Source of the DNA: Bifidobacterium breve
GTDB taxonomy: Bacteria; Actinomycetota; Thermoleophilia; Solirubrobacterales; Solirubrobacteraceae
Direction: 5' to 3'
Assembly: GCA_945878865.1 (NCBI GenBank)
Contig: CAMCUD010000006.1
Coordinates: forward strand, 1-64,000
Length of the DNA stretch: 64,000 bases
How positions within the stretch are numbered: position 1 is the stretch's first letter; each line of letters starts with the position of its first letter. The notes beneath the pieces are model-generated. The model had not been told where the DNA came from. It saw nothing but the letters and a program-made list of their open reading frames with translations, and did not search any database. The translations under genes were made by a program, and so were the position numbers. This document shows, one piece after another, positions 1-64,000 of this stretch.

Positions 1-58
1 CCGCCTCCACCAGCGCCCGCGCCGCCGCCGCGGGCCTCCGGCGCGGAGTTCGGGCCAT
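1..58 (-). CDS. Divergent gene, N-terminus only (cut by window edge)
   Basis: Reading leftward from an ATG at 58-56, the 19 codons to the window edge encode [19 protein letters not shown] with G or C in almost every third position. The basic start followed by a helix resembles the N-terminus of TetR-type regulators, but this is too short to assign. The plus-strand frames through 1-56 are also open, so a plus-strand gene ending here cannot be excluded. Confidence 0.4.
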   Translation of the reverse strand, partial: MARTPRRRPAAAARALVEA

Positions 59-85
59 GATCGCCGGCGTCTCGGGGCGCCCACG

Positions 86-91
86 TATGGT
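86..91 (+). promoter_or_regulatory. Leaderless -10 box, histidine kinase
   Basis: TATGGT lies 7 nt before a GTG at 99, matching the TANNNT spacing seen before many genes in this window. It decides the kinase start in favour of 99 over upstream ATGs at 57 and 87. Confidence 0.5.
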
Positions 92-98
92 GTCCGTC

Positions 99-1088
99 GT
101 GGGGTCGCGCCGCCGCACCGGACCGTCCCTGGTCGCCCAGCTCTTCGGGGCGAGCGTGCTCGTCCTCGTGGTGTTCGCGCTCGTCCTGCTGCTCGCGCCG
201 GTGCAGATCGACAGCGACCCCGCGCTCGCCGACGCCGCCATCCTCGCCGGGTGGCTGGCCGTCGTCCTGGCGGTCCTGCTCGTCGTGCTGCGCCGCCTGC
301 TCGCGCCGCTGCGTGACCTCACCGCCGACGTCGACGCGCTCGACCCGCACGCGCCGGGCGGCCGGCTCGCCCCGCGCGCCGGCCTCACCCCCGAGATCGA
401 CGGGCTGCGCGCCGCGTTCAACGACCTCCTCGGGCGCCTCGAGGATGAGCGCCGCGAGAGCGTGCGGCGCGCGCTCGGCGCGCAGGAGGCCGAACGTGCC
501 CGAGTCGCGCGGGAGATGCACGACGAGCTCGGTCAGGCGCTGACCGCGCTCGCGCTGCTCGCTGAGCGTCACGCCGAAGGCGGGACGCCCATCGCGCCCG
601 AGGCCCTGCGCGAGATCGCCGACGCCATCCACCAGGCGATCGAGGACGTCCGCCGCCTCAGCCGTGAGCTGCGCCCGGAGGCGCTCGACGACCTCGGCCT
701 CGGCAACGCGCTCATCACGCTCTGCCGGCGGGCGTCCGAGGCCGGCGTCGTCCGCGTCGTGCCGCACGTCGAAGCCGGCGTGCCCGAACTGACCGCCGAG
801 GCCGAGCTCGTGGTTTACCGGGTGGCCCAGGAGGCCGTCACGAACGCGCTGCGTCACGCGCAGCCTTCGCGCGTCGACGTCACGCTCGCCGGCCTGCCCG
901 GCACCGTGGAACTCCTCGTGGTCGACAACGGCCGCGGCCTCGCCGGCCCGCTGCCCGCCGACACGAACGGCATCGCCGGGATGCGCGAGCGCGCCGACCT
1001 CCTCGGCGGCACGCTCGACCTGCGTTCCGAGCCGCGCCGCGGCATGCAGATCCGCCTCGTCCTGCCCCGCGACCGGGTCGTCGCATGA
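99..1088 (+). CDS. Sensor histidine kinase, NarL/LiaS type (HisKA_3)
   Basis: Membrane sensor kinase that would phosphorylate the regulator encoded directly downstream. Two membrane helices (about residues 15-33 and 46-68) flank a very short external loop, so it probably senses within the membrane or inside the cell. A HAMP-like linker follows, then the HisKA_3 phosphoacceptor helix with REMHDELGQ (His141) and an HATPase_c domain with QEAVTNALRHA, the VVDNGRGL box and a GIAGMRERA G-box. The start is placed at GTG 99 because of the -10 box; ATG 57 would add 14 residues. The stop overlaps the next gene (ATGA), implying coupling. The signal is unknown. Confidence 0.88.
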   Translation: MGSRRRTGPSLVAQLFGASVLVLVVFALVLLLAPVQIDSDPALADAAILAGWLAVVLAVLLVVLRRLLAPLRDLTADVDALDPHAPGGRLAPRAGLTPEIDGLRAAFNDLLGRLEDERRESVRRALGAQEAERARVAREMHDELGQALTALALLAERHAEGGTPIAPEALREIADAIHQAIEDVRRLSRELRPEALDDLGLGNALITLCRRASEAGVVRVVPHVEAGVPELTAEAELVVYRVAQEAVTNALRHAQPSRVDVTLAGLPGTVELLVVDNGRGLAGPLPADTNGIAGMRERADLLGGTLDLRSEPRRGMQIRLVLPRDRVVA

Positions 1089-1744
1089 GCATCCCGCTGA
1101 AGACGCGCATCCTGCTCGCCGACGATCACGCGCTCGTCCGCCAGGGGCTGCGCGTCGTCATCGACGCCGAGCCCGATCTCGAGGTGGTCGCCGAGGTCGA
1201 CGACGGCGTGGAGGCCGTACAGGCCGCGCTGCGCGAGCCGATCGACCTCGCGATCCTCGATGTCGCGATGCCCCGCATGACCGGGCTGGCCGCCGCGCGT
1301 GAGCTGCTGGCCCACCGCCCCGACCTGCGCGTGCTCATCCTGTCGATGCACGACAACGAGCAGTACTTCTTCGAGGCGCTGAAGGCCGGGGCGTCCGGCT
1401 ACGTCCTGAAGTCCGGCGCGAACCGCGACCTCGTCGCCGCCTGCCGCGCGGCGATGCGCGGCGAGCCGTTCCTCTACCCGGCCGCCGCGGCGACGCTCAT
1501 GCGCGACGTGCTCGACCGCGCCGCCCGCGGCGAGGAGATCGTCGAGGACCCGCTCACGCCGCGGGAGAAGGACGTCGTCAAGCTCATCGCCGAGGGGCAC
1601 ACCGCCGACGAGATCGCCCAGACGCTGCACATCTCGGTCAAGACCGTCGACCGGCACCGCAGCAACGTCCTGGAGAAGCTCGGCCTGCGCCACCGCGTGG
1701 ACCTCACGCGCTACGCGATCCGCCGCGGGCTCGTCGAGCCGTAG
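1085..1744 (+). CDS. LuxR/NarL-family response regulator
   Basis: Receiver domain (about 1-125) with acidic pair Asp13-Asp14, phosphoacceptor Asp59 in LAILDVAMPRMTG and the conserved Lys in VLKSG, followed by a LuxR-type helix-turn-helix near the C-terminus (LTPREKDVVKLIAEG, then TADEIAQTLHISVKTVDRH). It is the partner of the upstream kinase and overlaps it by 4 nt. Its stop codon directly abuts the stop of the convergent GT20 gene with no base between, leaving no room for a separate terminator. Confidence 0.93.
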   Translation: MSIPLKTRILLADDHALVRQGLRVVIDAEPDLEVVAEVDDGVEAVQAALREPIDLAILDVAMPRMTGLAAARELLAHRPDLRVLILSMHDNEQYFFEALKAGASGYVLKSGANRDLVAACRAAMRGEPFLYPAAAATLMRDVLDRAARGEEIVEDPLTPREKDVVKLIAEGHTADEIAQTLHISVKTVDRHRSNVLEKLGLRHRVDLTRYAIRRGLVEP

Positions 1745-3205
1745 CTACTCCTCGCGCTTCTTGCGGATGTCGTCGAGCTGCCAGTCGATCCAGTCGCCGG
1801 GGTCGCGCTGGGTGATGATCGAGCGCAGGCCGTCGGCCCGGCGCTTGCGCTCCTGGCCGTCCATCGTCAGGGCCGCGTGGATCGAGTCGGCGGTCTCCTG
1901 GATGTCGAACGGGTTGACGCTGAGCGCGAACTCCCCGAGCTCCTCGTGCGCGCCGGTGTTCTCGCTCAGGATCGACACGCCGTTGCGCTGGTTGACGACC
2001 GGCCCCTCCTTCGCCACGAGGTTCATGCCGTCGAACATCGCGTTGACCATGAGCACGTCGTAGTGCTTGTAGGCGGCCATCGCCTCCTCGAGGTCGTCGC
2101 GCAGCTTGAGGTGGATCGGCATCCAGTCCGGCGTGCCGTGCCGGTGGTTGACGACGGCCACCAGCGCCTCGATGCGCTCGAGGTACTCGGCGTACTCGGG
2201 GACGTCCGTCCGCGACGGCATGAGCTGGGCGATGAACGTGACCTTCTCGACGAATTCCGGGTGCTGCTCGAGGAACAGGTCGAAGGCCGAGAAGCCGCGC
2301 AGGACGTTCTTCGAGAGGTCCGCGCGGTCGACGCGCAGGATGAGATGGTCGCGGCGGCGGCGCAGCAGCTGGCCCTCGAACTCGTGCACCCGCGGCGATT
2401 CGGCGACGGTCCGCGTCGCGTTCCAGTCGATCGGCAGCGGGTAGTGGCGCACCCAGACCTGGCGGTCGTCGGGCGTCGTGACGATCCCGTGCTCGAAGTC
2501 GACCTCGTAGCCGTCGACGAGGTCGCGCACGCACTGCAGGAAGTTCCACTGGTACGACCGGGTGTGGAAGCCGATGATGTCGTTCGCCAGGAGCCCTTCG
2601 TAGAGCTCGTTGCGGATGCGGGTCGGCAGCACGCGCCACGCGTCCGGCTGGGTCCACGGGATGTGGACGAAGTGGTGCAGGAACGCGTCGGGCCGCGCCT
2701 TCCGCACGAGCGCCGGCAGCGTGTAGAAGTGGTAGTCGTGGATCATCACGACCGGGTCCTTGTCGCCCTCGATCTGCTCGACGACGGCGTCGGCGAGGTC
2801 CTCGTTGACGACGTTGTAGCCCCACTCGAACGCCTCGACCTCGTGGCGGCGGATGTCCGGGGCGTTGGACAGGTCCCAGAGGTAGTGCTGGATGAACCAC
2901 AGCATCGGGTTCGCGAAGATGTTGTAGAAGCGGTCGTAGGCCGCGGGATCGCTGGCCACGAGCTTCACGCTGTACGTCCCGCCCGCCGGTGACGTCACCT
3001 GGATCGGGGCGCCGCCCGCCTCCTTGGCCTTCTCGACGTCGCCGTCGGTCAGCGCGCTGGCGATCCACACCGCATCGCGGTGCGAGGCCAGGCCGGTGAG
3101 CGCGGTGACGAGGCCGCCGGTGCCGCGCTTGACGGTCCCGTCGTCCTCGTACGTGACCGGGCCACGGTTGGAGACGAGGACGAGGGGCGCGTGCTCCGGA
3201 CTCAT
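1745..3205 (-). CDS. otsA: GT20 trehalose-6-phosphate synthase (OtsA-like)
   Basis: Family GT20 glycosyltransferase, 486 residues, expected to join a nucleotide-sugar glucose to glucose-6-phosphate. Visible motifs are SNRGPVTYEDDG with a GTGGL phosphate loop at the N-terminus, HDYHFYTLPALVRK, HIPWTQPDAWRVLP, the VDRADLSKN active-site strand and DGMNLVAKEG near the nucleotide site. The ATG at 3205 overlaps the treT stop (ATGA), so translation is probably coupled. No OtsB phosphatase is encoded in the window, and sister GT20 specificities (glucosylglycerol phosphate or pseudo-disaccharide synthases) cannot be excluded by eye. Confidence 0.85.
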   Translation of the reverse strand: MSPEHAPLVLVSNRGPVTYEDDGTVKRGTGGLVTALTGLASHRDAVWIASALTDGDVEKAKEAGGAPIQVTSPAGGTYSVKLVASDPAAYDRFYNIFANPMLWFIQHYLWDLSNAPDIRRHEVEAFEWGYNVVNEDLADAVVEQIEGDKDPVVMIHDYHFYTLPALVRKARPDAFLHHFVHIPWTQPDAWRVLPTRIRNELYEGLLANDIIGFHTRSYQWNFLQCVRDLVDGYEVDFEHGIVTTPDDRQVWVRHYPLPIDWNATRTVAESPRVHEFEGQLLRRRRDHLILRVDRADLSKNVLRGFSAFDLFLEQHPEFVEKVTFIAQLMPSRTDVPEYAEYLERIEALVAVVNHRHGTPDWMPIHLKLRDDLEEAMAAYKHYDVLMVNAMFDGMNLVAKEGPVVNQRNGVSILSENTGAHEELGEFALSVNPFDIQETADSIHAALTMDGQERKRRADGLRSIITQRDPGDWIDWQLDDIRKKREE

Positions 3206-4434
3206 GCGCTCAATTCCGTGAAGATCTTCAGGTAGTCCCGCAGGTACCGCGGCGTGAGGAAGTGCTTGCGCACGTGCTCCTTGCCGCGCCGCCCGAGCGC
3301 CTTGCCGAGCGCCGGGTCGCGCAGGATGTCGACGGACCGCGCGGCGCAGGTCTCGACGTCGTCGACGAGGTAGCCCGACACGCCGTTCTCGACCTGCAGC
3401 GGGATGCCGCCGACGTTGCCGCCGATGAACGGCCGGCCCTTCCAGATCGCCTCGCTCACCGTCAGCCCGAAGCCCTCGCGGGTCGACTTCTGGATGAGCA
3501 CGTCGGCGTGCGACTGGAAGGCGTTGACCTCGATCGCGCCGACGTTGTTGAAGTTGTTGAGGATGTGGACGTCCGGATCGCCCGCGGCGTGCGCGATCGT
3601 GGCGTTGAAGTAGTCCCAGCCCTCCGGGTCGTCGCTGGCCATGGAGCCGACGAGCGCGAGCTGCACGTCGGGGATCTCCTCCTTGACCAGGCGGTACGCG
3701 TCGATGACGCCGAGCGGGTCCTTCCACGGGTCGAAGCGCGAGACCTGGCAGAGCAGCGGGCGGTCGACGTCGATGCCGAACTGCTGGCAGACGTACGAGG
3801 CGTCCTCCGGCGAGAGCGCCATGTTCTTCGGCGCGAGCGGGTCGATCGCGGGCGGCACGATGTGGATCCGCCCGTGCATTCCCTCCGGCACGTACGCCGG
3901 CATGTGGAAGAGCGCCTCGGGGTAGTCGCTGATCCACGGCAGGAGCCGCGCGATGGTGTCCGGGTTCGGCGTCGAGACGTCGATGTGGCAGCGCCAGACC
4001 CAGCCCTTCGCCTTCTCCGGGAGGAGCTTGTAGAGCCCGGCGGGCTGCGGGTCGTGCACGAGGCAGACGTCCCAGCCCGACGACAGCTCGCGGGAGTTCA
4101 TCTCGTTGTACTTCTCCCAGATCCCCCACTCCTCCGCGGAGAGGTCCTGGGGGTTGCCCTGCAGCGCGTTGTGCATGAGCTTCGTCGCGTTGAAGAACTC
4201 CTCGCGGCCGTAGATCACCTGCCACTCGCACTCGAGCCCCACGTCGTTCATCAGCGGGATGAGCGTGTAGAGGATCTCTGCGACGCCGCCGCCGAACGCC
4301 GTGGCAGACAACTGCACGACGCGGGCTCCCTGCAGCGGCTCGGCGAGCGCGTGGATCTCGTCGATCAGGTCGCGGCCGCAGATGTGGGTGTAGTCGGCGA
4401 GCTTCTTCGTGCCGACGGCGACGGGCTGGAGCAC
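3202..4434 (-). CDS. treT: Trehalose glycosyltransferring synthase (TreT-like, GT4)
   Basis: GT-B fold retaining glycosyltransferase of 410 residues. It matches the TreT type, which reversibly joins NDP-glucose and free glucose into trehalose. Hallmarks are LSATAFGGGVAEIL near the N-terminus, a long insert with ECEWQVIYGREEFFNATK and WVWRCHIDVSTPN, then the GT4 donor site SRFDPWKDPLGVIDAY and the E-x7-E region STREGFGLTVSEAIWKGRP. GTG start with a TAGGAT box 7 nt upstream. First gene of the operon with the GT20 gene: two chemically different trehalose routes side by side. Confidence 0.85.
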   Translation of the reverse strand: MLQPVAVGTKKLADYTHICGRDLIDEIHALAEPLQGARVVQLSATAFGGGVAEILYTLIPLMNDVGLECEWQVIYGREEFFNATKLMHNALQGNPQDLSAEEWGIWEKYNEMNSRELSSGWDVCLVHDPQPAGLYKLLPEKAKGWVWRCHIDVSTPNPDTIARLLPWISDYPEALFHMPAYVPEGMHGRIHIVPPAIDPLAPKNMALSPEDASYVCQQFGIDVDRPLLCQVSRFDPWKDPLGVIDAYRLVKEEIPDVQLALVGSMASDDPEGWDYFNATIAHAAGDPDVHILNNFNNVGAIEVNAFQSHADVLIQKSTREGFGLTVSEAIWKGRPFIGGNVGGIPLQVENGVSGYLVDDVETCAARSVDILRDPALGKALGRRGKEHVRKHFLTPRYLRDYLKIFTELSA

Positions 4435-4441
4435 GCGCTGG

Positions 4442-4447
4442 ATCCTA
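4442..4447 (-). promoter_or_regulatory. Leaderless -10 box, treT operon
   Basis: TAGGAT on the minus strand, 7 nt before the treT GTG. The box also contains the TAG stop codon of the upstream VOC gene. Confidence 0.6.
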
Positions 4448-4837
4448 CGAGGCGACCCGGGGGGCGTAGCGGTGGTGGAGCATGTACGTGTTGCCGTCCG
4501 GATCGGAGAAGAAGCCCATGTGGCAGACGCCGGTGTCGAAGATGTCGCCCATGAACTCCACGCCGCGCGACTCGAGCTCGGCGCGCGCGGAGGCGACGTC
4601 GTCGACGTGCAGGGCGATGTGGTTGCGGTTCGGCGCGAACTCCCCGATGCCCATCTTCACCGGGTCCGACACGTTCAGCGTGAGGTTGCCGGTCTCGAAC
4701 TCGGCGAAGTTGCGCTCGGGCATGTGGACCGAGAGGTGCAGGCCGAGCGTGTCGCGGTAGAAGGCCACCGCTCGCTCGAGATCCTGGGTGGGGACCGACA
4801 CGAAGTCCGTGCCGGTGACGAGGGGCTCCGTGGGCAT
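4445..4837 (-). CDS. VOC/glyoxalase-superfamily protein
   Basis: A 130-residue single-domain protein of the vicinal oxygen chelate fold: DFVSVPTQDLERAVAFYRDTLGL opens the first beta-alpha-beta module, and NHIALHVDDVASARAELESRGVEF plus FFSDPDGNTYMLHHR form the second. Members bind a metal and act as lyases, isomerases, dioxygenases or antibiotic-binding proteins; the substrate cannot be told from sequence. ATG 4837 is preferred over 4855, where a GATGCT -10-like box would fall inside the gene. Ten nt upstream of treT on the same strand, but treT has its own promoter box. Confidence 0.82.
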   Translation of the reverse strand: MPTEPLVTGTDFVSVPTQDLERAVAFYRDTLGLHLSVHMPERNFAEFETGNLTLNVSDPVKMGIGEFAPNRNHIALHVDDVASARAELESRGVEFMGDIFDTGVCHMGFFSDPDGNTYMLHHRYAPRVAS

Positions 4838-4843
4838 GGCCGA

Positions 4844-4849
4844 AGCATC
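4844..4849 (-). promoter_or_regulatory. -10-like box GATGCT before VOC gene
   Basis: GATGCT lies 6 nt before the ATG at 4837. The same hexamer with the same spacing precedes the TlpA-like gene (53186-53191), which supports it as a variant leaderless promoter. Confidence 0.35.
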
Positions 4850-4878
4850 CCACACGGGTCCCTCGCCACCGGCGGGGC

Positions 4879-6351
4879 TCAGTGCGCTGCGACCGCGGCG
4901 CCGACCGGCTCGGCCGCCACCTGCGGAGCGCCGCCACGCAGCGTGAGCCCGACGACCACGGCGCCGGCCGCGATGATGGCGGAGGCGATCCAGAAGGCCG
5001 TCGTGTAGCCGTGGACCTGGGCGGCGGCGATGACGTCAGGCGACGGGCCGCCGTTGGACGTCACGTAGTCGGTCGTCGCGGTCGCCGCCAGGGTGCTCAG
5101 CAGCGACGTGCCGATCGCGCCGCCGACCTGCTGCATGGTGTTGACCATCGCCGAGGCGACGCCCGCGTCGCGGAACTCCACGTTGAGCGTGGCGGTGGCG
5201 AACACCGGGGCGAAGACCTGACCCATGCCGAGGCCGAGGATCATGAGCGCCGGCAGCACGTGCGCGGCGTACGACGAGTCCACGTCGAGCTGGGCGAGCA
5301 GCGCGAGCGCCACCGCGATCGTGAGCATCCCACCGGTGATGAGCGGGCGGGGCCCGACCTTCGGCAGCAGGCGGGTCGTCGCCACGCCGGCGCTCATCGC
5401 GATGGCGACGGTCAGCGGCAGGAACGCGAGACCGGACTCCACGGGGCTGAATCCGAGCGTGCGCTGGAGGAAGAACGTCAGGAACAGGAACACGCCGAAC
5501 ATGCCGATGGCGGTGATGCCCATGCCGAGGTACGCGCCGCCGCGGTTGCGGTCGAGGACGATCCGGGGCGGGAGCAGCGGCTGCTTCGCGCGCAGCTGGA
5601 TGGCCGCGAACAGCGCCAGGAGCGCTGCGGCGACGCCGAGCGACGTGAGGGTGAGCGTGTCGCCCCATCCGTCCGTCTCCGCGCGGGAGAAGCCGTAGAC
5701 CAGCAGGAACAGGCCGGAGGATGCCGCCGCCACGCCGGGGAGGTCGAGCTTCGGCCGGTGCTCGGGCCGGACGTCGCTGATGAGCATGAGCGCGCCGGTG
5801 GCCGCCGGGATGGCGAAGAACAGGTTCACGTACATGCACCAGCGCCACGACAGGTACTCGGTGAGCAGGCCGCCGAGGAGGAGACCGATGGACGCGCCCG
5901 CGCCGGCGATCGCGCCGAAGATGCCGAACGCCTTGCCGCGGTCGGGCTGGGTGGTGAACGTCGTGGTGAGCAGGCCGAGCGCCGACGGGGCGAGCATCGC
6001 GCCGAACACGCCTTGCGCGGCGCGTGCGCCGACGAGCACGCCGAAGGTGTCGGCAAGGCCGCCGACGGCCGACGCGGCGGCGAAGCCGAGCAGGCCGGTC
6101 ACGAAGAGGCGGCGGCGACCGAACAGGTCGCCGAGCCGGCCGCCAATGAGCAGCAGGCTGCCGAACGCCAGGGCGTAGGCCGTGATGACCCATTGGCGGT
6201 CGGCGTCGGAGAAGCCGAGGTCCGCTTGAGCGGACGGGAGCGCGATGTTCACGATCGTCGCGTCGAGGACGACCATGAGCTGCGCCACGCCGAGCACGAC
6301 GAGGATCAGCCAACGGCGCTGGTGGTCGAGGTCTGTCGGTGAGGAGGTCAT
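4879..6351 (-). CDS. MFS drug exporter, DHA2 (EmrB/QacA) family
   Basis: 490-residue integral membrane antiporter with about 14 predicted helices. It shows the DHA2 signatures VLDATIVNIALPSAQADL in helix 1, the loop 2-3 motif GGRLGDLFGRRRLF, and the antiporter motif C (GAIAGAGASIGLLLGGLLTE). Likely exports hydrophobic or cationic compounds using the proton gradient. It is divergent from a TetR gene, with a perfect palindrome between them, so expression is probably induced by a ligand of that repressor. TACGGT sits 7 nt before the ATG. Confidence 0.9.
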   Translation of the reverse strand: MTSSPTDLDHQRRWLILVVLGVAQLMVVLDATIVNIALPSAQADLGFSDADRQWVITAYALAFGSLLLIGGRLGDLFGRRRLFVTGLLGFAAASAVGGLADTFGVLVGARAAQGVFGAMLAPSALGLLTTTFTTQPDRGKAFGIFGAIAGAGASIGLLLGGLLTEYLSWRWCMYVNLFFAIPAATGALMLISDVRPEHRPKLDLPGVAAASSGLFLLVYGFSRAETDGWGDTLTLTSLGVAAALLALFAAIQLRAKQPLLPPRIVLDRNRGGAYLGMGITAIGMFGVFLFLTFFLQRTLGFSPVESGLAFLPLTVAIAMSAGVATTRLLPKVGPRPLITGGMLTIAVALALLAQLDVDSSYAAHVLPALMILGLGMGQVFAPVFATATLNVEFRDAGVASAMVNTMQQVGGAIGTSLLSTLAATATTDYVTSNGGPSPDVIAAAQVHGYTTAFWIASAIIAAGAVVVGLTLRGGAPQVAAEPVGAAVAAH

Positions 6352-6358
6352 GGGGCGG

Positions 6359-6364
6359 ACCGTA
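6359..6364 (-). promoter_or_regulatory. Leaderless -10 box, MFS exporter
   Basis: TACGGT on the minus strand, 7 nt before the MFS ATG at 6351. The neighbouring palindrome covers where its -35 region would be. Confidence 0.55.
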
Positions 6365-6371
6365 GCACAAA

Positions 6372-6394
6372 TGGAAGTGATGTTCTCACTTCCA
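6372..6394. promoter_or_regulatory. Palindromic operator for the TetR repressor
   Basis: Perfect 9-bp inverted repeat, TGGAAGTGA and TCACTTCCA, with a 5-nt spacer. It lies between the two divergent -10 boxes (6359-6364 minus, 6401-6406 plus), so one bound dimer could block both the exporter and the regulator promoter. Confidence 0.75.
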
Positions 6395-6400
6395 CATCAG

Positions 6401-6406
6401 TACACT
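6401..6406 (+). promoter_or_regulatory. Leaderless -10 box, tetR
   Basis: TACACT lies 6 nt before the ATG at 6413. It supports this start over an ATG at 6245 inside the divergent exporter gene. Confidence 0.6.
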
Positions 6407-6412
6407 GGCGGC

Positions 6413-7066
6413 ATGAGCCCACCGCCAGCCCTGCGGGCCGACGCCGAGCGCAACCGCCAGCTCCTGCTCGAGGCGGCCGCCGAGCTCTTCGCCGAGCGCG
6501 GACTCGACGTCCCGCTCACGGACATCGCGGCGCGCGCCGGGGTGGGCGTCGCGACCGCCTACCGGCGATTCGCCGACCGCGACGTCCTCATCGACGAGCT
6601 GTTCGATCAGCGGCTCGCGCCGCTCATCGACGAGGCGCGCGCCGGCCTGGAGATGGACGACCCGTGGGAGGGCTTCGTCCAGGGGATGCGCAGCGTGCTC
6701 GAGCGCATGTCCGGCAACCACGGGCTCAAGCAGCTCATGCTCGGGGAGGTGCGCGCGGGCGACCGTCAGGCGCGGCTGCGCGCCGAGCTCATCCCCATCA
6801 TGCGGGAGCTCATCGAGCGCGCGCAGGCGGCGGGGGCGCTGCGCCCCGACCTCTCGGTCACCGACATCCCCATGCTGAACATCATGCTGTCGTCGGGCAT
6901 GACGATGACCCAGACCACCGAGCCCGAGCACTGGCGGCGCATGTTCGCGATCGTCCTCGACGGGCTGCGGACCCGCCGCGACGGCCCCAGCGAGCTGCCG
7001 GTCGCCGCGCTCACCCCGGATCAGCTGCCCATCGTCCTGGCACCACCGCAGGCAGCCGGCGACTGA
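6413..7066 (+). CDS. TetR-family transcriptional repressor
   Basis: 217 residues. The N-terminal helix-turn-helix is clear (RNRQLLLEAAAELFAERG, then LTDIAARAGVGVATAYRRF), followed by a helical ligand-binding and dimerisation domain that is not conserved enough to name a ligand. Adjacent and divergent to the DHA2 exporter, with a 23-bp perfect operator in the 61-bp gap. It probably represses both genes until the exported compound binds. Confidence 0.9.
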   Translation: MSPPPALRADAERNRQLLLEAAAELFAERGLDVPLTDIAARAGVGVATAYRRFADRDVLIDELFDQRLAPLIDEARAGLEMDDPWEGFVQGMRSVLERMSGNHGLKQLMLGEVRAGDRQARLRAELIPIMRELIERAQAAGALRPDLSVTDIPMLNIMLSSGMTMTQTTEPEHWRRMFAIVLDGLRTRRDGPSELPVAALTPDQLPIVLAPPQAAGD

Positions 7067-7067
7067 G

Positions 7068-7095
7068 GACGTCCCCCGTCGTCGGGGGGAACGTC
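7068..7095. terminator. Hairpin between convergent tetR and IMPase genes
   Basis: TCCCCC (7072-7077) pairs with GGGGGA (7085-7090) around a 7-nt loop, and the stem extends through GACG/CGTC with one bulged A. There is no U-tract. The IMPase stop codon lies in the right arm. Likely works in both directions. Confidence 0.55.
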
Positions 7096-8038
7096 AGGCG
7101 AGACGGTCGCGGAGCCGCTCGATCCCCGCCTCGACCTCCGCGAGGAGCGTGCCGTGCAGCTCCGCGTTGGCCGCCGCGAGCAGGCTCATCTGGAAGTCGT
7201 GGCCGGAGCCGAGCAACGGGCGGTCGTCCAGCGAGCGGCCCGCGCAGTCGGTGACCACCGCGCCGCCCTCCTCCAGGCAGAGGACCGCGGCTGCGACGTC
7301 ATAGGGCGAGTTGTTGAGCACCGCGCCGTCGCCGACACGCTCGAACGCCGCGCGCACCGCGGGGACGCGCTCGATCATCACGGGGCCGGGGTCGACGTAG
7401 GCGTCCATCTGGCCGGTGAGGATCGTCATCGAGTTGAAGCACGCCGAGCCGAGGTCGAAGTAGCCGCCGCCGACCGACGATGCGTCGATGAGCTCGGCCA
7501 GCACCTCGGTGAGCTCGCGCGCGGGCCGGCCGCGGTAGCCCGACGTCCAGAACAGGCGGGAGACGTCGGTGTTCGGGGAGAGCCGGACCGGGTCGGTCGA
7601 CGTCAGCCCCTCCCCGCGGACCGCCACGTACTCGCGCCCGGACTTGATCTCGACGATGACGCCCACGGACACGTCGGCCATCACGGGTCTGCCGTCGCCC
7701 AACGGCGCCGCGGCGACCGACACACAGGCCGCCTCGAAGCCGGCGATCGCCGGCCGCGTCCCGTCGATCGGGTCGACGACGAGCACGGTGTCGGACGCTT
7801 CGATCCCGCCCGCCCCCGCGATCAGCCCCTGGTCCTCGGAGTACCACGCCAGGTGCGGCGCGCGGTCGCGCAGGAACCGCGCGAGCTCCTCCTCGGCGCC
7901 CTCGTCGATGCGGAACGTCACGTCGCCGCCGACGCCGATCTGGCCGTGCGCACGCGCCGCGTGCGCGCCCAGCTCGGGCCGCACGCGGTCGGCGAGGACC
8001 CGCGCGAGGTCCACGCACAGGTCGCGCAGCTCGCTCAC
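7094..8038 (-). CDS. Inositol-monophosphatase-family phosphatase (SuhB/CysQ-like)
   Basis: 314 residues with the lithium-sensitive phosphatase metal-site motifs: GGDVTFRID, SEDQ (Glu68) and VVDPIDGT (89-94). Expected to hydrolyse a small phosphate such as inositol-1-phosphate or 3'-phosphoadenosine 5'-phosphate. The C-terminal WDxAxG motif usual for the family is seen only as SPYDVAAAVL (Trp replaced), so the substrate is open. Last gene of the regulator-kinase-protease operon, overlapping the protease stop by 4 nt, which links it to envelope stress or phosphoinositide metabolism. Confidence 0.85.
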   Translation of the reverse strand: MSELRDLCVDLARVLADRVRPELGAHAARAHGQIGVGGDVTFRIDEGAEEELARFLRDRAPHLAWYSEDQGLIAGAGGIEASDTVLVVDPIDGTRPAIAGFEAACVSVAAAPLGDGRPVMADVSVGVIVEIKSGREYVAVRGEGLTSTDPVRLSPNTDVSRLFWTSGYRGRPARELTEVLAELIDASSVGGGYFDLGSACFNSMTILTGQMDAYVDPGPVMIERVPAVRAAFERVGDGAVLNNSPYDVAAAVLCLEEGGAVVTDCAGRSLDDRPLLGSGHDFQMSLLAAANAELHGTLLAEVEAGIERLRDRLA

Positions 8039-9201
8039 GACGTCTCCGCCGGGCGCTCGCCGAGCTTCACCGAGATCGTCGTCCGCTTCCCGTCACGAAC
8101 GACGACCACGGGCACGGTGCGGCCGGGCGGGAAGCGCTGCAGCGTCTGGCCGAGCTCGTCGGAGTCGCGCACCGGCTGCCCGCCGACCGCGACGATGACG
8201 TCGCCGCCGACGCGGTAGGGCGCGGCCTGGAACGTCTCGCGGTCATCGCCCGCGCGCAGCCCGGCGTCCTGCGCAGGACCGTCCTTCGCGAGTTTCTGGA
8301 CCCACGCGCCGGACGTCGTCCCGAGCCCGAACCGCCGGCCGAGCTGCGGGTAGACCGATGCGGTCTCGACGCCGAGGTACGAGTAGCGGACCTCGCCGTC
8401 GCGGCGCAGCGCGGTCACCGACCGGCGCACCATGTCGACCGGGACGGCGTAGCCCACGCCCTCGCCGCCGCCGCTCGTCGAGCGGATCTGCGAGTTGACG
8501 CCCACGACGCGGCCGCGCCCGTCGACCAGTGGCCCGCCTGAGTTGCCCCGGTTGATCGCAGCGTCGGTCTGGATCGCGCCGGAGATCGTGAAGCCGGTGA
8601 GCGAGTCGATCGTCCGGTCCACCCCGCTGATGATCCCGGTCGACAGCGACTGCGGCTCCCCGTACGGCGACCCGATCGCGGCAACCGGCTTGCCGACGCG
8701 CACGCTCGAGGACCAGCCGAGCGGCACGACCCGCAGCGTCAGGCCGCCGCGCTGCACGCGCAGCAGGGCGATGTCCGCGTTCGGGTCGGTCCCGACGATC
8801 TCCGCGGGCACCTGGTTGCCGTCGGCGAACTGCACGTAGACGTCGTCGGCGCGGGTGAGCTTCTTGCCCTGACCTTCGGTCACCACGTGCGCGTTGGTGA
8901 CGATCTCGCCCTGCGCGGAGACCACGAAACCCGAGCCGACGCCCTCGTCCCCGCTCTCTCCGGAGAACTCGCTGAACACCGTCACGACGCCGGGGCCGAC
9001 CCGCGCGAAGATCGCCTCGGGGTCGAACGCCGCCGAGACGCCCGGCGCGTCGCGGACGACCTCGACGCGCGTGGTCTTCTGGACGGTCGTCGGGTTTCCA
9101 CCCGCGCCGTCGTCCCCGTCGTCCCCGACGGTGCAGCCGCCAGCCGTTGCCGCCAGCAGCGCCACCGCGAGCGCCGCGGCGATGGTCCGTGCGCGCGTCA
9201 T
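8035..9201 (-). CDS. HtrA/DegP-like serine protease lipoprotein with PDZ domain
   Basis: 388 residues. An N-terminal signal ends in a lipobox (ATAGGC, Cys23), so the protein is probably membrane-anchored outside the cell. Trypsin-like triad: His105 in TNAHVV, Asp143 in NADIALLRV and Ser221 in GNSGGPL. A C-terminal PDZ domain (about 290-380) would bind unfolded protein termini. It overlaps the kinase gene upstream and the phosphatase downstream by 4 nt each. The order regulator, kinase, HtrA resembles the mycobacterial mprA-mprB-pepD operon, so envelope quality control is likely. Confidence 0.92.
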   Translation of the reverse strand: MTRARTIAAALAVALLAATAGGCTVGDDGDDGAGGNPTTVQKTTRVEVVRDAPGVSAAFDPEAIFARVGPGVVTVFSEFSGESGDEGVGSGFVVSAQGEIVTNAHVVTEGQGKKLTRADDVYVQFADGNQVPAEIVGTDPNADIALLRVQRGGLTLRVVPLGWSSSVRVGKPVAAIGSPYGEPQSLSTGIISGVDRTIDSLTGFTISGAIQTDAAINRGNSGGPLVDGRGRVVGVNSQIRSTSGGGEGVGYAVPVDMVRRSVTALRRDGEVRYSYLGVETASVYPQLGRRFGLGTTSGAWVQKLAKDGPAQDAGLRAGDDRETFQAAPYRVGGDVIVAVGGQPVRDSDELGQTLQRFPPGRTVPVVVVRDGKRTTISVKLGERPAETS

Positions 9202-10601
9202 GCGGGCAGCTCGAGGGAGAACGTCGTGCGCCCGGGGATCGACTCGACCGCCAGACGCCCGTTCATGCGCTCGGCGAGCTCGCGCGCGATGGCGAGCCCC
9301 AGGCCGGAGCCCGAGACGTCGTTGCCGGTGAAGAAGGGCTCGAAGATCCGGCCGAGCGCGTCGCGCCGGATGCCGGGCCCGTCGTCGCGCACCGCGAGGC
9401 GGACGCGCCCGTCGCGGCGCCCCGCGCTCACGACGAGGTCCGTGCCCTCGGGCGTGTGGACGATGGCGTTGTCGATGAGGATGCGCAGGACCTGGGCCAC
9501 GCGCTCAGGGTCGCAGACCGCCTCGATCGGTTCGCCGTCGAGGCGCAGGGTGAGGTGCGACTCCGAGCCCTGGAGCGCCGGCTCGAACTCCGTCGCGACC
9601 GCGCGTGCGAGCACGCCGACGTCGGTGTCCTCGGGACGCAGTTCGAGCGATCCGGCCTCCAGGCGGCTGAGGTCCAGCAGCGAGGTCGAGAGCTGCCCGA
9701 GGCGCGCGACCTGCTCGCGGACCTGGCCGATGAAGTGCCTGCGCGTCTCGTCGTCGAGGTCTTCGTCCTCGAGCAGCTCGAGGAACCCGGCCAGCGAGAA
9801 GATCGGCGTGCGCAGCTCGTGCGACGCCGTGGCGATGAACCGCTTGCGCGCGCTGTCGAGCTCGGCGAGCTGCGTCTGCATGTCGTCGAGCGCGCGGGCG
9901 AGCTGGCCGAGCTCGTCGAGGTGCTGGGTCGGAAAGCGCGTGGTGAAGTCGCCCGCCGCGACCCGCTCGGCGCCGTGCTCGAGCTCCTGCACGCGACGGG
10001 TGAGCGGCGTGGACACCAGCAGTCCGGCGACGAGTGAGAGGCCGAGCGCGAGGAGGCCTGCGATGAGGATCTGCTCGCGGATGAGCGAGACGTTCGCCGT
10101 GACATCGGAGAGCGGCGCGCTGTAGACCAGGACGTGCGTCACGTCGCCGTCCCGGTTGACCACCGGCACAGCCGCCTGCCCGAGCGGACCCTCCGAGCCG
10201 GACTCGCCGCCGGTCAGGGTGCTCCGGGCCCGGGCGCTGTCGGTCGCCAGGCCGAACTGCAGGTCGGGGATCTCCACCTCACCGGTCGAGTCGCTCACGG
10301 GGAGCGTCTTCAGGCCGAGCGTGCCGCGGGAGACGACGAGCAGGGTGACGCGCGAGTTCGTCCGATCGGCGGCGCGCCGCACCGCGCGGTCCAGCTGCCG
10401 ACCCGACGCGTTCTCCTCCACCGCCCGGGCGATCCCCGGCGACCAGCGCTCGGCGTCGCCCTGGAGCGACTCGAGCTTCTGCTCGCGCAGGGAGCTCTCC
10501 AGGCGCGGCGTGACGTACACGTAGATGACGCCGACCGCCGCGAGCGTCATCGCGAAGAACAGGAACGTCAGCTTCGTGCGCAGCGAGCGCAGCGGGCGCA
10601 T
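9198..10601 (-). CDS. Sensor histidine kinase (HAMP, HisKA, HATPase_c)
   Basis: 467 residues: membrane helix about 10-30, an extracytoplasmic sensor domain about 31-170, a second helix about 175-197, HAMP linker, phosphoacceptor His261 in ATASHELRTPIFSL, and an HATPase domain with N-box LIDNAIVHTPEG, G1 box VRDDGPGI and GSGLGLAIARELAERMNG. Pairs with the OmpR-type regulator whose gene ends 1 nt upstream. The sensor domain has no recognised family; the HtrA downstream suggests it watches envelope protein folding. Confidence 0.92.
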   Translation of the reverse strand: MRPLRSLRTKLTFLFFAMTLAAVGVIYVYVTPRLESSLREQKLESLQGDAERWSPGIARAVEENASGRQLDRAVRRAADRTNSRVTLLVVSRGTLGLKTLPVSDSTGEVEIPDLQFGLATDSARARSTLTGGESGSEGPLGQAAVPVVNRDGDVTHVLVYSAPLSDVTANVSLIREQILIAGLLALGLSLVAGLLVSTPLTRRVQELEHGAERVAAGDFTTRFPTQHLDELGQLARALDDMQTQLAELDSARKRFIATASHELRTPIFSLAGFLELLEDEDLDDETRRHFIGQVREQVARLGQLSTSLLDLSRLEAGSLELRPEDTDVGVLARAVATEFEPALQGSESHLTLRLDGEPIEAVCDPERVAQVLRILIDNAIVHTPEGTDLVVSAGRRDGRVRLAVRDDGPGIRRDALGRIFEPFFTGNDVSGSGLGLAIARELAERMNGRLAVESIPGRTTFSLELPA

Positions 10602-10602
10602 G

Positions 10603-11310
10603 TCAGTCGTCGTCGCGGAACCGGTAGCCGACGCCGCGCACCGTGAAGAGGTACTCGGGCTGCTTGGCGTCCAGCTCGATCTTCTCGCGCAGGTGGCGGA
10701 TGTGGACGTCGATGGTGCGCGGATCGCGGTACGCGCTGTCGCCCCAGACGCGCGTGAGGAGCATGTCGCGGGTGAACACGCGGCCCGGGTTGCGCGCCAG
10801 GGCGGCGAGGATCTCGAACTCGACGTACGTCGTCTGCACCTCGGCGCCGCGCACCTTCACCGAGCGCTTGGCGAAGTCGATCTGCAGCTCGCCGGATTCG
10901 AGCGTCTCGTCCTCGGGCGCCTCGCGGTCGCGCGCCATGCCGGCGCGGCGCAGCGTCGCCTTCACGCGCGAGCGGAACTCCCGCATGGAGAACGGCTTGG
11001 TGATGTAGTCGTCGGCGCCGAGCTCGAGGCCGAGGACCTTGTCGATCTCCTCCGCCTTCGCCGTGAGCATGATGATCGGGACGGTGGACTTCGCTCGCAG
11101 GCGGCGGCAGACCTCCAGCCCGTCCATGCGGGGCATCATCACGTCGAGGACGACGAGGTCGAACGTCGTCTCGGAGAACCGGGCGAGCGCCTCGCGCCCG
11201 TCGGAGGCCTGGACGACCTCGTAGCCGTCCTTGCGCAGCGGGTAGCTCAGCAGTGTCTGGACGGACTGCTCGTCGTCGGCGAGGAGGATGCGGGGTGCGC
11301 GATCGACCAC
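10603..11310 (-). CDS. OmpR/PhoB-family response regulator
   Basis: 235 residues. Receiver domain with Asp12-Asp13 and phosphoacceptor Asp56 in VVLDVMMPRMDG, the switch Thr in MLTAKA, Lys in YITKPF, then a winged-helix DNA-binding domain with TRDMLLTRVWG, IDVHIRHLREKIE and VRGVGYRF. Starts at GTG 11310; no in-frame ATG is usable. CACACT 6 nt upstream is a weak leaderless promoter match. First gene of the four-gene operon. Confidence 0.93.
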   Translation of the reverse strand: MVDRAPRILLADDEQSVQTLLSYPLRKDGYEVVQASDGREALARFSETTFDLVVLDVMMPRMDGLEVCRRLRAKSTVPIIMLTAKAEEIDKVLGLELGADDYITKPFSMREFRSRVKATLRRAGMARDREAPEDETLESGELQIDFAKRSVKVRGAEVQTTYVEFEILAALARNPGRVFTRDMLLTRVWGDSAYRDPRTIDVHIRHLREKIELDAKQPEYLFTVRGVGYRFRDDD

Positions 11311-11316
11311 GCTTCT

Positions 11317-11322
11317 AGTGTG
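11317..11322 (-). promoter_or_regulatory. -10-like box, ompR-type operon
   Basis: CACACT on the minus strand, 6 nt before the GTG. It differs from TANNNT at the first base only and is the single promoter candidate in the 51-bp divergent gap. Confidence 0.35.
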
Positions 11323-11349
11323 GCAGCCGGGCCGACCGGGCCTTCCGGG

Positions 11350-11355
11350 TAACGT
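11350..11355 (+). promoter_or_regulatory. Leaderless -10 box, M28-like gene
   Basis: TAACGT lies 6 nt before the GTG at 11362. Confidence 0.5.
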
Positions 11356-11361
11356 GACGGC

Positions 11362-13125
11362 GTGCTCGAACCGCGTTTCTACCGCGTCGGGCTGCTGCCG
11401 GTCGCTCTCGCGCTCATCGTCGTCGCGTTCTCGCTGCAGGAGCCCCCGCGTTCGGTCCGCACCACGCTCGCCGCCGACGCGTTCACCGGGTCGCGCGCGA
11501 TGGCGACCCTGGATCGGCTTGCCGACGCCTTCCCGGTCCGCCGGCCCGGCAGCACGGCGGACGACCGGCTCGCCGACCGCATCGCCAGCGACCTGGCCGC
11601 GGACGGGTTCGCGGTGCGAACCACCGAGCACTCGGGCCGCACGATCGACGGCACGCAGGATCTCAAGCTCGTCATCGGCGAGCGGACGGGCACGTCGAGC
11701 GACCGCCTCGTCGTCGTCGCTCATCGCGACGCCGCGCAACCCGGCTCGCGCGCCGAGCTTTCCGGGACCGCCGCGCTGCTCGAGCTCGCGCGGGTGGTCG
11801 GGGCGCCGCGGCGCACCACGCGCCCGATCACGCTCGTGTCGACCAGCGGCGGCAGCGGCGGGGCCGCCGGCGCGATCGCCCTCGCCGACGAGCTGAAGGG
11901 CCAGCCGGTCGGCGGCATCATCGTGCTCGGCGCGGTGGCCGCGGCGGACCTGCGCCGGCCCCTCGTCGTGCCGTGGTCGAACAGCGTGGCGATCGCGCCG
12001 CTGCAGCTGCGCCGCACCGTGGAGACCGCGCTGCGGGCCGAGACGGGGCTGGACGGCGGACAGCCGCGCGCCGTCAGCCAGACCGCCCGCTTCGCCGTGC
12101 CCGGCACGCTCGGCGAGCAGGGGCCGCTCATCACCGCGGGCTTCCCGGCCGTCCTCCTCAGCGGGTCGGGCGAGGCGCCGCCGGCGGCTGACGCCGCGGT
12201 CTCGCCCGAGCGGATGCAGGGGATGGGCCGCGCGACGCTGCGGGCGATCACCGCGCTCGACAACGGCCCGCGGATCAAGGCGCAGACCCGGCCCGACGTC
12301 GTCATCCAGGGCAAGGTGCTGCCCGCCTGGGCGCCGCGGCTGCTGCTCGGCGTCCTGCTCCTCCCGCCCCTGCTCGCGCTCGTCGACGCCTTCGCGCGCG
12401 CCCGGCGCCAGCGCATCGCGGTCGCCCCGTGGATCACGTGGACGGTGCTCGCGGCGCTCCCGTTCCTCGTCGGCGCGGTCCTCGCGCGCATCCTCGGGCT
12501 CACCGGCCTGCTGACCGTCGCGCCCGCCGCGCCGGCCCCGATCGCCACGGTCCCCGTCTCGATCGCGGGGCTCGTCGCCGTCGCGCTGGCCGGCGCGCTC
12601 GCCGCGTTCGCCGTCCGCCTGCCGCGGCGCCGCGCCGCCGCGCAGGCCGGCGGGAACCCTGCGGCGCCGGGCGCGGCCGTCGGTGCGCTCATCGTCCTGT
12701 GGGCGGTGACGTTCGCGATCTGGGTCGGCAACCCGTACAGCGCGGCGCTGCTCATCCCCGCGCTGCACGTCTGGCTCTTCGCGCTGATGCCCGAGTACCG
12801 GCCGCCGCGCGTGTGGGGCGTCGCGATCGCCGCCGCACTCGCGGTCCCGGCCGTCGCGCTCGGCGCATGGGTCGCGGCCACCTTCGGCCTCGACCCGCTT
12901 CAGCTCGTGTGGACGGCGGTGCTGAGCGTCGCGGGGGGCCTCGCCTCCCCGCTCAGCTGGGTGCTGTGGTGTCTTGCCGCGGGTGCGGTCATCGCGGGCG
13001 TCACGATCGCGTGGCGCGGGCGCGCGCAGGCCGGCGACGAGCACGTCGAGATCACGATGCGCGGTCCGGTCTCCTACGCGGGGCCCGGCTCGCTCGGCGG
13101 CGTCGAGTCCGCGCTGCGCCGATGA
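11362..13125 (+). CDS. Membrane protein with degenerate M28-like peptidase domain
   Basis: 587 residues. Helix at about 8-25, an extracytoplasmic alpha/beta domain (about 45-300), then about seven to nine membrane helices. The soluble domain follows the M28 aminopeptidase plan (SDRLVVVAHRDA, then SGTAALLELAR), but the Asp-rich zinc motif usual after the His (GADDNASG type) reads GSRAELSG here. Only His121-Arg122-Asp123 resembles a metal ligand region, so it is probably not a working zinc peptidase. It overlaps the sortase gene (ATGA), so the two may act together at the cell surface. The GTG start is supported by the -10 box. Confidence 0.65.
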   Translation: MLEPRFYRVGLLPVALALIVVAFSLQEPPRSVRTTLAADAFTGSRAMATLDRLADAFPVRRPGSTADDRLADRIASDLAADGFAVRTTEHSGRTIDGTQDLKLVIGERTGTSSDRLVVVAHRDAAQPGSRAELSGTAALLELARVVGAPRRTTRPITLVSTSGGSGGAAGAIALADELKGQPVGGIIVLGAVAAADLRRPLVVPWSNSVAIAPLQLRRTVETALRAETGLDGGQPRAVSQTARFAVPGTLGEQGPLITAGFPAVLLSGSGEAPPAADAAVSPERMQGMGRATLRAITALDNGPRIKAQTRPDVVIQGKVLPAWAPRLLLGVLLLPPLLALVDAFARARRQRIAVAPWITWTVLAALPFLVGAVLARILGLTGLLTVAPAAPAPIATVPVSIAGLVAVALAGALAAFAVRLPRRRAAAQAGGNPAAPGAAVGALIVLWAVTFAIWVGNPYSAALLIPALHVWLFALMPEYRPPRVWGVAIAAALAVPAVALGAWVAATFGLDPLQLVWTAVLSVAGGLASPLSWVLWCLAAGAVIAGVTIAWRGRAQAGDEHVEITMRGPVSYAGPGSLGGVESALRR

Positions 13126-13874
13126 CCACGCGCGAATGGGTCCGTCAGCTCGGCACCGTGCTCCTGCTCGCAGGCGCGATGCTGCTCGCCGACGCGGCGG
13201 CGACGATCGCCTGGCAGGAGCCGCTGTCGGCCGCGTACAACCGCGTCACCCAGGACGCGCTGGCCGGGGACCTCGAGCAGCTCGAGCAGACCCGCCCGAC
13301 CGTCGTGGAGGCCCGCGCGCTGACGAAGCTCGAGAGCAGCACCCGGCGCATGGCGTTCCTCGGGCGCTCGCTGCGGCGCAAGGCCGAGCCGGGCGAGGCC
13401 ATCGGCCGGATCTGGGCGCCGAAGGGCAAGATCGACTCGGTCATCGTCGAGGGCACCGAGCCGTCGGATCTCCGTAAGGGTCCGGGCCTCTACGAGTACA
13501 CGGCCTACCCCGGCGTCGGCGGCACCACCGCGATCGCCGGCCATCGCACGACGTACGGCGCGCCGTTCCGCCACATCGACGGGCTGAACCCCGGCGACAG
13601 GATCGTCGTGACGATGCCCTACGGGAAGTTCACCTACCGCGTGCAGCAGCGCAAGATCGTCAAGCCGACCGAGGTCGACGTCGTCGACGACGTGGGCTAC
13701 GACCGGCTCGTCCTGACCGCCTGCCACCCGCTCTACAGCGCCGCGAAGCGCATGGTGGTCTTCGCGCGGCAGGTCTCCGCGGCGCCGCGGGGCGCGGCCC
13801 GCGGCGGGACCCGGCCGGGCGGCCCGGCGCGCAAGCTCAAGGACGCGGGGCTGCGGGACTCGCCGCCTGGATGA
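13122..13874 (+). CDS. Sortase (class E/F-like transpeptidase)
   Basis: 250 residues. One N-terminal membrane helix (about 10-30), a linker, then the sortase beta-barrel with catalytic His141 in IAGHRTTYG, Cys201 in LVLTACHPLYS and Arg210 in KRMVVF. Sortases cleave LPxTG- or LAxTG-like signals and attach proteins to the wall. No protein in the window ends in such a signal plus helix plus basic tail, so the substrate is elsewhere. Basic Gly/Pro-rich C-terminal tail. Translationally coupled to the M28-like gene. Confidence 0.9.
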   Translation: MTTREWVRQLGTVLLLAGAMLLADAAATIAWQEPLSAAYNRVTQDALAGDLEQLEQTRPTVVEARALTKLESSTRRMAFLGRSLRRKAEPGEAIGRIWAPKGKIDSVIVEGTEPSDLRKGPGLYEYTAYPGVGGTTAIAGHRTTYGAPFRHIDGLNPGDRIVVTMPYGKFTYRVQQRKIVKPTEVDVVDDVGYDRLVLTACHPLYSAAKRMVVFARQVSAAPRGAARGGTRPGGPARKLKDAGLRDSPPG

Positions 13875-13944
13875 CGCGCTCCTCGACCGAACGTCCAGCT
13901 TCTTGAGGGGCCCGCGTGGACACTCGACCGAGCGGGAACCATCG

Positions 13945-14232
13945 GTGATCAAAGGGACGCCTCGGGTGGTCGATCAGAACGTCACCAAGACCGAGGTGCG
14001 GGACCCCGGTCGAAGGCAGGGAAGAAGCATGAGTGTTCAAGAGATGAAGCGGCGCGTGGCCGATGGCTACGACGTCGATCCGAGCCTGGTCGCAGAGGCA
14101 CTTCTGCGCCGCAACGGGCTCATGGCGATCGCGAGCGCGATCGCAGGGGACCTTCCCCTCAGCGACGGTGGTCGTAGCCGGCCGCAGGGACCGTCGCACC
14201 ACGCAGCCGAACCCGGGATGGCCCCGGGCTGA
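13945..14232 (+). CDS. Small FlgM-like protein (putative anti-sigma)
   Basis: 95 residues from GTG 13945; an alternative ATG at 14029, preceded by AGGGAAGAAGC, would give 67. The core [17 protein letters not shown] plus LVAEALLRR strongly resembles the C-terminal sigma-binding helices of FlgM (pattern K..I..G.Y.VD...VA..LL). No flagellar gene is present, so it could hold another sigma factor or be a stand-alone relative. Its last 74 nt lie antisense to the end of thiL, and a 9-bp inverted repeat occurs within it at 14125-14144. Confidence 0.5.
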
Positions 14233-15106
14233 CGCTGCCGACCCAGCGCAGGCCCGGCGCCGCGGCTTCGGCCGTCGCGCGCCGGTCCGGCGGGACGCAG
14301 ACGAGCAGCTCGTAGTCCTCGCCGCCGCTCGCGGCCAGGTCGGCGGGAGCCACCCCCAGCTCCGCGGCGACCATGGCCAGCCCCTCGGGGAGCGGCGCGG
14401 ACTCGAGGTCGAGCTCCAGCGTCACGCCGGAGGCTCGCGCGACGTGCGCCGCGTCGCCCGCGAGACCGTCGGACAGGTCGATCATCGCCGTCGCCCCCCC
14501 GGCGGCGAGCGCCTTCCCCTCGGACAGCCGCGGGCGGGGCCGCAGGTACGCGTCGACGAGCGCCTGCGGCCCCGTCGCGCGGCCCTCCAGCACGGCCAGA
14601 CCTGCTGCGCTTGCGCCGAGCGGGCCGGTGACGCCGACGATGTCGCCTGGCCGCGCGCCGTCGCGGCGGACCACGGCGTCCGCGGACGGCGCCCAGCCGA
14701 CGACGGTCACGGAGATCGTGAGGACCGGCGAGCGGGTGATGTCGCCGCCGATGACGGCCGCGCCGGTCTCCGCCGCCAGCGCGCCCATGCCGCGGGCCAG
14801 CTCCACGACGTCGTCGTCGGGCAGCTCCGGCGGGAGGCCGAGCGCGACGTAGACGTCGCCCGCATCCACGCCCATCGCGGCGAGATCCGACAGCGCGCCG
14901 GCGAGCGCGCGCCATCCGGCGTCGAACGGCGTGGTGTGGCCTGCGCGCAGGCGGAAGTGCACGCCGTCGACCATCTGGTCGATCGAGGTCACGGCGACGC
15001 CCTCGGCACGCACGACGGCGGCGTCGTCGCCGGACCCGACGATGACCCGCTCGGGTGCAGGCGGCAGCGCCTCACGCAGCGCAGCGATCAGCGAGAACTC
15101 ATCCAC
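14159..15106 (-). CDS. thiL: Thiamine-monophosphate kinase
   Basis: 315 residues, AIR-synthase/PurM fold. ATP-dependent phosphorylation of thiamine monophosphate to the active diphosphate. Visible motifs are [31 protein letters not shown] at the N-terminal metal site, [28 protein letters not shown] and [17 protein letters not shown] start. It lies downstream of infA on the same strand (26-nt gap). The 3' end is overlapped by the convergent FlgM-like gene. Confidence 0.93.
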
Positions 15107-15132
15107 GATGGCCGGACACCCCCGGCCCGCGT

Positions 15133-15351
15133 CTACCTATGGCGGTAGACGATCCGCGCGCGGTCGAGGTCGTACGGCGACAACTCGACGCGAACCCGGT
15201 CGCCCGGAAGGATGCGGATGCGGAAACGGCGCATCTTGCCGGCGACGTGGCCGAGGACCATGTGGTCGTTGTCGAGCTTCACCCGGAACATGGCGTTCGG
15301 GAGCGCCTCGACGACCTCACCCTCGAACTCGACCTTTTCTTCCTTTGACAT
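15133..15351 (-). CDS. infA: Translation initiation factor IF-1
   Basis: 72 residues, the full OB-fold length of IF-1: [39 protein letters not shown] and [18 protein letters not shown]. It binds the 30S A site during initiation. Here it stands outside any ribosomal protein operon, next to thiL and a PBP gene, so a second infA in a ribosomal cluster would not be surprising. TAGCCT is 9 nt before the ATG. Confidence 0.96.
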
Positions 15352-15360
15352 GCAGGGGCG

Positions 15361-15366
15361 AGGCTA
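15361..15366 (-). promoter_or_regulatory. Leaderless -10 box, infA
   Basis: TAGCCT on the minus strand, 9 nt before the infA ATG. Confidence 0.5.
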
Positions 15367-15388
15367 GCAGCGCGGCGCGAAACCGGCG

Positions 15389-17575
15389 TTACTGACCGGT
15401 TGGTGCGGCGTCGGCGCCGCCCGTCCCGCCGGTGCCGCCCGTTCCCGGGTCGGTCGGCGCGGGCGTCTGCGGCTGGGTCTGCGGTTCGCCCTGCGGCGGC
15501 GTCTCGTAGGCGCCGCGGTCGGCGCCGGTGCCGCCCGTGCCGCCGCCACCACCGCCGGTCTCGTAGTCCTGCGCGGACTGCGACCCGCCGTTCTGGTCGT
15601 AGCCGTTCTCGTCGTCACCGCCGCTCGAGCTCTGGTACTTGCCCGAGAAGCTCGAGCCCCGGAACGGGACCTTCGGCTGCGGGAACTCGCCGCAGAAGTC
15701 GCGCTTGGCGATGCGCATGTAGTCGCCCCAGATCTCCGCGGGGAACGTGCCGCCGGCGACCGGACCGCCGTGGTACGTCGTGAGCATCTCGATCTGCTTG
15801 TCGGGGTAGCCGACCCAGGTGGCCGTCGCCAGGTGCGGCGTGAAGCCGACGAACCACGCGTCGCGGTGGTTGTCGGTGGTGCCGGTCTTGCCGCCGGCCG
15901 GGCACCCGATGTTCGCCTTCGTGCCCGTGCCGCCCTTGATGTTCGCCTCGAGGATCTTCGTGACCTCGTACATCTCGCCGTCGGTAAACGCCTTGTGGCG
16001 GCGCGGCTTGGTGAGGTCGTCGACCTTGCCGTCGGGGAACGTGACCTTCGTGATCGCCTTGGGCTTGTTGCGCCAGCCGCCCGAGGCGATCGTCGCGTAC
16101 GCGTTGGCCATCTCCAGGGGGGAGACGCCGTACTCCAGGCCGCCGAGGCCCTCGGCCGGGTAGGAGTTCAGCTTGCTCTTGATCCCGAGCTCGCGCGCGG
16201 CGCGCGTGACGTTCTCCGGCCCGACGTCGAGGTCGAGCTGCATGTAGATCGAGTTGTCCGACGCGAGCGTCGCCTTCACGAGGTTCGCGCCGCCGATGTA
16301 CGAGTTCGAGTACGTCTTGACCTCGATCCGCCCGTACCGCGGGTCGTTGAGGTTCAGCGGCTTGGACGTGTAGCTCGTGGACTTCGGGTCGATGCCCTTC
16401 GCGATCGCGGCGACGAGCACCATGATCTTGAAGGTCGAGCCCGGCTGGCGCTTGCCCTGCGCGGCGAGGTTGAACTTCCGCTGCGAGTACGACGCGCTGG
16501 TCGCCATCGCGCGGATGTAGCCGTTGCGCGGGTCGATGGAGACGATCGCCGAGGACGGCGCGTCCGGGAAGTTCAGGCGCCCGGCGATCGCCTGGCGCGC
16601 GGCCTGCTGGAGCTTGAGGTCGATCGTCGTCTTGATCGACAGGCCGCCGGAGCGCACCTTCTCGACGCCGTAGCGGTCGATGAGCTCCTGCTTGACGTAG
16701 TCGAAGAAGAAGTCCTCGCGGCGCTCGGTGTAGTAGCGGCTCGGCTTGACCCCGAGCTCGCTCTGCTTCAGGCGGTCGGCCGTCTTCTGCTGGATCATGC
16801 CCTGGTCGGCCATGGACTGCAGGACGTCGTTGCGGCGCGCGATGGCCTTCTCGGGGAAGCGGAACGGGCTGTACTGGCTGGGCGCCTGCGGCAGGCCGGC
16901 GAGCAGCGCGGCCTCCTTGAGCGTGAGCTCGCTGGCGGGCTTGTCGAAGTACGTGCGCGCGGCGGCCTGCACGCCGACGGCGGTGATGCCGCCCTCGGTG
17001 CCGTACGGGACGCTGTTGAGGTACTTCGTGAGGATCCACCGCTTGCCGTTGATGCCCGGGTGCGCGTTCTCGAGCTCCTCGGCGAGCTTCGCCTCGCGGA
17101 TCTTGCGCTTGAAGGTCTTCTCCTTCTCGCCGTACAGCGCGCGCACGAGCTGCATCGTCAGCGTGGAGCCGCCCTGGACGGTCTTGCCGGACGTGATGTT
17201 CTTCACGCCCGCGCGGATGACGCCCTCGAAGTCCACGCCCGTGTGCTCGTAGAAGCGCTCGTCCTCGATCGCCACCGTGGCGTTCTTGACGTTGTCGGGG
17301 ATCTCCTCGGACTTGACCGGCCGGCGCAGGACGTCGGAGGTGATGAAGCCCAGGCGGGTGCCGTCCGCCGCGTAGACGACGCTGGTGGCGCCGGGGTCCT
17401 GCGGCTTGAGCTGATTGAGGTCTGGGGCGCTGTTCGCGATGCCGACGACCCACGCCACGGCGCCCAGGCCGCCGAGGATCACGAGCGTGACGAGGACGCC
17501 GAACACGAGGAAGATCGGCTTGGAGGCGCCACCGCGCTGGCGGCGGCGACGGAGGCGGTCGCGGCGTGCGGACAT
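15389..17575 (-). CDS. Class A penicillin-binding protein (GT51 plus transpeptidase)
   Basis: 728 residues, a bifunctional peptidoglycan synthase. Basic cytoplasmic tail, one membrane helix (about 20-47), a GT51 domain with catalytic Glu104 in AIEDERFYEHTG and QGGSTLTMQLVRALYG, then a transpeptidase domain with Ser380-x-x-Lys383 (PGSTFK), SDN (439-441) and KTG (563-565). The last roughly 120 residues form a low-complexity Gly/Ser/Gln/Pro/Thr tail outside the cell, common in actinobacterial PonA-type proteins. Confidence 0.95.
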   Translation of the reverse strand: MSARRDRLRRRRQRGGASKPIFLVFGVLVTLVILGGLGAVAWVVGIANSAPDLNQLKPQDPGATSVVYAADGTRLGFITSDVLRRPVKSEEIPDNVKNATVAIEDERFYEHTGVDFEGVIRAGVKNITSGKTVQGGSTLTMQLVRALYGEKEKTFKRKIREAKLAEELENAHPGINGKRWILTKYLNSVPYGTEGGITAVGVQAAARTYFDKPASELTLKEAALLAGLPQAPSQYSPFRFPEKAIARRNDVLQSMADQGMIQQKTADRLKQSELGVKPSRYYTERREDFFFDYVKQELIDRYGVEKVRSGGLSIKTTIDLKLQQAARQAIAGRLNFPDAPSSAIVSIDPRNGYIRAMATSASYSQRKFNLAAQGKRQPGSTFKIMVLVAAIAKGIDPKSTSYTSKPLNLNDPRYGRIEVKTYSNSYIGGANLVKATLASDNSIYMQLDLDVGPENVTRAARELGIKSKLNSYPAEGLGGLEYGVSPLEMANAYATIASGGWRNKPKAITKVTFPDGKVDDLTKPRRHKAFTDGEMYEVTKILEANIKGGTGTKANIGCPAGGKTGTTDNHRDAWFVGFTPHLATATWVGYPDKQIEMLTTYHGGPVAGGTFPAEIWGDYMRIAKRDFCGEFPQPKVPFRGSSFSGKYQSSSGGDDENGYDQNGGSQSAQDYETGGGGGGTGGTGADRGAYETPPQGEPQTQPQTPAPTDPGTGGTGGTGGADAAPTGQ

Positions 17576-17627
17576 GACAGAGGGGAGAACACGGCGGGGC
17601 GGCGAACGGAGCCCCGGCGGTCGAAAA

Positions 17628-17633
17628 AGTCTA
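17628..17633 (-). promoter_or_regulatory. Possible -10 box, PBP gene
   Basis: TAGACT on the minus strand overlaps the MscS stop codon and would give a leader of about 45 nt before the PBP ATG. It is the only TANNNT in the 55-nt gap. Confidence 0.3.
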
Positions 17634-18422
17634 GCCAGACGCCTGGTTCGGCCCCGACGCGCTCGCTCCTGCGCCCTCCGGCGCCAACAGCCCGGCCGCG
17701 TGCAGGGGCGCGAGGCAGCGCGCCCGCAGCTCGCCCTCGGCCGCCAGGCGCTGCGCGGGGACGGTTGTCGGGCCGCTCACGACGATCTTCACTGCGCCCT
17801 CTGGGCTCATGTCCGCGACGCGCACTGGCGCGTCGTCGCCGAGCTCCTCGTGCAGGAGGGCCACCGCGCGCGTGGTGTCTGCGCCCGCCGGCAGCCAGAG
17901 CGCCGCCTCGGTGCCGACCTCCGGGGAGACGATCGTGTCGTTGCGGACGACCGCGCCGATCATCTGCTCGTTGGGCACGATGATCCGCGCGTTCGCGGCG
18001 GTGCGCACGTACGTGGAGGTCAGGCGCACGTCTTCGACGACGCCCGTCTGGTCCATCACCGTGATCGCATCGCCGATGCGCACCGGCTGCGCGACGGCGA
18101 GCTGCACGCCCGCGATCGCGTTGCCGAGGACCTGCCGGCTGGCGAAGCCGACGACCGCGGCGAGGATCGCGGTGGATGCCAGCAGGCTCGTGGCGAGCTG
18201 GTTGAGCGCGTCGACCTGCGAGATCGCCACGAAGATCCCGACGGCGAGGATCGACGCGACGATGAGCCGCCGCAGGACGCGCACCCGCGTGGCGAGCACG
18301 GGGTCGACCCGGTCACCCGCCAGCGCGCCCGCGTGATCGAGCATCCGCCGCACGAGCAGCGCCACGACGCCCGCCACGAGGAGGGCCAGGGCCGCGGCGA
18401 TGGCACCATCCACCCAGTCCAT
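17631..18422 (-). CDS. Small-conductance mechanosensitive channel (MscS family)
   Basis: 263 residues. Three membrane helices; the third, pore-lining one reads STAILAAVVGFASRQVLGNAIAGVQLAVAQPVRIGD, with the Gly/Ala pattern of MscS TM3. The beta domain has VRLTSTYVRTAANARIIVPNEQ, followed by an alpha/beta vestibule. Would release solutes on hypo-osmotic shock. Its ATG at 18422 overlaps the ATG of the divergent gene (shared CATG). TAGCGT 8 nt upstream lies inside the neighbour's coding region. Confidence 0.9.
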   Translation of the reverse strand: MDWVDGAIAAALALLVAGVVALLVRRMLDHAGALAGDRVDPVLATRVRVLRRLIVASILAVGIFVAISQVDALNQLATSLLASTAILAAVVGFASRQVLGNAIAGVQLAVAQPVRIGDAITVMDQTGVVEDVRLTSTYVRTAANARIIVPNEQMIGAVVRNDTIVSPEVGTEAALWLPAGADTTRAVALLHEELGDDAPVRVADMSPEGAVKIVVSGPTTVPAQRLAAEGELRARCLAPLHAAGLLAPEGAGASASGPNQASG

Positions 18423-18423
18423 G
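18420..18423. other. Shared CATG: overlapping divergent start codons
   Basis: The palindrome CATG serves as the ATG of the MscS gene on the minus strand (18422-18420) and of the PIG-V-like gene on the plus strand (18421-18423). Each promoter must lie in the other gene. Confidence 0.5.
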
Positions 18424-19662
18424 TCGTCTGACGCTACCCCAGCCGCCGCCCCGACCGGCCTCCGCGCGCGGATCGCCGACCCCGCCGTGACCTCGGCCTG
18501 GCGGGCGTGGTGGACGTCGCGGCTGCTGGTCCTCGTCAGTGGGATCGTCGGGGCCGCGGCGTTCGGGTACTCGGCTCGCGCCCGCGACTTCGACCCGGCC
18601 GGGCTGACGATCGGCCTGGGCTCCGTCGGCGACCTGCTCGCCGCGCCGTTCGCGCGGTGGGACAGCGTCTGGTTCCTGGCGATCGCCTCGGACGGCTACG
18701 GCGATGGGGCGCGCACCGCGTTCTTCCCGCTGTATCCGCTGCTGACGGGAGGCCTCGGCACGCTGACCGGCAGCGACCTGGTCGCCGGGGTGCTCGTGTC
18801 GCTGGTCGCCTCCTTCGCCGCGTTCTGGGCGCTGCACCGGCTCGTGGCGCTGGACTTCGGCGAGCGTGTCGCGCAGGGCGCGGTGCTCGCGGTCGCGTTC
18901 TTCCCGATGTCGTTCTTCCTCTCGGCGGTCTACAGCGAGGGCCTGTACCTCGCGCTGTCGGTCGGCGCGTTTCTCGCCGCGCGTGAGCGGCGGTGGGCGG
19001 TCGCGGGGCTGGTCGGCGGGTGCGCGGCGGCGACGCGCAGCGCGGGCCTCGTGCTCCTGCTGCCGCTGCTCATCATCTGGTGGAAGTCGCGGCCCCGCCG
19101 GATCGAGGACGTGCTGTGGCTCGCGCTCGTTCCCGCCGGCCTGGCGGCGTACTGCCTCGGGCTGGCCGCCGCGGGCATCGATCCGCTCTCGCCGTTCGAC
19201 GCCCAGGAGGTCTGGTACCGGTCGTTCGCCGGGCCGTTCGTCGGGGTGTGGGACGGCGGGGTCGCCGCCTGGCAGGGCGCACGCCAGCTCCTGCACGGCG
19301 CGCGGGAGCCGGTCTACTTCACCCCCGCGGGCGGGGACCCGTTCGTCGTGGCCAGGCACAACCTCGAGCTGTTCACCTGGCTCGTGCTCCTGATCCCTGC
19401 GGTGATCGGCACCCTGCGGCGGCTGCCGATCGAGTACGGCGCCTACGTGCTCGCCGCGCTGGCGCTCCCGCTCTCCTATCCCGTCGAGCCGCAGCCGCTC
19501 ATGTCGATCTCGCGCTTCGCCTGCGTCCTCTTCCCGCTGGGGATCTGGGTGGCGCTGTGGTGCGACGGGCGCCGCTGGCGCGGGCGGGTGCTGCTCGGTG
19601 CCGGCGCCGTCGGGTTGGCCGTCTATTCGGGGATCTACGCGACGTGGCACTGGACGGCGTAG
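18421..19662 (+). CDS. PIG-V-like multispanning membrane protein (GT-C mannosyltransferase family)
   Basis: 413 residues with about nine to ten hydrophobic helices. Early extracellular signature ARWDSVWFLAIASDGYGDG and FFPLYPLL match the PIG-V/GT-C pattern (Asp after Trp in the first loop, then FFPLYP), suggesting a polyprenyl-phosphate-sugar dependent glycosyltransferase at the outer membrane face. An alternative ATG at 18400 lies inside mscS. Heads a close plus-strand set with HAD, CPBP protease and L,D-transpeptidase genes. No TANNNT box precedes this start. Confidence 0.7.
   Translation: MSSDATPAAAPTGLRARIADPAVTSAWRAWWTSRLLVLVSGIVGAAAFGYSARARDFDPAGLTIGLGSVGDLLAAPFARWDSVWFLAIASDGYGDGARTAFFPLYPLLTGGLGTLTGSDLVAGVLVSLVASFAAFWALHRLVALDFGERVAQGAVLAVAFFPMSFFLSAVYSEGLYLALSVGAFLAARERRWAVAGLVGGCAAATRSAGLVLLLPLLIIWWKSRPRRIEDVLWLALVPAGLAAYCLGLAAAGIDPLSPFDAQEVWYRSFAGPFVGVWDGGVAAWQGARQLLHGAREPVYFTPAGGDPFVVARHNLELFTWLVLLIPAVIGTLRRLPIEYGAYVLAALALPLSYPVEPQPLMSISRFACVLFPLGIWVALWCDGRRWRGRVLLGAGAVGLAVYSGIYATWHWTA
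18431..18436 (-). promoter_or_regulatory. Leaderless -10 box, mscS
   Basis: TAGCGT on the minus strand, 8 nt before the MscS ATG and within codons 4 to 6 of the divergent gene. Confidence 0.5.
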
Positions 19663-20324
19663 CGATCGTCACCCTCGACGCGCTCGGGACGCTCGTGGGT
19701 CTCGACGACCCGTACGCGCGGTTGCGCGCTGCGCTCGCCGCCCGGGGTGTCGGGGTCTCGGCGGAGGAGGCGCGGAGCGCGATGCGCGCGGAGATGACCT
19801 ACTACCGCGCGCATCACGACGAGGCCGTCGACGACGCGGCGCTCGCCGACCTGCGCGCGCGGTGCGCCCGGGTGCTCGGCGCGGCCCTTCCCCCGACGGC
19901 ACTCGACGACGACGAGCTGCTGGCGGCGCTGCTCGAAGCGATCCGCTTCACCGTCCTCCCCGGGGTCGAGCCGGCGCTCCACGCGCTGCGCGACCGCGGG
20001 ATCGCTCGCGTGGTCGTCAGCAACTGGGACGTCTCGCTGCACGGCGTCCTGCGCGACACGGGGCTCGCGCCCCTCGTCGACCGGGTGATCACGAGCGCGG
20101 AGGCGGGCGTCGCCAAGCCCGATCCGGCGGTGTTCGCGCTCGCGCTCGACGGCGCCGACCCGGCGGCGGCGCTGCACGTCGGCGACAGCGTCGAGCACGA
20201 CGTGGCGGGCGCGCTGGCGGCAGGGATGCGCGCGGCGCTCGTGGCGCCGGACGGCGCGCCCGCTGGGCTGCCGGCCGGGGTCACGGTCGTGCGCCGCCTG
20301 GACGGCCTGGCCTGGCCGGAGTAG
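19644..20324 (+). CDS. HAD-superfamily hydrolase
   Basis: 226 residues. Motif I reads VTLDALGTLVG: the nucleophile Asp12 is present, but the Asp normally two residues later is Leu, as in dehalogenase and REG-2-like members, so ordinary phosphatase activity is uncertain. Motif II VVVSNWD, Lys in AKPDPAVF and motif IV HVGDSVEHDVAGA are intact, with a helical cap at about 20-100. The GTG start at 19644 overlaps the upstream gene by 19 nt; no later start keeps motif I. Confidence 0.8.
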   Translation: MALDGVAIVTLDALGTLVGLDDPYARLRAALAARGVGVSAEEARSAMRAEMTYYRAHHDEAVDDAALADLRARCARVLGAALPPTALDDDELLAALLEAIRFTVLPGVEPALHALRDRGIARVVVSNWDVSLHGVLRDTGLAPLVDRVITSAEAGVAKPDPAVFALALDGADPAAALHVGDSVEHDVAGALAAGMRAALVAPDGAPAGLPAGVTVVRRLDGLAWPE

Positions 20325-20332
20325 GTCAACCC

Positions 20333-20338
20333 GTACCC
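20333..20338 (+). promoter_or_regulatory. Possible -10 box, CPBP protease
   Basis: TACCCT lies about 10 nt before the ATG at 20350, at the long end of the spacing seen elsewhere. Confidence 0.4.
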
Positions 20339-20349
20339 TGGATCGACCG

Positions 20350-21255
20350 ATGTCGAGCATTCCGCCACCGGCCTACGTCCATCCCGGCCCGCCGCCGGAG
20401 CCCCCGGAGTACCCCGAGGGCCTGCCGCCGCTGAAGTCCGGGGCGGACCTGTGGAAGCCGTGGACGGCGTGGCTGGCGATCGTCCTCGGCCTCGCCGTGC
20501 CGCTGGTCCTCGGGATCTTCGCCGGGGTGATCATCGCCGCGACCGGCGGAGACATCGAGGACAAGTTGCCCGCGGGCGTCACGATCGCGCTGACGTTCGC
20601 CCAGGACGCCGGCTTCATCCTCGCCCCGATTCTCGTCGCGGGCTGGCTCGCCACCCGGGCGCGCCGCCTGGACTTCGGCATCCGCAAGGCGGACCGCCCG
20701 TGGATCGCCGTCGCGATCCTGGCGGGCGTCTACGTCGCCTTCATCGTGTTCAGCGCCGTCTGGGTGTCGGCGCTCGGCATCAAGGACAAGGACACGCTCC
20801 CGCAGGAGCTCGGCGTCGAGGACTCCACGCTGAACCTCGTCCTCGTGCTCGTCCTCGTCACCGTCGTCGCGCCGATCGCCGAGGAGTTCCTCTTCCGCGG
20901 CTACATCTACCGGGCGTTGAGCAACTGGAAGGGCGCGCTGCCGGCCGCGATCATCTCGGGCGTCATCTTCGGCGGCATCCATCTCGGCTCCTCGCCCGTG
21001 GGCTTCGTCGTCCCGCTCATGGCGCTCGGCGTCGGCTTGGCGCTGCTCTACCACTGGACGGGATCGCTGTTCCTGCCGGTCGCCCTGCACGCGTTTAACA
21101 ACTCGATCGCGTTCGGCGCCACGCAGGACGATTGGGCGTGGCGCTACGCGCTGTCGATTCCCGGCGCCGTGATCGTCTCTCTGCTCGGCCTCTGGCTGAT
21201 CGGCCGCGCGCTCGGCGACCGGCCAGGCCGCGCTGCGGTCGTCTCCGCGCCGTAG
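20350..21255 (+). CDS. CPBP/CAAX-like intramembrane metalloprotease
   Basis: 301 residues. Proline-rich cytoplasmic N-terminus (about 1-35), then about eight membrane helices. Family active-site residues are all present: Glu178-Glu179 and Arg183 in APIAEEFLFRG, His211 in FGGIHLG, and His247 with Asn250 in ALHAFNN. Bacterial members are linked to protein processing or bacteriocin self-immunity; the substrate is unknown. Confidence 0.9.
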   Translation: MSSIPPPAYVHPGPPPEPPEYPEGLPPLKSGADLWKPWTAWLAIVLGLAVPLVLGIFAGVIIAATGGDIEDKLPAGVTIALTFAQDAGFILAPILVAGWLATRARRLDFGIRKADRPWIAVAILAGVYVAFIVFSAVWVSALGIKDKDTLPQELGVEDSTLNLVLVLVLVTVVAPIAEEFLFRGYIYRALSNWKGALPAAIISGVIFGGIHLGSSPVGFVVPLMALGVGLALLYHWTGSLFLPVALHAFNNSIAFGATQDDWAWRYALSIPGAVIVSLLGLWLIGRALGDRPGRAAVVSAP

Positions 21256-21258
21256 AAT
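21253..21258 (+). promoter_or_regulatory. Leaderless -10 box, L,D-transpeptidase
   Basis: TAGAAT lies 7 nt before the ATG at 21266. Its first three bases are the stop codon of the CPBP gene. Confidence 0.6.
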
Positions 21259-21265
21259 CGGCGGA

Positions 21266-22276
21266 ATGCGTCACGGATCGGCGATCGCCGCTCTCACCAC
21301 CGCGGCCCTCGCCGCCTCCGCCGTGCCGGCGCTCGCGCAGCAGCCGGCCGCCACCACGCCCGCGCCGACCACCACCGCTCCGGCTCCGCCCGTGGAGCCC
21401 GCGCCGGCGCCCGAACCGAAGTCGGCCAAACTCACGATCCGCGCCGACGAGGACGCCTTCCTCGTCCGCTCACGGGTCGTCGTGCACGGCACGATGCAGC
21501 CGTACGTCGCCGGGCAGAAGGTCGTCGTGCGCTTCTACCGCGGCAAGAAGAAGCTCAAGGCCGTCGAGGTCACGGTCAAGAAGGACGGCAAGGTCGGGCG
21601 CTTCAAGCTCGGCTACGCGGCGCGGAAGACCGGCGCGCTGACGATCCGCGCGTCGCACCGCGCGACCGCCAAGCAGAAGACGGCCGTCGCCAAGGCCGTC
21701 AGCGTCGAGATCCTGCCGCGGCAGGTCGGCCCGGGTTCGAAGGGCACGGCCGTCCGGATCCTCCAGCGCCAGCTCGCCAAGCGTGGCTACGTCGTCGGCC
21801 AGCGCGGCGTGTTCGACGCGCGCACCGCGCGCGCGGTGGTGGCGTTCCGCAAGCTCACCGGCATGGCGCGCAACGCGAACGCCAACGCTGCGGTGTTCGA
21901 CAAGCTCGCGCGCGGCGGCGGGTACTTCAAGGTGAAGTTCCCCAAGCACGGCCGCCACGTCGAGGCCGACATCTCCAAGCAGGTGCTCGCGCTCATCGGC
22001 TCGGGCGGCAAGGTCGAGCGGATCTACCCCACGTCGAGCGGGGCGCCGGCCACGCCGACGATCCTCGGGTCGTTCCGGGTCTACCGCAAGGACCCGGGAA
22101 CGAACGCGAAGGGCATGGTGCATTCGTCCTACTTCATCCGCGGCTACGCGATCCACGGCTACAAGGACGTGCCGGTCTACAACGCGAGCCACGGGTGCCT
22201 GCGGGTGCCGATCCCGGATGCCATGGCGATCTTCAACTGGGTGAAGCTCGGCACCCGGGTCGACACCTACAGGTAG
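21266..22276 (+). CDS. Secreted L,D-transpeptidase (YkuD) with peptidoglycan-binding domain
   Basis: 336 residues. Signal peptide ending near PALAQQ, a Thr/Pro/Ala-rich linker, an Ig-like beta segment (about 55-150), a PG_binding_1 domain (GSKGTAVRILQRQLAKRGY), and a C-terminal YkuD domain with HGYKDVPVYNASHGCLRVP; catalytic His309 and Cys311. Would form 3-3 cross-links or attach proteins in the peptidoglycan. Runs 1 nt short of the convergent stop of the next gene. Confidence 0.92.
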   Translation: MRHGSAIAALTTAALAASAVPALAQQPAATTPAPTTTAPAPPVEPAPAPEPKSAKLTIRADEDAFLVRSRVVVHGTMQPYVAGQKVVVRFYRGKKKLKAVEVTVKKDGKVGRFKLGYAARKTGALTIRASHRATAKQKTAVAKAVSVEILPRQVGPGSKGTAVRILQRQLAKRGYVVGQRGVFDARTARAVVAFRKLTGMARNANANAAVFDKLARGGGYFKVKFPKHGRHVEADISKQVLALIGSGGKVERIYPTSSGAPATPTILGSFRVYRKDPGTNAKGMVHSSYFIRGYAIHGYKDVPVYNASHGCLRVPIPDAMAIFNWVKLGTRVDTYR

Positions 22277-22277
22277 G

Positions 22278-22697
22278 TCAGTTCCAGCTCGGCGGCGGCT
22301 GCAGGTGCCGGCGGGCCCGGGCCCGACGGGCGCGGCCGTTGAGCGTCGCCGCCAACTTCGACAGGCCGACGCCGTAGAGCAGCAGGGCGAGGAACGCCGG
22401 GACGAGCTCCCGCGTCCACGCGTCCGCGTCCGCCGGGACGATGCCCTCGAACGGTCGCCGCAGTACGCGGTTGCCCTCGTCGATCCAGTGCTCGAGCAGG
22501 CCCACCTGCGTGTCCTGCCGCGCCGGTTCGGTCAGCCCGCCGCCGGTCGCCGCCGCGGTCGCGGCGTTGTTCTGTTCCAGTCGCGTCGCGGCATCCGTCC
22601 CGACGTCGGAAAGACGATCGATCGCGAACAGCAGCACGCCGAGCAGCACGACGATGCTGCTCGCCACGGCGACAGCGCGTAAGGGCCTCCCAGCCAC
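22278..22697 (-). CDS. Small membrane protein of unknown function
   Basis: 139 residues from GTG 22697. One hydrophobic helix near the N-terminus (VASSIVVLLGVLLFAIDRL), a roughly 60-residue hydrophilic extracytoplasmic segment, a second helix near the C-terminus (LVPAFLALLLYGVGLSKLA) and an Arg-rich cytoplasmic tail. No family recognised. The 21-nt gap to divergent pyrE must carry both promoters; no ribosome-binding site is visible, so the start is uncertain. Confidence 0.6.
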   Translation of the reverse strand: MAGRPLRAVAVASSIVVLLGVLLFAIDRLSDVGTDAATRLEQNNAATAAATGGGLTEPARQDTQVGLLEHWIDEGNRVLRRPFEGIVPADADAWTRELVPAFLALLLYGVGLSKLAATLNGRARRARARRHLQPPPSWN

Positions 22698-22703
22698 GCG
22701 GCG

Positions 22704-22709
22704 TAGAGT
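22704..22709 (+). promoter_or_regulatory. Leaderless -10 box, pyrE
   Basis: TAGAGT lies 9 nt before the pyrE ATG. Confidence 0.5.
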
Positions 22710-22718
22710 ACGCCCGCC

Positions 22719-23270
22719 ATGACGGCCACCCAACGTTTGATCGATGAGCTCCATACCCACGCCCTGGTGATCGGGGAGGTGGTGCTGACGAGCGGCGCGA
22801 CGGCGCAGTACTACGTCGATGCCAAGCGGGCGATCCTGCGCCCGGCTGGATTTCACGCGCTCGGCCAGCTGCTGGCCGAGCACTGCGTCGAGGTCGGCGC
22901 GACCGCGGTCGGCGGCATGACGATGGGCGCAGATCCCGTCGCGTGCGCGGCGCTGGCGGGCGGCGCGGACGTCAAGGCGTTCTTCGTGCGCAAGGAGGCC
23001 AAGGCGCACGGGCTGCAGCGCCGGGTCGAGGGGCCGTTCCTCGAGGACGGCGACCGCTGCCTCGTCGTCGAAGACGTCGTCACGACCGGCGGCTCGACGG
23101 TGAAGGCGATCGAGGCGCTCCAGGCCGAGGGCCGCACGATCGTCGGCGTCGTGAGCGTGCTCGACCGCCTGGCGGGCGGGGGCGCGCGGATCGAAGAGGC
23201 GGCCGGCGCGCCGTACCGCGCGCTGACGACGATCGACCAGGTCTACCCGGACCGGCCGGACCGCCCGTAG
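22719..23270 (+). CDS. pyrE: Orotate phosphoribosyltransferase
   Basis: 183 residues. Converts orotate and PRPP to OMP in pyrimidine synthesis. It carries TSGATAQYYVDAKRA, the Lys-rich catalytic loop FVRKEAKAHGLQRRVEG and the PRPP site CLVVEDVVTTGGSTVKAIEAL. Stands alone here, without other pyr genes. Confidence 0.94.
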   Translation: MTATQRLIDELHTHALVIGEVVLTSGATAQYYVDAKRAILRPAGFHALGQLLAEHCVEVGATAVGGMTMGADPVACAALAGGADVKAFFVRKEAKAHGLQRRVEGPFLEDGDRCLVVEDVVTTGGSTVKAIEALQAEGRTIVGVVSVLDRLAGGGARIEEAAGAPYRALTTIDQVYPDRPDRP

Positions 23271-23283
23271 ACGCCGCCGCCGC

Positions 23284-26200
23284 TCAGTGGCGGCGGACGT
23301 CCTCGCAGTTGCGCACGATGTCGTTGCGGTCCACGTCGGCGCGGTCGCGGCCGGGCCCGCAGTCGATCTCGTCCACGCCGCCGCCGACGGCGGTGATGCG
23401 GTCGTCGCCCGTGCCGCCCCGCAGCACGTCGTCGTCGAACCCGCCGTTGAGCGTGTCGTTGCCGGGCCCGCCGTCCAGCGTGTCCTCGCCGCGGCCGCCC
23501 TCGAGCTCGTCGTTGCCCGCCTCGCCGTGGATGTCGTCGTCGCCGAAGCGGCCGAACAGCCGGTCGCGACCTTCGCCGCCGCGCAGCTCGTCGTCGCCCT
23601 CGCCGCCGTCGAGGTCGTCGTTGCCACCCAGGCCGGAGATGAGGTCGCTGCCGTCGTTGCCGTTGATGAGGTCGCGCTTCTCGCTGCCGACGAGCTCATC
23701 GTCGCCGGCGGTGCCGATCGGCCGGTCCGGGCTCGGCGTGTCGCCGAGCGCCGAGCCGCGCTTCATCGCGTTGACGCCGCCGCGTGCGAGGCCGCGGTTG
23801 GCGACGAGCGCGACCGGGTCGTAGGCACCGTCGCGCGTGGGGTCGCCGTTGATGATGTGCTCACAGCTCTTCGCGCGCTTGGCCTCCGTGGTGCTGTCGA
23901 CGAACGCCCAGTCCTCGCCCCGCCCGCAGTCGTAGCGATCCTCGCCGGTCGAGCCGTACAGGACGTCGTCGCCCTCGCCGCCCTCGAGGTCGTCGTTGCC
24001 GCGGCCGCCGACGATCACGTCGTTGCCGCTGCCGCCGCGGACCGAGGGGTCCTCGCCGGCACCGCCGTCAACGACGTCGTCGCCCGGCCCGCCGTCGACG
24101 TCGTCGCTGCCCGGCCCGCCGAGGACGATGTCGTTGCCCTCGCCGCCGCGGACGGCCTGGTCGTTGCCGCGGTTGCCGTCGACGTAGTCGTCGCCCGGCC
24201 CGCCGTCGAGCAGGATGTCGTCGCCGAAGCGCGTCTCGACGAGGTAGTCGTCGCCCAGGCCTCCGCGCAGGGTGTCGTCACCGTCGAACCCGTCGAGCAC
24301 GTCGTCGCCGGGGCCGCCCTCGAGCCGGTCGTTGCCGGTGCCGCCGTCCAGCCGGTCGGCGTCGCTGCCGCCGGCGAGCCGGTCGTCGCCCGACCCACCG
24401 CGCAGCGTGTCGTCGCCGGCGCCGCCGTCAAGTCGGTCCGGCGCGAAGTTCCCGCTCACGTCGTCCTGGCCGGCGCCGCCGAGCAGCCGGTCACTCCCGC
24501 CGCCGCCCACGAGCCGGTCGTCGCCCCCGAGCCCGGACAGCTGATCACCGGAGTTCCGGCCCGAGAGGCGGTCGTCACCCGGGCCGCCGCGCAGGCGGTC
24601 GCGGCCTTGGCCGCCGGTGCGGCTGAACCCCTTGCGCGGGACCCGCACCGGCAGGCTGATCGTCACGGCGTCCGGTGTGCCGCCGACCGCCTGCCATCCG
24701 GTGGGGATCGCGGTGTGCGAGATCGCCGCCGCCCGGCCGGCCGAGCGCAGGGTGCGCCGGGCGTCGGCGGTGAGCGACACGATCGCCTCACCGGGGCCGG
24801 TGGCCGGGGTCTGGCCGAGCACCGTCGTGCCGGCGTGCAGCTCGATCGTTCCGCTGCACGTCGTGGCGCGGCGCGGGAGACAGAACGTCGTGAGCTTCGT
24901 GGCGGATGCGCTCGGGTCGATCGGCCGGCGCTCGACGCCGAGGATCGGCGCGGACAGCTCGGCCGGCAGGTCCGGCGCCGGCTTGGGCGGCACCGGAGGC
25001 GGCGGCGGCGGTGCCGAGACCTTCACCGAGATCGTCGCCGTCGCCGAGTCCAGCGCGCCGTCGCTGGCGCGCACGCCGACGCGCACCGTCGCCTCGGTTC
25101 CGGGGACGGGCGTGACCTTCAACCGGGCCCCGTCGAGCCGCGCGTCGGCGCCGCGGCTGCCGGACACGACGCGCAGGGTGAGCGGGTCACCATCGGGGTC
25201 CGTGCACGTCACGGCGACGTCGACCGGGACGTCCCAGGTCGTGCTCGTCTCCGCACCGGCGCAGGTCGGTGCGCGCGTCAGCCGGAAGCCGAGGACGGCG
25301 TCGGACGCGTCGGCGGCGGTGACCGGGCGGCCGCGGCCGTCGACGGCCACGCCGCGGGCGCCGTCCAGCCCTGCGCGCCCGACGCAGTCCGAGGTGCCGC
25401 GGTCGGCGACGCAGCCGGTGCCGTCGAATCCCTGCGCGAGCGCGGTCCCCCCGAGATCGAGGACCGCGAGCGTGTCGGAGACGGCGGCCGCGACGTAGAC
25501 CGTCCGGCCGTCGGGTGCGACCGCGAGGCCGTTGGCGCCGTCCAGGCCGCGGCCGTCCAGGCACTGGCCGCCGCTCCCGGTGTCGCTGATGCACGCGCTG
25601 ATCGCGCCCGACTGCGCGAGCGTCGAGCCCAGCGCGATCGCGGTGACGCTGTCGCCCGAGGACGACGCGACGAGCGCGGTGGTGCCGTCGGGCGAGACGG
25701 CGACCTTCGACGCACCCGCAAGGGCGCGTCCATCGCTGCAGCCCGATGTCCCGATCTCACGGATGCACCCGGCAGCGCCATAGGCCTGGCTCAGCGCGCC
25801 TGTCGAACCGTTGACCGCGAGCCGCACGAGCGAGGAGCTCACTGAGGCCGCGACGACGACACCGGTCGATGTGGCCGCCACGCCGGCGGTTCCGACCAGC
25901 GATGAGCCGTCGCCGCAGAGCCCCGACGTGCCGTTCTCCGTCCAGCAGCCCGCGGTGCCCGAGGGCTGGCCGGTGATGCCGGTGGCCGGGTCGGTGCGCA
26001 GCACGGCGACGCCGTTGGACGGTGCCCCTGAGGCGACGAACAGCCGTGCGCCGTCCCTGCTGAACGCGACGTCGACGGGGGCTGCGAGTGCACGACCGTC
26101 CAGGCACGCGCCGCCGCTGCCGGTCTCCGACGCGCAGCCAGCGGCGCCCAGGGGCTGCGTCAGCGCGCCGCTGGACGGATCGCGCAGGAAGAGGGCGACC

Positions 26201-26613
26201 CCGTCGCCGGCGGCGACCGCGACCATGCGACCGTCGGCCGACACAGTCACGGCAGTGGGGGCGGCGAGCGCCCGGGCGGTCTGACACGCGCCGTTCGAGG
26301 ACGAGAAGCAGCTGCCTGCGGTCAATCCGCCGTCGGCGTCACGACGCAGCGCGGTCAGCGCATTGGCGTCCCGCGCGACGGCGAACGCCGTGTCGCCGTC
26401 GGGGGCGAGGGCGATCCCGGAGGCGCCGTCGAGCGTGCCCGCGGGCTCGCAGCCGGTCAGCGTGACGGCGAGGCACCCACTGCCGCTCAACGGCGGGGCG
26501 AGCGTCGATGTCGCCGCCGAGGCGGAGGCGGGCACGACCCAGAGCAGCGCTGCGATGAGCGCGGGCAGGGGGCAGCGCAAGCGCCGCAGAGCGGAAGCCG
26601 TCGAGGAAGCCAT
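23284..26613 (-). CDS. Secreted seven-bladed beta-propeller protein with RTX calcium repeats
   Basis: 1109 residues. Signal peptide (about 1-34). About residues 40-410 hold seven repeats built on a GC...G...C.DG..L.GA..VAVSPDG plan, each with a Cys pair, which fits a seven-bladed propeller. Then an Ig-like domain, a Pro-rich hinge ([10 protein letters not shown]) and another beta domain. The C-terminal part has two blocks of GGxGxDxLx nonapeptides (RTX calcium-binding beta-roll), each closed by a similar Cys-containing cap ([14 protein letters not shown] and [15 protein letters not shown]). No wall anchor, so secreted. Function unknown; binding or adhesion is likely. Confidence 0.88.
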
Positions 26614-26632
26614 GGCGAGGGAGCCCCGCCCT

Positions 26633-26657
26633 GGCGGTGTGCTGACGGCGGTGTGCT
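26633..26657. repeat. Short direct repeat, 14-nt period
   Basis: GGCGGTGTGCT occurs at 26633-26643 and again at 26647-26657, upstream of the RTX gene. This is the only structure noticed in the 207-nt gap between 26614 and 26820. Confidence 0.35.
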
Positions 26658-26820
26658 CATACCCTGCATCGGCGTTTCAGCGCAGGGGTGAAGATTCGGT
26701 GGACGAACGGCCCGGTGGCGACGCGCCCGGGTGGTGAGGTCGCGAAAGATGGAACTTTGGTGCGGTTTCGCCCCGCGAGTCGGCGCAATTCGCGCATCGC
26801 GCGGACTGGTCGGAGGTTCC

Positions 26821-27543
26821 GTGCGACATTGGCCGGGCTTCGTGACACCGCGCTTCCGTCGCCAGCCCTCTCCCGCGCGCTCGGCCTCCACGGGTGACGC
26901 GCCCCTGCGCGCGGCGGTCGCCTCGGCGCAGGCGTCGGCCGCGCGCTTTGCGTTCCGCAGCGCGGTGAGCGACCCGTTCTCCGCCGGCGGCGAGCTCGGC
27001 GGCTGGGAGGACGATGGCCTCGTCGACTTCCGCCGGCTCGCGGCCTGGTACCGGCGCCGGTGGCGTGCGCCGGGGGCCGGGGAGGACAGTGTGGGCGTGC
27101 TCTGCGGAGAGGACGCGGTGACGCTGCGCCCGGACGGCACCCGGACGGACGTGCGCGGCGCGCCCCACCTGCTTCATGCGCCGTCGAACCCCATCGGCCT
27201 CGTCGGCCTGCTTGACCCGCGGTTCTCCCAGGCCGCACCCTCAGGGGCCGGCCGGTGGCGCGTCTCGGTGGACTTCACTGCGGCGCGCGCCGTGCTCGGC
27301 GCCCGCGCGATCGGCCCGGGGCTCGCGCACGTGCGCGGCACGCTCGCCGCGACGGCGCAGGTGGCCGACGGCCGGCTCGAGATCGTGGCGGCGCAGACGG
27401 GGGTCTGGGGCGAGCCGCACGCCTGGGCGGTCGTCCGGTTCGCCCAGTGGGGCACGGTCGTCCCGGAGGGGCTCGCTGGCCTCACCCCCGGTGACGCGGA
27501 CCACGACGTGCTGCGCGACTCGCTCGCCACCGTGCTGCTCTGA
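26821..27543 (+). CDS. Protein of unknown function
   Basis: 240 residues from GTG 26821, chosen for the GGAGG four nt upstream; an in-frame start at 26731 also exists. The N-terminal 30 residues are Arg/Pro/Ser-rich, then an alpha/beta protein with many Trp residues (DFRRLAAWYRRRWRAP, VWGEPHAWAVVRFAQWG). No signal peptide, membrane helix or known motif. It lies just before the GntR gene, whose candidate operator begins at its stop codon. GC3 pattern is normal, so it is a real gene. Confidence 0.6.
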   Translation: MRHWPGFVTPRFRRQPSPARSASTGDAPLRAAVASAQASAARFAFRSAVSDPFSAGGELGGWEDDGLVDFRRLAAWYRRRWRAPGAGEDSVGVLCGEDAVTLRPDGTRTDVRGAPHLLHAPSNPIGLVGLLDPRFSQAAPSGAGRWRVSVDFTAARAVLGARAIGPGLAHVRGTLAATAQVADGRLEIVAAQTGVWGEPHAWAVVRFAQWGTVVPEGLAGLTPGDADHDVLRDSLATVLL

Positions 27544-27545
27544 CG

Positions 27546-27567
27546 CACTGAACGAATCTGTCCACTG
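27546..27567. promoter_or_regulatory. Candidate GntR operator upstream of gntR
   Basis: CACTGAAC and GTCCACTG form an imperfect inverted repeat (6 of 8 positions match) with a 6-nt spacer. The right half-site and spacer length are the same as in the perfect palindrome at 28439-28466. It lies where the -35 of the gntR promoter would be, so autorepression is likely. Confidence 0.55.
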
Positions 27568-27581
27568 CTTGCGCGCCCACG

Positions 27582-27587
27582 TAGGCT
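27582..27587 (+). promoter_or_regulatory. Leaderless -10 box, gntR
   Basis: TAGGCT lies 7 nt before the GTG at 27595. Confidence 0.6.
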
Positions 27588-27594
27588 GTGCGCC

Positions 27595-28371
27595 GTGAAC
27601 GGCTCGGGCTCCCCCTCTCCGCGCGTCGACGCCACCGAGCAGGCGTTGCGCGAGTGGCTGTCGCCGGGCACCCATCGTCCCGGCGATCGCCTGCCGCCCG
27701 AGCAGGATCTGGCGCTGCAGCTCGGCGTGTCGCGCGGCACCCTGCGAGCGGCGCTCGAGCGGCTAGAGCACAACGGGCTTATCGTGCGTCGTCGCGGCTC
27801 GGGCACGTTCGTCGGGGAGCTGCCGGTGTCGGGATCGTTCGACGCCGGCCTCGAGCGCCTCGAGCCGTACTCCGAGCTTGCCGCGCGCCAGGGGATCGAG
27901 ATCGGCGCGCTGGACGTCCAAGTCGCGCTTCAGTCGATCACCGACGACGCCGTGGCGGGCGCGCTGGGCGTGCCGGTCGGCGCCTACGCCCGCGTGGTCA
28001 CGCGGACGATGACCGCCGACGGCGAGCCGGCGGCGTGGATGTGCGACACGATTCCCGACCGACCCGGCGTGCCCGACGACGCGACGCTGCTGCGCCGGGT
28101 GCTCGAGGGCGGGATGGTCCTCGACGCGCTCGTCGGCGGGGGCGCGCGGGTGACGTACGCGCGCAGCGAGGTCGAGGCGATGGTCGTCGGCGACGAGCCC
28201 CGCGCGCAGGCGGCGCTCCGGTGCGACGCGGGGGTCGCCGCGCTCGTCCTCACGGAGACGATGTGCCTGTCGGACGGCACGCCCGTGCAGCACTCGGTCA
28301 ACGTCTTCGCCCCCGGCCGGCTGCGGCTCCACGTCATGCGGCTGCTGCTCGACGGCGGCCCGCCCGCCTGA
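27595..28371 (+). CDS. GntR-family regulator, HutC/UTRA type
   Basis: 258 residues. N-terminal winged helix (YRPGDRLP-like GTHRPGDRLPPEQDLALQLG, then VSRGTLRAALERLEHNGLI and RRRGSGTFVG), followed by a UTRA effector domain ending in SVNVFAPGRLRLHVMRLL. Members usually repress the adjacent catabolic operon until a small ligand binds. Immediately upstream of the amine/glutamate operon on the same strand; matching palindromes precede both transcripts. Confidence 0.9.
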   Translation: MNGSGSPSPRVDATEQALREWLSPGTHRPGDRLPPEQDLALQLGVSRGTLRAALERLEHNGLIVRRRGSGTFVGELPVSGSFDAGLERLEPYSELAARQGIEIGALDVQVALQSITDDAVAGALGVPVGAYARVVTRTMTADGEPAAWMCDTIPDRPGVPDDATLLRRVLEGGMVLDALVGGGARVTYARSEVEAMVVGDEPRAQAALRCDAGVAALVLTETMCLSDGTPVQHSVNVFAPGRLRLHVMRLLLDGGPPA

Positions 28372-28375
28372 CCTG

Positions 28376-28409
28376 GACCGTCGGTCGAGGTGACCCCCGA
28401 CCGCCGGTC
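28376..28409. promoter_or_regulatory. Two GACCGNCGGTC palindromes
   Basis: GACCGTCGGTC at 28376-28386 and GACCGCCGGTC at 28399-28409, both followed by GA, with centres 23 bp apart (about two helical turns). Unlike the GntR sites in sequence, they suggest a second regulator binding upstream of the operon. Confidence 0.45.
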
Positions 28410-28438
28410 GATGGTGCCGCTCCCGTCGCCGGAGATAC

Positions 28439-28466
28439 CGTCAGTGGACAAATGAGTCCACTGACG
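28439..28466. promoter_or_regulatory. Perfect palindromic operator of the amine/glutamate operon
   Basis: CGTCAGTGGAC and GTCCACTGACG form an 11-bp perfect inverted repeat with a 6-nt spacer (AAATGA), ending 21 nt before the ATG at 28488. The half-site recurs upstream of gntR. Best explained as the GntR operator. Confidence 0.7.
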
Positions 28467-28487
28467 TTCACCCGGGCCTGAGCTGCC

Positions 28488-29339
28488 ATGTGCGGCATCG
28501 CAGGCCTCTTCGCCAAGTCCCCGGAGATCGAGGCGCACCTCGGCGCCCACCTCGCCGGGATGATCGAGCCGCTGGGCGACCGCGGCCCCGACAGCGCGGG
28601 CGTCGCGATCTACCGCGCGCCCGTCGCGGAGGGGGAGATCAAGCTGTCGCTCCACGGGCCGGGCTGGCGGGACGTCGCCGGGAGCCGGGTCCTCGCCGAC
28701 CACGGTGACCAGGGCATCGTCGCCGCGCCCGAGGGCAGGGAGGTCCCCACCGGCGTCACCCTGCTCAGCGCGGGCACGGCCATCGAGACGACGAAGCGCG
28801 AGGGCCCGCCGCAGCGCCTCATCGAAGACGCGGGCCTGCTCGGCCTCGACGGAACCCACGCCGTCGCCCACACGCGGATGGCCACGGAGAGCCTCGTCAC
28901 GACGCTCGGGTCCCATCCGTTCTCCACGGGCCCAGACCTCTGCCTCGTGCACAACGGCTCGCTGTCGAACCACAATCAGCTGCGCCGCCGGCTGCGCGGC
29001 CACGGCGTGACGTTCCAGTCGGAGAACGACAGCGAGGTCGCCGCGGGCTACCTGACCTGGCGGTTCGCCGAGGGCGACACGCTCGACGAGGCGGTCCACC
29101 ACGCGCTCGAGGATCTCGACGGGTTCTTCACCTTCTGCATCGGCACGCGGGACGGCTTCGCCGTGGTCCGCGACCCGTTCGCCTGCAAGCCCGCGGTGCT
29201 CGCCGAGACCGAGGACTGGGTGGCGATGGCCTCCGAGCATCGCGCGATCGCCACGCTTCCCGGCGCCGAGGACGCCGAGCTGTGGGAGCCCGAGCCCGGC
29301 CGGGTCTACACCTGGTCGCATGCGGGGGTCCCGGCATGA
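28488..29339 (+). CDS. Class II glutamine amidotransferase subunit (MgsA/GlxB-like)
   Basis: 283 residues. N-terminal nucleophile hydrolase with Cys2 (MCGIAGLF) and the family motifs DRGPDSAGVAIY, AHTRMATES and VHNGSLSNHNQLR. It resembles the separate amidotransferase subunit of N-methylglutamate synthase (MgsA) or rhizobial GlxB, rather than a full GltB. Would free ammonia or an amine from a gamma-glutamyl amide and pass it to the FMN subunit. First gene of the operon; stop overlaps the next start (ATGA). Confidence 0.85.
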   Translation: MCGIAGLFAKSPEIEAHLGAHLAGMIEPLGDRGPDSAGVAIYRAPVAEGEIKLSLHGPGWRDVAGSRVLADHGDQGIVAAPEGREVPTGVTLLSAGTAIETTKREGPPQRLIEDAGLLGLDGTHAVAHTRMATESLVTTLGSHPFSTGPDLCLVHNGSLSNHNQLRRRLRGHGVTFQSENDSEVAAGYLTWRFAEGDTLDEAVHHALEDLDGFFTFCIGTRDGFAVVRDPFACKPAVLAETEDWVAMASEHRAIATLPGAEDAELWEPEPGRVYTWSHAGVPA

Positions 29340-30028
29340 GCAGCGTCCTGGAAGGCGTCACGCTCGACCTCTCCGAGCTGACGGTCCGCGACATCAACGC
29401 GCGCCTGCAGGCCGCGGCCGACGGCGAGCGCTTCGAGATCCTCCACCCGGACGGGCGCCACTCGATCGCGGCGGGGCTGACCGCCGCGATCGACGTGGAG
29501 GTCACCGGACACGCCGGCTACTACTGCGCCGGGATGAACCAGCGCGCGACGGTGCACGTTGCGGGGACGGTCGCCGCGGGGGTCGCGGAGAACATGATGA
29601 GCGGCCGGGTCGTCGTCGACGGCAACGCCGCGATGGCCGCGGGCGCGACGGCGCACGGCGGGATGCTCGTGGTCGGCGGCAACGCGTCGACGCGCTGCGG
29701 GATCTCGCTGAAGGGCGCCGACGTCGTGGTGCGCGGCTCGGTCGGCGCGTCGTGCGGCTTCATGGCGCAGTCCGGCCGGATCGTCGTGTGCGGCGACGCC
29801 GCCGAGGGCCTGGGCGATTCGCTCTACGAGGCGCGGCTGTTCGTCCGTGGCAGCGTCGCCGAGCTCGGCGCCGACTGCATCGAAAAGCCGATGACCGACG
29901 CGCACCGCGAGGAGCTCGGCGCCCTGCTCGTCACCGCGGGCCTGGGCGACGCCGACCCGGCCGACTTCCGCCGCTACGGCTCGGCGCGCCAGCTCTACAA
30001 CATCAAGGTGGACCGCATCGATGCCTGA
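29336..30028 (+). CDS. Glutamate-synthase GXGXG-domain subunit (MgsB/GlxC-like)
   Basis: 230 residues forming a right-handed beta-helix of the GltB C-terminal type: repeated G-x-x-x-G turns are visible through GRVVVDGNAAMAAGATAHGG, GISLKGADVVVRGSVG and GRIVVCGDAAEGLGD. Structural subunit expected to join the amidotransferase and FMN subunits. Overlaps both neighbours (4 nt and 8 nt), consistent with a fixed-stoichiometry complex. Confidence 0.85.
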   Translation: MSSVLEGVTLDLSELTVRDINARLQAAADGERFEILHPDGRHSIAAGLTAAIDVEVTGHAGYYCAGMNQRATVHVAGTVAAGVAENMMSGRVVVDGNAAMAAGATAHGGMLVVGGNASTRCGISLKGADVVVRGSVGASCGFMAQSGRIVVCGDAAEGLGDSLYEARLFVRGSVAELGADCIEKPMTDAHREELGALLVTAGLGDADPADFRRYGSARQLYNIKVDRIDA

Positions 30029-31346
30029 GACCCTCGTCCCGCGCGCGTCGGCGACGTTCGACCGCGCGACCATCGCCGAGATCCAGCGGGCCGCCAACGA
30101 AGGCGTCTACGCGATCCGCGGCGGCGGCGCCAAGCGGCGCGTCCCGCACTTCGACGACCTCGTGTTCCTCGGCGCGTCGATGTCGCGCTACGCGCTGGAG
30201 GGCTACCGCGAGCACTGCGGCACCGACGTGCTTCTCGGCACAAGGCATGCCGCGAACCCCGTCGCGCTCGACATCCCGGTGACGATCGCCGGGATGAGCT
30301 TCGGCGCGCTGAGCGCCAACGCCAAGGAGGCGCTGGGGCGCGGCGCGTCGATGGTCGGCACGAGCACGACCACGGGCGACGGCGGGATGACGCCGGAGGA
30401 GCGCGCGGCGTCGTCGACGCTCGTCTACCAGCTGCTGCCCTCGCGCTACGGGATGAACCCCGACGACCTGCGGCGTGCCGACGCGATCGAGATCGTTGTC
30501 GGCCAGGGGGCCAAGCCGGGCGGGGGCGGGCTGCTGCTCGGCCAGAAGATCTCCGACCGCGTCGCCGAGATGCGCGACCTGCCGACGGGGATCGACCAGC
30601 GCAGCGCCTGCCGGCACCCGGACTGGACGGGCTCGGACGACCTCGCCATCAAGATCGAGGAGCTGCGCGAGATCACCGGCTGGCGCGTGCCGATCTACGT
30701 GAAGGTCGGCGCGTCACGGCCGTTCTATGACGTGTCGCTCGCGGTGAAGGCGGGTGCCGACGTCGTCGTCCTCGACGGCATGCAGGGCGGGACCGCCGCG
30801 TCCCAGGACGTGTTCATCGAGCACGTCGGCATCCCGACGCTCGCGGCCATCCCGCCCGCGGTCGCCGCGCTCCAGGAGCTGGGGATGCACCGGACGAAGG
30901 GCGGCGTGCAGCTCATCGTCTCGGGCGGGATCCGCACCGGCGCCGACGTGGCGAAGGCCATCGCGCTCGGCGCCGACGCCGTCTCGATCGGGATCGGCGC
31001 GCTCGTGGCGCTTGGCGACAACAGCCCGAAGTGGGCGGCCGACTACGCCGCGATGGGCACGGAGCCCGGCGCCTACGACGCCTGGCACGAGGGCCGTGAT
31101 CCCGCCGGCATCTCCACGCAGGACCCCGAGCTGGAGGCGCGCCTCGATCCGGAGATCGGCGCTCGGCGCCTGGCCAACTACCTGCGCGTGGTGACGATGG
31201 AGGCCCAGACCATCGCCCGCGCCTGCGGCAAGTCCCACCTGCACAACCTCGAGCCCGAGGACCTCGAGGCGCTCACCGTGGAGGCCGCCGCGATGGCGCG
31301 CGTTCCCCTGGCGGGCACCTCGTGGATCCCCGGCGCGACCGCCTAG
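30021..31346 (+). CDS. FMN-binding glutamate-synthase-like subunit (MgsC/GlxD-like)
   Basis: 441 residues, TIM-barrel synthase domain. PVTIAGMSFGALSANAKEAL and GGMTPEERA begin the barrel, GQGAKPGGGGLLLGQKISDRVAEMR and YVKVGASRPFYDVSLAVKAGADVVVLDG match the FMN/2-oxoglutarate site, and VSGGIRTGADVAKAIALGADAVSIG the phosphate grip. Where GltB proteins have the three Cys ligands of a 3Fe-4S cluster before GVATQD, this protein reads GAYDAWHEGRDPAGISTQD with none. It would make glutamate or an N-substituted glutamate from 2-oxoglutarate. Confidence 0.85.
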   Translation: MPETLVPRASATFDRATIAEIQRAANEGVYAIRGGGAKRRVPHFDDLVFLGASMSRYALEGYREHCGTDVLLGTRHAANPVALDIPVTIAGMSFGALSANAKEALGRGASMVGTSTTTGDGGMTPEERAASSTLVYQLLPSRYGMNPDDLRRADAIEIVVGQGAKPGGGGLLLGQKISDRVAEMRDLPTGIDQRSACRHPDWTGSDDLAIKIEELREITGWRVPIYVKVGASRPFYDVSLAVKAGADVVVLDGMQGGTAASQDVFIEHVGIPTLAAIPPAVAALQELGMHRTKGGVQLIVSGGIRTGADVAKAIALGADAVSIGIGALVALGDNSPKWAADYAAMGTEPGAYDAWHEGRDPAGISTQDPELEARLDPEIGARRLANYLRVVTMEAQTIARACGKSHLHNLEPEDLEALTVEAAAMARVPLAGTSWIPGATA

Positions 31347-31353
31347 GAGGCCG

Positions 31354-32688
31354 ATGTCCACCCCCAGCTTCTCCACCGAGGCCACGCCGCTCGCCGAGCT
31401 GCCCGAGGAGGTGCAGTTCATCGCGGTGCAGTGGGTCGATGTCCATGGCGCGGCGAAGGCCAAGCTCGTCCCGCGGGCGGCGTGGGCCGAGACGTGCGCG
31501 CCCGGTGGCGGCGCGGGCTTCGCGGCGTTCGCCAACCACGGCTTCGCGCGCGGCCCCGAGCACCCGGAGTTCCTCGCGGTGCCCGACCCGTCGACGGTGA
31601 CCGTGCTGCCCCACCAGCCCGACATGGCGGTCGCGTTCTCCACGGTCATGGACGGTGAGCAGGTCGCGACGTGCGACGCGCGGTCGATCCTCGCGCGGGT
31701 GCAGGCGATGGCCGCCGATCGCGGGCTTGCGCCGGTCGTCGGGATGGAGCCGGAGTTCTTCCTGCTGCGCCGCGGCGAGGACGGGGCGCTCGTGCCCTAC
31801 GACGGGCTCGACGTCCTGGACAAGCCGTGTTACGACCTCAAGGCGCTGCTGCGCAGCGCGCCGGTGCTCAAGGAGCTCGTCACCGCGATGCAGGACCTCG
31901 GGTGGGGCGTCACCGCGCTCGACCACGAGGACGGCAACGGCCAGTTCGAGATCAACTTCGGGTTCGAGGACGCGCTGACGACGGCCGACCGCTTCACGCT
32001 TCTCCGGACACTCATCGCCGACATCGCGGCGGCGCACGGGGCGATCGGCTCGTTCATGCCCAAGCCGCTGGCGGGGCGGACCGGCTCGGGCGCGCACGTG
32101 CACCTGTCGTGCTGGGCCGACGACGGGACGAACGCGTTCCTCGACCACGAGGATCCACGTGGGCTCGGGCTCTCCCCGGTGGCATACAGCTTCATCGGCG
32201 GTGTCCTCGCGCACGGCCGCGCGCTGGCGGCGCTGTCGATGCCGACGGTCAACTCCTACAAGCGACTGCACAGCTCCGGTGGCAGCTCGGGCGCGTCGTG
32301 GTCGCCCGACGCGATCGTCTACGGCGCGAACAACCGCACCACGATGCTGCGCGTCCCGGGGCCGGGCCGGTTCGAGAACCGCGCCGTGGACTCCTCCTGC
32401 AACCCGTACCTCGCGCTCGCGGCCATGGTCGCCGCGGGCCTCGACGGCGTCGACCGCGGGCTCGACCCGGGCGCGCCCGTCATCGGCGCCGCGACGTCGC
32501 TCGGGGCCGAGACGCTGCCGCGCACGCTCGCCGACGCGCTCGACGCGCTGGAGACCGACACGGTCCTGCGCGACGCGCTGGGCGAGGAGGCGCTCGCCGA
32601 GTTCGTCGCCGTCAAGCGGGTGGAGTGGGGCGACTTCATGGAATCGGTCTCCTCGTGGGAGGAGGAGACCTACCTGCGGAGGACCTGA
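31354..32688 (+). CDS. Glutamine-synthetase family ligase (GlnT/gamma-glutamylmethylamide synthetase-like)
   Basis: 444 residues, preceded by a strong TAGGAGG ribosome-binding site. Catalytic domain motifs: GMEPEFFLL, DHEDGNGQFEINF, GSGAHVHLS, the NSYKRL loop and FENRAVDSSCNPYLALA. The short N-terminal beta-grasp and co-location with mgsABC-like genes favour an amine ligase (methylamine or another amine plus glutamate plus ATP) over housekeeping ammonia assimilation. No adenylylation loop is evident. Confidence 0.85.
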   Translation: MSTPSFSTEATPLAELPEEVQFIAVQWVDVHGAAKAKLVPRAAWAETCAPGGGAGFAAFANHGFARGPEHPEFLAVPDPSTVTVLPHQPDMAVAFSTVMDGEQVATCDARSILARVQAMAADRGLAPVVGMEPEFFLLRRGEDGALVPYDGLDVLDKPCYDLKALLRSAPVLKELVTAMQDLGWGVTALDHEDGNGQFEINFGFEDALTTADRFTLLRTLIADIAAAHGAIGSFMPKPLAGRTGSGAHVHLSCWADDGTNAFLDHEDPRGLGLSPVAYSFIGGVLAHGRALAALSMPTVNSYKRLHSSGGSSGASWSPDAIVYGANNRTTMLRVPGPGRFENRAVDSSCNPYLALAAMVAAGLDGVDRGLDPGAPVIGAATSLGAETLPRTLADALDALETDTVLRDALGEEALAEFVAVKRVEWGDFMESVSSWEEETYLRRT

Positions 32689-32691
32689 GCC

Positions 32692-33810
32692 ATGGGCACG
32701 CGCGTGCTGGTCGTCGGGGGCGGCATCACGGGGCTCGCGGTCGCCGTGCACGGCGCGCGGCGCGGGCTCGACGTGACGCTCGTCGAGCCCGGTCCGCTCG
32801 GCGGGCTGTCGACGCAGAAGTCCGGCGCGCTCGTGCGCACGCACTACGTCGACCGGTCGTCGGCGAAGCTCGCGGTGCGAGGGCTGCGGGACTTCGAGCG
32901 CTTCGAGGAGGTCTACGGCGGGCCGTCGGGCTTCGAGGCGACCGGCTTCGCCTATCTGCCCGAGCCCGGCGAGCCGATGCACGGGCGGATCGCGATGCTC
33001 CAGTCGGTCGGCATCGAGACGATGCTCGTGGGACCCGACGAGCTGCGCGCGCTCGATCCGTCCCTCGATGTGCGCGACGTGGAGATCGCGGCGTTCGAAC
33101 CGCGTTCCGGGTTCGCCGATCCGGCGCTGACGTGCGCGACGCTCGCCGCCGCGGCGCACGAGGCCGGCGCGGACCTGCGCACCGGGGTGGGTGTCGCCTC
33201 GCTGCGTGACCACGGTGCGGTGCTCAGCGACGGGTCCGTCGTCGAGGCCGATGCGACCGTCCTGTGCGCGGGCGCGTTCTCCGCCGAGCTGGCCGGCGGC
33301 GTTGGCCTGGACCTGCCCATCCGCCCGACCGCGGTCAAGCTCGCGTTCGTCGAGCGCCGGGTGGCGCGCCACCTCACCGTCATCGACGCGGTCAACGGCA
33401 CGTACCTGCGCCCCGATCCGGCCGGAGCGACGCTCGTCGGCCGCCGGACGTGGACCGACGAGCCGATGCCGAGTCCGCACGCGGACCTGCCGGAGGTCGA
33501 CGACGCGTTCGTCGCCGACGTGCACGAGCGGCTCATCCGCCGGATCCCCAGCGCGGCCGGCGGGGCGGTCGTCTCCACGCGGGCAGGCATGCTCGACATG
33601 ACGCCCGACGGGCTGCCGCTCGTCGGCCCCAGCGACGTGGACGGGCTGTGGCTCTGCTGCGGCTGGAGCGGCACGGGCTTCAAGACCGGCCCCTCGGTCG
33701 GCGAGGCGCTCGCGCGGTGGATCGACACGGGGCTGCCGGACCGCGACCTCGCGGGCCTGGCGCCCGATCGGGAGATGGTCGAGCCGGTGGCGGCGCGCTC
33801 GCCGCACTGA
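32692..33810 (+). CDS. FAD-dependent amine oxidase/dehydrogenase (DAO family)
   Basis: 372 residues, 3 nt after the ligase. N-terminal dinucleotide fold VLVVGGGITGLAVAVHGARRG, STQKSGALVRTHYVD near the flavin, and C-terminal MTPDGLPLVGPSDVDGLWLCCGWSGTGFKTGPSVGE resemble sarcosine oxidase beta/monomeric amino-acid oxidases. Its place after the synthase genes suggests it oxidises an N-substituted glutamate, closing the cycle by releasing glutamate and an aldehyde. This would replace the four-subunit MgdABCD dehydrogenase of known methylamine users. Confidence 0.82.
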   Translation: MGTRVLVVGGGITGLAVAVHGARRGLDVTLVEPGPLGGLSTQKSGALVRTHYVDRSSAKLAVRGLRDFERFEEVYGGPSGFEATGFAYLPEPGEPMHGRIAMLQSVGIETMLVGPDELRALDPSLDVRDVEIAAFEPRSGFADPALTCATLAAAAHEAGADLRTGVGVASLRDHGAVLSDGSVVEADATVLCAGAFSAELAGGVGLDLPIRPTAVKLAFVERRVARHLTVIDAVNGTYLRPDPAGATLVGRRTWTDEPMPSPHADLPEVDDAFVADVHERLIRRIPSAAGGAVVSTRAGMLDMTPDGLPLVGPSDVDGLWLCCGWSGTGFKTGPSVGEALARWIDTGLPDRDLAGLAPDREMVEPVAARSPH

Positions 33811-33822
33811 CGGCCAACCCGA

Positions 33823-33857
33823 CTGAGGAAAGGTCCGCTCAGCGACCCTTTCCTCAG
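33823..33857. terminator. Bidirectional terminator after the amine/glutamate operon
   Basis: CTGAGGAAAGG (33823-33833) and CCTTTCCTCAG (33847-33857) form an 11-bp perfect stem, with CGCT/AGCG able to pair in the loop. It sits between the convergent FAD enzyme and NRAMP-like genes. Confidence 0.7.
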
Positions 33858-33868
33858 CACGATCGCGG

Positions 33869-35179
33869 CTACGTGACCGACAGCAGTCCAAGCGCGACCA
33901 CGCACGCCGCGATCAGCGCGATCGCCAGGCCCGTGAGCACCCGGCCGACCGGCCCGAGGACCGTGTCGCCCATGAGCTCGCGGTCGGTCCCCATCCGGCG
34001 CATCACGACGATGAGCGGGAGCAGCAGCACGGCGTTGAGCGCCTGCGAGCCCACCAGCACCGGCAGCAGCGGGAGGCCGGGGATCGCGACGAGCAGCGCG
34101 GCGGGGACGAGCATCGCGAGATAGGCGGCATGGAACACCGGGGCCTCGGCCCACCGTTCGTCGAGGCGGGCGTCGGCGCCGACCGTCTCGGCGACCGAGT
34201 ACGCGCTCGCCAGCGGGACGACCGCGGCGGCGAGCAGCCCGGCACCCAGGAGCCCCGCCCCGAACAGCGCTGACGCCGCGTTCCCGGCGAGGGGCTCGAG
34301 CGCCTTCGCCGCATCGCCCGCGTCCTCGATCGTTCCGCCCTGCGCGTGGATGGTCGCCGCGCAGCTCACCGCGACGAACACGCCGATGATACCCGTGAGC
34401 ACGGCGCCGGTGATGACGTCGATGCGCTCCGCGCGGAGGTCCTCGCGCTTCAGGCCCTTGTCGACGACGGTCGACTGGATGAACGTCAGCCCCCACGGCG
34501 CGAGCGTCGTGCCGACCGCCGCGACGGTGAGGTACCACGCCTCCCGGCTGCCGGGCAGCGACGGAACGACGAGGCCGCGCGCCGCCGCGCCCCAGTCGGG
34601 GTCGGCGAGGATGCACGCGCCGACGTACGTGACGAACCCCGCGCAGAGCAGCAGGAGCACGTGCTCGACGCGGTGGAACGACCCGCTGAGCACGAGCGTC
34701 CCGACCGCGGCGGCCGCCACGGGCGCGGCGATCCACGGCGGGATCCCGAGCGGAGCGACCGCGGTCGCCACGCCGGCGAACTCCGCCGCGCACGTCCCGA
34801 AGTTCGCGAGCATGAGCAGCGCGAGGCCCGCGAGGGCGGTGCGCCGCCCGAGGCGCTGGCGCACGAGCGCCATGACCCCGCGCCCCGTCGAAACGCCGAT
34901 CCGCGCGCCCAGCTCGTGGTAGACGATGAGCGCCGCGACGCTGACGGCGATGACCCACAGCAGGCGGTAGCCCTCGGTCGCGCCGAGGACCGAATAGGTC
35001 GTGATGCCGGCCGGGTCGTCATCCGAGAGGCCGGCCAGCAGGCCGGGGCCGACGACCGCGAGGACGAGCCCGAAGCCCCCGAGCTGGGGCAGGTGCGGCC
35101 GCCGCCGGAGCCGGCTGACCCGGCGGTGGCGGAACCGCAGATGGGGCGGCGCGACGTGGCGGTGGCGGTGGTTCGGCAA
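33869..35179 (-). CDS. NRAMP-family metal transporter (divergent motif)
   Basis: 436 residues, about 11 membrane helices. The helix 1 metal-site motif, DPGN in MntH proteins, reads DDDPAGITTYS, and the helix 6 region is GTTLAPWGLTFIQS instead of the usual MPH motif. It belongs to the NRAMP-like group but may not carry manganese or iron in the usual way. TTG start at 35179 with a basic His/Arg-rich N-terminus; no better start found. Shares a regulatory gap with the divergent MFS gene. Confidence 0.82.
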   Translation of the reverse strand: MPNHRHRHVAPPHLRFRHRRVSRLRRRPHLPQLGGFGLVLAVVGPGLLAGLSDDDPAGITTYSVLGATEGYRLLWVIAVSVAALIVYHELGARIGVSTGRGVMALVRQRLGRRTALAGLALLMLANFGTCAAEFAGVATAVAPLGIPPWIAAPVAAAAVGTLVLSGSFHRVEHVLLLLCAGFVTYVGACILADPDWGAAARGLVVPSLPGSREAWYLTVAAVGTTLAPWGLTFIQSTVVDKGLKREDLRAERIDVITGAVLTGIIGVFVAVSCAATIHAQGGTIEDAGDAAKALEPLAGNAASALFGAGLLGAGLLAAAVVPLASAYSVAETVGADARLDERWAEAPVFHAAYLAMLVPAALLVAIPGLPLLPVLVGSQALNAVLLLPLIVVMRRMGTDRELMGDTVLGPVGRVLTGLAIALIAACVVALGLLSVT

Positions 35180-35187
35180 CGCTCGGC

Positions 35188-35216
35188 TGGAAAGCGGAGG
35201 CCGCCTCCGCTACAGT
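35188..35216 (+). promoter_or_regulatory. Candidate promoter of the second MFS exporter
   Basis: TGGAAA (35188-35193) and TACAGT (35211-35216) are 17 nt apart, and the first palindromic operator fills the spacer. A regulator bound there would exclude RNA polymerase. Confidence 0.4.
35193..35211. promoter_or_regulatory. Operator 1, MFS/NRAMP divergent gap
   Basis: AGCGGAGG and CCTCCGCT, a perfect 8-bp inverted repeat with 3-nt spacer. Half-site shared with operator 2, centre-to-centre 33 bp. Confidence 0.65.
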
Positions 35217-35224
35217 GTCGACAT

Positions 35225-35245
35225 AAGCGGAGGACGGCTCCGCTT
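35225..35245. promoter_or_regulatory. Operator 2, MFS/NRAMP divergent gap
   Basis: AAGCGGAG and CTCCGCTT, a perfect 8-bp inverted repeat with 5-nt spacer. Repeats the AGCGGAG core of operator 1 about three helical turns away. Confidence 0.65.
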
Positions 35246-35285
35246 CCTTCCTCACCACTGTACACCCCCGACCCGAGGGGACCTC

Positions 35286-36782
35286 TTGCCCACCGTGACC
35301 GCCCCGGTCCGGGCACGCTTCACGCGGCCCGGCCGCGACCCCGAACGCCCTCCGCACCCCACGCTCGTCCTGGGCGTGATCCTCGCCACGTACCTCATGG
35401 TCGTCCTCGACGCCTCGGTCGTCATCACCGCGCTGCCGAGCATCCAGAGCGGCCTCGACTTCTCGCCCGCCCAGCTCTCCTGGGTGCAGAGCGCGTACGC
35501 CCTGACCTTCGGCGGCTTCCTGCTGCTCGGCGCCCGCGCAGGGGACGTCTGGGGGCGGCGCCGCACGTTCCTCTGGGGCATCGCGATCTTCACCGGCGCC
35601 TCGCTGCTAGGCGGCCTCGCGCCGAGCGCGGAGCTGCTCCTGGCTGCCCGCGCGCTGCAGGGCGTCGGCGCCGCGATCGCCGCGCCGTCGACCCTCGCGC
35701 TGCTGACGACGAGCTTCGCCGAGGGCCCGGCGCGCATCCGGGCCCTCGCCGCGTACAGCGCGGTGGCCGGCGCCGGCGGGAGCGTGGGCCTCGTCCTTGG
35801 CGGCCTGCTCACCGACTGGATCTCCTGGCGCTGGGCGCTGTTCATCAACGTTCCGGTCGGCGTGGTCCTCCTCGCCCTCGCTCCCGGCGTGCTGCCCGAG
35901 ACCGCGCGGCGGCCGGGTCGTTTCGACCTCGCCGGCGCTGCGACGTCGACGGCCGGGATGACCGCGTTGGTCTACGGCTTCGTGCGCGCCGCCGAAGCGG
36001 GCTGGGGCGACACGCTCGCCGTCGCCTCGTTCGTCGCCGGCGCGGTGCTTCTCACCGCGTTCGTCGCGATCGAGCGCACCGCCGCCCAGCCGATCACGCC
36101 CCTGCGCCTCTTCTCCAGCCGCCGCCGGTCCGGCGCGTACGTCGCCCGGATGCTGCTGGTCGGCGGCATGTTCTCGATGTTCTTCTTCCTCAGCCAGTAC
36201 CTCCAGGGTGTCCGGGGTTACGGGCCGCTCGAGGCGGGTCTGGCGTTCCTGCCGATGACGCTCGTGATGTTCGGGATGGTCCGCCAGGTGCCACGGCTCG
36301 CCGCGCGCTTCGGCGACACGCGGCTGCTCGTCGCGGGTGTGCTCGTGGCCTTCACCGGGATGGCGTGGCTGAGCCGGCTGGAGGCCGACAGCGGGTTCGT
36401 GTTGCACATCGCAGCGCCGCTGGTCCTCCTCGGCCTCGGGATGGGATCGGCGCTCGCGCCGCTCACCGCGGCGGGAATCTCCGAGGTGGCCGACGCGGAC
36501 GCGGGGGCGGCGTCGGGCGTCGTCAACGCCGCGCAGCAGCTCGGCGGGTCGCTCGGGGTCAGCGTCCTCGTGACGGTCTTCGCGTCGGCGGGCGGCGCGG
36601 CCGCGGGCAGCCCGGAGTCCGGCACCGCGTTCTCAGGGCTCGCGCGGACCGAGCTCGCCGACGCGATCGGCGCGGCGCTGACCGGCTCGGCGATCCTCCT
36701 CGCACTGGGGCTGGTCACGGTCCTCATCGCGGTCACCCCATGGCGGTTCGGCCTGGCCCCGGCGGCCGAGCGAGCGCGCTGA
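35286..36782 (+). CDS. MFS drug exporter, DHA2 family
   Basis: 498 residues, about 14 helices. VLDASVVITALPSIQSGL in helix 1, GARAGDVWGRRRTF in loop 2-3 and the antiporter motif GAGGSVGLVLGGLLTD mark it as EmrB/QacA type, a paralogue of the exporter at 4879-6351. The start is TTG 35286, with GAGGGGA ending 5 nt before it; GTG 35295 is possible but too far from that site. Regulated by an unlinked repressor, judging from the two operators and no adjacent regulator gene. Confidence 0.88.
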   Translation: MPTVTAPVRARFTRPGRDPERPPHPTLVLGVILATYLMVVLDASVVITALPSIQSGLDFSPAQLSWVQSAYALTFGGFLLLGARAGDVWGRRRTFLWGIAIFTGASLLGGLAPSAELLLAARALQGVGAAIAAPSTLALLTTSFAEGPARIRALAAYSAVAGAGGSVGLVLGGLLTDWISWRWALFINVPVGVVLLALAPGVLPETARRPGRFDLAGAATSTAGMTALVYGFVRAAEAGWGDTLAVASFVAGAVLLTAFVAIERTAAQPITPLRLFSSRRRSGAYVARMLLVGGMFSMFFFLSQYLQGVRGYGPLEAGLAFLPMTLVMFGMVRQVPRLAARFGDTRLLVAGVLVAFTGMAWLSRLEADSGFVLHIAAPLVLLGLGMGSALAPLTAAGISEVADADAGAASGVVNAAQQLGGSLGVSVLVTVFASAGGAAAGSPESGTAFSGLARTELADAIGAALTGSAILLALGLVTVLIAVTPWRFGLAPAAERAR

Positions 36783-36788
36783 CCTTCC

Positions 36789-36821
36789 CCTTCCGGGCCA
36801 TTGCCCGTACGGCCCGGAAGG
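36789..36821. terminator. Hairpin after the MFS gene
   Basis: CCTTCCGGGCC (36789-36799) pairs perfectly with GGCCCGGAAGG (36811-36821) around an 11-nt loop, 15 nt before the hydrolase start. No U-tract. It could terminate the MFS transcript or control the next gene, whose ribosome-binding site may be in the right arm. Confidence 0.5.
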
Positions 36822-36835
36822 ACGAGGATCGGCGC

Positions 36836-37681
36836 ATGTCTCTCACCGACACCGAGCGCGCCGCGATCGACGCCGCCAACGCCACCGGCCGCCGCCCCGT
36901 CATGTTCATCCACGGGCTGTGGCTGCTGGCCAGCAGCTGGGACCACTGGGCCGCGCTGTTCGAGGAGGCCGGCTACGCGCCCGTCGCGCCCGGCTGGCCG
37001 GATGACCCGGAGACCGTCGAGGAGGCGCGCAAGGACCCGACCGTCTTCGCCGGGAAGTCCGTGGGCCAGATCTCCGATCACTACAGCGAGGCGGCGCAGG
37101 CCCTGAACCAGAAGCCGGTCGTCATCGGCCACTCGTTCGGCGGCCTGCTCACGGAGATCGTCGCGGGGCGCGGGCATGCCGCGGCCTCCGTCCCGATCTC
37201 CCCTGCGCCCGCCCGCGGCGTCCTGCCGTTGCCGCTCGCGCAGCTGCGGTCGTCGTTCCCGGTGCTCGGCAACCCGCTGAACTTCGGCCGCGCGGTCACG
37301 CTGACGAAGGGCCAGTTCCGGTACGGGTTCGGCAACGCCGTCAGCGAGGAGGAGTCCGACGCGCTGTACGAGGAGTACCACGTCGCCGGGCCCGGCAAGG
37401 TGATCTTCCAGGCGGCCACCGGGAACCTCAACCCCTTCACCGAGACGAAGGCCGACGCGACCAACCCCGACCGCGGGCCGATGCTCGTGATCGGCGCGAA
37501 GCTCGACCACACGGTCCCCGCGGTCGTCTCCAAGGCGTCGTTCACGCGGGAGAAGAAGAACCAGGCGGTCACCGAGTACCACGAGTTCGAGGACCGCGGG
37601 CACTCCCTGACGATCGACGCGCGCTGGAGGGAGGTCGCCGACGTGGCGCTCTCCTTCGTCACGAAGGTGGCACCGGCCTGA
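36836..37681 (+). CDS. Alpha/beta-fold hydrolase
   Basis: 281 residues. Oxyanion region MFIHGLWLLASSWDHW, nucleophile elbow VIGHSFGGLL, acid in KLDHTVP and catalytic His in DRGHSLTID: a complete Ser-Asp-His triad. No signal peptide, so cytoplasmic. Esterase or lipase-like; substrate unknown. It follows the drug exporter by 53 nt including a hairpin. Confidence 0.88.
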   Translation: MSLTDTERAAIDAANATGRRPVMFIHGLWLLASSWDHWAALFEEAGYAPVAPGWPDDPETVEEARKDPTVFAGKSVGQISDHYSEAAQALNQKPVVIGHSFGGLLTEIVAGRGHAAASVPISPAPARGVLPLPLAQLRSSFPVLGNPLNFGRAVTLTKGQFRYGFGNAVSEEESDALYEEYHVAGPGKVIFQAATGNLNPFTETKADATNPDRGPMLVIGAKLDHTVPAVVSKASFTREKKNQAVTEYHEFEDRGHSLTIDARWREVADVALSFVTKVAPA

Positions 37682-37862
37682 CCTCGCCGTCCCCGTCGTC
37701 ATCGAGGCTGCGCAGCTCGTCCTCGAGCTCGGCGATCTCATGACGCAGGTCCAGCGGCGTGCGGCCCTTCGTGCGCCGCTGGTCGTCGGCCCTCCTGCGC
37801 AGCTCATGGATGACGAACTCCATGCGTGCGCGGCGGTCGGAGGGGCGGTCGGAGGGGGTCAC
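37659..37862 (-). CDS. Small charged protein of unknown function
   Basis: 67 residues from GTG 37862 (weak GGGGAC upstream); an ATG at 37823 would give 54. A helical, charged stretch (MEFVIHELRRRADDQRRT, then LRHEIAELEDELRSLDDD) looks like a short coiled coil. No known family. The 3' end overlaps the convergent hydrolase by 23 nt. Confidence 0.4.
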   Translation of the reverse strand: MTPSDRPSDRRARMEFVIHELRRRADDQRRTKGRTPLDLRHEIAELEDELRSLDDDGDGEVRPVPPS

Positions 37863-37938
37863 GTCCCCACTCTCGCCCTGCCGGGCGCCCTCGTCATCGG
37901 CTGGAACCCCGCCGCCGCGCGGGGCAACTACGGAACGC

Positions 37939-38274
37939 TCAGCCGAGGCGGCCCGGCTCGGGTGGATTCGGGTCGATCGCGCGCACCGACTCGGCGACGT
38001 GGTGGACGACGACATCGCTCGGCCGCGCCAGGAGCGGGGTGACGTTCGCGCGGTAGTGGAGGTAGTGCGGCGTGCCGTAGTGCGCGGACAGCGCGGCCTC
38101 GTCGACCCAGTGGCTGAGCAGCACGTGCTCGCCGGCGCCCGGTCCGTCGAGGACGAGGAACTGCGAGCAGCCCGGTTCGGCGCGGGCGCCGTCGGCGAGC
38201 TGCGCGAGGAGGGTGCGGAGCTCGGACTCGACTCCGGTGAGGCCGTGGAGCTGGGCGACGACGAGGACGGTCAT
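37939..38274 (-). CDS. Antibiotic-biosynthesis-monooxygenase (ABM) domain protein
   Basis: 111 residues, ferredoxin-like dimeric alpha/beta-barrel fold: MTVLVVAQLHGLTGVESEL, AEPGCSQFLVLDGPG and LLSHWVDEAALSAHYGTPH. Relatives are cofactor-free oxygenases acting on quinone-like substrates, or uncharacterised. TACCGT lies 7 nt before the ATG. Confidence 0.85.
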   Translation of the reverse strand: MTVLVVAQLHGLTGVESELRTLLAQLADGARAEPGCSQFLVLDGPGAGEHVLLSHWVDEAALSAHYGTPHYLHYRANVTPLLARPSDVVVHHVAESVRAIDPNPPEPGRLG

Positions 38275-38281
38275 GGCGCCG

Positions 38282-38287
38282 ACGGTA
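38282..38287 (-). promoter_or_regulatory. Leaderless -10 box, ABM gene
   Basis: TACCGT on the minus strand, 7 nt before the ATG at 38274, directly after the tRNA gene. Confidence 0.55.
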
Positions 38288-38288
38288 G

Positions 38289-38362
38289 CGCCCCGAGCAG
38301 GATTCGAACCTGCGGCCTTCCCCTTAGGAGGGGGACGCTCTATCCAGCTGAGCTATCGGGGC
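38289..38362 (-). tRNA. tRNA-Arg, anticodon CCT
   Basis: Full cloverleaf on the minus strand: acceptor GCCCCGA/TCGGGGC, D arm GCTC...GAGC, anticodon stem TCCCC/GGGGA with loop CTCCTAA (anticodon CCT, reading AGG), and T arm GCAGG-TTCGAAT-CCTGC. Discriminator base G. CCA is not encoded. Confidence 0.96.
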
Positions 38363-38472
38363 CGAACGTCCTCCAGCGTATCGGCGCAAACGCGCCAGCT
38401 TGCGAGAACGCGAACCGATCGTGCAGCTCGCGTCGGACCTGCGGGCATCCGACCCCGTCCCGAGGAGTTCCC

Positions 38473-39033
38473 ATGCGCACCATCGCCGCAGCAGTCCTCG
38501 CCATGATCGCCATGGCCGTCGCCGTCGCGCCCGCCCGCGCGGCCGACAGCGTTCCCGTCACCGGCGTGTCCACCGCTCTCGCCCTTGATCCCGGCGCCGC
38601 CGGCGCGCTGACGTCGCTCGGCGTCCGCGTCTCCCCCGCCACGGCAGCCTCCGTCGACGAGCAGGGCCGTGTCGTCTTCCCCGTCTCCGGCGGCTCGCTG
38701 AACGGCTCGCTGCAGGGCACGATCAGCCATGTCGGCGGCCTCACGCTGAAGAAGGGCTTCGTGACGCTCGGCGTCCAGCGCTTCATCATCGACACGCGCG
38801 GTGAGCCGAAGCTGACCGCGGAGCTCCGCGGCACCGGTGTGCGCTTCGACCTGGCCAAGCTCGGCATCACCGGCGTCGAGCCGGGCCCGGGCGGCAGCAC
38901 CGTCGTCACCGCCGACGTCACCCTCACGGCGTTCGCCGCCAACGTCCTGAACTTCGCGTTCGGCACCAAGGCGCTCGGCCCGGGCTTCAAGCTCGGCGTC
39001 GCCCAGGCGACCGTCACGCTGGCTGCGGCGTAG
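38473..39033 (+). CDS. Secreted beta-rich protein of unknown function
   Basis: 186 residues. Clear signal peptide (MRTIAAAVLAMIAMAVAVAPARA) and GAGGAG upstream. The mature part is all beta-like (GRVVFPVSGGSLNGSLQGTI, GGLTLKKGFVTLGVQRFIID), reminiscent of secreted HtaA-like domains, though no haem-binding motif is visible. No anchor. Monocistronic, with a strong hairpin downstream. Confidence 0.75.
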   Translation: MRTIAAAVLAMIAMAVAVAPARAADSVPVTGVSTALALDPGAAGALTSLGVRVSPATAASVDEQGRVVFPVSGGSLNGSLQGTISHVGGLTLKKGFVTLGVQRFIIDTRGEPKLTAELRGTGVRFDLAKLGITGVEPGPGGSTVVTADVTLTAFAANVLNFAFGTKALGPGFKLGVAQATVTLAAA

Positions 39034-39050
39034 GGAATCCGCCGCACCGG

Positions 39051-39081
39051 GCGCCCGCCTCGCCCCCAGCGGGGCGGGCGC
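39051..39081. terminator. Terminator between convergent genes
   Basis: GCGCCCGCC (39051-39059) and GGCGGGCGC (39073-39081), a perfect 9-bp GC stem with a 13-nt loop, ending at the stop codon of the flavoprotein gene. Confidence 0.6.
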
Positions 39082-40761
39082 TCACCCTGCGAGCACGTCG
39101 TGGGCGAAGCGCACGGCCATCGAGCCGTCACCCACGGCGGCCGCAACGCGCTTCGTCGAGCCGCTGCGCACGTCGCCCGCGCAGAACACGCCCGGGCTCG
39201 TGGTCTCGAGCAGGTGCGGCTCGCGGTCGCCGACCGTCCACTGCGGCCCGCCGCCGTTGGCCGCGACCGCGTCGGTCCCGGCGCACAGGAAGCCACGCTC
39301 GTCGGTGGCGAGCAGGCCGCGCACCATGTCGGTGCACGGCTCCGCGCCGATCATGAGGAACGCGGCGCTGGCGGGGATGGTCTCCTGCGAACCGTCGCCC
39401 TTGTGGCGGACGCGCACGCCGGCCAGGGCGCTCTCCCCCTCGAACGCCACCACCTCGGCGGACGTCACGAGCCGCACGTTCGGCCGCCGCTCCAAGCGGT
39501 CGATGAGGTACTGCGACATCGTCGCCTCCAGCCCGGGCCTCCGCACGACGACGGTCACGCTGCGCGCGAACATCGCGAGGTGCCCCGCGGCCTGGCCGGC
39601 GGAGTTGCCCCCGCCGATCACCACGACGTCCTGGTCGCGGTTGCGCGCCGCGTCCGAGCGTGACGCCGCGTAGTACACGCCCGCGCCCTCGAACCGGTCG
39701 AGACCCTCGGCCTCCATCCGCCGCCAGCGCGCGCCGGTCGCCACGAGCAGCGTGCGCGCAAGGACGTGCTGGCCGTCGCCGAGATCCACGCGCAGCAGAC
39801 CCTCCGGCCCGGCGACGACCTCCTCGGCCGGGTGGAAGCTCGAGAACTGTGCGTCGAACCGGCGCGCCTGCAGCGTGGCGCGGCGGGTCAAGTCCTCGCC
39901 GGAGACGCCCGTCGGGAAGCCGAGGTAGTTCTCGATGCGCATGCTCGTGCCCGCCTGCCCGCCGGGCGCCCACGCCTCGGCGACGAAGGTCGATAGACCC
40001 TCGCTGCCGCCGTACACCGCGGCGGCCAGGCCCGCCGGGCCTGCGCCGAGGATGACGAGGTCGAACCGCCGGCCGTCGACCTCTGCGCGCAGCCCGAGCT
40101 CGCGCGCGACCTGCGCCGGCGACGGGTTCGTCAGGACCCGCTCGTTGCGGATGAGTACCGGCGTCTCCTCACGCGGGATGTCGAGCTTGCCGAGCAGCTT
40201 CGCGGTGTCCTCGTCCTCCGCCGGGTCGTACCAGCGCACCGGCAGGAGGTTGCGCTCGAGCAGATCGCGCACTTCGAACGCGCGGCGCGACCCGCGGTCG
40301 GCCACGAGCCGCAGCACGCCGTACCCCTGGGAGACAAGCCAGTCGCGCCGGGCGGTCAGCGCGCCGAGCACCATCTCGGAGAACTCCGGCCACTCGGCGA
40401 GCATCTTGCGCAGCTTCGCGCTGGGGAAGACGATGAGCGTGCTCTCTTCCGCGGCCACGCACGACACGACGGTCGGCTCGCCGGTGACCATCGCGATGTC
40501 GCCGAGGAACGTCGGGATGTCGACGCGCGAGACGGCGATCTCCCGGCCCGGCCAGTGGTCGATGAACTCCACGGCGCCGCTGATGAGCATGTAGAACGGC
40601 GCGTCGCGCACGCCCTGGGCGAACAGCACGTCGCCTGGCTGCATCGTGACCTCGTCGCCGAGCTTGCGGAACTTCGCGAGCTTCGCCTCGGGAAGCTGCG
40701 GGAACATCACCTCGTCCGGCCCGTCGACGGATGTGTCAGCGCGGACGGGAGATTCAGCCAT
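39082..40761 (-). CDS. Cyclic-nucleotide-binding flavoprotein, thioredoxin-reductase-like without CxxC
   Basis: 559 residues. An N-terminal cNMP/Crp-type sensor domain (about 20-140), a short thioredoxin/glutaredoxin-like linker (about 160-225), then a two-dinucleotide-fold reductase with FAD site GAGPAG (239-244) and NADPH site VIGGGNSAGQ (381-390). Where thioredoxin reductases have CATC, this protein reads GVYYAASRSDAA, so it cannot reduce a disulfide in the usual way and may use another acceptor. It starts 16 nt after the last ABC transporter gene and may share its transcript. Confidence 0.85.
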   Translation of the reverse strand: MAESPVRADTSVDGPDEVMFPQLPEAKLAKFRKLGDEVTMQPGDVLFAQGVRDAPFYMLISGAVEFIDHWPGREIAVSRVDIPTFLGDIAMVTGEPTVVSCVAAEESTLIVFPSAKLRKMLAEWPEFSEMVLGALTARRDWLVSQGYGVLRLVADRGSRRAFEVRDLLERNLLPVRWYDPAEDEDTAKLLGKLDIPREETPVLIRNERVLTNPSPAQVARELGLRAEVDGRRFDLVILGAGPAGLAAAVYGGSEGLSTFVAEAWAPGGQAGTSMRIENYLGFPTGVSGEDLTRRATLQARRFDAQFSSFHPAEEVVAGPEGLLRVDLGDGQHVLARTLLVATGARWRRMEAEGLDRFEGAGVYYAASRSDAARNRDQDVVVIGGGNSAGQAAGHLAMFARSVTVVVRRPGLEATMSQYLIDRLERRPNVRLVTSAEVVAFEGESALAGVRVRHKGDGSQETIPASAAFLMIGAEPCTDMVRGLLATDERGFLCAGTDAVAANGGGPQWTVGDREPHLLETTSPGVFCAGDVRSGSTKRVAAAVGDGSMAVRFAHDVLAG

Positions 40762-40777
40762 GCTCCGAAAGTAGCGG

Positions 40778-41851
40778 TCAGGCCGACTGCGCCACCGGCA
40801 GCACCTCGGGCGTGACGTCGCCCGCCGCCTCCGGGCTGTCCGGGGAGCGCGTCGACGCGGCGATCTGCGCCTCGGTGACGTTGAGCGGGTAGTGGCACGC
40901 CGCCGCGTGACCGCCGTCGTACTGCGTCAGCGGCGGCACCTCCACGCTGCACTTCGCCTGCGCCCGCGGGCAGCGCGTATGGAACACGCACCCGCTCGGC
41001 GGGTCGATCGGCGACGGCGGCTCACCGCCGACCACGGCGCGCTGGCGCCGCGCGCGGCGCGGCTCGGGCACGGGGATCGCGCCGAGCAGCGCCTCGGTGT
41101 ACGGGTGGATCGGCCGGTGGTAGAGCTCCTCGGCCGGCGAGAGCTCCACGATCCGACCGAGGTACATCACGGCGATCCGGTCGCTGACGTGGCGGACCAC
41201 GGCGAGGTCGTGCGCGACGAACAGGTAGCTCAGGCCGAGCTCCTCCTGGAGGTCGTCGAGCAGGTTGACGATCTGCGCCTGGATCGAGACGTCGAGGGCG
41301 CTGACGGGCTCGTCGAGCACGATGAGCTTCGGCTTGACCGCGAGCGCGCGGGCGATCCCGATGCGCTGGCGCTGGCCGCCGCTGAACTCGTGCGGGTAGC
41401 GCGAGCGCGCGCTCGCGGGCAGTCCGACGAGCTCGAGCAGTTCCCCGACCCGCGCGCGGCGCTCGGCCTTGCCGACGCCCTGGCGCTTGAGCGGCGCCGA
41501 GACGATGTCGCCGACGCATTTACGCGGGTTCAGTGACGCGTGCGGGTCCTGGAAGACGAGCTGCGCGTCGCGGCGCAGCGGCGCGAGGTCCCGCCGCCCC
41601 GCGGTCGTGACGTCCTGCCCCTGGAAGGTGATCGAGCCGCCCGTCGGGGTGAGCAGTCGCAGCACCGTGCGCGCGAGCGTCGTCTTGCCGCAGCCTGATT
41701 CGCCGACGAGCCCGAGCGTCTCGCCGCGGCTCAGGGTGAAGCTCACGTCGTCGACGGCGCGGACGTGCCCGACGGTCCGGTCGAACAGCAGGCCCGCGCG
41801 CAGCGGGAACCACTGGCGGACATGCTCGACGCGCAACAGGTCGTCGCTCAC
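40778..41851 (-). CDS. Peptide/nickel-type ABC transporter ATPase (DppF/OppF)
   Basis: 357 residues. Walker [11 protein letters not shown]-loop, signature [15 protein letters not shown], Walker B LIVLDEP and the H-switch in FVAHDLAVV, plus the C-terminal oligopeptide extension with [15 protein letters not shown], whose cysteines match the 4Fe-4S motif of this family. Overlaps the DppD gene by 4 nt (GTGA). Confidence 0.93.
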
Positions 41852-42915
41852 GGCGCGGCCTCCTCAGCGGGCGCCGCCAGCCCGATGTGCCCGTCGGCGA
41901 TGACGCGGCGCGCGCGCTTCTCCTCCAGGGGAAGCGCACAGCGATCCGGATGGGGCGGGCGGGATCCGATATCCGGGTCGGCGTCGGCGAGCGGTGGCTC
42001 GGGCACGCAGCCCTCGAACGCGTGCGGGCAGCGCGGGCGGAACTTGCAGCCCTCCGGCGGCGCCATCAGCGACGGCGGCGTGCCGCCGATCGACGGCAGG
42101 CGCTCGGGCCGCGGCAGGTCGACCCGGGCGATCGAGCCGAGCAGCCCCCATGTGTACGGGTGGCGCGGGTCGGCGAACAGCTCGTCCACGGTCGCCTGCT
42201 CGACGATCCGCCCGGCGTACATCACCGCGACGCGGTCGGCGATCTCCGCGACGACGCCGAGGTCGTGGGTGACGAGGATGACCCCGAGCCCGGTCTGCTC
42301 CTTGAGGTCGCGAAGCAGGTCGAGGATCTGCGCCTGGATGGTCACGTCCAGCGCCGTCGTCGGCTCGTCGGCGATGAGGAGCTTCGGCCGGCACGACAGC
42401 GCCATCGCGATCATCACGCGCTGGCGCATCCCGCCGGAGAGCTCGTGCGGGTAGGCGTCGATGCGCGTCTCGGCCTGCGGGATCCCGACGCGCTTGAGCA
42501 GCTCGAGCACGCGGTCGCGCGCCTGGTCGCGGTCGAGGTCCTCGTGCGCGCGGATCTGCTCGGCGATCTGCGCGCCGATCCGCTGCACCGGGTTCAGGGA
42601 GCTCAGCGGATCCTGGAAGACGATCGCGACCTCCGCGCCGCGCGCGCGGCGCAGCCGCGGCTCCTCGGCGGCGACGAGGTCCTCGCCGTGCAATCGCGCC
42701 GCGCCCTCGATCTCCGAGTTCGGGCCGCGGGTCAAGCCCATGATCGTCAGCGCCGTCACGGACTTCCCCGAGCCCGACTCGCCGACGATCGCGAGCACCT
42801 CGCCGGCGCGGACGTCGAGGCTCACGCCGTCGACGGCGTGCACCACGCCGTCCTCGGTGCGGAACCGCACACGCAGGTCCTCGACGTCGAGCAGGGGGAC
42901 GCGGGGCTCGGTCAT
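41848..42915 (-). CDS. Peptide/nickel-type ABC transporter ATPase (DppD/OppD)
   Basis: 355 residues. Walker A GESGSGKS, signature [15 protein letters not shown], Walker [21 protein letters not shown], and the C-terminal [16 protein letters not shown] Cys motif. The ATG at 42915 overlaps the permease stop. Partner of the DppF ATPase. Confidence 0.93.
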
Positions 42916-43865
42916 GTCAGCCGGATCCTCGGGTCGAGCGCCGCGTACAGGATGTCGACGACCGTGTTGAGCACGACGATGAACACCGCGCCGAGCATCG
43001 TCACCGCCATGATCGGGGGGACGTCGAGCTGTGAGACCGAGTCGGCGTAGTACGAGCCGATCCCCTGGAGGTCGAACACCGTCTCGGTGAGGATCGCGCC
43101 GCCGCCGATCACCAGGCCGAAGTCCAGGCCCCACAGCGTGAGGATCGGGATCATCGACGTGCGCAGGACGTGGCGGACGATCACGCGGCGCTCGCTGATC
43201 CCCTTCGCGCGCGCGGTGCGCACGAAGTCCTCGTTCATCGTCTCGAGGATCGTGCTGCGCAGCACGCGCGAGTAGATCCCGATGAAGAGGATCGAGAGGA
43301 CCACCCAGGGCATGATCAGGTGGTACGTCCACTGCCACAGGCCGCCCTCGCTGATCGGCACGTACCCGCCGTTGGGGAACAGCCCGAGCTTGTAGCCGAG
43401 GTAGTGGTTGACGAGCGCGCCGAGCCAGAAGACCGGGATCGAGATCCCGATCAGCGCGAGCACGTTGACGACGAAGTCGGCCTTCTTGCCGGCGCGCAGC
43501 GCGCTGAACACGCCGAGCGCCACGCCGGCGGCCATCCACAAGATCGCCGCGCCGATCGCCAGCGCGAACGTCCGCGGGAGGCCTTCGCGCAGCTCGGCGT
43601 AGACGTCGCGCTGCTGCTGGTAGCTCTTGAAGTTCTTCCCCGTGACGAGCTTCTCCATCATCTTCACGTACTGCGTGGTGATGGGTTTGTCGAAGCCCCA
43701 GTCCTTGCGGATCGCGGCGATCTGCTGGGGCGTGGACTGCTTGCCCGCCATGCGGTTCTCCGGCGCGCCGTTGGGGATCACGAAGAAGATCCCGAAGACG
43801 ATCACCGAGACGGCGAACAGGACGAAGATCATGCCGAGCAGGCGGCGGACGATGAACCGGGCCAC
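42912..43865 (-). CDS. Peptide/nickel-type ABC transporter permease (DppB)
   Basis: 317 residues, six membrane helices and the EAA-type coupling loop (RTARAKGISERRVIVRHVLRTSMIP). An extracytoplasmic loop after helix 1 (about 30-100) is typical of DppB. GTG start 2 nt after the DppC stop. Confidence 0.92.
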   Translation of the reverse strand: MARFIVRRLLGMIFVLFAVSVIVFGIFFVIPNGAPENRMAGKQSTPQQIAAIRKDWGFDKPITTQYVKMMEKLVTGKNFKSYQQQRDVYAELREGLPRTFALAIGAAILWMAAGVALGVFSALRAGKKADFVVNVLALIGISIPVFWLGALVNHYLGYKLGLFPNGGYVPISEGGLWQWTYHLIMPWVVLSILFIGIYSRVLRSTILETMNEDFVRTARAKGISERRVIVRHVLRTSMIPILTLWGLDFGLVIGGGAILTETVFDLQGIGSYYADSVSQLDVPPIMAVTMLGAVFIVVLNTVVDILYAALDPRIRLT

Positions 43866-43867
43866 GG

Positions 43868-44932
43868 CTACTGCTCCAGGCGCACCCGGGCGCGCGGATC
43901 GATCGCCTCACGGACGGCTTCGCCGACGACGTTGAGCGAAAGGACGGTCAGGACGAGCATGAGGCCCGGCGCAATGGTGAGCGCGGGCTGGGTGATGATG
44001 ACCTTCTCGCCCTCGCCGATCATCGTGCCCCATGACGGGTCCGGGTCGCGCACGCCGGCGCCGAGGAACGAGAGCGCCGCTTCGAGCAGCACGGCGTTGG
44101 CGACGAGCAGCGGGAAGAAGACGAGGACCGTCGCGATGATGTTCGGGAAGATCTCACCGAACATGATCCGCGGGCCCGATGCGCCCTGCGCGCGGGCCGC
44201 TTCGACGAACTCCTGCTCGCGGAGCCGGAGCACCTCGCCGCGCAGCGGCCGGGCGAGATAGACGACGCCGACCACGCCGATGATGAGCGTCGGGATCCAC
44301 AACGAGTCGCCGCTGAGCTCGAGCGGGCCGAGCTTCACCCCGCCCAGCGCGAGCGAGACGCCGAGTGCCACGCCGAGCAGCAGGACCGGAATGGCCCAGA
44401 GCACGTCCATCGAGCGGCTGATGATCCAGTCGACGACGCCGCGGTAGTAGCCGGCGAGCAGGCCGAGGATGATGCCGAGGATTGTCGTGATCGCCGTGGC
44501 GGTCAGCGCGATGAACATCGAGTTGCGCGCGCCGTAGAGCAGGCGCACCGCGACGTCCCGCCCGTTCTGGTCGGCGCCAAGCAGGTACTCGCCCTGCCAC
44601 GTCGGACCGATCGGGATGCCGTCGAGGCTCACGACGTCCCTCTGCTCGCCGCCGACCGTGACCTTCCCCGTGATGTTGTTGCGGTCGGGCGTGGTGTGCG
44701 CGACGTGCTTGGCGTAGAGCGGCGCGCACAGCGCCATGACCACGAGCAGGACGAACACGATCGCGAAGAAGATCGCGAGCCTGTTGCGGCGCAGCCGCCG
44801 CCAGGCGAGTCGCCAGGGCGACTCGCCTGCGGTGGAGGTTCCCGGAACCTCGTCGAGCTCCGGGAACCGGTCCAGGTCGTCTACTGCTTCAGCGCGAATG
44901 TCGTGTAGTCGACGTTGTAGAGCGGATGCCAC
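43868..44932 (-). CDS. Peptide/nickel-type ABC transporter permease (DppC)
   Basis: 354 residues from GTG 44932, overlapping the binding-protein gene by 52 nt; no ATG or GTG occurs between that gene's stop and the first helix, so this start or a rare one must be used. Six helices, periplasmic insert after helix 1 (PDRNNITGKVTVGGEQRDVV) and coupling loop EFVEAARAQGASGPRIMFGEIFPN. Confidence 0.85.
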   Translation of the reverse strand: MASALQRRLHDIRAEAVDDLDRFPELDEVPGTSTAGESPWRLAWRRLRRNRLAIFFAIVFVLLVVMALCAPLYAKHVAHTTPDRNNITGKVTVGGEQRDVVSLDGIPIGPTWQGEYLLGADQNGRDVAVRLLYGARNSMFIALTATAITTILGIILGLLAGYYRGVVDWIISRSMDVLWAIPVLLLGVALGVSLALGGVKLGPLELSGDSLWIPTLIIGVVGVVYLARPLRGEVLRLREQEFVEAARAQGASGPRIMFGEIFPNIIATVLVFFPLLVANAVLLEAALSFLGAGVRDPDPSWGTMIGEGEKVIITQPALTIAPGLMLVLTVLSLNVVGEAVREAIDPRARVRLEQ

Positions 44933-46539
44933 ACGACCTGGTCGAACGCGATGCGGTCGGAGGTCGTCAGGGTGAGCTTGCGGTTGCCGTACGGGGCGAC
45001 GAGGCCCTCGTCGATGAGCCGCTTGTCCAGCTGCGCGTACTGCGGCGCGACCGCCGCGAGGTCGGCGTTCTGGTTGATCTTCGCCAGCGTCGAGTTGATG
45101 ACCGGGTCATTGACGTTGCCGAAGTTCTGGTTGTTCGTCTCCTGGATGGACGCCCCATCGACGAGGAACATGAAGTTCGCCGGGTGCGGGAAGTCCTGGA
45201 ACCAGTTGGCGAAGCCGGCCTGCGCCTTCGTCTTCTGGTTGCCGATGGTCTGGAAGTAGACGGAGCCCTCGACGATGCGCGGGCGCGCATCCAGGCCGAT
45301 GGCCTTCAGCTGGTCGGCGAGCGCGACGGTGACCTGGCGAGTCTCGTCCTCATCGTTGCCCCAGACCGTGACCTTCGCGCCGGTCGCGCCTGCCTGCTGG
45401 ATGAGCTGCTTGGCCTTCGCCAGATCGGGCTCGCCGTTGGGGTCGCCGTACGGGCACGGGTCAAGCTTCTCGTAGCCCTCCATGTTCGGCGGCAGGAAGT
45501 TGCACGCGGGCTCCATCAGACCGCTGAACAGGCGCGCGAGGGCGGGCTTGTTCAGGCCGTAGTTGACGGCCTGGCGGACCTGCTTGTTGTCGAACGGCGC
45601 CAGCCGCGTGTTGAGGAACATGTAGTACGTCGAGTTCGTCGTGATCTCGCGGAAGCGGCCCTTCATCTTCACGCGGGCCTCACGCAGCTGCTCGCCGATC
45701 GGCGGGTCGATGATGTAGTCGACCTTGTTGTTGATGATGTCCTGCCCCTGGCGCGCGGCGGACTTCACGATCGTGAACTTCAGCGTGTCGAGCTTCGCCT
45801 CGGGGATCGCGTCGATCGCGGGCTTGTTCTCGTTCTTGACGAGCGTGAAGCCCTTCGTCCCGTCGACGGCGGTGATCTTGAACGAGCCCGTACCGGGCGG
45901 CGGATTCTTCGTCTGGTTGGCGAACGGCGTGTCGGCCGGGACGAGCGACGCGAAGGGCATCGCCAGCGCGAACGGGAACGTGCCGTCCGGCTCGTTGAGC
46001 TTGATCGTGATGACGCCGGTCGCGTCGTCGGCCGTGATGCCGGAGATGTCGGCGTTCGCCTTGCCGCCCTCGAGGTACTTGTTCGCGCCCACGATGTTCT
46101 GGTAGAAGGCGCTGCCGCCGGACTCGAGGTTCAGCACGCGCTTGATGGAGTGCTCGAAGTCGCTGGCCTTCACCGGGGAGCCGTCGCTGTACTTCAGGCC
46201 CTTGCGCAGCGTCAGCGTGTAGGTCTTGCCGCCGTCGGTGATCTTGGGCAGCTCTTCGGCGAGGCCGGGGACGGGGGTCGAGCCGCCGACGCCCTCCTCA
46301 TGCTTGTAGGTCAGCAGCGGGGTGTAGGCGACCCACAGGGTCTGCCACCCGTCGACGGTGTAGGAGAGCGCCGGATCGAGGTAGTCCGGGAAGGAGGTGC
46401 CGTAGCCCGTGGCGGTGCCGCCCGACTTCGCGGCGGTGGTCTCCGAGCCACCGGAGTCGTCGCCGCCCCCGCAGCCGGCGAAGCCGAGGAGAGCGGTCGC
46501 GGCCAGCAGGCCGACGAGCCGAGGGGGGATCCGTCGCAT
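44881..46539 (-). CDS. Peptide-type ABC solute-binding lipoprotein (SBP_bac_5)
   Basis: 552 residues. Lipobox LLGFAGC, then the family-5 binding protein: SFPDYLDPALSYTVDGWQTLWVAYTPLL, LTLRKGLKYSDGSPVKASDFEHSIKRVL and RQAVNYGLNKPALA. The ligand may be an oligopeptide or other small solute. AAGGAGG 10 nt before the ATG. First gene of the importer operon. Confidence 0.92.
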   Translation of the reverse strand: MRRIPPRLVGLLAATALLGFAGCGGGDDSGGSETTAAKSGGTATGYGTSFPDYLDPALSYTVDGWQTLWVAYTPLLTYKHEEGVGGSTPVPGLAEELPKITDGGKTYTLTLRKGLKYSDGSPVKASDFEHSIKRVLNLESGGSAFYQNIVGANKYLEGGKANADISGITADDATGVITIKLNEPDGTFPFALAMPFASLVPADTPFANQTKNPPPGTGSFKITAVDGTKGFTLVKNENKPAIDAIPEAKLDTLKFTIVKSAARQGQDIINNKVDYIIDPPIGEQLREARVKMKGRFREITTNSTYYMFLNTRLAPFDNKQVRQAVNYGLNKPALARLFSGLMEPACNFLPPNMEGYEKLDPCPYGDPNGEPDLAKAKQLIQQAGATGAKVTVWGNDEDETRQVTVALADQLKAIGLDARPRIVEGSVYFQTIGNQKTKAQAGFANWFQDFPHPANFMFLVDGASIQETNNQNFGNVNDPVINSTLAKINQNADLAAVAPQYAQLDKRLIDEGLVAPYGNRKLTLTTSDRIAFDQVVWHPLYNVDYTTFALKQ

Positions 46540-46561
46540 GGGGGGAAGGCCTCCTTGTGAG

Positions 46562-46595
46562 TCAAGACATCCGGGTCTTGAGGGGCGGGATGCTA
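46562..46595 (-). promoter_or_regulatory. Promoter and operator region of the ABC importer operon
   Basis: TAGCAT (46590-46595, minus strand) is a -10 candidate. TCAAGAC (46562-46568) and GTCTTGA (46575-46581) form a 7-bp perfect inverted repeat just downstream of the likely start site, either an operator or a leader hairpin ahead of the ribosome-binding site. Confidence 0.45.
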
Positions 46596-46671
46596 CGCCG
46601 CCTATCGGCAGCAGGCCGCCGGTTCTCAATGACGCAGGATCTCGGTCATTCAGCCGAAGATCGACCGGTCG

Positions 46672-46677
46672 TACCCT
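46672..46677 (+). promoter_or_regulatory. Leaderless -10 box, second binding protein
   Basis: TACCCT lies 6 nt before the GTG at 46684. Confidence 0.55.
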
Positions 46678-46683
46678 CCCTGC

Positions 46684-48366
46684 GTGCCGTCCAATCCCTC
46701 CAAGCGCGCGGCGATCGCCGCGCTCGTGCTTGCTGCGGTGCTGCCGGCCGGCTGCGGGTCGGGCGCGGGCGGGCCCAAGCCGGCGGTCAACGAGCGCCCC
46801 GGCCGCGGCGGTGAGCTGACGGTGCTGGGCCCTGCGCCGCCGGCGACGCTCGATCCGCACCGCATCGTCGGGGTGACGGGCGTCATGGCGCACGCGGTCG
46901 CGTTCCGCCAGCTCTACGTGCACGTTCCCGGCAAGGACGCGCCGGTCGCCGACCTCGCTGCGGGCCCCGCCGACATCTCCGAGGACGGGCTCACGGTGAC
47001 CGTTCCCGTCAAGCGCACCGGACGGTTCGGGCCCGAAGGAGGGCGGCGGATCGTCGCGCGGGACGTCGAGCACGGGCTCGAGCGCGCGTTGGGTGATCCG
47101 ATCGCGGGGCCGCGCGCCCGCCGGCTCCTCGGCGCGATCGACGGGCTCGGCCCGGTGGGCACGTGGGAGGACGTCCCGGGGATCACGGCCGTCAACGACG
47201 AGAAGCTCGTCATCCGGCTGCGCCGCCCGGCGGCCGAGGAGGTGCTCGAGGGGCTGGCGACGGCGGCGAGCACGCCGATCCCGTCGGATCTCCCGCGCGA
47301 GCCTGGCGCGCTGCCGCAGGACGTCCCGGTCTACAGCGGCGCCTATGCGCCTTCCGGGACGTTGCCCGCGCCGCTCGTCCGCGCCGCGCTGCGGCTCGTG
47401 CGCAACCCGGCGTGGCGGCCGGACAGCGACCCGCGGCCGGCGTACGCCAACGCGATCACGTTCGTCCCGGCCCGCCGGATCCCGGCGGCGTGGCGCGTGC
47501 TCGAAGGCCAGGGCCTCGTGCTCGCGCAGGCGGCGCCGCCTGAGGTCGCGCGCATCGCCGCCAAGCGCGACAGCGGCCAGCTTGCGGTCGCGCCGCTGCC
47601 GGTCACGCGGTACGTGGGGCTGAATCCGCGGGCGCCGGCGCTCCGCGACATCCGCGCGCGGCGCGCGCTCGTCGCCGGGCTCGACCGTGAGGCGCTGCTC
47701 GACGCCGCGGGCGGCGGGGGCGAGGTCGCGTCGCACTACCTGCCGCCGAGCGTGCCCGGCTACGACGAGTCGGGCGGCGTGGACGGCACCGGCGCCGCGG
47801 AGTTGCGCGAGCCGAGCGGCGATCCTCGCCTGGCGGCCTCCGATCTCCGGCAGGCCGGGATGCGCGGCGGGCGCTGGCGCGGGCCGCCGCTCACCGCCGT
47901 GCGCGGCGACTCCGGCGCGGACGCTGCGGTCGCCCGGGCCGTCCGGCGGTCCTGGCGGGAGCTCGGGGTCCGGCTGCGGACGCGCGTGCTCACCGGCGCG
48001 CAGCTGCGCGCCGCGTGCGCGGATCGCACCGGCGCGGTGGCGGTGTGCCTCAGTGCGGCCGCCGGCAGCCGCGCGGCCGACGCGGAAGGCGTCCTCACCC
48101 CGCTGGTTCGGGGGCGAACCGGGACGCGGGTCGAGGAGGCGGTCGCCGCGAGCGCCGAGCTGCCGGATGGTCCGCTGCGCGCGAAGGCGTGGGCGGGCAT
48201 CAATCGCGCGGCGGTCGACGCGGCGATCGGCGTGCCGTGGCGCTGGGACGAGCGGCCGCTGCTCGTCTCCCGCGACGTGATCGGCGCCGTCGACGAGCGC
48301 GCGGGGACGTGGGATCTCGCCTTCACCTCGCTGGACCGCAAGGCCCGGCGCGGTCAGTCCAGGTAG
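46684..48366 (+). CDS. Orphan ABC solute-binding lipoprotein (SBP_bac_5, divergent)
   Basis: 560 residues. Lipobox VLPAGC, then a family-5 layout (GGELTVLGPAPPATLDPHRI, RARRALVAGLDREALLDAAGG) that has drifted: Arg/Ala-rich, with few aromatic residues at the ligand site. It is divergent from the complete importer operon and has no permease of its own, so it may feed that importer or act as a sensor. Monocistronic; the 3' end overlaps the convergent nitroreductase by 13 nt. Confidence 0.8.
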   Translation: MPSNPSKRAAIAALVLAAVLPAGCGSGAGGPKPAVNERPGRGGELTVLGPAPPATLDPHRIVGVTGVMAHAVAFRQLYVHVPGKDAPVADLAAGPADISEDGLTVTVPVKRTGRFGPEGGRRIVARDVEHGLERALGDPIAGPRARRLLGAIDGLGPVGTWEDVPGITAVNDEKLVIRLRRPAAEEVLEGLATAASTPIPSDLPREPGALPQDVPVYSGAYAPSGTLPAPLVRAALRLVRNPAWRPDSDPRPAYANAITFVPARRIPAAWRVLEGQGLVLAQAAPPEVARIAAKRDSGQLAVAPLPVTRYVGLNPRAPALRDIRARRALVAGLDREALLDAAGGGGEVASHYLPPSVPGYDESGGVDGTGAAELREPSGDPRLAASDLRQAGMRGGRWRGPPLTAVRGDSGADAAVARAVRRSWRELGVRLRTRVLTGAQLRAACADRTGAVAVCLSAAAGSRAADAEGVLTPLVRGRTGTRVEEAVAASAELPDGPLRAKAWAGINRAAVDAAIGVPWRWDERPLLVSRDVIGAVDERAGTWDLAFTSLDRKARRGQSR

Positions 48367-48866
48367 GTCGTGACCTCGGCCGCGGGGATGCGCGGCGGCG
48401 CCGGCTGCTCCTGGCGCTTGGGCCCGAGGTGGATGAGCCCGAGGACGTGCTCCTGGGTCCCGTCGATGCCGACGGCCGCCTGCCCCGCGGCCGTGCGCAG
48501 GACGCCGGGGGTGCGCCAGTAGCTCGCGAGGCCTTTCGCGTGGGCGGCGAGCAGCACGAGGTAGGCGGCGACGGCGCTGGCGTCGCGGTCCTCCTCGTCC
48601 TGCACCGGGTCCTCGTGCTTCGCCGAGCTGACGACGACGAGCGTGGGGGCGCGGTCGAGCTTCTTCGCCCCCTCGGGCCCGACGGCGTCCTTGAGGCGCT
48701 CGAGCGCGTTCGGACCGAGCACCCGGAACCGCCACGGGTTCGTGAGGTGATGGTTCGGCGCCCAGGTCGCCAGGGTGAACAGCTCGTCGAGGGTGGCGCG
48801 GTCGACCGGCTCGGCGCCGTAGACCTTGTGCGTGCGCCGGGTGCGAACCGCCGTCTCGAGGTCCAT
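48354..48866 (-). CDS. Nitroreductase-family flavoprotein
   Basis: 170 residues. FMN-binding fold with RRTHKVYGAEPVD, LATWAPNHHLTNPWRFRVL and AAHAKGLASYWRTPG. Short for the family, similar to YdjA-like members; would reduce nitro or quinone compounds with NAD(P)H. The start overlaps the upstream gene's stop by one base (TGATG). Confidence 0.88.
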   Translation of the reverse strand: MDLETAVRTRRTHKVYGAEPVDRATLDELFTLATWAPNHHLTNPWRFRVLGPNALERLKDAVGPEGAKKLDRAPTLVVVSSAKHEDPVQDEEDRDASAVAAYLVLLAAHAKGLASYWRTPGVLRTAAGQAAVGIDGTQEHVLGLIHLGPKRQEQPAPPRIPAAEVTTYLD

Positions 48867-49510
48867 CAGTCCTCGCTGTCCTCGTCCTCGTCGCCCTCGG
48901 CGTAGAGCGACTCACGCGCGAGCTCGTGGCCGCGCGCGTCGTACAGCGCGATCTCGAGCGTGTCCTTGCGGTAGTTGTCGGGCGCGACGAGGGTGAACCG
49001 CTCCTCGGCGAGCACGCACTGGTCGACGGTCACGCCGGCGAGCTCCGCGCACGCGACGGCGCCGCCCTGCACGAGCGGGACGCCCCACACGAGGGTCATG
49101 TCAGCGACGTTGCCCAGCTCGCCGCGCCAGTCCCCGATGACGTGATCGGAGACGTCGATCCGCCAGTCCGGGTTGTCGTCGGCGACGATGTCGGTGGCCT
49201 CGGCGTGCGCCTCGAACTCGTCGGCCTCCTCGTCCTCGGTGGCCGGCCGGAACGACACGTGGCCGAACAGCTCGATGCCGGTGCTCGTCCGCGTGGACGC
49301 CGGGATCCAGGTGCGCGCCTCCCAGGTGCGGTCGGGGAACCACACGATCTCGCCCGGCTCGCCGATCTCCAGGTCCGGCTCCTCCTCGGCGGCGCGCAGG
49401 CACGCGCTCAGGAACTCGGCGGAGAGGGTGTCGGCCCAGACGCCGTACGGGAAGCCCTCCTGCGGCGGCTCGGCGGCGAAGCGGGGGACCAGGCGGTCGG
49501 TGGGCGGCAT
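48866..49510 (-). CDS. Acidic protein of unknown function
   Basis: 214 residues, strongly acidic C-terminus (YAEGDEDEDSED) and many Trp/Asp. No signal, helix or motif recognised. It has its own TAGGAT box and is coupled to the nitroreductase. GC3 and codon use are typical, so it is a genuine gene. Confidence 0.7.
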   Translation of the reverse strand: MPPTDRLVPRFAAEPPQEGFPYGVWADTLSAEFLSACLRAAEEEPDLEIGEPGEIVWFPDRTWEARTWIPASTRTSTGIELFGHVSFRPATEDEEADEFEAHAEATDIVADDNPDWRIDVSDHVIGDWRGELGNVADMTLVWGVPLVQGGAVACAELAGVTVDQCVLAEERFTLVAPDNYRKDTLEIALYDARGHELARESLYAEGDEDEDSED

Positions 49511-49517
49511 GGGGCGG

Positions 49518-49523
49518 ATCCTA
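49518..49523 (-). promoter_or_regulatory. Leaderless -10 box, acidic protein gene
   Basis: TAGGAT on the minus strand, 7 nt before the ATG at 49510; the hexamer and spacing match treT. Confidence 0.6.
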
Positions 49524-49540
49524 TGCGGGCGTGGGATCGG

Positions 49541-49969
49541 TCAGCGCGGCGCCGGGACCTCCAGCATCACCGTGACCGGCCCATCGTTGACCAGCTCGAT
49601 CTCCATGTGCGCGCCGAACACGCCCCGCTGCGCGTCCAGCGCGTCACAGACCCGCTCGTACAGCGGCTCGGCGATCTCCGGCGGCGCGGCCGCCACGTAT
49701 GAGGGCCGCGCCCCCTTCCGCGTGTCGCCGTAGAGCGTGAACTGCGAGACGCACAGCACCTCCCGCGCGCCGAGCGGCTCGTTCATCCGCCCGTCCGCAT
49801 CGGGGAACACCCGCAGCGCCCGCACCTTCTCGGCGATGCGATCCGCGTCGGCGGCCGTGTCGGTGTGCGTCACCCCGAGGAGCACGCACAGCCCGTCCCC
49901 GATCTCGCCGACCACCGAGCCGTCCACCCGCACCGCCGCTCGCGACACGCGCTGGACGAGGGCCCTCAC
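49541..49969 (-). CDS. dtd: D-aminoacyl-tRNA deacylase
   Basis: 142 residues. [33 protein letters not shown] start, the catalytic [17 protein letters not shown] and the cross-subunit Gly-cisPro region [10 protein letters not shown] are all intact. Removes D-amino acids and Gly from mischarged tRNA. GTG start overlaps the upstream gene (GTGA). Confidence 0.95.
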
Positions 49970-50244
49970 GACGCGGGGTGCTCCTTCGCCCAGCGCGCGA
50001 TCTTCCCTGAGCCGCTGATGACCGTGTCGTCGTCGAGGACGAGCACCGGGACGTCGGTCTGCCCGGAGATCTCCTTGATCTTGTCGCGGACGTTGCCGCG
50101 CCGCGTCCAGAACAGGAGCTTGTAGCCGCCGACCGTCTCGATCTCGAACTGGTGGCCGGCGTCGCGCAGGGCCACGGCGGCCTTCGCGCACGGATGCAGC
50201 GCGGCGGGGCCGCTGTCCTTCTGCCCGCAGGTGTAGAGCTTCAT
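49966..50244 (-). CDS. Glutaredoxin/GST N-terminal-like thioredoxin-fold protein
   Basis: 92 residues, thioredoxin fold: [30 protein letters not shown], a cis-Pro in [11 protein letters not shown] and [11 protein letters not shown]. The usual CPxC is replaced by Cys6 with the next Cys 13 residues later, so disulfide chemistry is doubtful; it resembles stand-alone GST N-terminal domains of actinobacteria. Confidence 0.82.
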
Positions 50245-50255
50245 GACGCCGGTTC

Positions 50256-51179
50256 CTACAGGAACGGCGCGAGGATCGCGATCTCCACCGCGAAGATCGC
50301 GGTCGTCCACGCGATCGCCGCGGACGTCAACCGCAGGTCGAGCTCGTAGACGTGCGCGACGATGAGCGCATTGATTCCGCTCGGCATCGCGGCCTGCAGG
50401 AGGTATGCGCCCGGCACGTGCACGGTCGCGGTCGTCAGGGCGATGACGAGCAGCGGGGCGACCGCGAGGCGCAGGCCCAGCGCGGCCGCGACGGGCTTCG
50501 TTAGCGGCGGCGGGAACCGGAAGTCCCCGTGCTCGCCCTCCGCCGAAAGCTGGACGCCGACCATGAAGAAGCCCAGCGGCAGCAGCGACGACGCCAGGAG
50601 CTTCATCGCGTGGAACAGCCAGTCGGGGACGGCGGCGTCGGGGAGCAGGAAGCCGATGAGGATGGCCCACGGGATCGGGTTCTTCGTGAAGAAGCTCGTG
50701 ATCCGCTCGCGCATGTCGCTCGCGCCGTGATCGCCGAACGCCGCGCCGATCGCGAACGCCACGACGAACGCCATCGGGTAGGAGATGAGGCTGTCCCAGA
50801 CGATCGCGTAGCCGACCTGCCCGCCGCCGAGCAGCACGAGGATGAGCGGGATTCCGAGGTACCCGGTGTTCGCGAGGATCGAGACGACGATGAGCGCGCC
50901 CGTCGACGCGCGCGGCAGCCGCAGCACCCGCGAGCCGATGAGCCACGCGAGCACCCCGACCGTGGCGATCACGAGGTAGCCGTAGCCGATTCCGATGCCC
51001 ACGCCCGAGCTGAACTGCAGCCGTGCGGTGATGACGATGACGATCGGAGGGATGAGCCCCCACAGCGCGACCCGCACCGCCTTCTGCACGCCGCGCTGCG
51101 CGCCCTCGCCGTAGCGGCGCTCGGCCCAGACGCCTGCCCAGATGGACAGGCCGATCGCGGCGACGACGGCGAAGATCAC
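50256..51179 (-). CDS. AEC-family (auxin efflux carrier-type) transporter
   Basis: 307 residues, about ten helices in two halves. [20 protein letters not shown] carries the conserved Asn-Thr/Gly-Pro break of the family, and [17 protein letters not shown] the matching break in the second half. Likely exports organic anions. GTG start overlaps the GalT-like stop. Confidence 0.87.
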
Positions 51180-52156
51180 GCGTCGCGCAGCTCCGCCGCG
51201 GCCTGCTCGGGCGCGACGATGTTCAGGTGCACACCGGCGCCGAGCTCGAGCCCGGCGAGGTGGGTGAGACGGGGGACGATGTCGATGCGCCAGCAGAACC
51301 GTTCGGCCCCGGACGGCGCCGTGCGGACCCAGAGGTTCAGCGGCGGATTGCACCCGAATCGCCGCTGCAGGCGCGACAGCGCGTCGTGGAGCATCGCGGC
51401 GCCGAGTGGACCGTCCTCCTCGAACGCCGCCCGGGTGTCGCGCGGGACGAGCATGAGCTGGAACGGCAGGCGCGAGCCGTACGGCGCGAGGACGACCGCC
51501 TCCTCGTCATAGGCGACGAGCCGCACGCGCTGGCGGACCTCGTGCTGGAGCAGGTCGGCGAGGAGGTTGCCGCCCATCGTGCGGGTCGCGTACGCGCCGA
51601 AGCGCTCGCGTTCACGGGCGATGCCGGCGGGGACGAAGTCCAGCGCGTAGAGCTGCGCGTGCGTGTGGGGAAGGGACGCGCCGCCCTCGCGCCGCTCGTT
51701 GACGATGAGGTGCCGGCACGCCGCGCCCGCGTGCGCGCGCATGCGCGTGCGCCACATTCCCATCGCGGTCGCGACCTGCTCGACGGAGAGGTCGGCGAGG
51801 CTCAGCACCGGGTCGGGCGCGTTGATGATGACCTCGTGCGCGCCGGTCGCCGGGAACGCCTGGAAGAGGTCGGGCTCGGCGTGCGGCTCGGGGGCCGGTG
51901 AGGCCGGGTCCAGCGCCGGGTAGAGGTTCGGCACGACCCGGACGGTCCAGCCGGGCGTGTCCGGCGCGCTGCCGTCGGGCCGCACGGCGTCCACCTCGGG
52001 CGGTGTGCGGTCCTCGTGGCCGGGGGCGAACGGGTCGGCGTCCACGTCGATCGGGTCGGCTGGCATGGCCGACAGCCCGCCGCCGGGCCGTGTCGCGCGG
52101 TCACCCGCGACGATCGTCTTCAGCCCCGTGATCGGGTCGACGCGGACCTCAGGCAA
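51176..52156 (-). CDS. GalT-like nucleotidyltransferase (HIT superfamily)
   Basis: 326 residues. VRVDPITGLKTIVAGDRATRP start and catalytic SLPHTHAQLYAL, where the second His of the His-x-His pair is the expected nucleotidylated residue. The C-terminal FHWHIEI-like segment of relatives reads FCWRIDIVPRLT, losing both histidines. Could be galactose-1-phosphate uridylyltransferase or a related sugar/dinucleotide phosphorylase. No galK or galE nearby. TTG start. Confidence 0.8.
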   Translation of the reverse strand: MPEVRVDPITGLKTIVAGDRATRPGGGLSAMPADPIDVDADPFAPGHEDRTPPEVDAVRPDGSAPDTPGWTVRVVPNLYPALDPASPAPEPHAEPDLFQAFPATGAHEVIINAPDPVLSLADLSVEQVATAMGMWRTRMRAHAGAACRHLIVNERREGGASLPHTHAQLYALDFVPAGIARERERFGAYATRTMGGNLLADLLQHEVRQRVRLVAYDEEAVVLAPYGSRLPFQLMLVPRDTRAAFEEDGPLGAAMLHDALSRLQRRFGCNPPLNLWVRTAPSGAERFCWRIDIVPRLTHLAGLELGAGVHLNIVAPEQAAAELRDA

Positions 52157-52580
52157 GCCGGCGCTCCATGCTGATGTGCTCGATCCCGGCGTCGTCGTAC
52201 GTGTCGCCGAACGCGACGTAGCCGGCCGATTCGTAGAGCGGCATCGCGTAGGTCTGTGCGCTGAGCACGAGCCGGTGGGCCCGCCATTCCCGCGCGCGGC
52301 GCTCGGCCTCGTCGAGCATGGCGGCGGCGATGCCGCGCCTGCGCGCCGACTGCGCGACGACGAGGCGGCCGAACTTCACCGTGTCGCCCACACGCAGGAG
52401 GCGGCACGTGGAGATGACCGCGTCGTCCTCCACGGCGACGAGGTGCAGCGCGTCGGCGTCATGCTCGTCGAGCTCGAGCTCCACAGGGACGCCCTGCTCG
52501 TCGCAGAACACCGCGAAACGCAGGTCGAACGCGGCGCGCAGCTCCTCCGGCGTGTCGGGTTCGCGGATCGCGACGCTCAC
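52149..52580 (-). CDS. GNAT-family N-acetyltransferase
   Basis: 143 residues. Acetyl-CoA pyrophosphate loop in VAQSARRRGIAAAMLDEAERRA, N-terminal LRFAVFCDEQGVP resembling the ElaA subgroup, and YESAGYVAFGD at the C-terminus. Substrate unknown. GTG start, overlaps both neighbours. Confidence 0.87.
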   Translation of the reverse strand: MSVAIREPDTPEELRAAFDLRFAVFCDEQGVPVELELDEHDADALHLVAVEDDAVISTCRLLRVGDTVKFGRLVVAQSARRRGIAAAMLDEAERRAREWRAHRLVLSAQTYAMPLYESAGYVAFGDTYDDAGIEHISMERRLA

Positions 52581-53179
52581 GATCCCCCCTTCACCGCATA
52601 CCGGCGGACGTCCTCGCGCAGCTTGTCCACGGACGCGTACGCGCCCTGGTGCAGGTAGGCGAGCTTGCCGGTCTCGTCGTAGAAGGCGGTGGACGGCAGT
52701 CCCTGCACGCCGAGATCCGCGCGGACCTTCGTCCGCGGGTCCTCGATCGAGGGGTACGGCATGAAGAACTCCTGCGCCGTCTTCTCAGCGGCCGCGCGGC
52801 TGTCGCCGACGTCGACGCCGAGGAACGCCACGCGCTTGCCCTCCTCCGAGGAGACCTGCTGGAGGAACGGCAGCTCGAACCGGCACGGCCCGCACCAGGA
52901 CGCCCACAGGTTCACGACGACCGGAAACCCGCGCAGCGACTTCAGCTTCGCCTCGTAGCGCTCCAGCCCGCCGGGCAGGAGCTCGCTGCCCTGCGCGTGC
53001 AGCGCCGCCAGGCGCGGCGGAGCCGGAGGCGGCGACTCCAGCGGCTCCATGACCTGCTCCTTCGTGAGCTTCGCGCCGGGCTTGGCCTCGCCCTTGTCGT
53101 CGGCGGCCTGACGCAGCCCGACCACGAGCACGACGACGAGGAGCACGGCGGCGGCGGTGATGATGAGGGCACGGCGCAC
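52577..53179 (-). CDS. TlpA/ResA-like thiol-disulfide protein
   Basis: 200 residues. N-terminal membrane anchor (about 3-22), then an extracytoplasmic thioredoxin fold with CxxC in ASWCGPCRFELPFLQQV and cis-Pro in GVQGLPSTAF. Typically keeps apocytochrome or other exported cysteines reduced. First gene of the eight-gene minus-strand run. GTG start. Confidence 0.9.
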   Translation of the reverse strand: MRRALIITAAAVLLVVVLVVGLRQAADDKGEAKPGAKLTKEQVMEPLESPPPAPPRLAALHAQGSELLPGGLERYEAKLKSLRGFPVVVNLWASWCGPCRFELPFLQQVSSEEGKRVAFLGVDVGDSRAAAEKTAQEFFMPYPSIEDPRTKVRADLGVQGLPSTAFYDETGKLAYLHQGAYASVDKLREDVRRYAVKGGS

Positions 53180-53185
53180 CCTCTG

Positions 53186-53191
53186 AGCATC
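53186..53191 (-). promoter_or_regulatory. -10-like box GATGCT before TlpA gene
   Basis: GATGCT on the minus strand, 6 nt before the GTG at 53179, identical to the box before the VOC gene. Confidence 0.35.
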
Positions 53192-53227
53192 GCAGGGTCC
53201 GCTCCCGCGACGTCCGCGCGTGTGCGA

Positions 53228-53362
53228 TATATTGCGAGGCAGCCCGCAGGGGGGTCGCTGTCTCGGAACCCCCGCGCACGTTCCGGTGTGAGCCGGAAAT
53301 CTGAGGGTCCAGCGCCGAACGAGAGAGCGGCGCGCTGTCTATCGCAACAAGGAAGCCGACTG
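53228..53362 (+). promoter_or_regulatory. Promoter and structured 5' leader of the helicase gene
   Basis: TATATT (53228-53233) is the best -10 box of the window. The roughly 120-nt leader can fold into three hairpins in a row: CGC-AG-GGGGG with CCCCC-GCG (53245-53276), TTCCGG/CCGGAA (53281-53298) and GCGCCG/CGGCGC (53312-53333). AAGGA follows at 53349, 9 nt before the GTG. Neighbouring genes are mostly leaderless, so this leader is exceptional and probably regulatory. Confidence 0.5.
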
Positions 53363-56300
53363 GTGGCTGAGTCCACGCCAGTGGCCGATCCGGCCACGAG
53401 CCTGCCGAGTGACGACCAGATCGCTCGTGCGGAGAAGTTCGCGCATGAGGAGTTCCTCCACGCAGGGGAAGACCCCGCGGAGGCGCTCGCCCCTGGCTCC
53501 GCCCGCCGGCGCGCCCTCGACTGGGCGCTGTACGAGATCGACCAGGGCCGCAAGGTCCCGTCGGAGAAGTGGCGGCGCAAGTGGTCGCTGCTGCTCGGCC
53601 TCGAGCGCGTGCTCTCCGACGACGAGCCGAAGCTCGCCGACGGCACGACGCTCAACCCGCACCAGGTCGATGCGCTGTCCGGCACGCTCGCCGCGCTGCT
53701 GACCGAGGCGCAGAAGAGCGAGGACGGCGACGCCGAGTACGCCGACATCGAGACGGCCGCGCCTGTCCTCTCGGTCGAGGAGGAGCTCGTCCTCGAGGAC
53801 GACCCCGAGCTCGCCGACATCGAGGACCTCGAGGAGCTCGACGAGGACGAGCCCGAGCCCGAGCCCGAGGACGACGAGGACGTCGACGCCGCCGCGGCCG
53901 CCGACGAGGAGCAGCTCGAGGAGCAGCCCGACGACCCGAACGCGCACAAGCGCTTCTGGTTCGAGCACGCGACGGGCGCCGGCAAGACGGTCGCCGCGAT
54001 GGGCTTCGTCGCCGCGTCGCGCACCGGCGGCGTCCTGATCCTCACCCACCGCCGCAACCTCGTCGACCAGTTCAACGACGAGCTGAAGACCCGCGGCTAC
54101 AGCAAGCGCATCAGCCGGCCGCTGCTCGAGGGCGAGCAGGACAACGCGACGGGCCCGGTGACCGTCGAGACCTACCAGTGGTTCGTGCGCAACGCGGGCA
54201 AGATCAGCTCGGCGTACACGGTCGTCATCTGCGACGAGGCGCACACCGCGCTGGGCGAGAAGACCGCCGCCGCGATCCGCGACTGGACGGGCCCCGTCTT
54301 CATCGGCATGACCGCGACGGGCGCGCTCATCGCCCGCCACGTCACCGACCTCTTCCCGACGCAGACGTCGCGCTTCGATCTCGCGCAGGCCGCGCGCCGT
54401 GGCGTCATCGCGCCGCTGCGCTGCGTGCGGATCCCGCCGGGAGCGAACGTCCGCTCGATCGCGAAGGTCCCGTTGCGCCGCGGCGAGGTCGACGTCGAGT
54501 TCGACCAGGAGCTGCTGGCCGAGGTCCTCGACATCGATCCGTTCAACCGCGCGATCGCGCAGGTCTACAAGTCGCGCTTCGCCGGCGTGCCTGGCGTCGT
54601 CTACGCCGCGGGCGTCAAGCACGCGTACAACGTCGCCGAGGCGTTCCGTGACGAGGGGCTGAAGGCCCAGGCCGTCTCGGGTGAGACGCCCAAGCGCGAG
54701 CTGGCGAAGATCCTCGCCGACTACGAGAAGGGCAAGATCGACGTCCTCGTCAACGCCCAGCTGCTCGCCGAGGGCTGGAACTCGCCGCGCGCCACGGTCT
54801 GCATGCACCTCGCGCCGACGGCGTCGAAGCGCATCTACCAGCAGCGGGTCGGCCGCGTGACGCGCCGCCAGCCGGGCAAGGAGGCGGGCATCGTCGTCGA
54901 CTTCGTCCACCAGGCGACGAAGAACGACGACCCGATCGTCACCCTGCACTCCCTGCTCGACCGCGAGGTCTACCGGGGCGGCGCGATCGTCGTCGGCCCC
55001 GTGCGCCGCGGCCGCGGCCGCCGGGTGCGCGTCGAGCGCCGGGTCATCCCCGTCGTCGCCGACGAGCTGCGCCGGATCGAGGTCTTCGAGCGTGAGCTGT
55101 GGCGCATCGCCGTCGAGCATCTCGAGTACGGCGAGCAGGTCCAGTGGGCGGCGCTGGCCGGCGCCCGGGTCGCGCCGAGCGGCTGGCGCCGCGCCCGCGC
55201 GATGCTGCACTTCGACCGCGAGGGCGCGCTGAAGCGCGCGTTCCTGCTCACGGCCGTCCAGCGCAACAAGAACCCGCAGCTGCGCATCCGCGCGCTCCAG
55301 GAGATCGCCGCGTCGCGCGACGCCGAGGCGTTCAGCCTGGCGATCGACGAGATCGGCAAGTGGCCGCGCGAGGACCGCCGCGAGGGCACGAAGGTCATGC
55401 TTCAGGCGCTCGCCGAGAAGCGCATCGGCCGCCGCGACCAGGCGAACCAGTGGATCTGGCAGCTGGCGTCCTACACGAGCGAGCTGCACGAGGAGTACGC
55501 CGTCCAGCGCTGGCCGGAGACCAAGCGCCTGCTCGGCCTGCTCGTCAACTCGTCCGGCCAGGCGCACGCGCGCAACGCGCGGCGCCTCGTGCACGCCGCG
55601 CGCGACCAGGACCGCCGGCTCTCCGCCGCGATCCTCGCCGCCGCTCGCGCGCACACGCCGGAGGCCGAGGAGGTCCTGCGCGGCGCCCGCACGCGCCTGG
55701 CGCGCAAGCCGGGCGCGCTCAGCCGCGAGCTCCTGCGCAACTTCCCCAAGCGCGGCCGGCGCGGCAAGCGCAAGCGCGGGAAGAAGGGCGGCGAGGACGG
55801 GTCCACCACGGAGCTGCTGGAGGTCGGCGCGTCCACGACGACCGAGGAGGGCACGGGCCGCAGCAAGCGCTCGCGCTCGCGGTCGCGCCGTGCTCGCGCC
55901 AAGCGCGCCCGTGAGGCCGCCGAGGCGGCGAAGCAGTCGTCCTTCACCCGGTCGCGCCGTCCGCGGTCGCCGCAGGTACGCGCTGCGCTCATCGCGTCGC
56001 TGCAGCCCGCCGAGGCCGCGCCGCAGGAGCCCAAAGCGGAGTCCGGAGTCGCCGAGCAGCCGAAGGCCGAGCAGGCGAAGAAGCCGCGCGCGCGACGCAA
56101 GCCCGCGGCCAAGAAGCAGGCAGACAAGGCCGTGGCCGAGGCGCGGCCGGCCGAGGACACGCCCGCCGAGAAGAAGCCGGCCGCCAAGCGCAAGCCGGCC
56201 TCCCGTTCCAGGGCGAAGAAGAAGCCCGTCGACGAGCAGGCGGCGGTGGCGGCGATCGGCGCCGCGGCCGAGCTGCTGCACGGCGGCGGGTCGCGCCCGG

Positions 56301-56380
56301 ACGGCGACGGTGACGGCAGCGGCGGCGGGGCCAAGCCCGTCGTGAGCGTGCCGGACGCCGACGCCCAGGACGCCGCGTAG
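53363..56380 (+). CDS. Superfamily II DEAD/DEAH-box helicase with acidic insert and basic tail
   Basis: 1005 residues. An N-terminal helical domain, a very acidic stretch (about 117-195), then an SF2 core with Walker A ATGAGKT (about 203-209), DEAH box VVICDEAH, motif III GMTATG and motif VI QQRVGRVTRR. A helical HEAT-like region follows (about 530-790). The last 200 residues are Lys/Arg/Ala-rich with KRGRRGKRKRGKKGG and RSRSRSRR clusters, like nucleic-acid-binding tails. Acts on DNA or RNA; not a known repair or restriction helicase. GTG start behind a structured leader. Confidence 0.85.
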   Translation: MAESTPVADPATSLPSDDQIARAEKFAHEEFLHAGEDPAEALAPGSARRRALDWALYEIDQGRKVPSEKWRRKWSLLLGLERVLSDDEPKLADGTTLNPHQVDALSGTLAALLTEAQKSEDGDAEYADIETAAPVLSVEEELVLEDDPELADIEDLEELDEDEPEPEPEDDEDVDAAAAADEEQLEEQPDDPNAHKRFWFEHATGAGKTVAAMGFVAASRTGGVLILTHRRNLVDQFNDELKTRGYSKRISRPLLEGEQDNATGPVTVETYQWFVRNAGKISSAYTVVICDEAHTALGEKTAAAIRDWTGPVFIGMTATGALIARHVTDLFPTQTSRFDLAQAARRGVIAPLRCVRIPPGANVRSIAKVPLRRGEVDVEFDQELLAEVLDIDPFNRAIAQVYKSRFAGVPGVVYAAGVKHAYNVAEAFRDEGLKAQAVSGETPKRELAKILADYEKGKIDVLVNAQLLAEGWNSPRATVCMHLAPTASKRIYQQRVGRVTRRQPGKEAGIVVDFVHQATKNDDPIVTLHSLLDREVYRGGAIVVGPVRRGRGRRVRVERRVIPVVADELRRIEVFERELWRIAVEHLEYGEQVQWAALAGARVAPSGWRRARAMLHFDREGALKRAFLLTAVQRNKNPQLRIRALQEIAASRDAEAFSLAIDEIGKWPREDRREGTKVMLQALAEKRIGRRDQANQWIWQLASYTSELHEEYAVQRWPETKRLLGLLVNSSGQAHARNARRLVHAARDQDRRLSAAILAAARAHTPEAEEVLRGARTRLARKPGALSRELLRNFPKRGRRGKRKRGKKGGEDGSTTELLEVGASTTTEEGTGRSKRSRSRSRRARAKRAREAAEAAKQSSFTRSRRPRSPQVRAALIASLQPAEAAPQEPKAESGVAEQPKAEQAKKPRARRKPAAKKQADKAVAEARPAEDTPAEKKPAAKRKPASRSRAKKKPVDEQAAVAAIGAAAELLHGGGSRPDGDGDGSGGGAKPVVSVPDADAQDAA

Positions 56381-56394
56381 CGCACGGCGCGCAT

Positions 56395-56400
56395 TAGGCT
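56395..56400 (+). promoter_or_regulatory. Leaderless -10 box, phosphodiesterase gene
   Basis: TAGGCT lies 8 nt before the ATG at 56409. Confidence 0.55.
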
Positions 56401-56408
56401 GCCGCGCC

Positions 56409-58478
56409 ATGCGGCGCACGCTGCACCGGGTTCCGCGCGTGGCGGGTCTGCTGGTCCTCCAGGCGCTCGTCCTGTGGGCGGTCGCGGGGATCCTCCCGTG
56501 GATCGCCGTCCCGTCGATCGGCGCCGCGCTGCTCGTGGTGGTGATCATCGGCGTGCTGCAGGTGGCGCTCTGGTCGCTGATCATCCGGCTGCTGCTGCCC
56601 GTGGCGGTCCTGACGTTCGGCCTGGCGTCGCTCTGGCTCTCGGCGGTCGTGGTCCGGTTCGCGGTCTACGCCGTCGACGGGGACATCCCCGGGTGGGGCG
56701 GGGCGATCGCGGTGGCGTTCGCGCTCGCCGCGTCGTCGATGCTCGCCGGGCCGCTGTTCGGGCTCGACGGCGACGCGCGCAGCCTGCGGATCGTGCGCCG
56801 CCGGGTGCGCAGGCTGCGCGACACGCACCGGACCGACGTGCCCGGGGTGATCCTGTTCGAGATCGACGGGCTCGGGGAGGGCGTCCTGCGCGAGGCGATC
56901 GCCGCCGGTCATGTCCCGACGATCGCGCGATGGCTCGAGGACGGGTCGCACCGCATCCAGCCGTGGGAATGCGACCTGAGCTCGCAGACGGGCGCCAGCC
57001 AGGCCGGCCTCCTGCTCGGCAGCAACGACGACATGCCCGGCTTCCGCTGGTACGAGCGCGACACCGGGCGGCTCATGGTCTCCAACCATCCCAAGGACGC
57101 GGCGGAGATCGAGCGGCGGCACAGCACGGGGCACGGACTGCTCGCCGACGGCGGCACGAGCCGCGGCAACCTCGTCTCGGGCGACGCGCCGCGCGCCTCG
57201 GCGACGATGTCGGTCGTCCGCGATCGCGCGCGGTCGCGGTCCGGCGAGTTCTTCGCGTACTTCGCCGACGCCCACGGGCTGCTGCGCAGCCTGGCGCTCG
57301 CGGTCGGCGACATGGCCGAGGAGAAGGTGTGGGCGCGACGGCAGCGGCGCAGTGGCGCCGATCACGTCGACCGCGGCGGCGTCTACCCGCTCATCCGGGC
57401 CGTTATCACGGTGCTGATGCGCGACATCAACACGGCCACGCTCATGGCCGACATCGTCGAGGGGGTGCCGGTGTCCTACGCGACGTACGTTGGCTACGAC
57501 GAGGTCGCGCACCATTCCGGCATCGCCGAGCCAGACGCGTTCGCCGTCCTGCGCCGCCACGACAAGCAGCTCGCACGGCTCGAGCGGGCCGTCGCGCTGG
57601 CGCCGCGCCCGTACCACCTCGTCGTCCTCTCCGATCACGGTCAGACGGCCGGCCGCCCGTTCCGCCAGCGCTGCGGCCAGACGCTCGAGGAGGTCGTGCG
57701 CGGGGCGATCGAGCGCGGGCGCGTCGCGGCGCCGCCTCCGGTTCCCGAGGCGTGGGGCGCGGTCGGCGCGTGGCTCGGCGAGCTGCGCGCGGTGGAGTCC
57801 GCGGGCGGCCGCGTGGTCCGCCGGCTCACCGAGGGCCGTGCGGCCGATGATCGCGTGCTCGTCGGGCCCGAGCGCGAGGCCGCCGCGGAGGAGGCCGCGC
57901 TCGAGCGGGCCGCCGAGCGCCCGGAGCTGCTCGTCCTCGCGTCAGGCTGCCTCGGCCTCGTCTACTTCCCTCGGGCGACCCTGCGGCTGACCGCCGAGGA
58001 GATCCGGCGCGACCAGCCCGGCCTGCTCGTCACGCTCGCGCAGCACCCCGAGATCGGCTGGCTCATGGTCCGCACCCAGGAGTACGGCGCGGTCGTGCTC
58101 GGCGCCGGCGGGAGTCACCGCCTGCACGACGGGCACGTCGAGGGGGAGGACCCGCTGGCCGGCTACGGGGAGCACGCGGCCGCGCACCTGCGCCGCCACG
58201 ACGGGTTCGCCCACTGCCCGGACATCCTCGTCAACGGCCGGTACGACCCGGCTACGGGCGAGGTGGCGCCCTTCGAGGAGTTCATGGGCTCGCACGGCGG
58301 GCTCGGGGGCCCGCAGATGCAGCCGTTCGCGGTGGTGCCGTCGGCGTGGAGTGCCGCGGCCACGCCGATCGTGGGCTGCGCGGCGATGCACCAGCGCCTG
58401 CGCGGCTGGCTGCGCGAGACGACCTCGGGTGCTTCACCCGGCCGGGCCGCCGAGGGGGTTGGCGTGCCCGGCCGGTGA
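56409..58478 (+). CDS. Membrane-anchored alkaline-phosphatase-superfamily phosphodiesterase
   Basis: 689 residues. Four N-terminal membrane helices (about 10-120, holin/PhageHol_4-like), then a large type I phosphodiesterase domain: metal site FEIDGLGEGVLREAI, nucleophile region in DLSSQTGASQAGLLLG, VGYDEVAHHSG and LSDHGQT, with a late SHGGLGGPQ. Would hydrolyse phosphodiesters or pyrophosphates at the membrane, such as lipid or teichoic-type substrates. Confidence 0.85.
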   Translation: MRRTLHRVPRVAGLLVLQALVLWAVAGILPWIAVPSIGAALLVVVIIGVLQVALWSLIIRLLLPVAVLTFGLASLWLSAVVVRFAVYAVDGDIPGWGGAIAVAFALAASSMLAGPLFGLDGDARSLRIVRRRVRRLRDTHRTDVPGVILFEIDGLGEGVLREAIAAGHVPTIARWLEDGSHRIQPWECDLSSQTGASQAGLLLGSNDDMPGFRWYERDTGRLMVSNHPKDAAEIERRHSTGHGLLADGGTSRGNLVSGDAPRASATMSVVRDRARSRSGEFFAYFADAHGLLRSLALAVGDMAEEKVWARRQRRSGADHVDRGGVYPLIRAVITVLMRDINTATLMADIVEGVPVSYATYVGYDEVAHHSGIAEPDAFAVLRRHDKQLARLERAVALAPRPYHLVVLSDHGQTAGRPFRQRCGQTLEEVVRGAIERGRVAAPPPVPEAWGAVGAWLGELRAVESAGGRVVRRLTEGRAADDRVLVGPEREAAAEEAALERAAERPELLVLASGCLGLVYFPRATLRLTAEEIRRDQPGLLVTLAQHPEIGWLMVRTQEYGAVVLGAGGSHRLHDGHVEGEDPLAGYGEHAAAHLRRHDGFAHCPDILVNGRYDPATGEVAPFEEFMGSHGGLGGPQMQPFAVVPSAWSAAATPIVGCAAMHQRLRGWLRETTSGASPGRAAEGVGVPGR

Positions 58479-58488
58479 AGCTGACTCG

Positions 58489-58528
58489 GCCCCCGATCCG
58501 CCGCGTGTCCAGTCACGGCGGTGGGGGC
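58489..58528. terminator. Terminator between convergent genes
   Basis: GCCCCC (58489-58494) with GGGGGC (58523-58528), and inside it CCGCCG (58498-58503) with CGGCGG (58516-58521). Lies between the phosphodiesterase and the large secreted protein. Confidence 0.6.
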
Positions 58529-58557
58529 GCGAGCCGGTCCAACGTGGATCCCTGCGT

Positions 58558-61500
58558 CTAGCCCTGGGGGTTGGCAGCCGGCCGGGCCGTGACACGCAGG
58601 GACGGCCGGCGACCGTCTGCGAGGCTGCTCTGCAGCCTGAAGGTGAGCTTCGGGCGTCCGCGCGACCGCAGCCGCTTGGTCACCGCCAGGCCGCCCGGCT
58701 TCAGCCGGAGGCGCAGGACGGTGGCGGACTGCCCCTTGGGAACGCTCAGCGTGACGGTGGACCGCGTCACCTTCAGCGAGGCCTTCGACCCCTTCTTCAG
58801 GCCGGTGGAGCTCACCGTCACGAGCTTGCGGAGCTTCTTCGCGGACGCGAACGTCATCCCGCTCGGCAGCGTCAGCTTCGTCGAGGTGACCGCGGTGCGG
58901 CCGCCGACGATCCGCGCGTCGAGCGTCGGCTTGCCGTTGCCCAGCGCCCCGACCTTGATCGTCGCGCCGGGCGCGCAGTCGGGGATGTCGACGGACAGCG
59001 TCCGCTTCTTCGTCGCCCCGGTGAAGGACGCGAAGTCCGCGTCGATTGGCAGGGTCGGCGATGCGCACAGGTCACGCGAGGCCTGGATGAGGCCGCGCGT
59101 GCCGCCGTTGAGCGTGAGCGCGAACGTCGTCAGCGGCGTGTCCGGCAGGCCGGTGATCTCCGTGACGAGGCGTGTGCCCTGCTGCTTGACCTTGCCCGCC
59201 AGCGTGATCGAGAGCGGGCCCTTGAGGTCGACGCGCAACTCGGGGAGCGGCACGCCCGGCACCTGCACGAACGTCACGTTGCCCACGAGCTGCTGCGGGA
59301 TGAGCGGCGACTCGGCGACGGCGGAGCCGACCACGGCCTCCGGCTTGCACGTGCCGGCGTTGTAGTCGGCGATCGGGCACGAGCGCTTGATGCGCTCGAC
59401 GTCGATCGCGATGCCGTCCGGCAGCACGATGGCGACGCTCTTCGTGCCGCCCTGGCCCAGACCGGCGCCGACGCTCGTCTGCAGCTCGGGGTGACCGTTG
59501 ACCCCGACTTCGCTGCGCCCGCCGACGAGCTTCGCCGTCAGGGTCGGCTCGTACGGGACGTTCTCGCAGCCGGTCGCCTGGTAGGGCGCGGAGACGTCGG
59601 CGGTCTGGCCGAGGTCCGACGTCAGCGTGGCGGTGGTCGCCATCGGCGCGCAGCTCGTCGCGTTCAGGCCGAAGCCGTCACGGTCGAGCGTGAGCTTCAT
59701 CTGGCGCAGGTTCACGTCGATGCCGTACACCCGCTGCGGGATGTCCTTGACGACGATGTCCAGGCCGATGTCGGGCCGCACGACGATGCGGGCGAGCACC
59801 ACGAGGTTGCCGAAGTTCAGCGGGCCGAACTGGCCGGGGACCACGATCGAGAGGCCGGCGAGATCGCCGTCCTGCTGCGGCGCCGTCAGGTAGACGTTGC
59901 CGTCGATCGGCGCCGGGACCGGGCCGGCGCCGACGCGCACGGTGACGCCGCCCACGCGGCTCTCCGCGCCGCACTCACCAGCGGCCGCGGGCCCGACCGG
60001 GCACTGCTCGGCCGCGGTCAGGCGACCGGAGAAGCCCGCCGGCAGGTGGAACGTCGCGGCCTTCATGCGGGCCGAGCCACTCGGGCGGTTGAGGTCCGCG
60101 GTCAGCACCGTCGGCGATGCGGCCTGCGTCGTCTTCAGCGACGTCGCGAGCTCGGGGGCGAAGCCGCCGACGGCGTCGCAGCCCTTGTTGACGGTGATCT
60201 CGGCTGTCGGCCGGGCGGCGGCGCCGCCGTTGTCGGGCACGACGTCGGTGTAGCCCGACCGCGTGCCGCACGAGCGCGGCCCGGACACGATCGCCGTGTC
60301 GCCGCCGCGGAACGTCAGGCGGAACGAGGTGAACGGGACGGGCGGCAGGTTCTCGAGCTGCGTGCTGAGCTGGCCCGTGTTCGGGTCCGGCACGGTGATC
60401 GCCGAGAGCTTGATGCGCACGGCCTCGGGGGCATCCCCGGTCTGGGCGAAGATGAACAGCCGGATCGGCGACGCGCCCGGGCGCTGCTTGGCGAGGTACA
60501 CCACGCCCGAGAGCGGGTTGGCGATGAGCGGCGAGCTGAACACCACGGTGCCGACCTGCGAGCCGGCCGGGCAGTTCGACGGCGCCGTCGACGTGATCGC
60601 AAAGTCCTCGTCGGCGCAGCCCACGAAGCCGGGCTCTGACCCTGCGGCGCCCGAGAGCTCGTAGCCCTCCGGCAGGACGACGTTCGCCGTCTTGACGTGC
60701 GCCTGCGAAAGCTCACCGGACTTCTGGGCCGGGAACGTCATGCCCGCGGTGATCGCCCCCGGGCTGTCGGCGGCGTGATCGCCCTCGAGCAGCATGGAGG
60801 GGGTGAACTTCAGCTTGTCGCAGCCGGTGGGCTGGTAGCTCGTCGTCGCGGTCGACGTGCCGCCCTGGGCGGTGCCGATCTCGAGCTTCGTGGCGGCAGG
60901 TCGCGAGCAGTCCGTCGGGTTGACGACGAAGGGCGTCTTCAGCGAGGGATGGTCCTCCTTCGAGCCCCAGAGCTTGAGGTTGAAGCGGCGGATCTCGATC
61001 GGCAGCCCGATGAACGTGCGGGGCAGGCCGGTCGCGACGGCGTCGAGGCCGCCGTCGGCGCGGAGGGTCACGAGGGTCTCGACGCGCTGGACCGACGCGA
61101 GGCCGGCGAGCTGGAGCTGGACGCCGAGGCGCGCCGCCTCCTGGCCGCGCGGCTCGAGGTTGAAGATCTGGCCTTCGAGGATGTTCTCGGGGAGCGTGAT
61201 GAGCGTCTCGATGCGGCCGCTGGCCTCACCGACCTGCGTGCTCTTCGGGCAGCCGTTGGTCGAGGTGAAGGTCTTCAGGCTGCACAGCGGGGTCGCCGTG
61301 GCGCCGCCGACCTGGCCGGACGGGAGGGACATCTTGAGGTCCTTGACGTCATCGCCGCCGCCGAACCCGTCCCCGCCGCCGTCGAACGCCATCGCGACGC
61401 AGAGGTCCTTGTTCGCGCCGGCCTGCGACTCCGTCGCAGCAGACGTCGAGGTCGAGCAGGACGCGTTCGCCGCGACCGGCTTGGCGACCAGCCCGGTGAT

Positions 61501-61602
61501 GCTCACCTTGGCCTCTGCGGCCGCGGTCGGCAGCAGGCCGACCAGCGCGAGCGCGCAGATCATCGTGACGGCGCGACGCGCCGCCCCCACACACAGGTTC
61601 AT
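58558..61602 (-). CDS. Large secreted modular beta-protein, unknown function
   Basis: 1014 residues. Signal peptide (about 1-30; GAARRAVTMICALALVGLL then AAAEAK) with GGAAGGGGAG before the ATG 61602. At least four modules of about 200 residues share a pattern of Cys pairs and ...SPL...L.G.V(Y/F)L......P.L.V...: ILEGQIFNLEPRGQEAARLG, LSGVVYLAKQRPGASPIRLF, IDGNVYLTAPQQDGDLAGLS and LVGNVTFVQVPGVPLPELRV. The C-terminal part is basic and beta-rich (KKLRKLVTVSSTGLKKGSK). No wall-sorting signal. Possibly a cell-surface layer or matrix component. Confidence 0.8.
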   Translation of the reverse strand: MNLCVGAARRAVTMICALALVGLLPTAAAEAKVSITGLVAKPVAANASCSTSTSAATESQAGANKDLCVAMAFDGGGDGFGGGDDVKDLKMSLPSGQVGGATATPLCSLKTFTSTNGCPKSTQVGEASGRIETLITLPENILEGQIFNLEPRGQEAARLGVQLQLAGLASVQRVETLVTLRADGGLDAVATGLPRTFIGLPIEIRRFNLKLWGSKEDHPSLKTPFVVNPTDCSRPAATKLEIGTAQGGTSTATTSYQPTGCDKLKFTPSMLLEGDHAADSPGAITAGMTFPAQKSGELSQAHVKTANVVLPEGYELSGAAGSEPGFVGCADEDFAITSTAPSNCPAGSQVGTVVFSSPLIANPLSGVVYLAKQRPGASPIRLFIFAQTGDAPEAVRIKLSAITVPDPNTGQLSTQLENLPPVPFTSFRLTFRGGDTAIVSGPRSCGTRSGYTDVVPDNGGAAARPTAEITVNKGCDAVGGFAPELATSLKTTQAASPTVLTADLNRPSGSARMKAATFHLPAGFSGRLTAAEQCPVGPAAAGECGAESRVGGVTVRVGAGPVPAPIDGNVYLTAPQQDGDLAGLSIVVPGQFGPLNFGNLVVLARIVVRPDIGLDIVVKDIPQRVYGIDVNLRQMKLTLDRDGFGLNATSCAPMATTATLTSDLGQTADVSAPYQATGCENVPYEPTLTAKLVGGRSEVGVNGHPELQTSVGAGLGQGGTKSVAIVLPDGIAIDVERIKRSCPIADYNAGTCKPEAVVGSAVAESPLIPQQLVGNVTFVQVPGVPLPELRVDLKGPLSITLAGKVKQQGTRLVTEITGLPDTPLTTFALTLNGGTRGLIQASRDLCASPTLPIDADFASFTGATKKRTLSVDIPDCAPGATIKVGALGNGKPTLDARIVGGRTAVTSTKLTLPSGMTFASAKKLRKLVTVSSTGLKKGSKASLKVTRSTVTLSVPKGQSATVLRLRLKPGGLAVTKRLRSRGRPKLTFRLQSSLADGRRPSLRVTARPAANPQG

Positions 61603-61684
61603 TGCTCCCCTTCCCTGCCCGGCCCAATCCGGGGCTACGGAAGTGATAGCAGAACATGCGATGAAGCAAGTCATATCTTCGTCC

Positions 61685-61738
61685 GTCATACGAATTTCGA
61701 ACTAAGCTCTGTGGGCCGTGAGCTCGCGTTCGTATGAC
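61685..61738. promoter_or_regulatory. Spaced inverted repeat flanking the hxlR start
   Basis: GTCATACGAA (61685-61694) and TTCGTATGAC (61729-61738) are perfect 10-bp complements, centres 44 bp apart (about four turns). The left copy is upstream of the promoter box and the right one inside codons 4 to 7, which suggests autoregulation by looping or paired dimers. Confidence 0.5.
61703..61708 (+). promoter_or_regulatory. Leaderless -10 box, hxlR
   Basis: TAAGCT lies 9 nt before the GTG at 61718, between the two halves of the inverted repeat. Confidence 0.55.
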
Positions 61739-62701
61739 CAGTACTGCGGCGCGGCCCGCGCGCTCGATGTCGTCGGGGAACGCTGGGCGCTGCTCGTCGT
61801 CCGCGACCTGCTGCTGGGCCCCAAGCGCTACACCGACCTGCAGGCCGGGCTGCCGGGGATCGGGCCGAACGTGCTGAGCGCGAGGCTGCGCGGCCTGGTC
61901 GACGCGGGCGTCGTCGCCCGCCGCCAGCTGCCCCCGCCCGCCGCGGCGACGGTCTACGAGCTGACGCCGCTCGGCGAGGAGCTGCGCCCGGTCGTCCGCG
62001 AGCTCGTGCGCTGGGGCCGCAACCTGCTCGGCGCGCCGCCGCCCGGCGAGCAGCTGCAGCTGGGCTGGCTTGTCGTCGCGCTCGAGGCGAGCTTCCGCCC
62101 CGAGGCCGCACGCGGGCTGACGGAGAGCTACGAGTACCGCATCGACGGCGAGGTCTTCCACGTCGACATCGATGACGGCACGATCGCGGCGCGCGAGGGC
62201 GAGGCCGCCGACCCGACGTTCGTCGTCGTCACCGACCTCGAGACCTTCCTCGCCGTCGCCACGCGCGCCGTCACCCCGGAGGACGCGATCGCCGACGGCC
62301 GCATGACCGTCTCGGGCGATCTGGACGCCGGCCGCCGGTCCGTTGAGATCCTCGGGGTCCCGATGGGGGGCGGCTCGGACGGCGGTCTCATCGGCACCGT
62401 GCGCACGGCGTTTCAGGTGTCGTGGGACGCCGGCGTGCGCGGCCGGCTTCTGTTCGTCATCGACGACAAGCCGATGCACCTGCTCTTCGGCGACGACGGC
62501 CTGGACGTCGGCGAGGGGCCGATCGAGAACCCGGACGTCACGGTCACGACGTCGCTCGACACGTTCGTCGCCATGGGCACCGGCCGCGACGACGCGGTCC
62601 ACGCGCTGCAGGCCGGTCGCCTGAAGCTCGAGGGGGACGTCGGGATGGCCACGCTGCTCGCGACCTCGCAGGGCCGCGGGCTTATCGACGCTCGGAGCTA
62701 G
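61718..62701 (+). CDS. HxlR-family regulator fused to two SCP2-like domains
   Basis: 327 residues. N-terminal HxlR winged helix (YCGAARALDVVGERWALLVVRDLL, then PNVLSARLRGLVDAG), followed by two SCP2/sterol-carrier-like segments, about 130-215 (FHVDIDDGTIAAREGEAADPT, then ITVS-type GRMTVSGD) and about 225-320 (LLFVIDDKPMHLLFGDDGLD, then GRLKLEGD). The SCP2 fold binds lipids, so the protein may sense a fatty or sterol-like ligand. Its stop shares CTAG with the convergent gene. Confidence 0.85.
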   Translation: MSSRSYDQYCGAARALDVVGERWALLVVRDLLLGPKRYTDLQAGLPGIGPNVLSARLRGLVDAGVVARRQLPPPAAATVYELTPLGEELRPVVRELVRWGRNLLGAPPPGEQLQLGWLVVALEASFRPEAARGLTESYEYRIDGEVFHVDIDDGTIAAREGEAADPTFVVVTDLETFLAVATRAVTPEDAIADGRMTVSGDLDAGRRSVEILGVPMGGGSDGGLIGTVRTAFQVSWDAGVRGRLLFVIDDKPMHLLFGDDGLDVGEGPIENPDVTVTTSLDTFVAMGTGRDDAVHALQAGRLKLEGDVGMATLLATSQGRGLIDARS

Positions 62702-63750
62702 GCGATCGTCAGCAGCCGGCGCGGGTTGTCGACGAGGAACCGCGAGATCGTCGTCTCGTCGAGCCCCGCTTCGCGCAGGTGCGTGCGGAACGTCCGCAGC
62801 ACGTGGCCGTACCCGACCCCGCCGAAGCGCCGCAGGTCGGTCTTGTGGCACACGTCCTGGGAGAGCAGGATCCGGTCGGCGTAGCCGTCCTCGCATAGCT
62901 GGGCGATCGCGAGCGCGCGCTCCTGGTCGGAGGCGAACCAGAACGGCGGGTCGCCGATTGCGCTCGGGGAGTAGCTCTGGTTGCCGCAGGTGTCGTACTC
63001 CAGAAAGCAGCCGCGCGCGGCGATGGAGCGCTGGTAGTCCAGGGCCCGCCGGAGATCTCCCCGGAAGCGGGTGAGGTTGATGTCGAGGTGGTCGGCGACG
63101 ACGCGCTGGAGATCCGCGCCCTCGGCCTCGAGGAGGTCGAGGACCTCGTGGGCGTTGTCGGAGTTCGGGCTGAGGTGCACGGTGATCGCCACCCCGGTGT
63201 CGGCCGAGGCGCGTGCCGCGGCCCGCAGGACGTTGGCCTCGGTCGGGTGCAGCTGCGCCGACGCCCCGATCTCCCCGATGATGCCTGGGCGCACGCCGCT
63301 CTCCCCGATGCCCTCGGTCAGCTCGGCGACCAGGCGCGCGTGGATCGATTCGACGGGTTCGTCGTCGAGGCCGGCCCGGTGGCTGAGGTGGACGTAGTGG
63401 CCGCAGCCGGCGATGACGTGCAGGCCGGTCTCCCGTGCGGCGCGGCGCAGCAGCTCCGGGTCGCGGCCGATGTCCTCGAGCGTGACGTCGACGACGGCGC
63501 CGCCGCCCTCGTCGGCGTGGGCACGGAGCTCCTCGATCGCCAGGTCGTGGTCGTCGAGCACGACGTTGTCGCGGGAGCCGTTGAGGTCGAGGCGCAGCTC
63601 GTGCAGGCGCTCGAGGCTGACGGGCAGCTCGTCGGCCTCGCCGACCGGGGGCAGGTAGCACGTCATGTCGATGAGCAGGTGCTCGTGGGTGATGGTGGGG
63701 CCGAGGTCCTCGGGGGCGATCGGACCGAGGACGGTCATGACGTGCGGCAC
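62698..63750 (-). CDS. Phosphotriesterase-family metal hydrolase
   Basis: 350 residues from GTG 63750 (AAAGG 6 nt upstream); ATG 63738 is also in frame. Amidohydrolase barrel with THEH (His22, His24), the bridging carboxylate Glu in IIGEIGAS, His in AITVHLSP and VVADHLDIN, and Asp in ILLSQDVCHK. The Glu bridge instead of carbamylated Lys fits the Php/lactonase branch more than true phosphotriesterases. Substrate unknown. Confidence 0.87.
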   Translation of the reverse strand: MPHVMTVLGPIAPEDLGPTITHEHLLIDMTCYLPPVGEADELPVSLERLHELRLDLNGSRDNVVLDDHDLAIEELRAHADEGGGAVVDVTLEDIGRDPELLRRAARETGLHVIAGCGHYVHLSHRAGLDDEPVESIHARLVAELTEGIGESGVRPGIIGEIGASAQLHPTEANVLRAAARASADTGVAITVHLSPNSDNAHEVLDLLEAEGADLQRVVADHLDINLTRFRGDLRRALDYQRSIAARGCFLEYDTCGNQSYSPSAIGDPPFWFASDQERALAIAQLCEDGYADRILLSQDVCHKTDLRRFGGVGYGHVLRTFRTHLREAGLDETTISRFLVDNPRRLLTIA

Positions 63751-63778
63751 GGCGGGCCTTTCGCTCAGCGGAAATTTG

Positions 63779-63790
63779 TTGCGGGCGCAA
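63779..63790. promoter_or_regulatory. Palindrome TTGCGGGCGCAA between divergent genes
   Basis: TTGCG and CGCAA flank GG, midway between the hydrolase start at 63750 and the GTG at 63821. Looks like a dimeric regulator site. Confidence 0.4.
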
Positions 63791-63807
63791 GCATTCGGTG
63801 GCGAGCG

Positions 63808-63813
63808 TACACT
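63808..63813 (+). promoter_or_regulatory. Leaderless -10 box, zinc-ribbon gene
   Basis: TACACT lies 7 nt before the GTG at 63821; same hexamer as before tetR. Confidence 0.5.
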
Positions 63814-63820
63814 CGATGAG

Positions 63821-64000
63821 GTGAGCCTGCACCGCGGCATCGACGGCCCGTCGCCGCTGGAGCCCGAGCCGGTCAACGGCGCGCCCGGGCTGCACGAGCA
63901 TCGCCTCGCGCGCCGCTCGTCGCAGCTGGCAGTCGGCACCCTGGCCTGTCCGCGCTGCGACGCGCCCGTCGCGACGCCCGACCGGCCGCTCGGCGTGGCG
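63821..64000 (+). CDS. Zinc-ribbon protein, 5' part (cut by window edge)
   Basis: The reading frame is open from GTG 63821 to the window end, 60 residues. After a hydrophilic N-terminus, LACPRCDAPVATPDRPLGVA contains a CPxC knuckle that usually forms half of a zinc ribbon; the other half lies beyond the edge. Strong GC3 bias and the TACACT box support it. Confidence 0.65.
   Translation, partial: MSLHRGIDGPSPLEPEPVNGAPGLHEHRLARRSSQLAVGTLACPRCDAPVATPDRPLGVA

What the first reader, a model, noticed from the sequence alone, without database searches (positions are those of the whole stretch)
27544..33810. Compact five-gene amine-to-glutamate operon with a single-gene oxidase
Amidotransferase, GXGXG and FMN subunits followed by a glutamine-synthetase relative is the mgsABC-gmaS order of the N-methylglutamate pathway (family knowledge). 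Here the four-subunit MgdABCD dehydrogenase is absent, and a single DAO-family flavoprotein follows instead. I infer a route that ligates an amine to glutamate, transfers it to 2-oxoglutarate and oxidises the N-substituted glutamate. No C1 genes lie nearby, so the amine need not be methylamine.
Basis: partly seen in the sequence, partly recalled or inferred. Interest (0 to 1): 0.85.

Follow-up and report, generated by a model that had tools for sequence, protein, structure and literature searches.

The report
Methylamine operon with single-gene oxidase
A soil actinobacterium carries a compact operon that seems to take up methylamine by attaching it to glutamate, but ends the route with one small flavin enzyme instead of the usual four-part enzyme, a shortcut that related bacteria appear to have made in two different ways.

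Summary
Window 28488-33810 is a tight five-gene operon, mgsA-mgsB-mgsC-gmaS-DAO, behind a GntR gene and a perfect palindrome. The ligase is GmaS-type, not a glutamine synthetase: it passes the NCBIfam type III cut-off, keeps the catalytic residues and those that set GmaS apart from GS, and falls in the GmaS/GlnT clade. In G031 (same family) the same mgsABC-gmaS genes are followed by canonical mgdC-D-A-purU, in G012 by mgdC; so the single DAO flavoprotein stands where N-methylglutamate dehydrogenase stands. Four of four mgs genomes with the mgs-associated DAO lack the MgdC N-terminal half; 59 of 66 others have a match. In two further genomes the operon ends in a different, distantly related flavoprotein (N-methyltryptophan oxidase family), again without MgdC. 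In Conexibacter sp. DBS9H8 a DAO relative adjoins dimethylamine monooxygenase genes. Best reading: a shortened N-methylglutamate pathway in which one flavoprotein, lacking the FMN site and a folate domain, oxidises N-methyl-L-glutamate to glutamate plus formaldehyde. No activity was measured. Another amine is not excluded, but context favours methylamine. A new variant of a known pathway.

The parts
27560..27567 (+). half-site GTCCACTG of the putative GntR operator, 27 nt before the gntR start
   Evidence: 5 matches in 64 kb, mean 1.86 in shuffles: weak on its own
27595..28371 (+). GntR-family regulator with UTRA domain, 258 aa
   Evidence: homologues of 51% (L099, 2.4 kb from mgdA) and 48% (L100)
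28440..28465 (.). perfect 10-bp inverted repeat with 6-nt spacer (GTCAGTGGAC-AAATGA-GTCCACTGAC), putative GntR operator before mgsA
   Evidence: the core occurs once in the window and in 0 of 100 shuffles
28488..29339 (+). mgsA: class II glutamine amidotransferase, begins MCGI (nucleophile Cys2, role recalled), 283 aa
   Evidence: 55-65% to mgsA of canonical and DAO-type relatives, 32% to G001
29336..30028 (+). mgsB: GXGXG (glutamate synthase domain 3) subunit, 230 aa
   Evidence: 56-68% to relatives' mgsB, 43% to G001
30021..31346 (+). mgsC: FMN glutamate synthase domain, 441 aa
   Evidence: PF01645 E 1.4e-86; 76-87% to one group of mgsC in the class, further groups at 51-63%
31354..32688 (+). 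gmaS: gamma-glutamylmethylamide synthetase-type ligase, 444 aa
   Evidence: TIGR03105 506.9 bits against cut-off 469.6; PDB 9qur and 7cql best; residues; tree
32692..33810 (+). DAO-family single flavoprotein, proposed N-methylglutamate oxidase/dehydrogenase, 372 aa
   Evidence: PF01266 E 2.2e-58; model pLDDT 90.9; fold of SoxB / DMGDH / L-proline dehydrogenase beta; position of mgd in relatives
33823..33857 (.). inverted repeat between the operon end and the convergent Nramp gene, probable terminator
   Evidence: read by eye in the sequence printed; not tested with a tool

Best explanation
A shortened N-methylglutamate pathway. GmaS ligates methylamine to the gamma-carboxylate of glutamate with ATP. 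MgsABC turns gamma-glutamylmethylamide and 2-oxoglutarate into N-methyl-L-glutamate. The single DAO flavoprotein then oxidises the N-methyl group, regenerating glutamate and releasing free formaldehyde, with electrons going to oxygen or a quinone. It takes the place of the four-subunit, folate-linked MgdABCD. GntR probably controls the operon from the palindrome before mgsA. Shown here: genes, order, homology, GmaS residues, no MgdC match, positional replacement, no His at the FMN-attachment place, no folate domain. Inferred: all enzyme activities, the electron acceptor, free formaldehyde and the regulation.
For: (1) GmaS identity: NCBIfam TIGR03105 over cut-off. RhGmaS residues K30, A48, Y147, D177, E179, E186, N188, W300 and R312 are kept, where the genome's own two GlnA-type ligases have F, D, F, H, E, E, D/A, E and R/A (residue roles from passages of PMC7948447). 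The tree puts it in a GmaS/GlnT clade apart from GlnA (98/91). (2) Positional replacement: G012 and G031, whose GmaS are 77-81% identical and nearest in the tree, have mgsABC-gmaS followed by mgdC (G012, contig ends inside it) or mgdC-mgdD-mgdA-purU (G031); the window, G022 and G339 have the DAO there. (3) Complementary distribution: no MgdC N-terminal match in 4 of 4 mgs genomes with the mgs-associated DAO, a match in 59 of 66 others (Fisher p 3.6e-4; 0.0065 if the ten weak 39-42% matches count as absent). The full-length MgdC search finds only matches to its C-terminal part in those four. (4) Second replacement: G121 and G170 have mgsABC-gmaS followed at 3 and 1 nt by an N-methyltryptophan-oxidase family enzyme (399 and 358 bits, cut-off 257) and no MgdC match. 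(5) Methylated-amine context: in Conexibacter sp. DBS9H8 a DAO homologue (50%) lies next to HODM alpha/DmmA-type genes, with gmaS 2.5 kb on its other side and mgsABC about 13 kb away. (6) DAO fold: L-proline dehydrogenase beta, dimethylglycine dehydrogenase and SoxB, Z about 45. Arg49 and Lys331 are invariant in the seven sequences; by recalled MSOX numbering they match the substrate-carboxylate residues Arg52 and Lys348.
Against: No activity, expression or growth data. Seven of the 66 other mgs genomes have neither enzyme (G032, G288, G403, G379, G283, G360, G291; three of them over 90% complete), so absence of MgdC alone is not diagnostic. Ten of the 59 MgdC matches, all in one family of the class, are only 39-42% identical and could be another sarcosine-oxidase alpha subunit. 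Two more mgs genomes (G182, G205) have a 37-38% DAO homologue away from mgs and also an MgdC match; with these counted p is 0.0045. DAO homologues of 44-50% also occur in three records with no mgs gene in the stretch seen (L058/L081, L059/L080, L082); two of those genomes (G111, G183) are not among the 86 with MgsC. No HODM-family oxygenase in this genome, and no mycothiol-dependent formaldehyde dehydrogenase over cut-off in 10 of 10 genomes, so the fate of formaldehyde is open. The window-type GmaS is its own branch and differs from RhGmaS at 4 of 23 ligand positions (174, 175, 189, 191); the Gln175-to-Ala change is shared by 22 of 22 window-type and canonical GmaS of this class.
Confidence: 0.67

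Rival explanations
1. Same chemistry, different amine: the ligase takes another primary amine (ethylamine, ethanolamine or one released from a larger compound) and the DAO oxidises the matching N-alkylglutamate to an aldehyde other than formaldehyde.
For: The ligase is a separate branch of the GmaS clade and lacks Gln175. Similar mgs-GS modules occur beside genes that do not look like C1 genes: Aquabacterium olei plasmid, microcompartment-like loci L105 and L107. No C1 genes were recognised next to the operon.
Against: The nearest ligases sit next to mgdC, and in G031 mgdC-mgdD-mgdA-purU, which point to a C1 product. A DAO relative sits beside dimethylamine monooxygenase genes. The Gln175 change is shared by ligases of canonical clusters.
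Confidence: 0.2
2. The DAO works upstream: it releases methylamine from an N-methyl amino acid by oxidising the other carbon-nitrogen bond, and the four other genes assimilate the methylamine.
For: In G339, G121 and G170 hyuB and an M20 amidase (hyuA too in G339 and G121) lie upstream of mgsABC-gmaS. NmpAB/NmpC of N-methylpyrrolidone degradation are an amidohydrolase plus amino acid oxidase (passage in PMC12866759).
Against: N-methylglutamate would then have no known oxidase in these genomes. The window genome and G022 have no hyuB homologue at E 1e-100. The DAO stands where mgd stands in relatives.
Confidence: 0.09
3. The DAO is an ordinary D-amino-acid dehydrogenase or glycine oxidase and only happens to be next to the operon.
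For: DAO families share one fold, and its NCBIfam scores to several of them are similar and low.
Against: Scores are far below the cut-offs: DadA 71.9/383, ThiO 75.1/250.8. gmaS-DAO order is kept in three genera, 3 nt apart in the window, overlapping in G339 and about 45 nt apart in G022.
Confidence: 0.03
4. The operon is an ammonia-assimilating GS/GOGAT set.
For: The Pfam domains are those of GS and GOGAT.
Against: The Asp50 and Glu-flap residues of true GS are Ala and Trp here, and the genome has GlnA-type ligases at C2 and C11.
Confidence: 0.01

Closest known systems
N-methylglutamate pathway (gmaS, mgsABC, mgdABCD; Methyloversatilis, Methylobacterium extorquens DM4)
   Same: mgsA-mgsB-mgsC-gmaS order and all four gene families; the mgsABC-gmaS order of M. 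extorquens DM4 is stated in passages of PMC6237917
   Different: no MgdC match in the genome; in its place one 372-aa flavoprotein without FMN site, folate domain or partner subunits nearby
Mycobacterium gma-mgsABC clusters with separate mgdA-D (passages of PMC5023230)
   Same: Actinobacterial Gma and MgsA-C genes together, dehydrogenase genes not adjacent
   Different: there the mgdA-D genes are present in the genome; here MgdC is not found
Heterotetrameric sarcosine oxidase beta / MgdA
   Same: Fold (Z about 45) and invariant Arg/Lys of the carboxylate site
   Different: 22-26% identity; the His at SoxB position 173 (FMN attachment, recalled) is kept in MgdA but is Pro144 here; no alpha, gamma or delta subunit nearby
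N-methyl-L-tryptophan oxidase / monomeric sarcosine oxidase
   Same: Single-chain flavoprotein; a member of this family takes the same operon position in G121 and G170
   Different: about 25% identity; below both NCBIfam cut-offs; Gly299 where that family has a Cys (covalent FAD, recalled)
GmaS of Rhodovulum (PDB 7cql) and glutamate-methylamine ligase (PDB 9qur)
   Same: Best relatives among solved structures (E 2.2e-98 and 1.4e-110), same catalytic residues
   Different: Own branch of the clade; 4 of 23 ligand positions differ from RhGmaS

Membership tests
GmaS / type III glutamate ligase | NCBIfam TIGR03105 over curated cut-off | tested here: met
   506.9 bits against 469.6
GmaS / type III glutamate ligase | GmaS catalytic residues, and lack of the GS Asp50 and Glu-flap residues | tested here: met
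   D177, E186, R312, A48, W300 all in the GmaS state; of 23 ligand positions, 174, 175, 189 and 191 differ
GmaS / type III glutamate ligase | Ligates methylamine | not testable with these tools
   needs an assay
N-methylglutamate synthase MgsABC | Three subunits in order A-B-C next to gmaS, amidotransferase beginning MCGI, FMN subunit | tested here: met
   MgsC 76-87% to the group that includes canonical clusters
Canonical N-methylglutamate pathway | Four-subunit MgdABCD dehydrogenase in the genome | tested here: not met
   MgdC N-terminal half has no match at E 1e-20 in G000; full MgdC finds only a 29% match over its C-terminal part; MgdA, MgdB and MgdD were not searched genome-wide
Heterotetrameric sarcosine oxidase beta / MgdA | TIGR01373 cut-off, FMN-attaching His, alpha subunit partner | tested here: not met
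   69.9 against 529.45 bits; His replaced by Pro; no MgdC match in the genome
Monomeric sarcosine / N-methyltryptophan oxidase | NCBIfam TIGR01377 or NF008425 cut-off and covalent-FAD Cys | tested here: not met
   52 against 479.65 and 82.2 against 257 bits; Gly at the Cys position
D-amino-acid dehydrogenase DadA | NCBIfam PRK00711 cut-off | tested here: not met
   71.9 against 383 bits
Glycine oxidase ThiO | TIGR02352 cut-off | tested here: not met
   75.1 against 250.8 bits

The most novel reading that the evidence does not exclude
The four-subunit, folate-linked N-methylglutamate dehydrogenase has been replaced at least twice, by one-gene flavoproteins only distantly related to each other (this DAO type, and an N-methyltryptophan-oxidase type). 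This creates a folate-independent short N-methylglutamate pathway that yields free formaldehyde and serves mainly to take nitrogen from methylamine.
Probability: 0.58. Interest if true: 0.55.

Novelty: new variant of a known kind. Interest (0 to 1): 0.5.

Why it matters
Gene surveys of methylamine use look for gmaS, mgsABC and mgdABCD (an example is PMC10753782, passages) and can read a missing mgdABCD as a broken pathway. If one flavoprotein can close the route, genomes without mgdABCD may still use methylamine, with a different carbon fate: free formaldehyde instead of methylene-folate. A compact five-gene set would also be easier to move into laboratory hosts, and a one-gene enzyme easier to study than the tetramer.

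Tried and rejected
Rejected: ammonia-assimilating GS/GOGAT (residues and tree). Rejected: the Gln175-to-Ala change as a mark of a new amine; it is present in 22 of 22 window-type and canonical GmaS rows of this class. Rejected: DadA, ThiO, MSOX/MTOX and SoxB membership for the DAO. A palindrome like the window's was sought in the loci numbered from L035 that were held; only the window has the exact form, so the operator has no comparative support.

Literature: 'N-methylglutamate oxidase' 0 papers; 'N-methylglutamate dehydrogenase' with 'sarcosine oxidase' and 'subunit' 3 papers; N-methylglutamate with monomeric sarcosine or N-methyltryptophan oxidase, at least two of four terms, 8 papers; pathway gene names 28 papers; glx/glnT names 4 papers; a broader search 0 papers; Actinobacteria, methylamine and Solirubrobacter 14 papers; N-methylpyrrolidone 6 papers. 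I saw these listings, and passages (not whole texts) of PMC6237917, PMC5023230, PMC7948447, PMC3160333, PMC12866759 and PMC10753782. PMC3160333 describes SAR11 soxBDAG as the putative dehydrogenase and a separate monomeric sarcosine oxidase gene. None of what I read describes a one-gene replacement; the library lacks most subscription papers.

Cases that fit neither type: G373 has mgsABC-gmaS with no oxidase found in the 16-kb stretch and MgdC elsewhere. G001 and G002 (same genus as the window) have a gmaS of 71-72% with more distant mgsABC, no oxidase recognised next to it, and MgdC about 20-23 kb away. The Candidatus Mycobacterium methanotrophicum plasmid hit to the DAO is only 31% identical. 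Chain lists from the second structural aligner show fold only.

Limits: the DAO survey scored only 4 first-look candidates per genome, and the MgdC survey at most 22, so homologues may have been missed; all 45 candidates were scored for the window genome. The two N-methyltryptophan-oxidase cases were found by reading neighbours, not by a systematic search; the pooled Fisher value that includes them (7.8e-6) mixes two ways of choosing, and related genomes are not independent. Of the 70 genomes, G001 and G002 were included although their MgsC is only 61-62% identical.
Full report
What is there. The window holds a GntR/UTRA regulator (27595-28371) and a five-gene operon on the + strand: mgsA 28488-29339, mgsB 29336-30028, mgsC 30021-31346, gmaS 31354-32688, DAO 32692-33810. 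Genes overlap or lie 3-7 nt apart. A perfect 10-bp inverted repeat with a 6-nt spacer (28440-28465) lies just before mgsA; its core occurs once in 64 kb and in 0 of 100 shuffles, and one arm recurs before gntR. The next gene downstream, an Nramp transporter, is convergent. Upstream are an open frame without Pfam match (26731-27543) and a large repeat-rich protein on the other strand.

The ligase. NCBIfam names it type III glutamate-ammonia ligase over cut-off (506.9/469.6 bits), while type I GlnA and gamma-glutamylputrescine synthetase stay below theirs. The closest solved structures are a glutamate-methylamine ligase (9qur, E 1.4e-110) and RhGmaS (7cql, E 2.2e-98), well ahead of the best entry named glutamine synthetase (1.1e-65). 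The JBC paper on RhGmaS (passages read) names Asp177, Glu186 and Arg312 as catalytic and says that true GS has an Asp and a Glu where GmaS has Ala48 and Trp300. The window ligase has all five GmaS states; the genome's own two GlnA-type ligases have His177, Asp48 and Glu300. Of 23 ligand positions it differs from RhGmaS at four (174, 175, 189, 191). In a tree of 45 ligases it lies in the GmaS/GlnT clade (32 rows, 98/91), apart from GlnA, on a branch (11 rows, 100/100) that is drawn as sister to the proteobacterial and the other Thermoleophilia GmaS (that sister group itself is weak, 87/51). Gln175 is Ala here, but in 22 of 22 window-type and canonical GmaS of this class.

Natural experiment 1. 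In the same family, G012 and G031 carry mgsABC-gmaS with 77-81% identical GmaS followed by mgdC (contig ends within it, G012) or by mgdC-mgdD-mgdA-purU (G031); the window, G022 and G339 carry the DAO (61% and 65% to the window's) at that place. A Patulibacter contig begins in gmaS and continues with the DAO (64%) and an ammonium transporter. In the ligase tree the window row joins the two mgd rows (96/82), so partner oxidases have been exchanged within the branch; the direction is not settled.

Natural experiment 2. Of 399 genomes of the class, 86 have an MgsC match at E 1e-100 or better, in several groups from 51 to 87% identity, and 8 have a DAO homologue at 1e-45 or better. I searched 70 mgs genomes (68 with MgsC of at least 76% identity, some partial, plus G001 and G002) with the first 500 residues of MgdC: 59 have a match at E 1e-20, 11 do not. 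The 11 include the four mgs genomes whose DAO is at least 50% identical and lies in the mgs cluster (G000, G339, G022, G187) and seven without it (G032, G288, G403, G379, G283, G360, G291). Fisher p = 3.6e-4; with the 40 genomes at least 90% complete alone, a match in 0 of 3 against 34 of 37, p = 0.002. Ten of the 59 matches, all in family f10, are only 39-42% identical; counted as absent, p = 0.0065. Two further mgs genomes (G182, G205) have a 37-38% DAO homologue away from mgs, and an MgdC match; with them counted as DAO genomes, p = 0.0045. Relatedness is not corrected for.

Natural experiment 3. In G121 and G170 (another family of the class; 92% and 84% complete) the operon mgsABC-gmaS (67.6% and 69.5% to the window ligase) is followed at 3 and 1 nt by a flavoprotein of the N-methyl-L-tryptophan oxidase family (399 and 358 bits, cut-off 257), about 25% identical to the DAO and with the Cys of covalent flavin attachment (role recalled) that the DAO lacks. 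Neither genome has an MgdC match. So two different one-gene flavoproteins fill the same place. In G121 hyuA-hyuB-M20 stand directly upstream of mgsABC; in G170 M20 and the end of hyuB are seen before the contig ends. In G339, a DAO genome, hyuA, hyuB and M20 (56-69% identical) stand upstream too, about 1.7 kb away.

Natural experiment 4. That genome has no MgdC beyond a 35% match to the C-terminal part. The dimethylamine monooxygenase product is methylamine (established knowledge), so this places the DAO in a methylated-amine cluster.

The oxidase. AlphaFold2 with 11 sequences gives pLDDT 90.9. The nearest folds are L-proline dehydrogenase beta, dimethylglycine dehydrogenase and the beta subunit of heterotetrameric sarcosine oxidase (Z 44.5-45.9, rmsd 2.0-2.5 A), then glycine oxidase and monomeric sarcosine oxidase. 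Arg49 and Lys331 are invariant across the DAO, MgdA, the N-methyltryptophan-oxidase type and a third DAO. MgdA keeps the His at SoxB position 173, which I recall as the FMN attachment; the DAO has Pro144 there. At 372 residues it has no room for the folate-binding domain of dimethylglycine dehydrogenase. Hence I expect one non-covalent FAD and free formaldehyde; this is inference.

Reading. The best-supported mechanism is GmaS, then MgsABC, then the one-gene oxidation of N-methyl-L-glutamate. Shown: gene content, homology, residues, positional replacement, complementary distribution. Inferred: every activity, the acceptor, the carbon fate and the regulation. What speaks against it: 44-50% DAO homologues in three records without mgs in the stretch seen (L058/L081, L059/L080, L082); seven mgs genomes with neither enzyme; no HODM oxygenase in G000 (found in 4 of 12 genomes searched); no mycothiol formaldehyde dehydrogenase over cut-off in 10 of 10 genomes. 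A different amine remains possible (about 0.2).

Novelty. The parts are known families and the upper pathway is known; the one-gene lower step, reached twice, is not described in what I could search and read. I file it as a new variant of a known kind.

Noticed in passing
L106:1608-11953, L108:5989-13396, L074:1030-6118: hyuA-hyuB (caprolactamase / N-methylhydantoinase type, below cut-offs) and an M20 amidase lie upstream of mgsABC-gmaS in G121 and G339, and M20 plus the end of hyuB in G170; perhaps they release methylamine from a cyclic N-methyl amide. A HyuB of 68-75% (besides the query's own genome G121) was found in G012, G373, G339 and G170 of 14 genomes searched, not near mgs in G012 and G373.
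   Followed up: partly
L105:3-11725; L107:1731-9903: mgsABC homologues (MgsC 56-57%) beside microcompartment-shell-like proteins, an aldehyde-dehydrogenase-like gene and a GS-like ligase, with a PuuB-like flavoprotein in L105: GS/Mgs chemistry may feed a bacterial microcompartment. Names other than Mgs and GS are by eye.
   Followed up: no
L099:2265-12077; L100:523-8542: Third paralogous set: ammonium-transporter-like gene (by eye), GS-like ligase (37-38%) and mgsABC (MgsC 52%), in L099 followed by another single DAO (431 aa), in genomes that also have an mgdC match.
   Followed up: partly
L099:12979-13713; L100:12862-13581: GntR homologues 51% and 48% identical to the window's regulator, in L099 2.4 kb from mgdA; may point to a shared signal.
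   Followed up: partly
G001:C1:2234890-2237811: mgdC matches in three pieces, so it may be broken or mis-sequenced; the same-genus G002 has it in one piece.
   Followed up: no
L094:4279-11267: Aquabacterium olei plasmid: glnT-mgsABC with a separate FAD oxidoreductase (29% to the DAO), HutD and N-formylglutamate deformylase, and no sarcosine-oxidase-type genes annotated within the stretch shown.
   Followed up: partly
window 40778-48915: Oligopeptide-type ABC transporter genes on the - strand (ATPase, OppC-type permease, SBP_bac_5 domain).
   Followed up: partly
window 23284-26613: 1109-aa repeat-rich protein with GGxGDDxL-type repeats (calcium-binding type, by eye) on the - strand upstream.
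   Followed up: no
window 39082-40761: Cyclic-nucleotide-binding domain fused to a pyridine nucleotide-disulphide oxidoreductase.
   Followed up: no

What the first reader, a model, noticed from the sequence alone, without database searches (positions are those of the whole stretch)
53228..53362. Three-hairpin leader before an unusual helicase
In a window dominated by leaderless genes, this gene has a strong TATATT box, a roughly 120-nt leader with three consecutive hairpins and a late ribosome-binding site. CTGTCT occurs both in the first loop and beside the third stem, so alternative pairing is possible. The encoded SF2 helicase with its basic tail could bind its own leader.
Basis: partly seen in the sequence, partly recalled or inferred. 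Interest (0 to 1): 0.6.

Follow-up and report, generated by a model that had tools for sequence, protein, structure and literature searches.

The report
Conserved structured leader of helicase gene
The mRNA of a single-copy helicase gene in this actinobacterium (order Solirubrobacterales) begins with a folded, untranslated stretch of about 120 bases; such a folded leader, with diverged sequence, is kept on the same gene in most relatives tested and matches no catalogued RNA family, so it probably controls how much helicase is made.

Summary
A -10 box (TATATT 53228-53233) precedes a ~120-nt untranslated leader with three hairpins and the helicase start GTG 53363. Alone it is unremarkable: it folds like its shuffles, and its two congeners are too similar to inform. 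Relatives change this. The helicase occurs in 216 of 232 Solirubrobacterales genomes; genus-level leader alignments fold better than tree-based null alignments (11 of 16 groups at 0-2 of 100 nulls; Stouffer -18.2, about -12 without sister family f7), while flanks give +1.9. G-U exceed A-C cells, as for sense RNA. A two-genus covariance model finds leaders of other genera, but does not score this window's leader, whose membership rests on orthology and layout. No Rfam match. Sister family f7 has a different structured leader on the same gene, its last hairpin ending ~3 nt before AUG. The CTGTCT switch fails: neither second copy nor complement is kept in congeners. Shine-Dalgarno sequences are rare; AGCC sits 4-8 nt before the start in about half the genera. 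Best reading: a new cis-acting leader family; feedback by the helicase is plausible, untested.

The parts
53223..53233 (+). extended -10 promoter element TGCGATATATT
   Evidence: a -10-like box lies 110-139 nt before the start in about 128 of 141 orthologous leaders
53240..53362 (+). untranslated leader (transcription start inferred 5-8 nt after the -10 box)
   Evidence: no ATG inside; ATG and GTG depleted in orthologous leaders
53245..53276 (+). hairpin H1, loop carries the first CTGTCT
   Evidence: H1-type hairpin kept in congeners with G-U changes
53281..53298 (+). hairpin H2, TTCCGG/CCGGAA
   Evidence: H2 pairs vary in a compensatory way in other genera
53310..53337 (+). hairpin H3, GCGCCG/CGGCGC core
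   Evidence: H3 pairs vary in a compensatory way in other genera
53349..53355 (+). Shine-Dalgarno-like AAGGAAG, particular to this genus and few others
53354..53357 (+). AGCC motif just before the start codon
   Evidence: positioned at -8/-7 in orthologs, 22 of 42 genera against 8 expected within 20 nt
53363..56380 (+). SF2 DEAH helicase gene (1005 aa) controlled by the leader

Best explanation
The leader belongs to a new family of cis-acting structured 5' untranslated RNAs attached to one core helicase gene of the Solirubrobacterales. Shown by computation: promoter position, untranslated leader, conserved sense-strand hairpins in orthologs. Inferred: it acts after transcription starts, on translation initiation or mRNA stability, because there is no terminator and no leader peptide and initiation is mostly without a Shine-Dalgarno sequence. 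Most likely it tunes helicase synthesis by feedback: free helicase binds or unwinds the hairpins and thereby changes ribosome access or decay of its own mRNA. The feedback step is a proposal only.
For: Leader folds beat tree nulls in 11 of 16 groups, Stouffer -18.2, double-change cells 122 against 72; flanks do not; column-shuffle z down to -5.3; G-U over A-C 109 to 65; model from two genera finds others in place and strong hits are one per genome; start codons depleted; no Rfam match.
Against: The window's own leader gives no statistical signal and does not score with the model. Single-pair tests lack power. Nothing shows that the helicase acts on RNA or on this leader; its nearest named families include DNA repair helicases.
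Confidence: 0.45

Rival explanations
1. The hairpins are a constitutive scaffold: they protect the mRNA or present it to the ribosome in the absence of a Shine-Dalgarno sequence, without regulation.
For: Strong Shine-Dalgarno in about 1 of 42 genera, AGCC at a fixed place; hairpin directly before the AUG in f7 with SD-like sequence 5' of it in 13 of 27.
Against: A leader this long and conserved on one gene suggests more than generic initiation; the window itself has an SD-like AAGGAAG.
Confidence: 0.25
2. Another trans factor (a ribosomal protein, a cold-shock protein, CsrA or an RNase) reads the leader, or it is a thermosensor.
For: CsrA is present in 198 of 232 genomes and GGA-type motifs occur in the H1 zone.
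Against: Genus g24 has no CsrA match in four genomes yet keeps a GGGAG-bearing leader (L142, L154). No family-wide rRNA mimicry.
Confidence: 0.2
3. The inverted repeats are DNA elements (operators) or chance hairpins of GC-rich DNA, not RNA structure.
For: Single-sequence z is +0.54; reverse-strand z values are also strong.
Against: Tree-null and flank controls; excess of G-U over A-C cells, p 0.0005, cells not independent; hairpins lie downstream of a positioned -10 box.
Confidence: 0.07

Closest known systems
RNase E (rne) 5' UTR feedback leader of E. coli (PMC10989929, abstract)
   Same: structured untranslated leader of a gene for an RNA-metabolism-type enzyme, candidate for feedback in cis
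   Different: different enzyme and lineage, no sequence or Rfam relation; feedback is not shown here
crhR RNA helicase autoregulation, Synechocystis (PMC3485376)
   Same: a helicase whose expression depends on its own activity at transcript and protein level
   Different: DEAD-box RNA helicase, cold/redox-regulated; no conserved three-hairpin leader was tested against it here
Lineage-specific ribosomal-protein leaders found by comparative genomics (PMC7247131)
   Same: conserved leader confined to one gene and one lineage, no ligand-like conserved core
   Different: the downstream gene is not a ribosomal protein and family-wide rRNA mimicry was not found

Membership tests
cis-acting structured mRNA leader (general kind) | conserved secondary structure with compensatory changes in orthologous leaders | tested here: met
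cis-acting structured mRNA leader (general kind) | effect on expression of the downstream gene | not testable with these tools
   needs reporter fusions
H2-H3 covariance model R1 (genera g18 and g11) | window leader scores with the model | tested here: not met
   6.6 bits, misplaced alignment; placement of the window in the family rests on orthology and layout
known Rfam families (riboswitches, r-protein leaders, thermometers) | match at or near the gathering score | tested here: not met
   none at gathering in the window except a tRNA; only chance-level matches in 13 loci
transcription attenuator | intrinsic terminator in the leader | tested here: not met
alternative-pairing switch via CTGTCT | both copies and their complement conserved | tested here: not met
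   second copy and AGGCAG absent in L009 and L036
autoregulatory helicase leader (rne/crhR-like logic) | helicase binds or remodels its own leader | not testable with these tools
   needs binding and reporter assays
autoregulatory helicase leader (rne/crhR-like logic) | element confined to the helicase gene | tested here: inconclusive
   where the model fits strongly there is one hit per genome, but the model is too narrow to cover the whole family

The most novel reading that the evidence does not exclude
An undescribed, class-wide autoregulatory leader in which an SF2 helicase senses its own activity by unwinding hairpins that gate initiation without a Shine-Dalgarno sequence; sister family f7 kept or converged on the same logic with a hairpin directly before the AUG.
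Probability: 0.2. Interest if true: 0.75.

Novelty: new member of a known kind. Interest (0 to 1): 0.5.

Why it matters
It adds an uncatalogued structured RNA to a poorly studied, largely uncultured actinobacterial class, tied to one near-universal helicase of unknown role. If it is a feedback leader, the RNA gives a handle on what the helicase acts on, and the positioned AGCC motif in Shine-Dalgarno-poor leaders gives a test case for how such mRNAs are initiated.

Tried and rejected
CTGTCT switch: second copy and AGGCAG complement not kept in congeners. Start-codon hairpin AGCC/GGCU: not above null, 22.2 genera against 17.1 (max 24.4) for shuffles and 23.8 for swapped coding starts, and AGCC stays when the coding side changes to GGCC. 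rRNA mimicry: the window alone has 15/17 identity to the 16S 3' region, but that region ranks 183rd or lower of 895 rRNA windows over 42 genera. Automatic order-wide structural alignment with a home-made STRAL-like aligner failed and MAFFT misaligned distant leaders, so statistics were made per genus. An R-scape-like single-pair test had too little power: one pair each in f7, g14 and g18. The AlphaFold model of the helicase is poor in its core (mean pLDDT 55) and the PDB fold search gave only generic RecA-like matches.

Full report
What is there. The sequence shows TGCGATATATT at 53223-53233, then about 120 nt without an ATG, with three hairpins (53245-53276, 53281-53298, 53310-53337), AAGGAAG at 53349-53355 and an in-frame GTG at 53363 that opens a 1005-aa protein. 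The protein has ResIII/DEAD and Helicase_C domains; its best named relatives are far below their cut-offs and include RadD, XPB and RNA helicases. Motif II is DEAH, and a lysine/arginine-rich tail follows a predicted helical repeat domain. The neighbours are a divergent thioredoxin-like gene upstream and a phosphodiesterase-like gene downstream.

Is it more than chance? Not from this sequence alone: the leader folds like its shuffles. The comparative test is decisive. The helicase is found in 216 of 232 Solirubrobacterales genomes, and I collected 141 non-redundant leaders in 42 genus-level groups. A -10-like box lies 110-139 nt before the start codon in about 128 of them. Genus-level MAFFT alignments give consensus folds better than column shuffles in most groups, z down to -5.3. 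A stricter null places the same substitutions at random along the tree and refolds: the leaders win at 0-2 of 100 nulls in 11 of 16 groups, Stouffer -18.2, with 122 double-change cells against 72. This includes the sister family f7, which contributes most; without it the sums in the same output give about -12 and 87 against 69. The region just upstream in the same genomes gives +1.9 and 86 against 97. Among helix cells G-U outnumber A-C 109 to 65, which points to RNA of the sense strand.

How far does the family reach? A covariance model of H2 and H3 from two genera finds leaders of other genera in the right place and strand: L110 E 2e-4, L084 4e-3, and weaker ones. Scanned over 232 genomes, the strong hits (E below 1e-5) are one per genome, and those whose helicase coordinates were listed lie at its leader. 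Weaker genome-wide hits (E 1e-4 to 0.1), where I could compare coordinates, lie elsewhere and look like chance, so the model is too narrow to census the family. It does not score the window's own leader (6.6 bits). Placing the window in the family therefore rests on orthology of the gene, promoter spacing and the three-hairpin layout, and on two congeners whose hairpins are kept but hardly vary.

Sequence features shared by the leaders. A Shine-Dalgarno match of 5 nt or more is present in about 1 of 42 genera; AGCC, with its first base mostly at -8 or -7, is present in about half, against 8 expected within 20 nt of the start. ATG and GTG are depleted. GAGG-type purine motifs lie in the H1 zone in about half the genera, only modestly above expectation. 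No Rfam family matches. I found no description in the searched literature, but most subscription journals are not in that library.

A sister family. In f7 of the same class (helicase 48-51% identical) the same gene has a different leader: a similar promoter, a hairpin with an AGGGGA-type loop, and in 25 of 27 species a terminal stem of 6 bp or more whose 3' arm ends about 3 nt before the AUG. Compensated variants include GCAGCAC/GTGCTGC, GCGACAC/GTGTCGC and GGCAGCG/CGCTGCC (shuffles: mean 10.4, max 17). Shine-Dalgarno-like sequence lies directly 5' of that hairpin in 13 of 27 (null mean 5.0, max 9). Whether the two leader types share ancestry is open.

Mechanism. Shown: a conserved, sense-strand, untranslated structured leader on one helicase gene. 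Inferred: control of translation or mRNA stability, since no terminator and no leader peptide is seen. Feedback by the helicase is the most economical trigger because the element is tied to this gene; precedents are the rne 5' UTR (PMC10989929) and crhR (PMC3485376). CsrA is widespread in the order, yet g24 has no CsrA match and keeps a leader with GGGAG, so CsrA is unlikely to be the general reason. The CTGTCT switch, a start-codon hairpin and rRNA mimicry were each tested and not supported.

Limits. Start codons were chosen by conservation and some may be wrong. The null alignments were not realigned by MAFFT, which may favour the real data somewhat; the flank control shares that bias and stays negative, which limits the concern. 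No experiment was done.

Noticed in passing
L207-L235 (family f7 of the class), last 30 nt before the helicase start: Terminal hairpin of 6 bp or more ending about 3 nt before the AUG in 25 of 27 species, with SD-like sequence directly 5' of it in 13 of 27: an SD-hairpin-AUG layout worth its own study.
   Followed up: partly
window 53354-53357 and 141 orthologous leaders: AGCC at -8/-7 before the helicase start in about half of 42 genera, in leaders that mostly lack a Shine-Dalgarno sequence; no pairing partner found.
   Followed up: partly
window 53342-53358: TCGCAACAAGGAAGCCG is 15/17 identical to the 16S rRNA 3' region TCGTAACAAGGTAGCCG of a congener; not shared by the family, so probably chance.
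   Followed up: yes
L107-L110, L112, L113, L117 (genus g13), at the helicase start: A mini reading frame ATGGCTGAT-N3-TAA or similar sits immediately before or overlaps the helicase start (TAATGGCC), as if the usual start had been closed by a stop and a new start used.
   Followed up: no
232 Solirubrobacterales genomes: CsrA (PF02599) is nearly universal (198 genomes, often two copies) but has no match in any of the four g24 genomes.
   Followed up: no
window 53363-56380: The helicase carries a confidently predicted C-terminal all-helical repeat domain (residues about 568-795, pLDDT about 90) and an acidic linker of variable length before the core.
   Followed up: no
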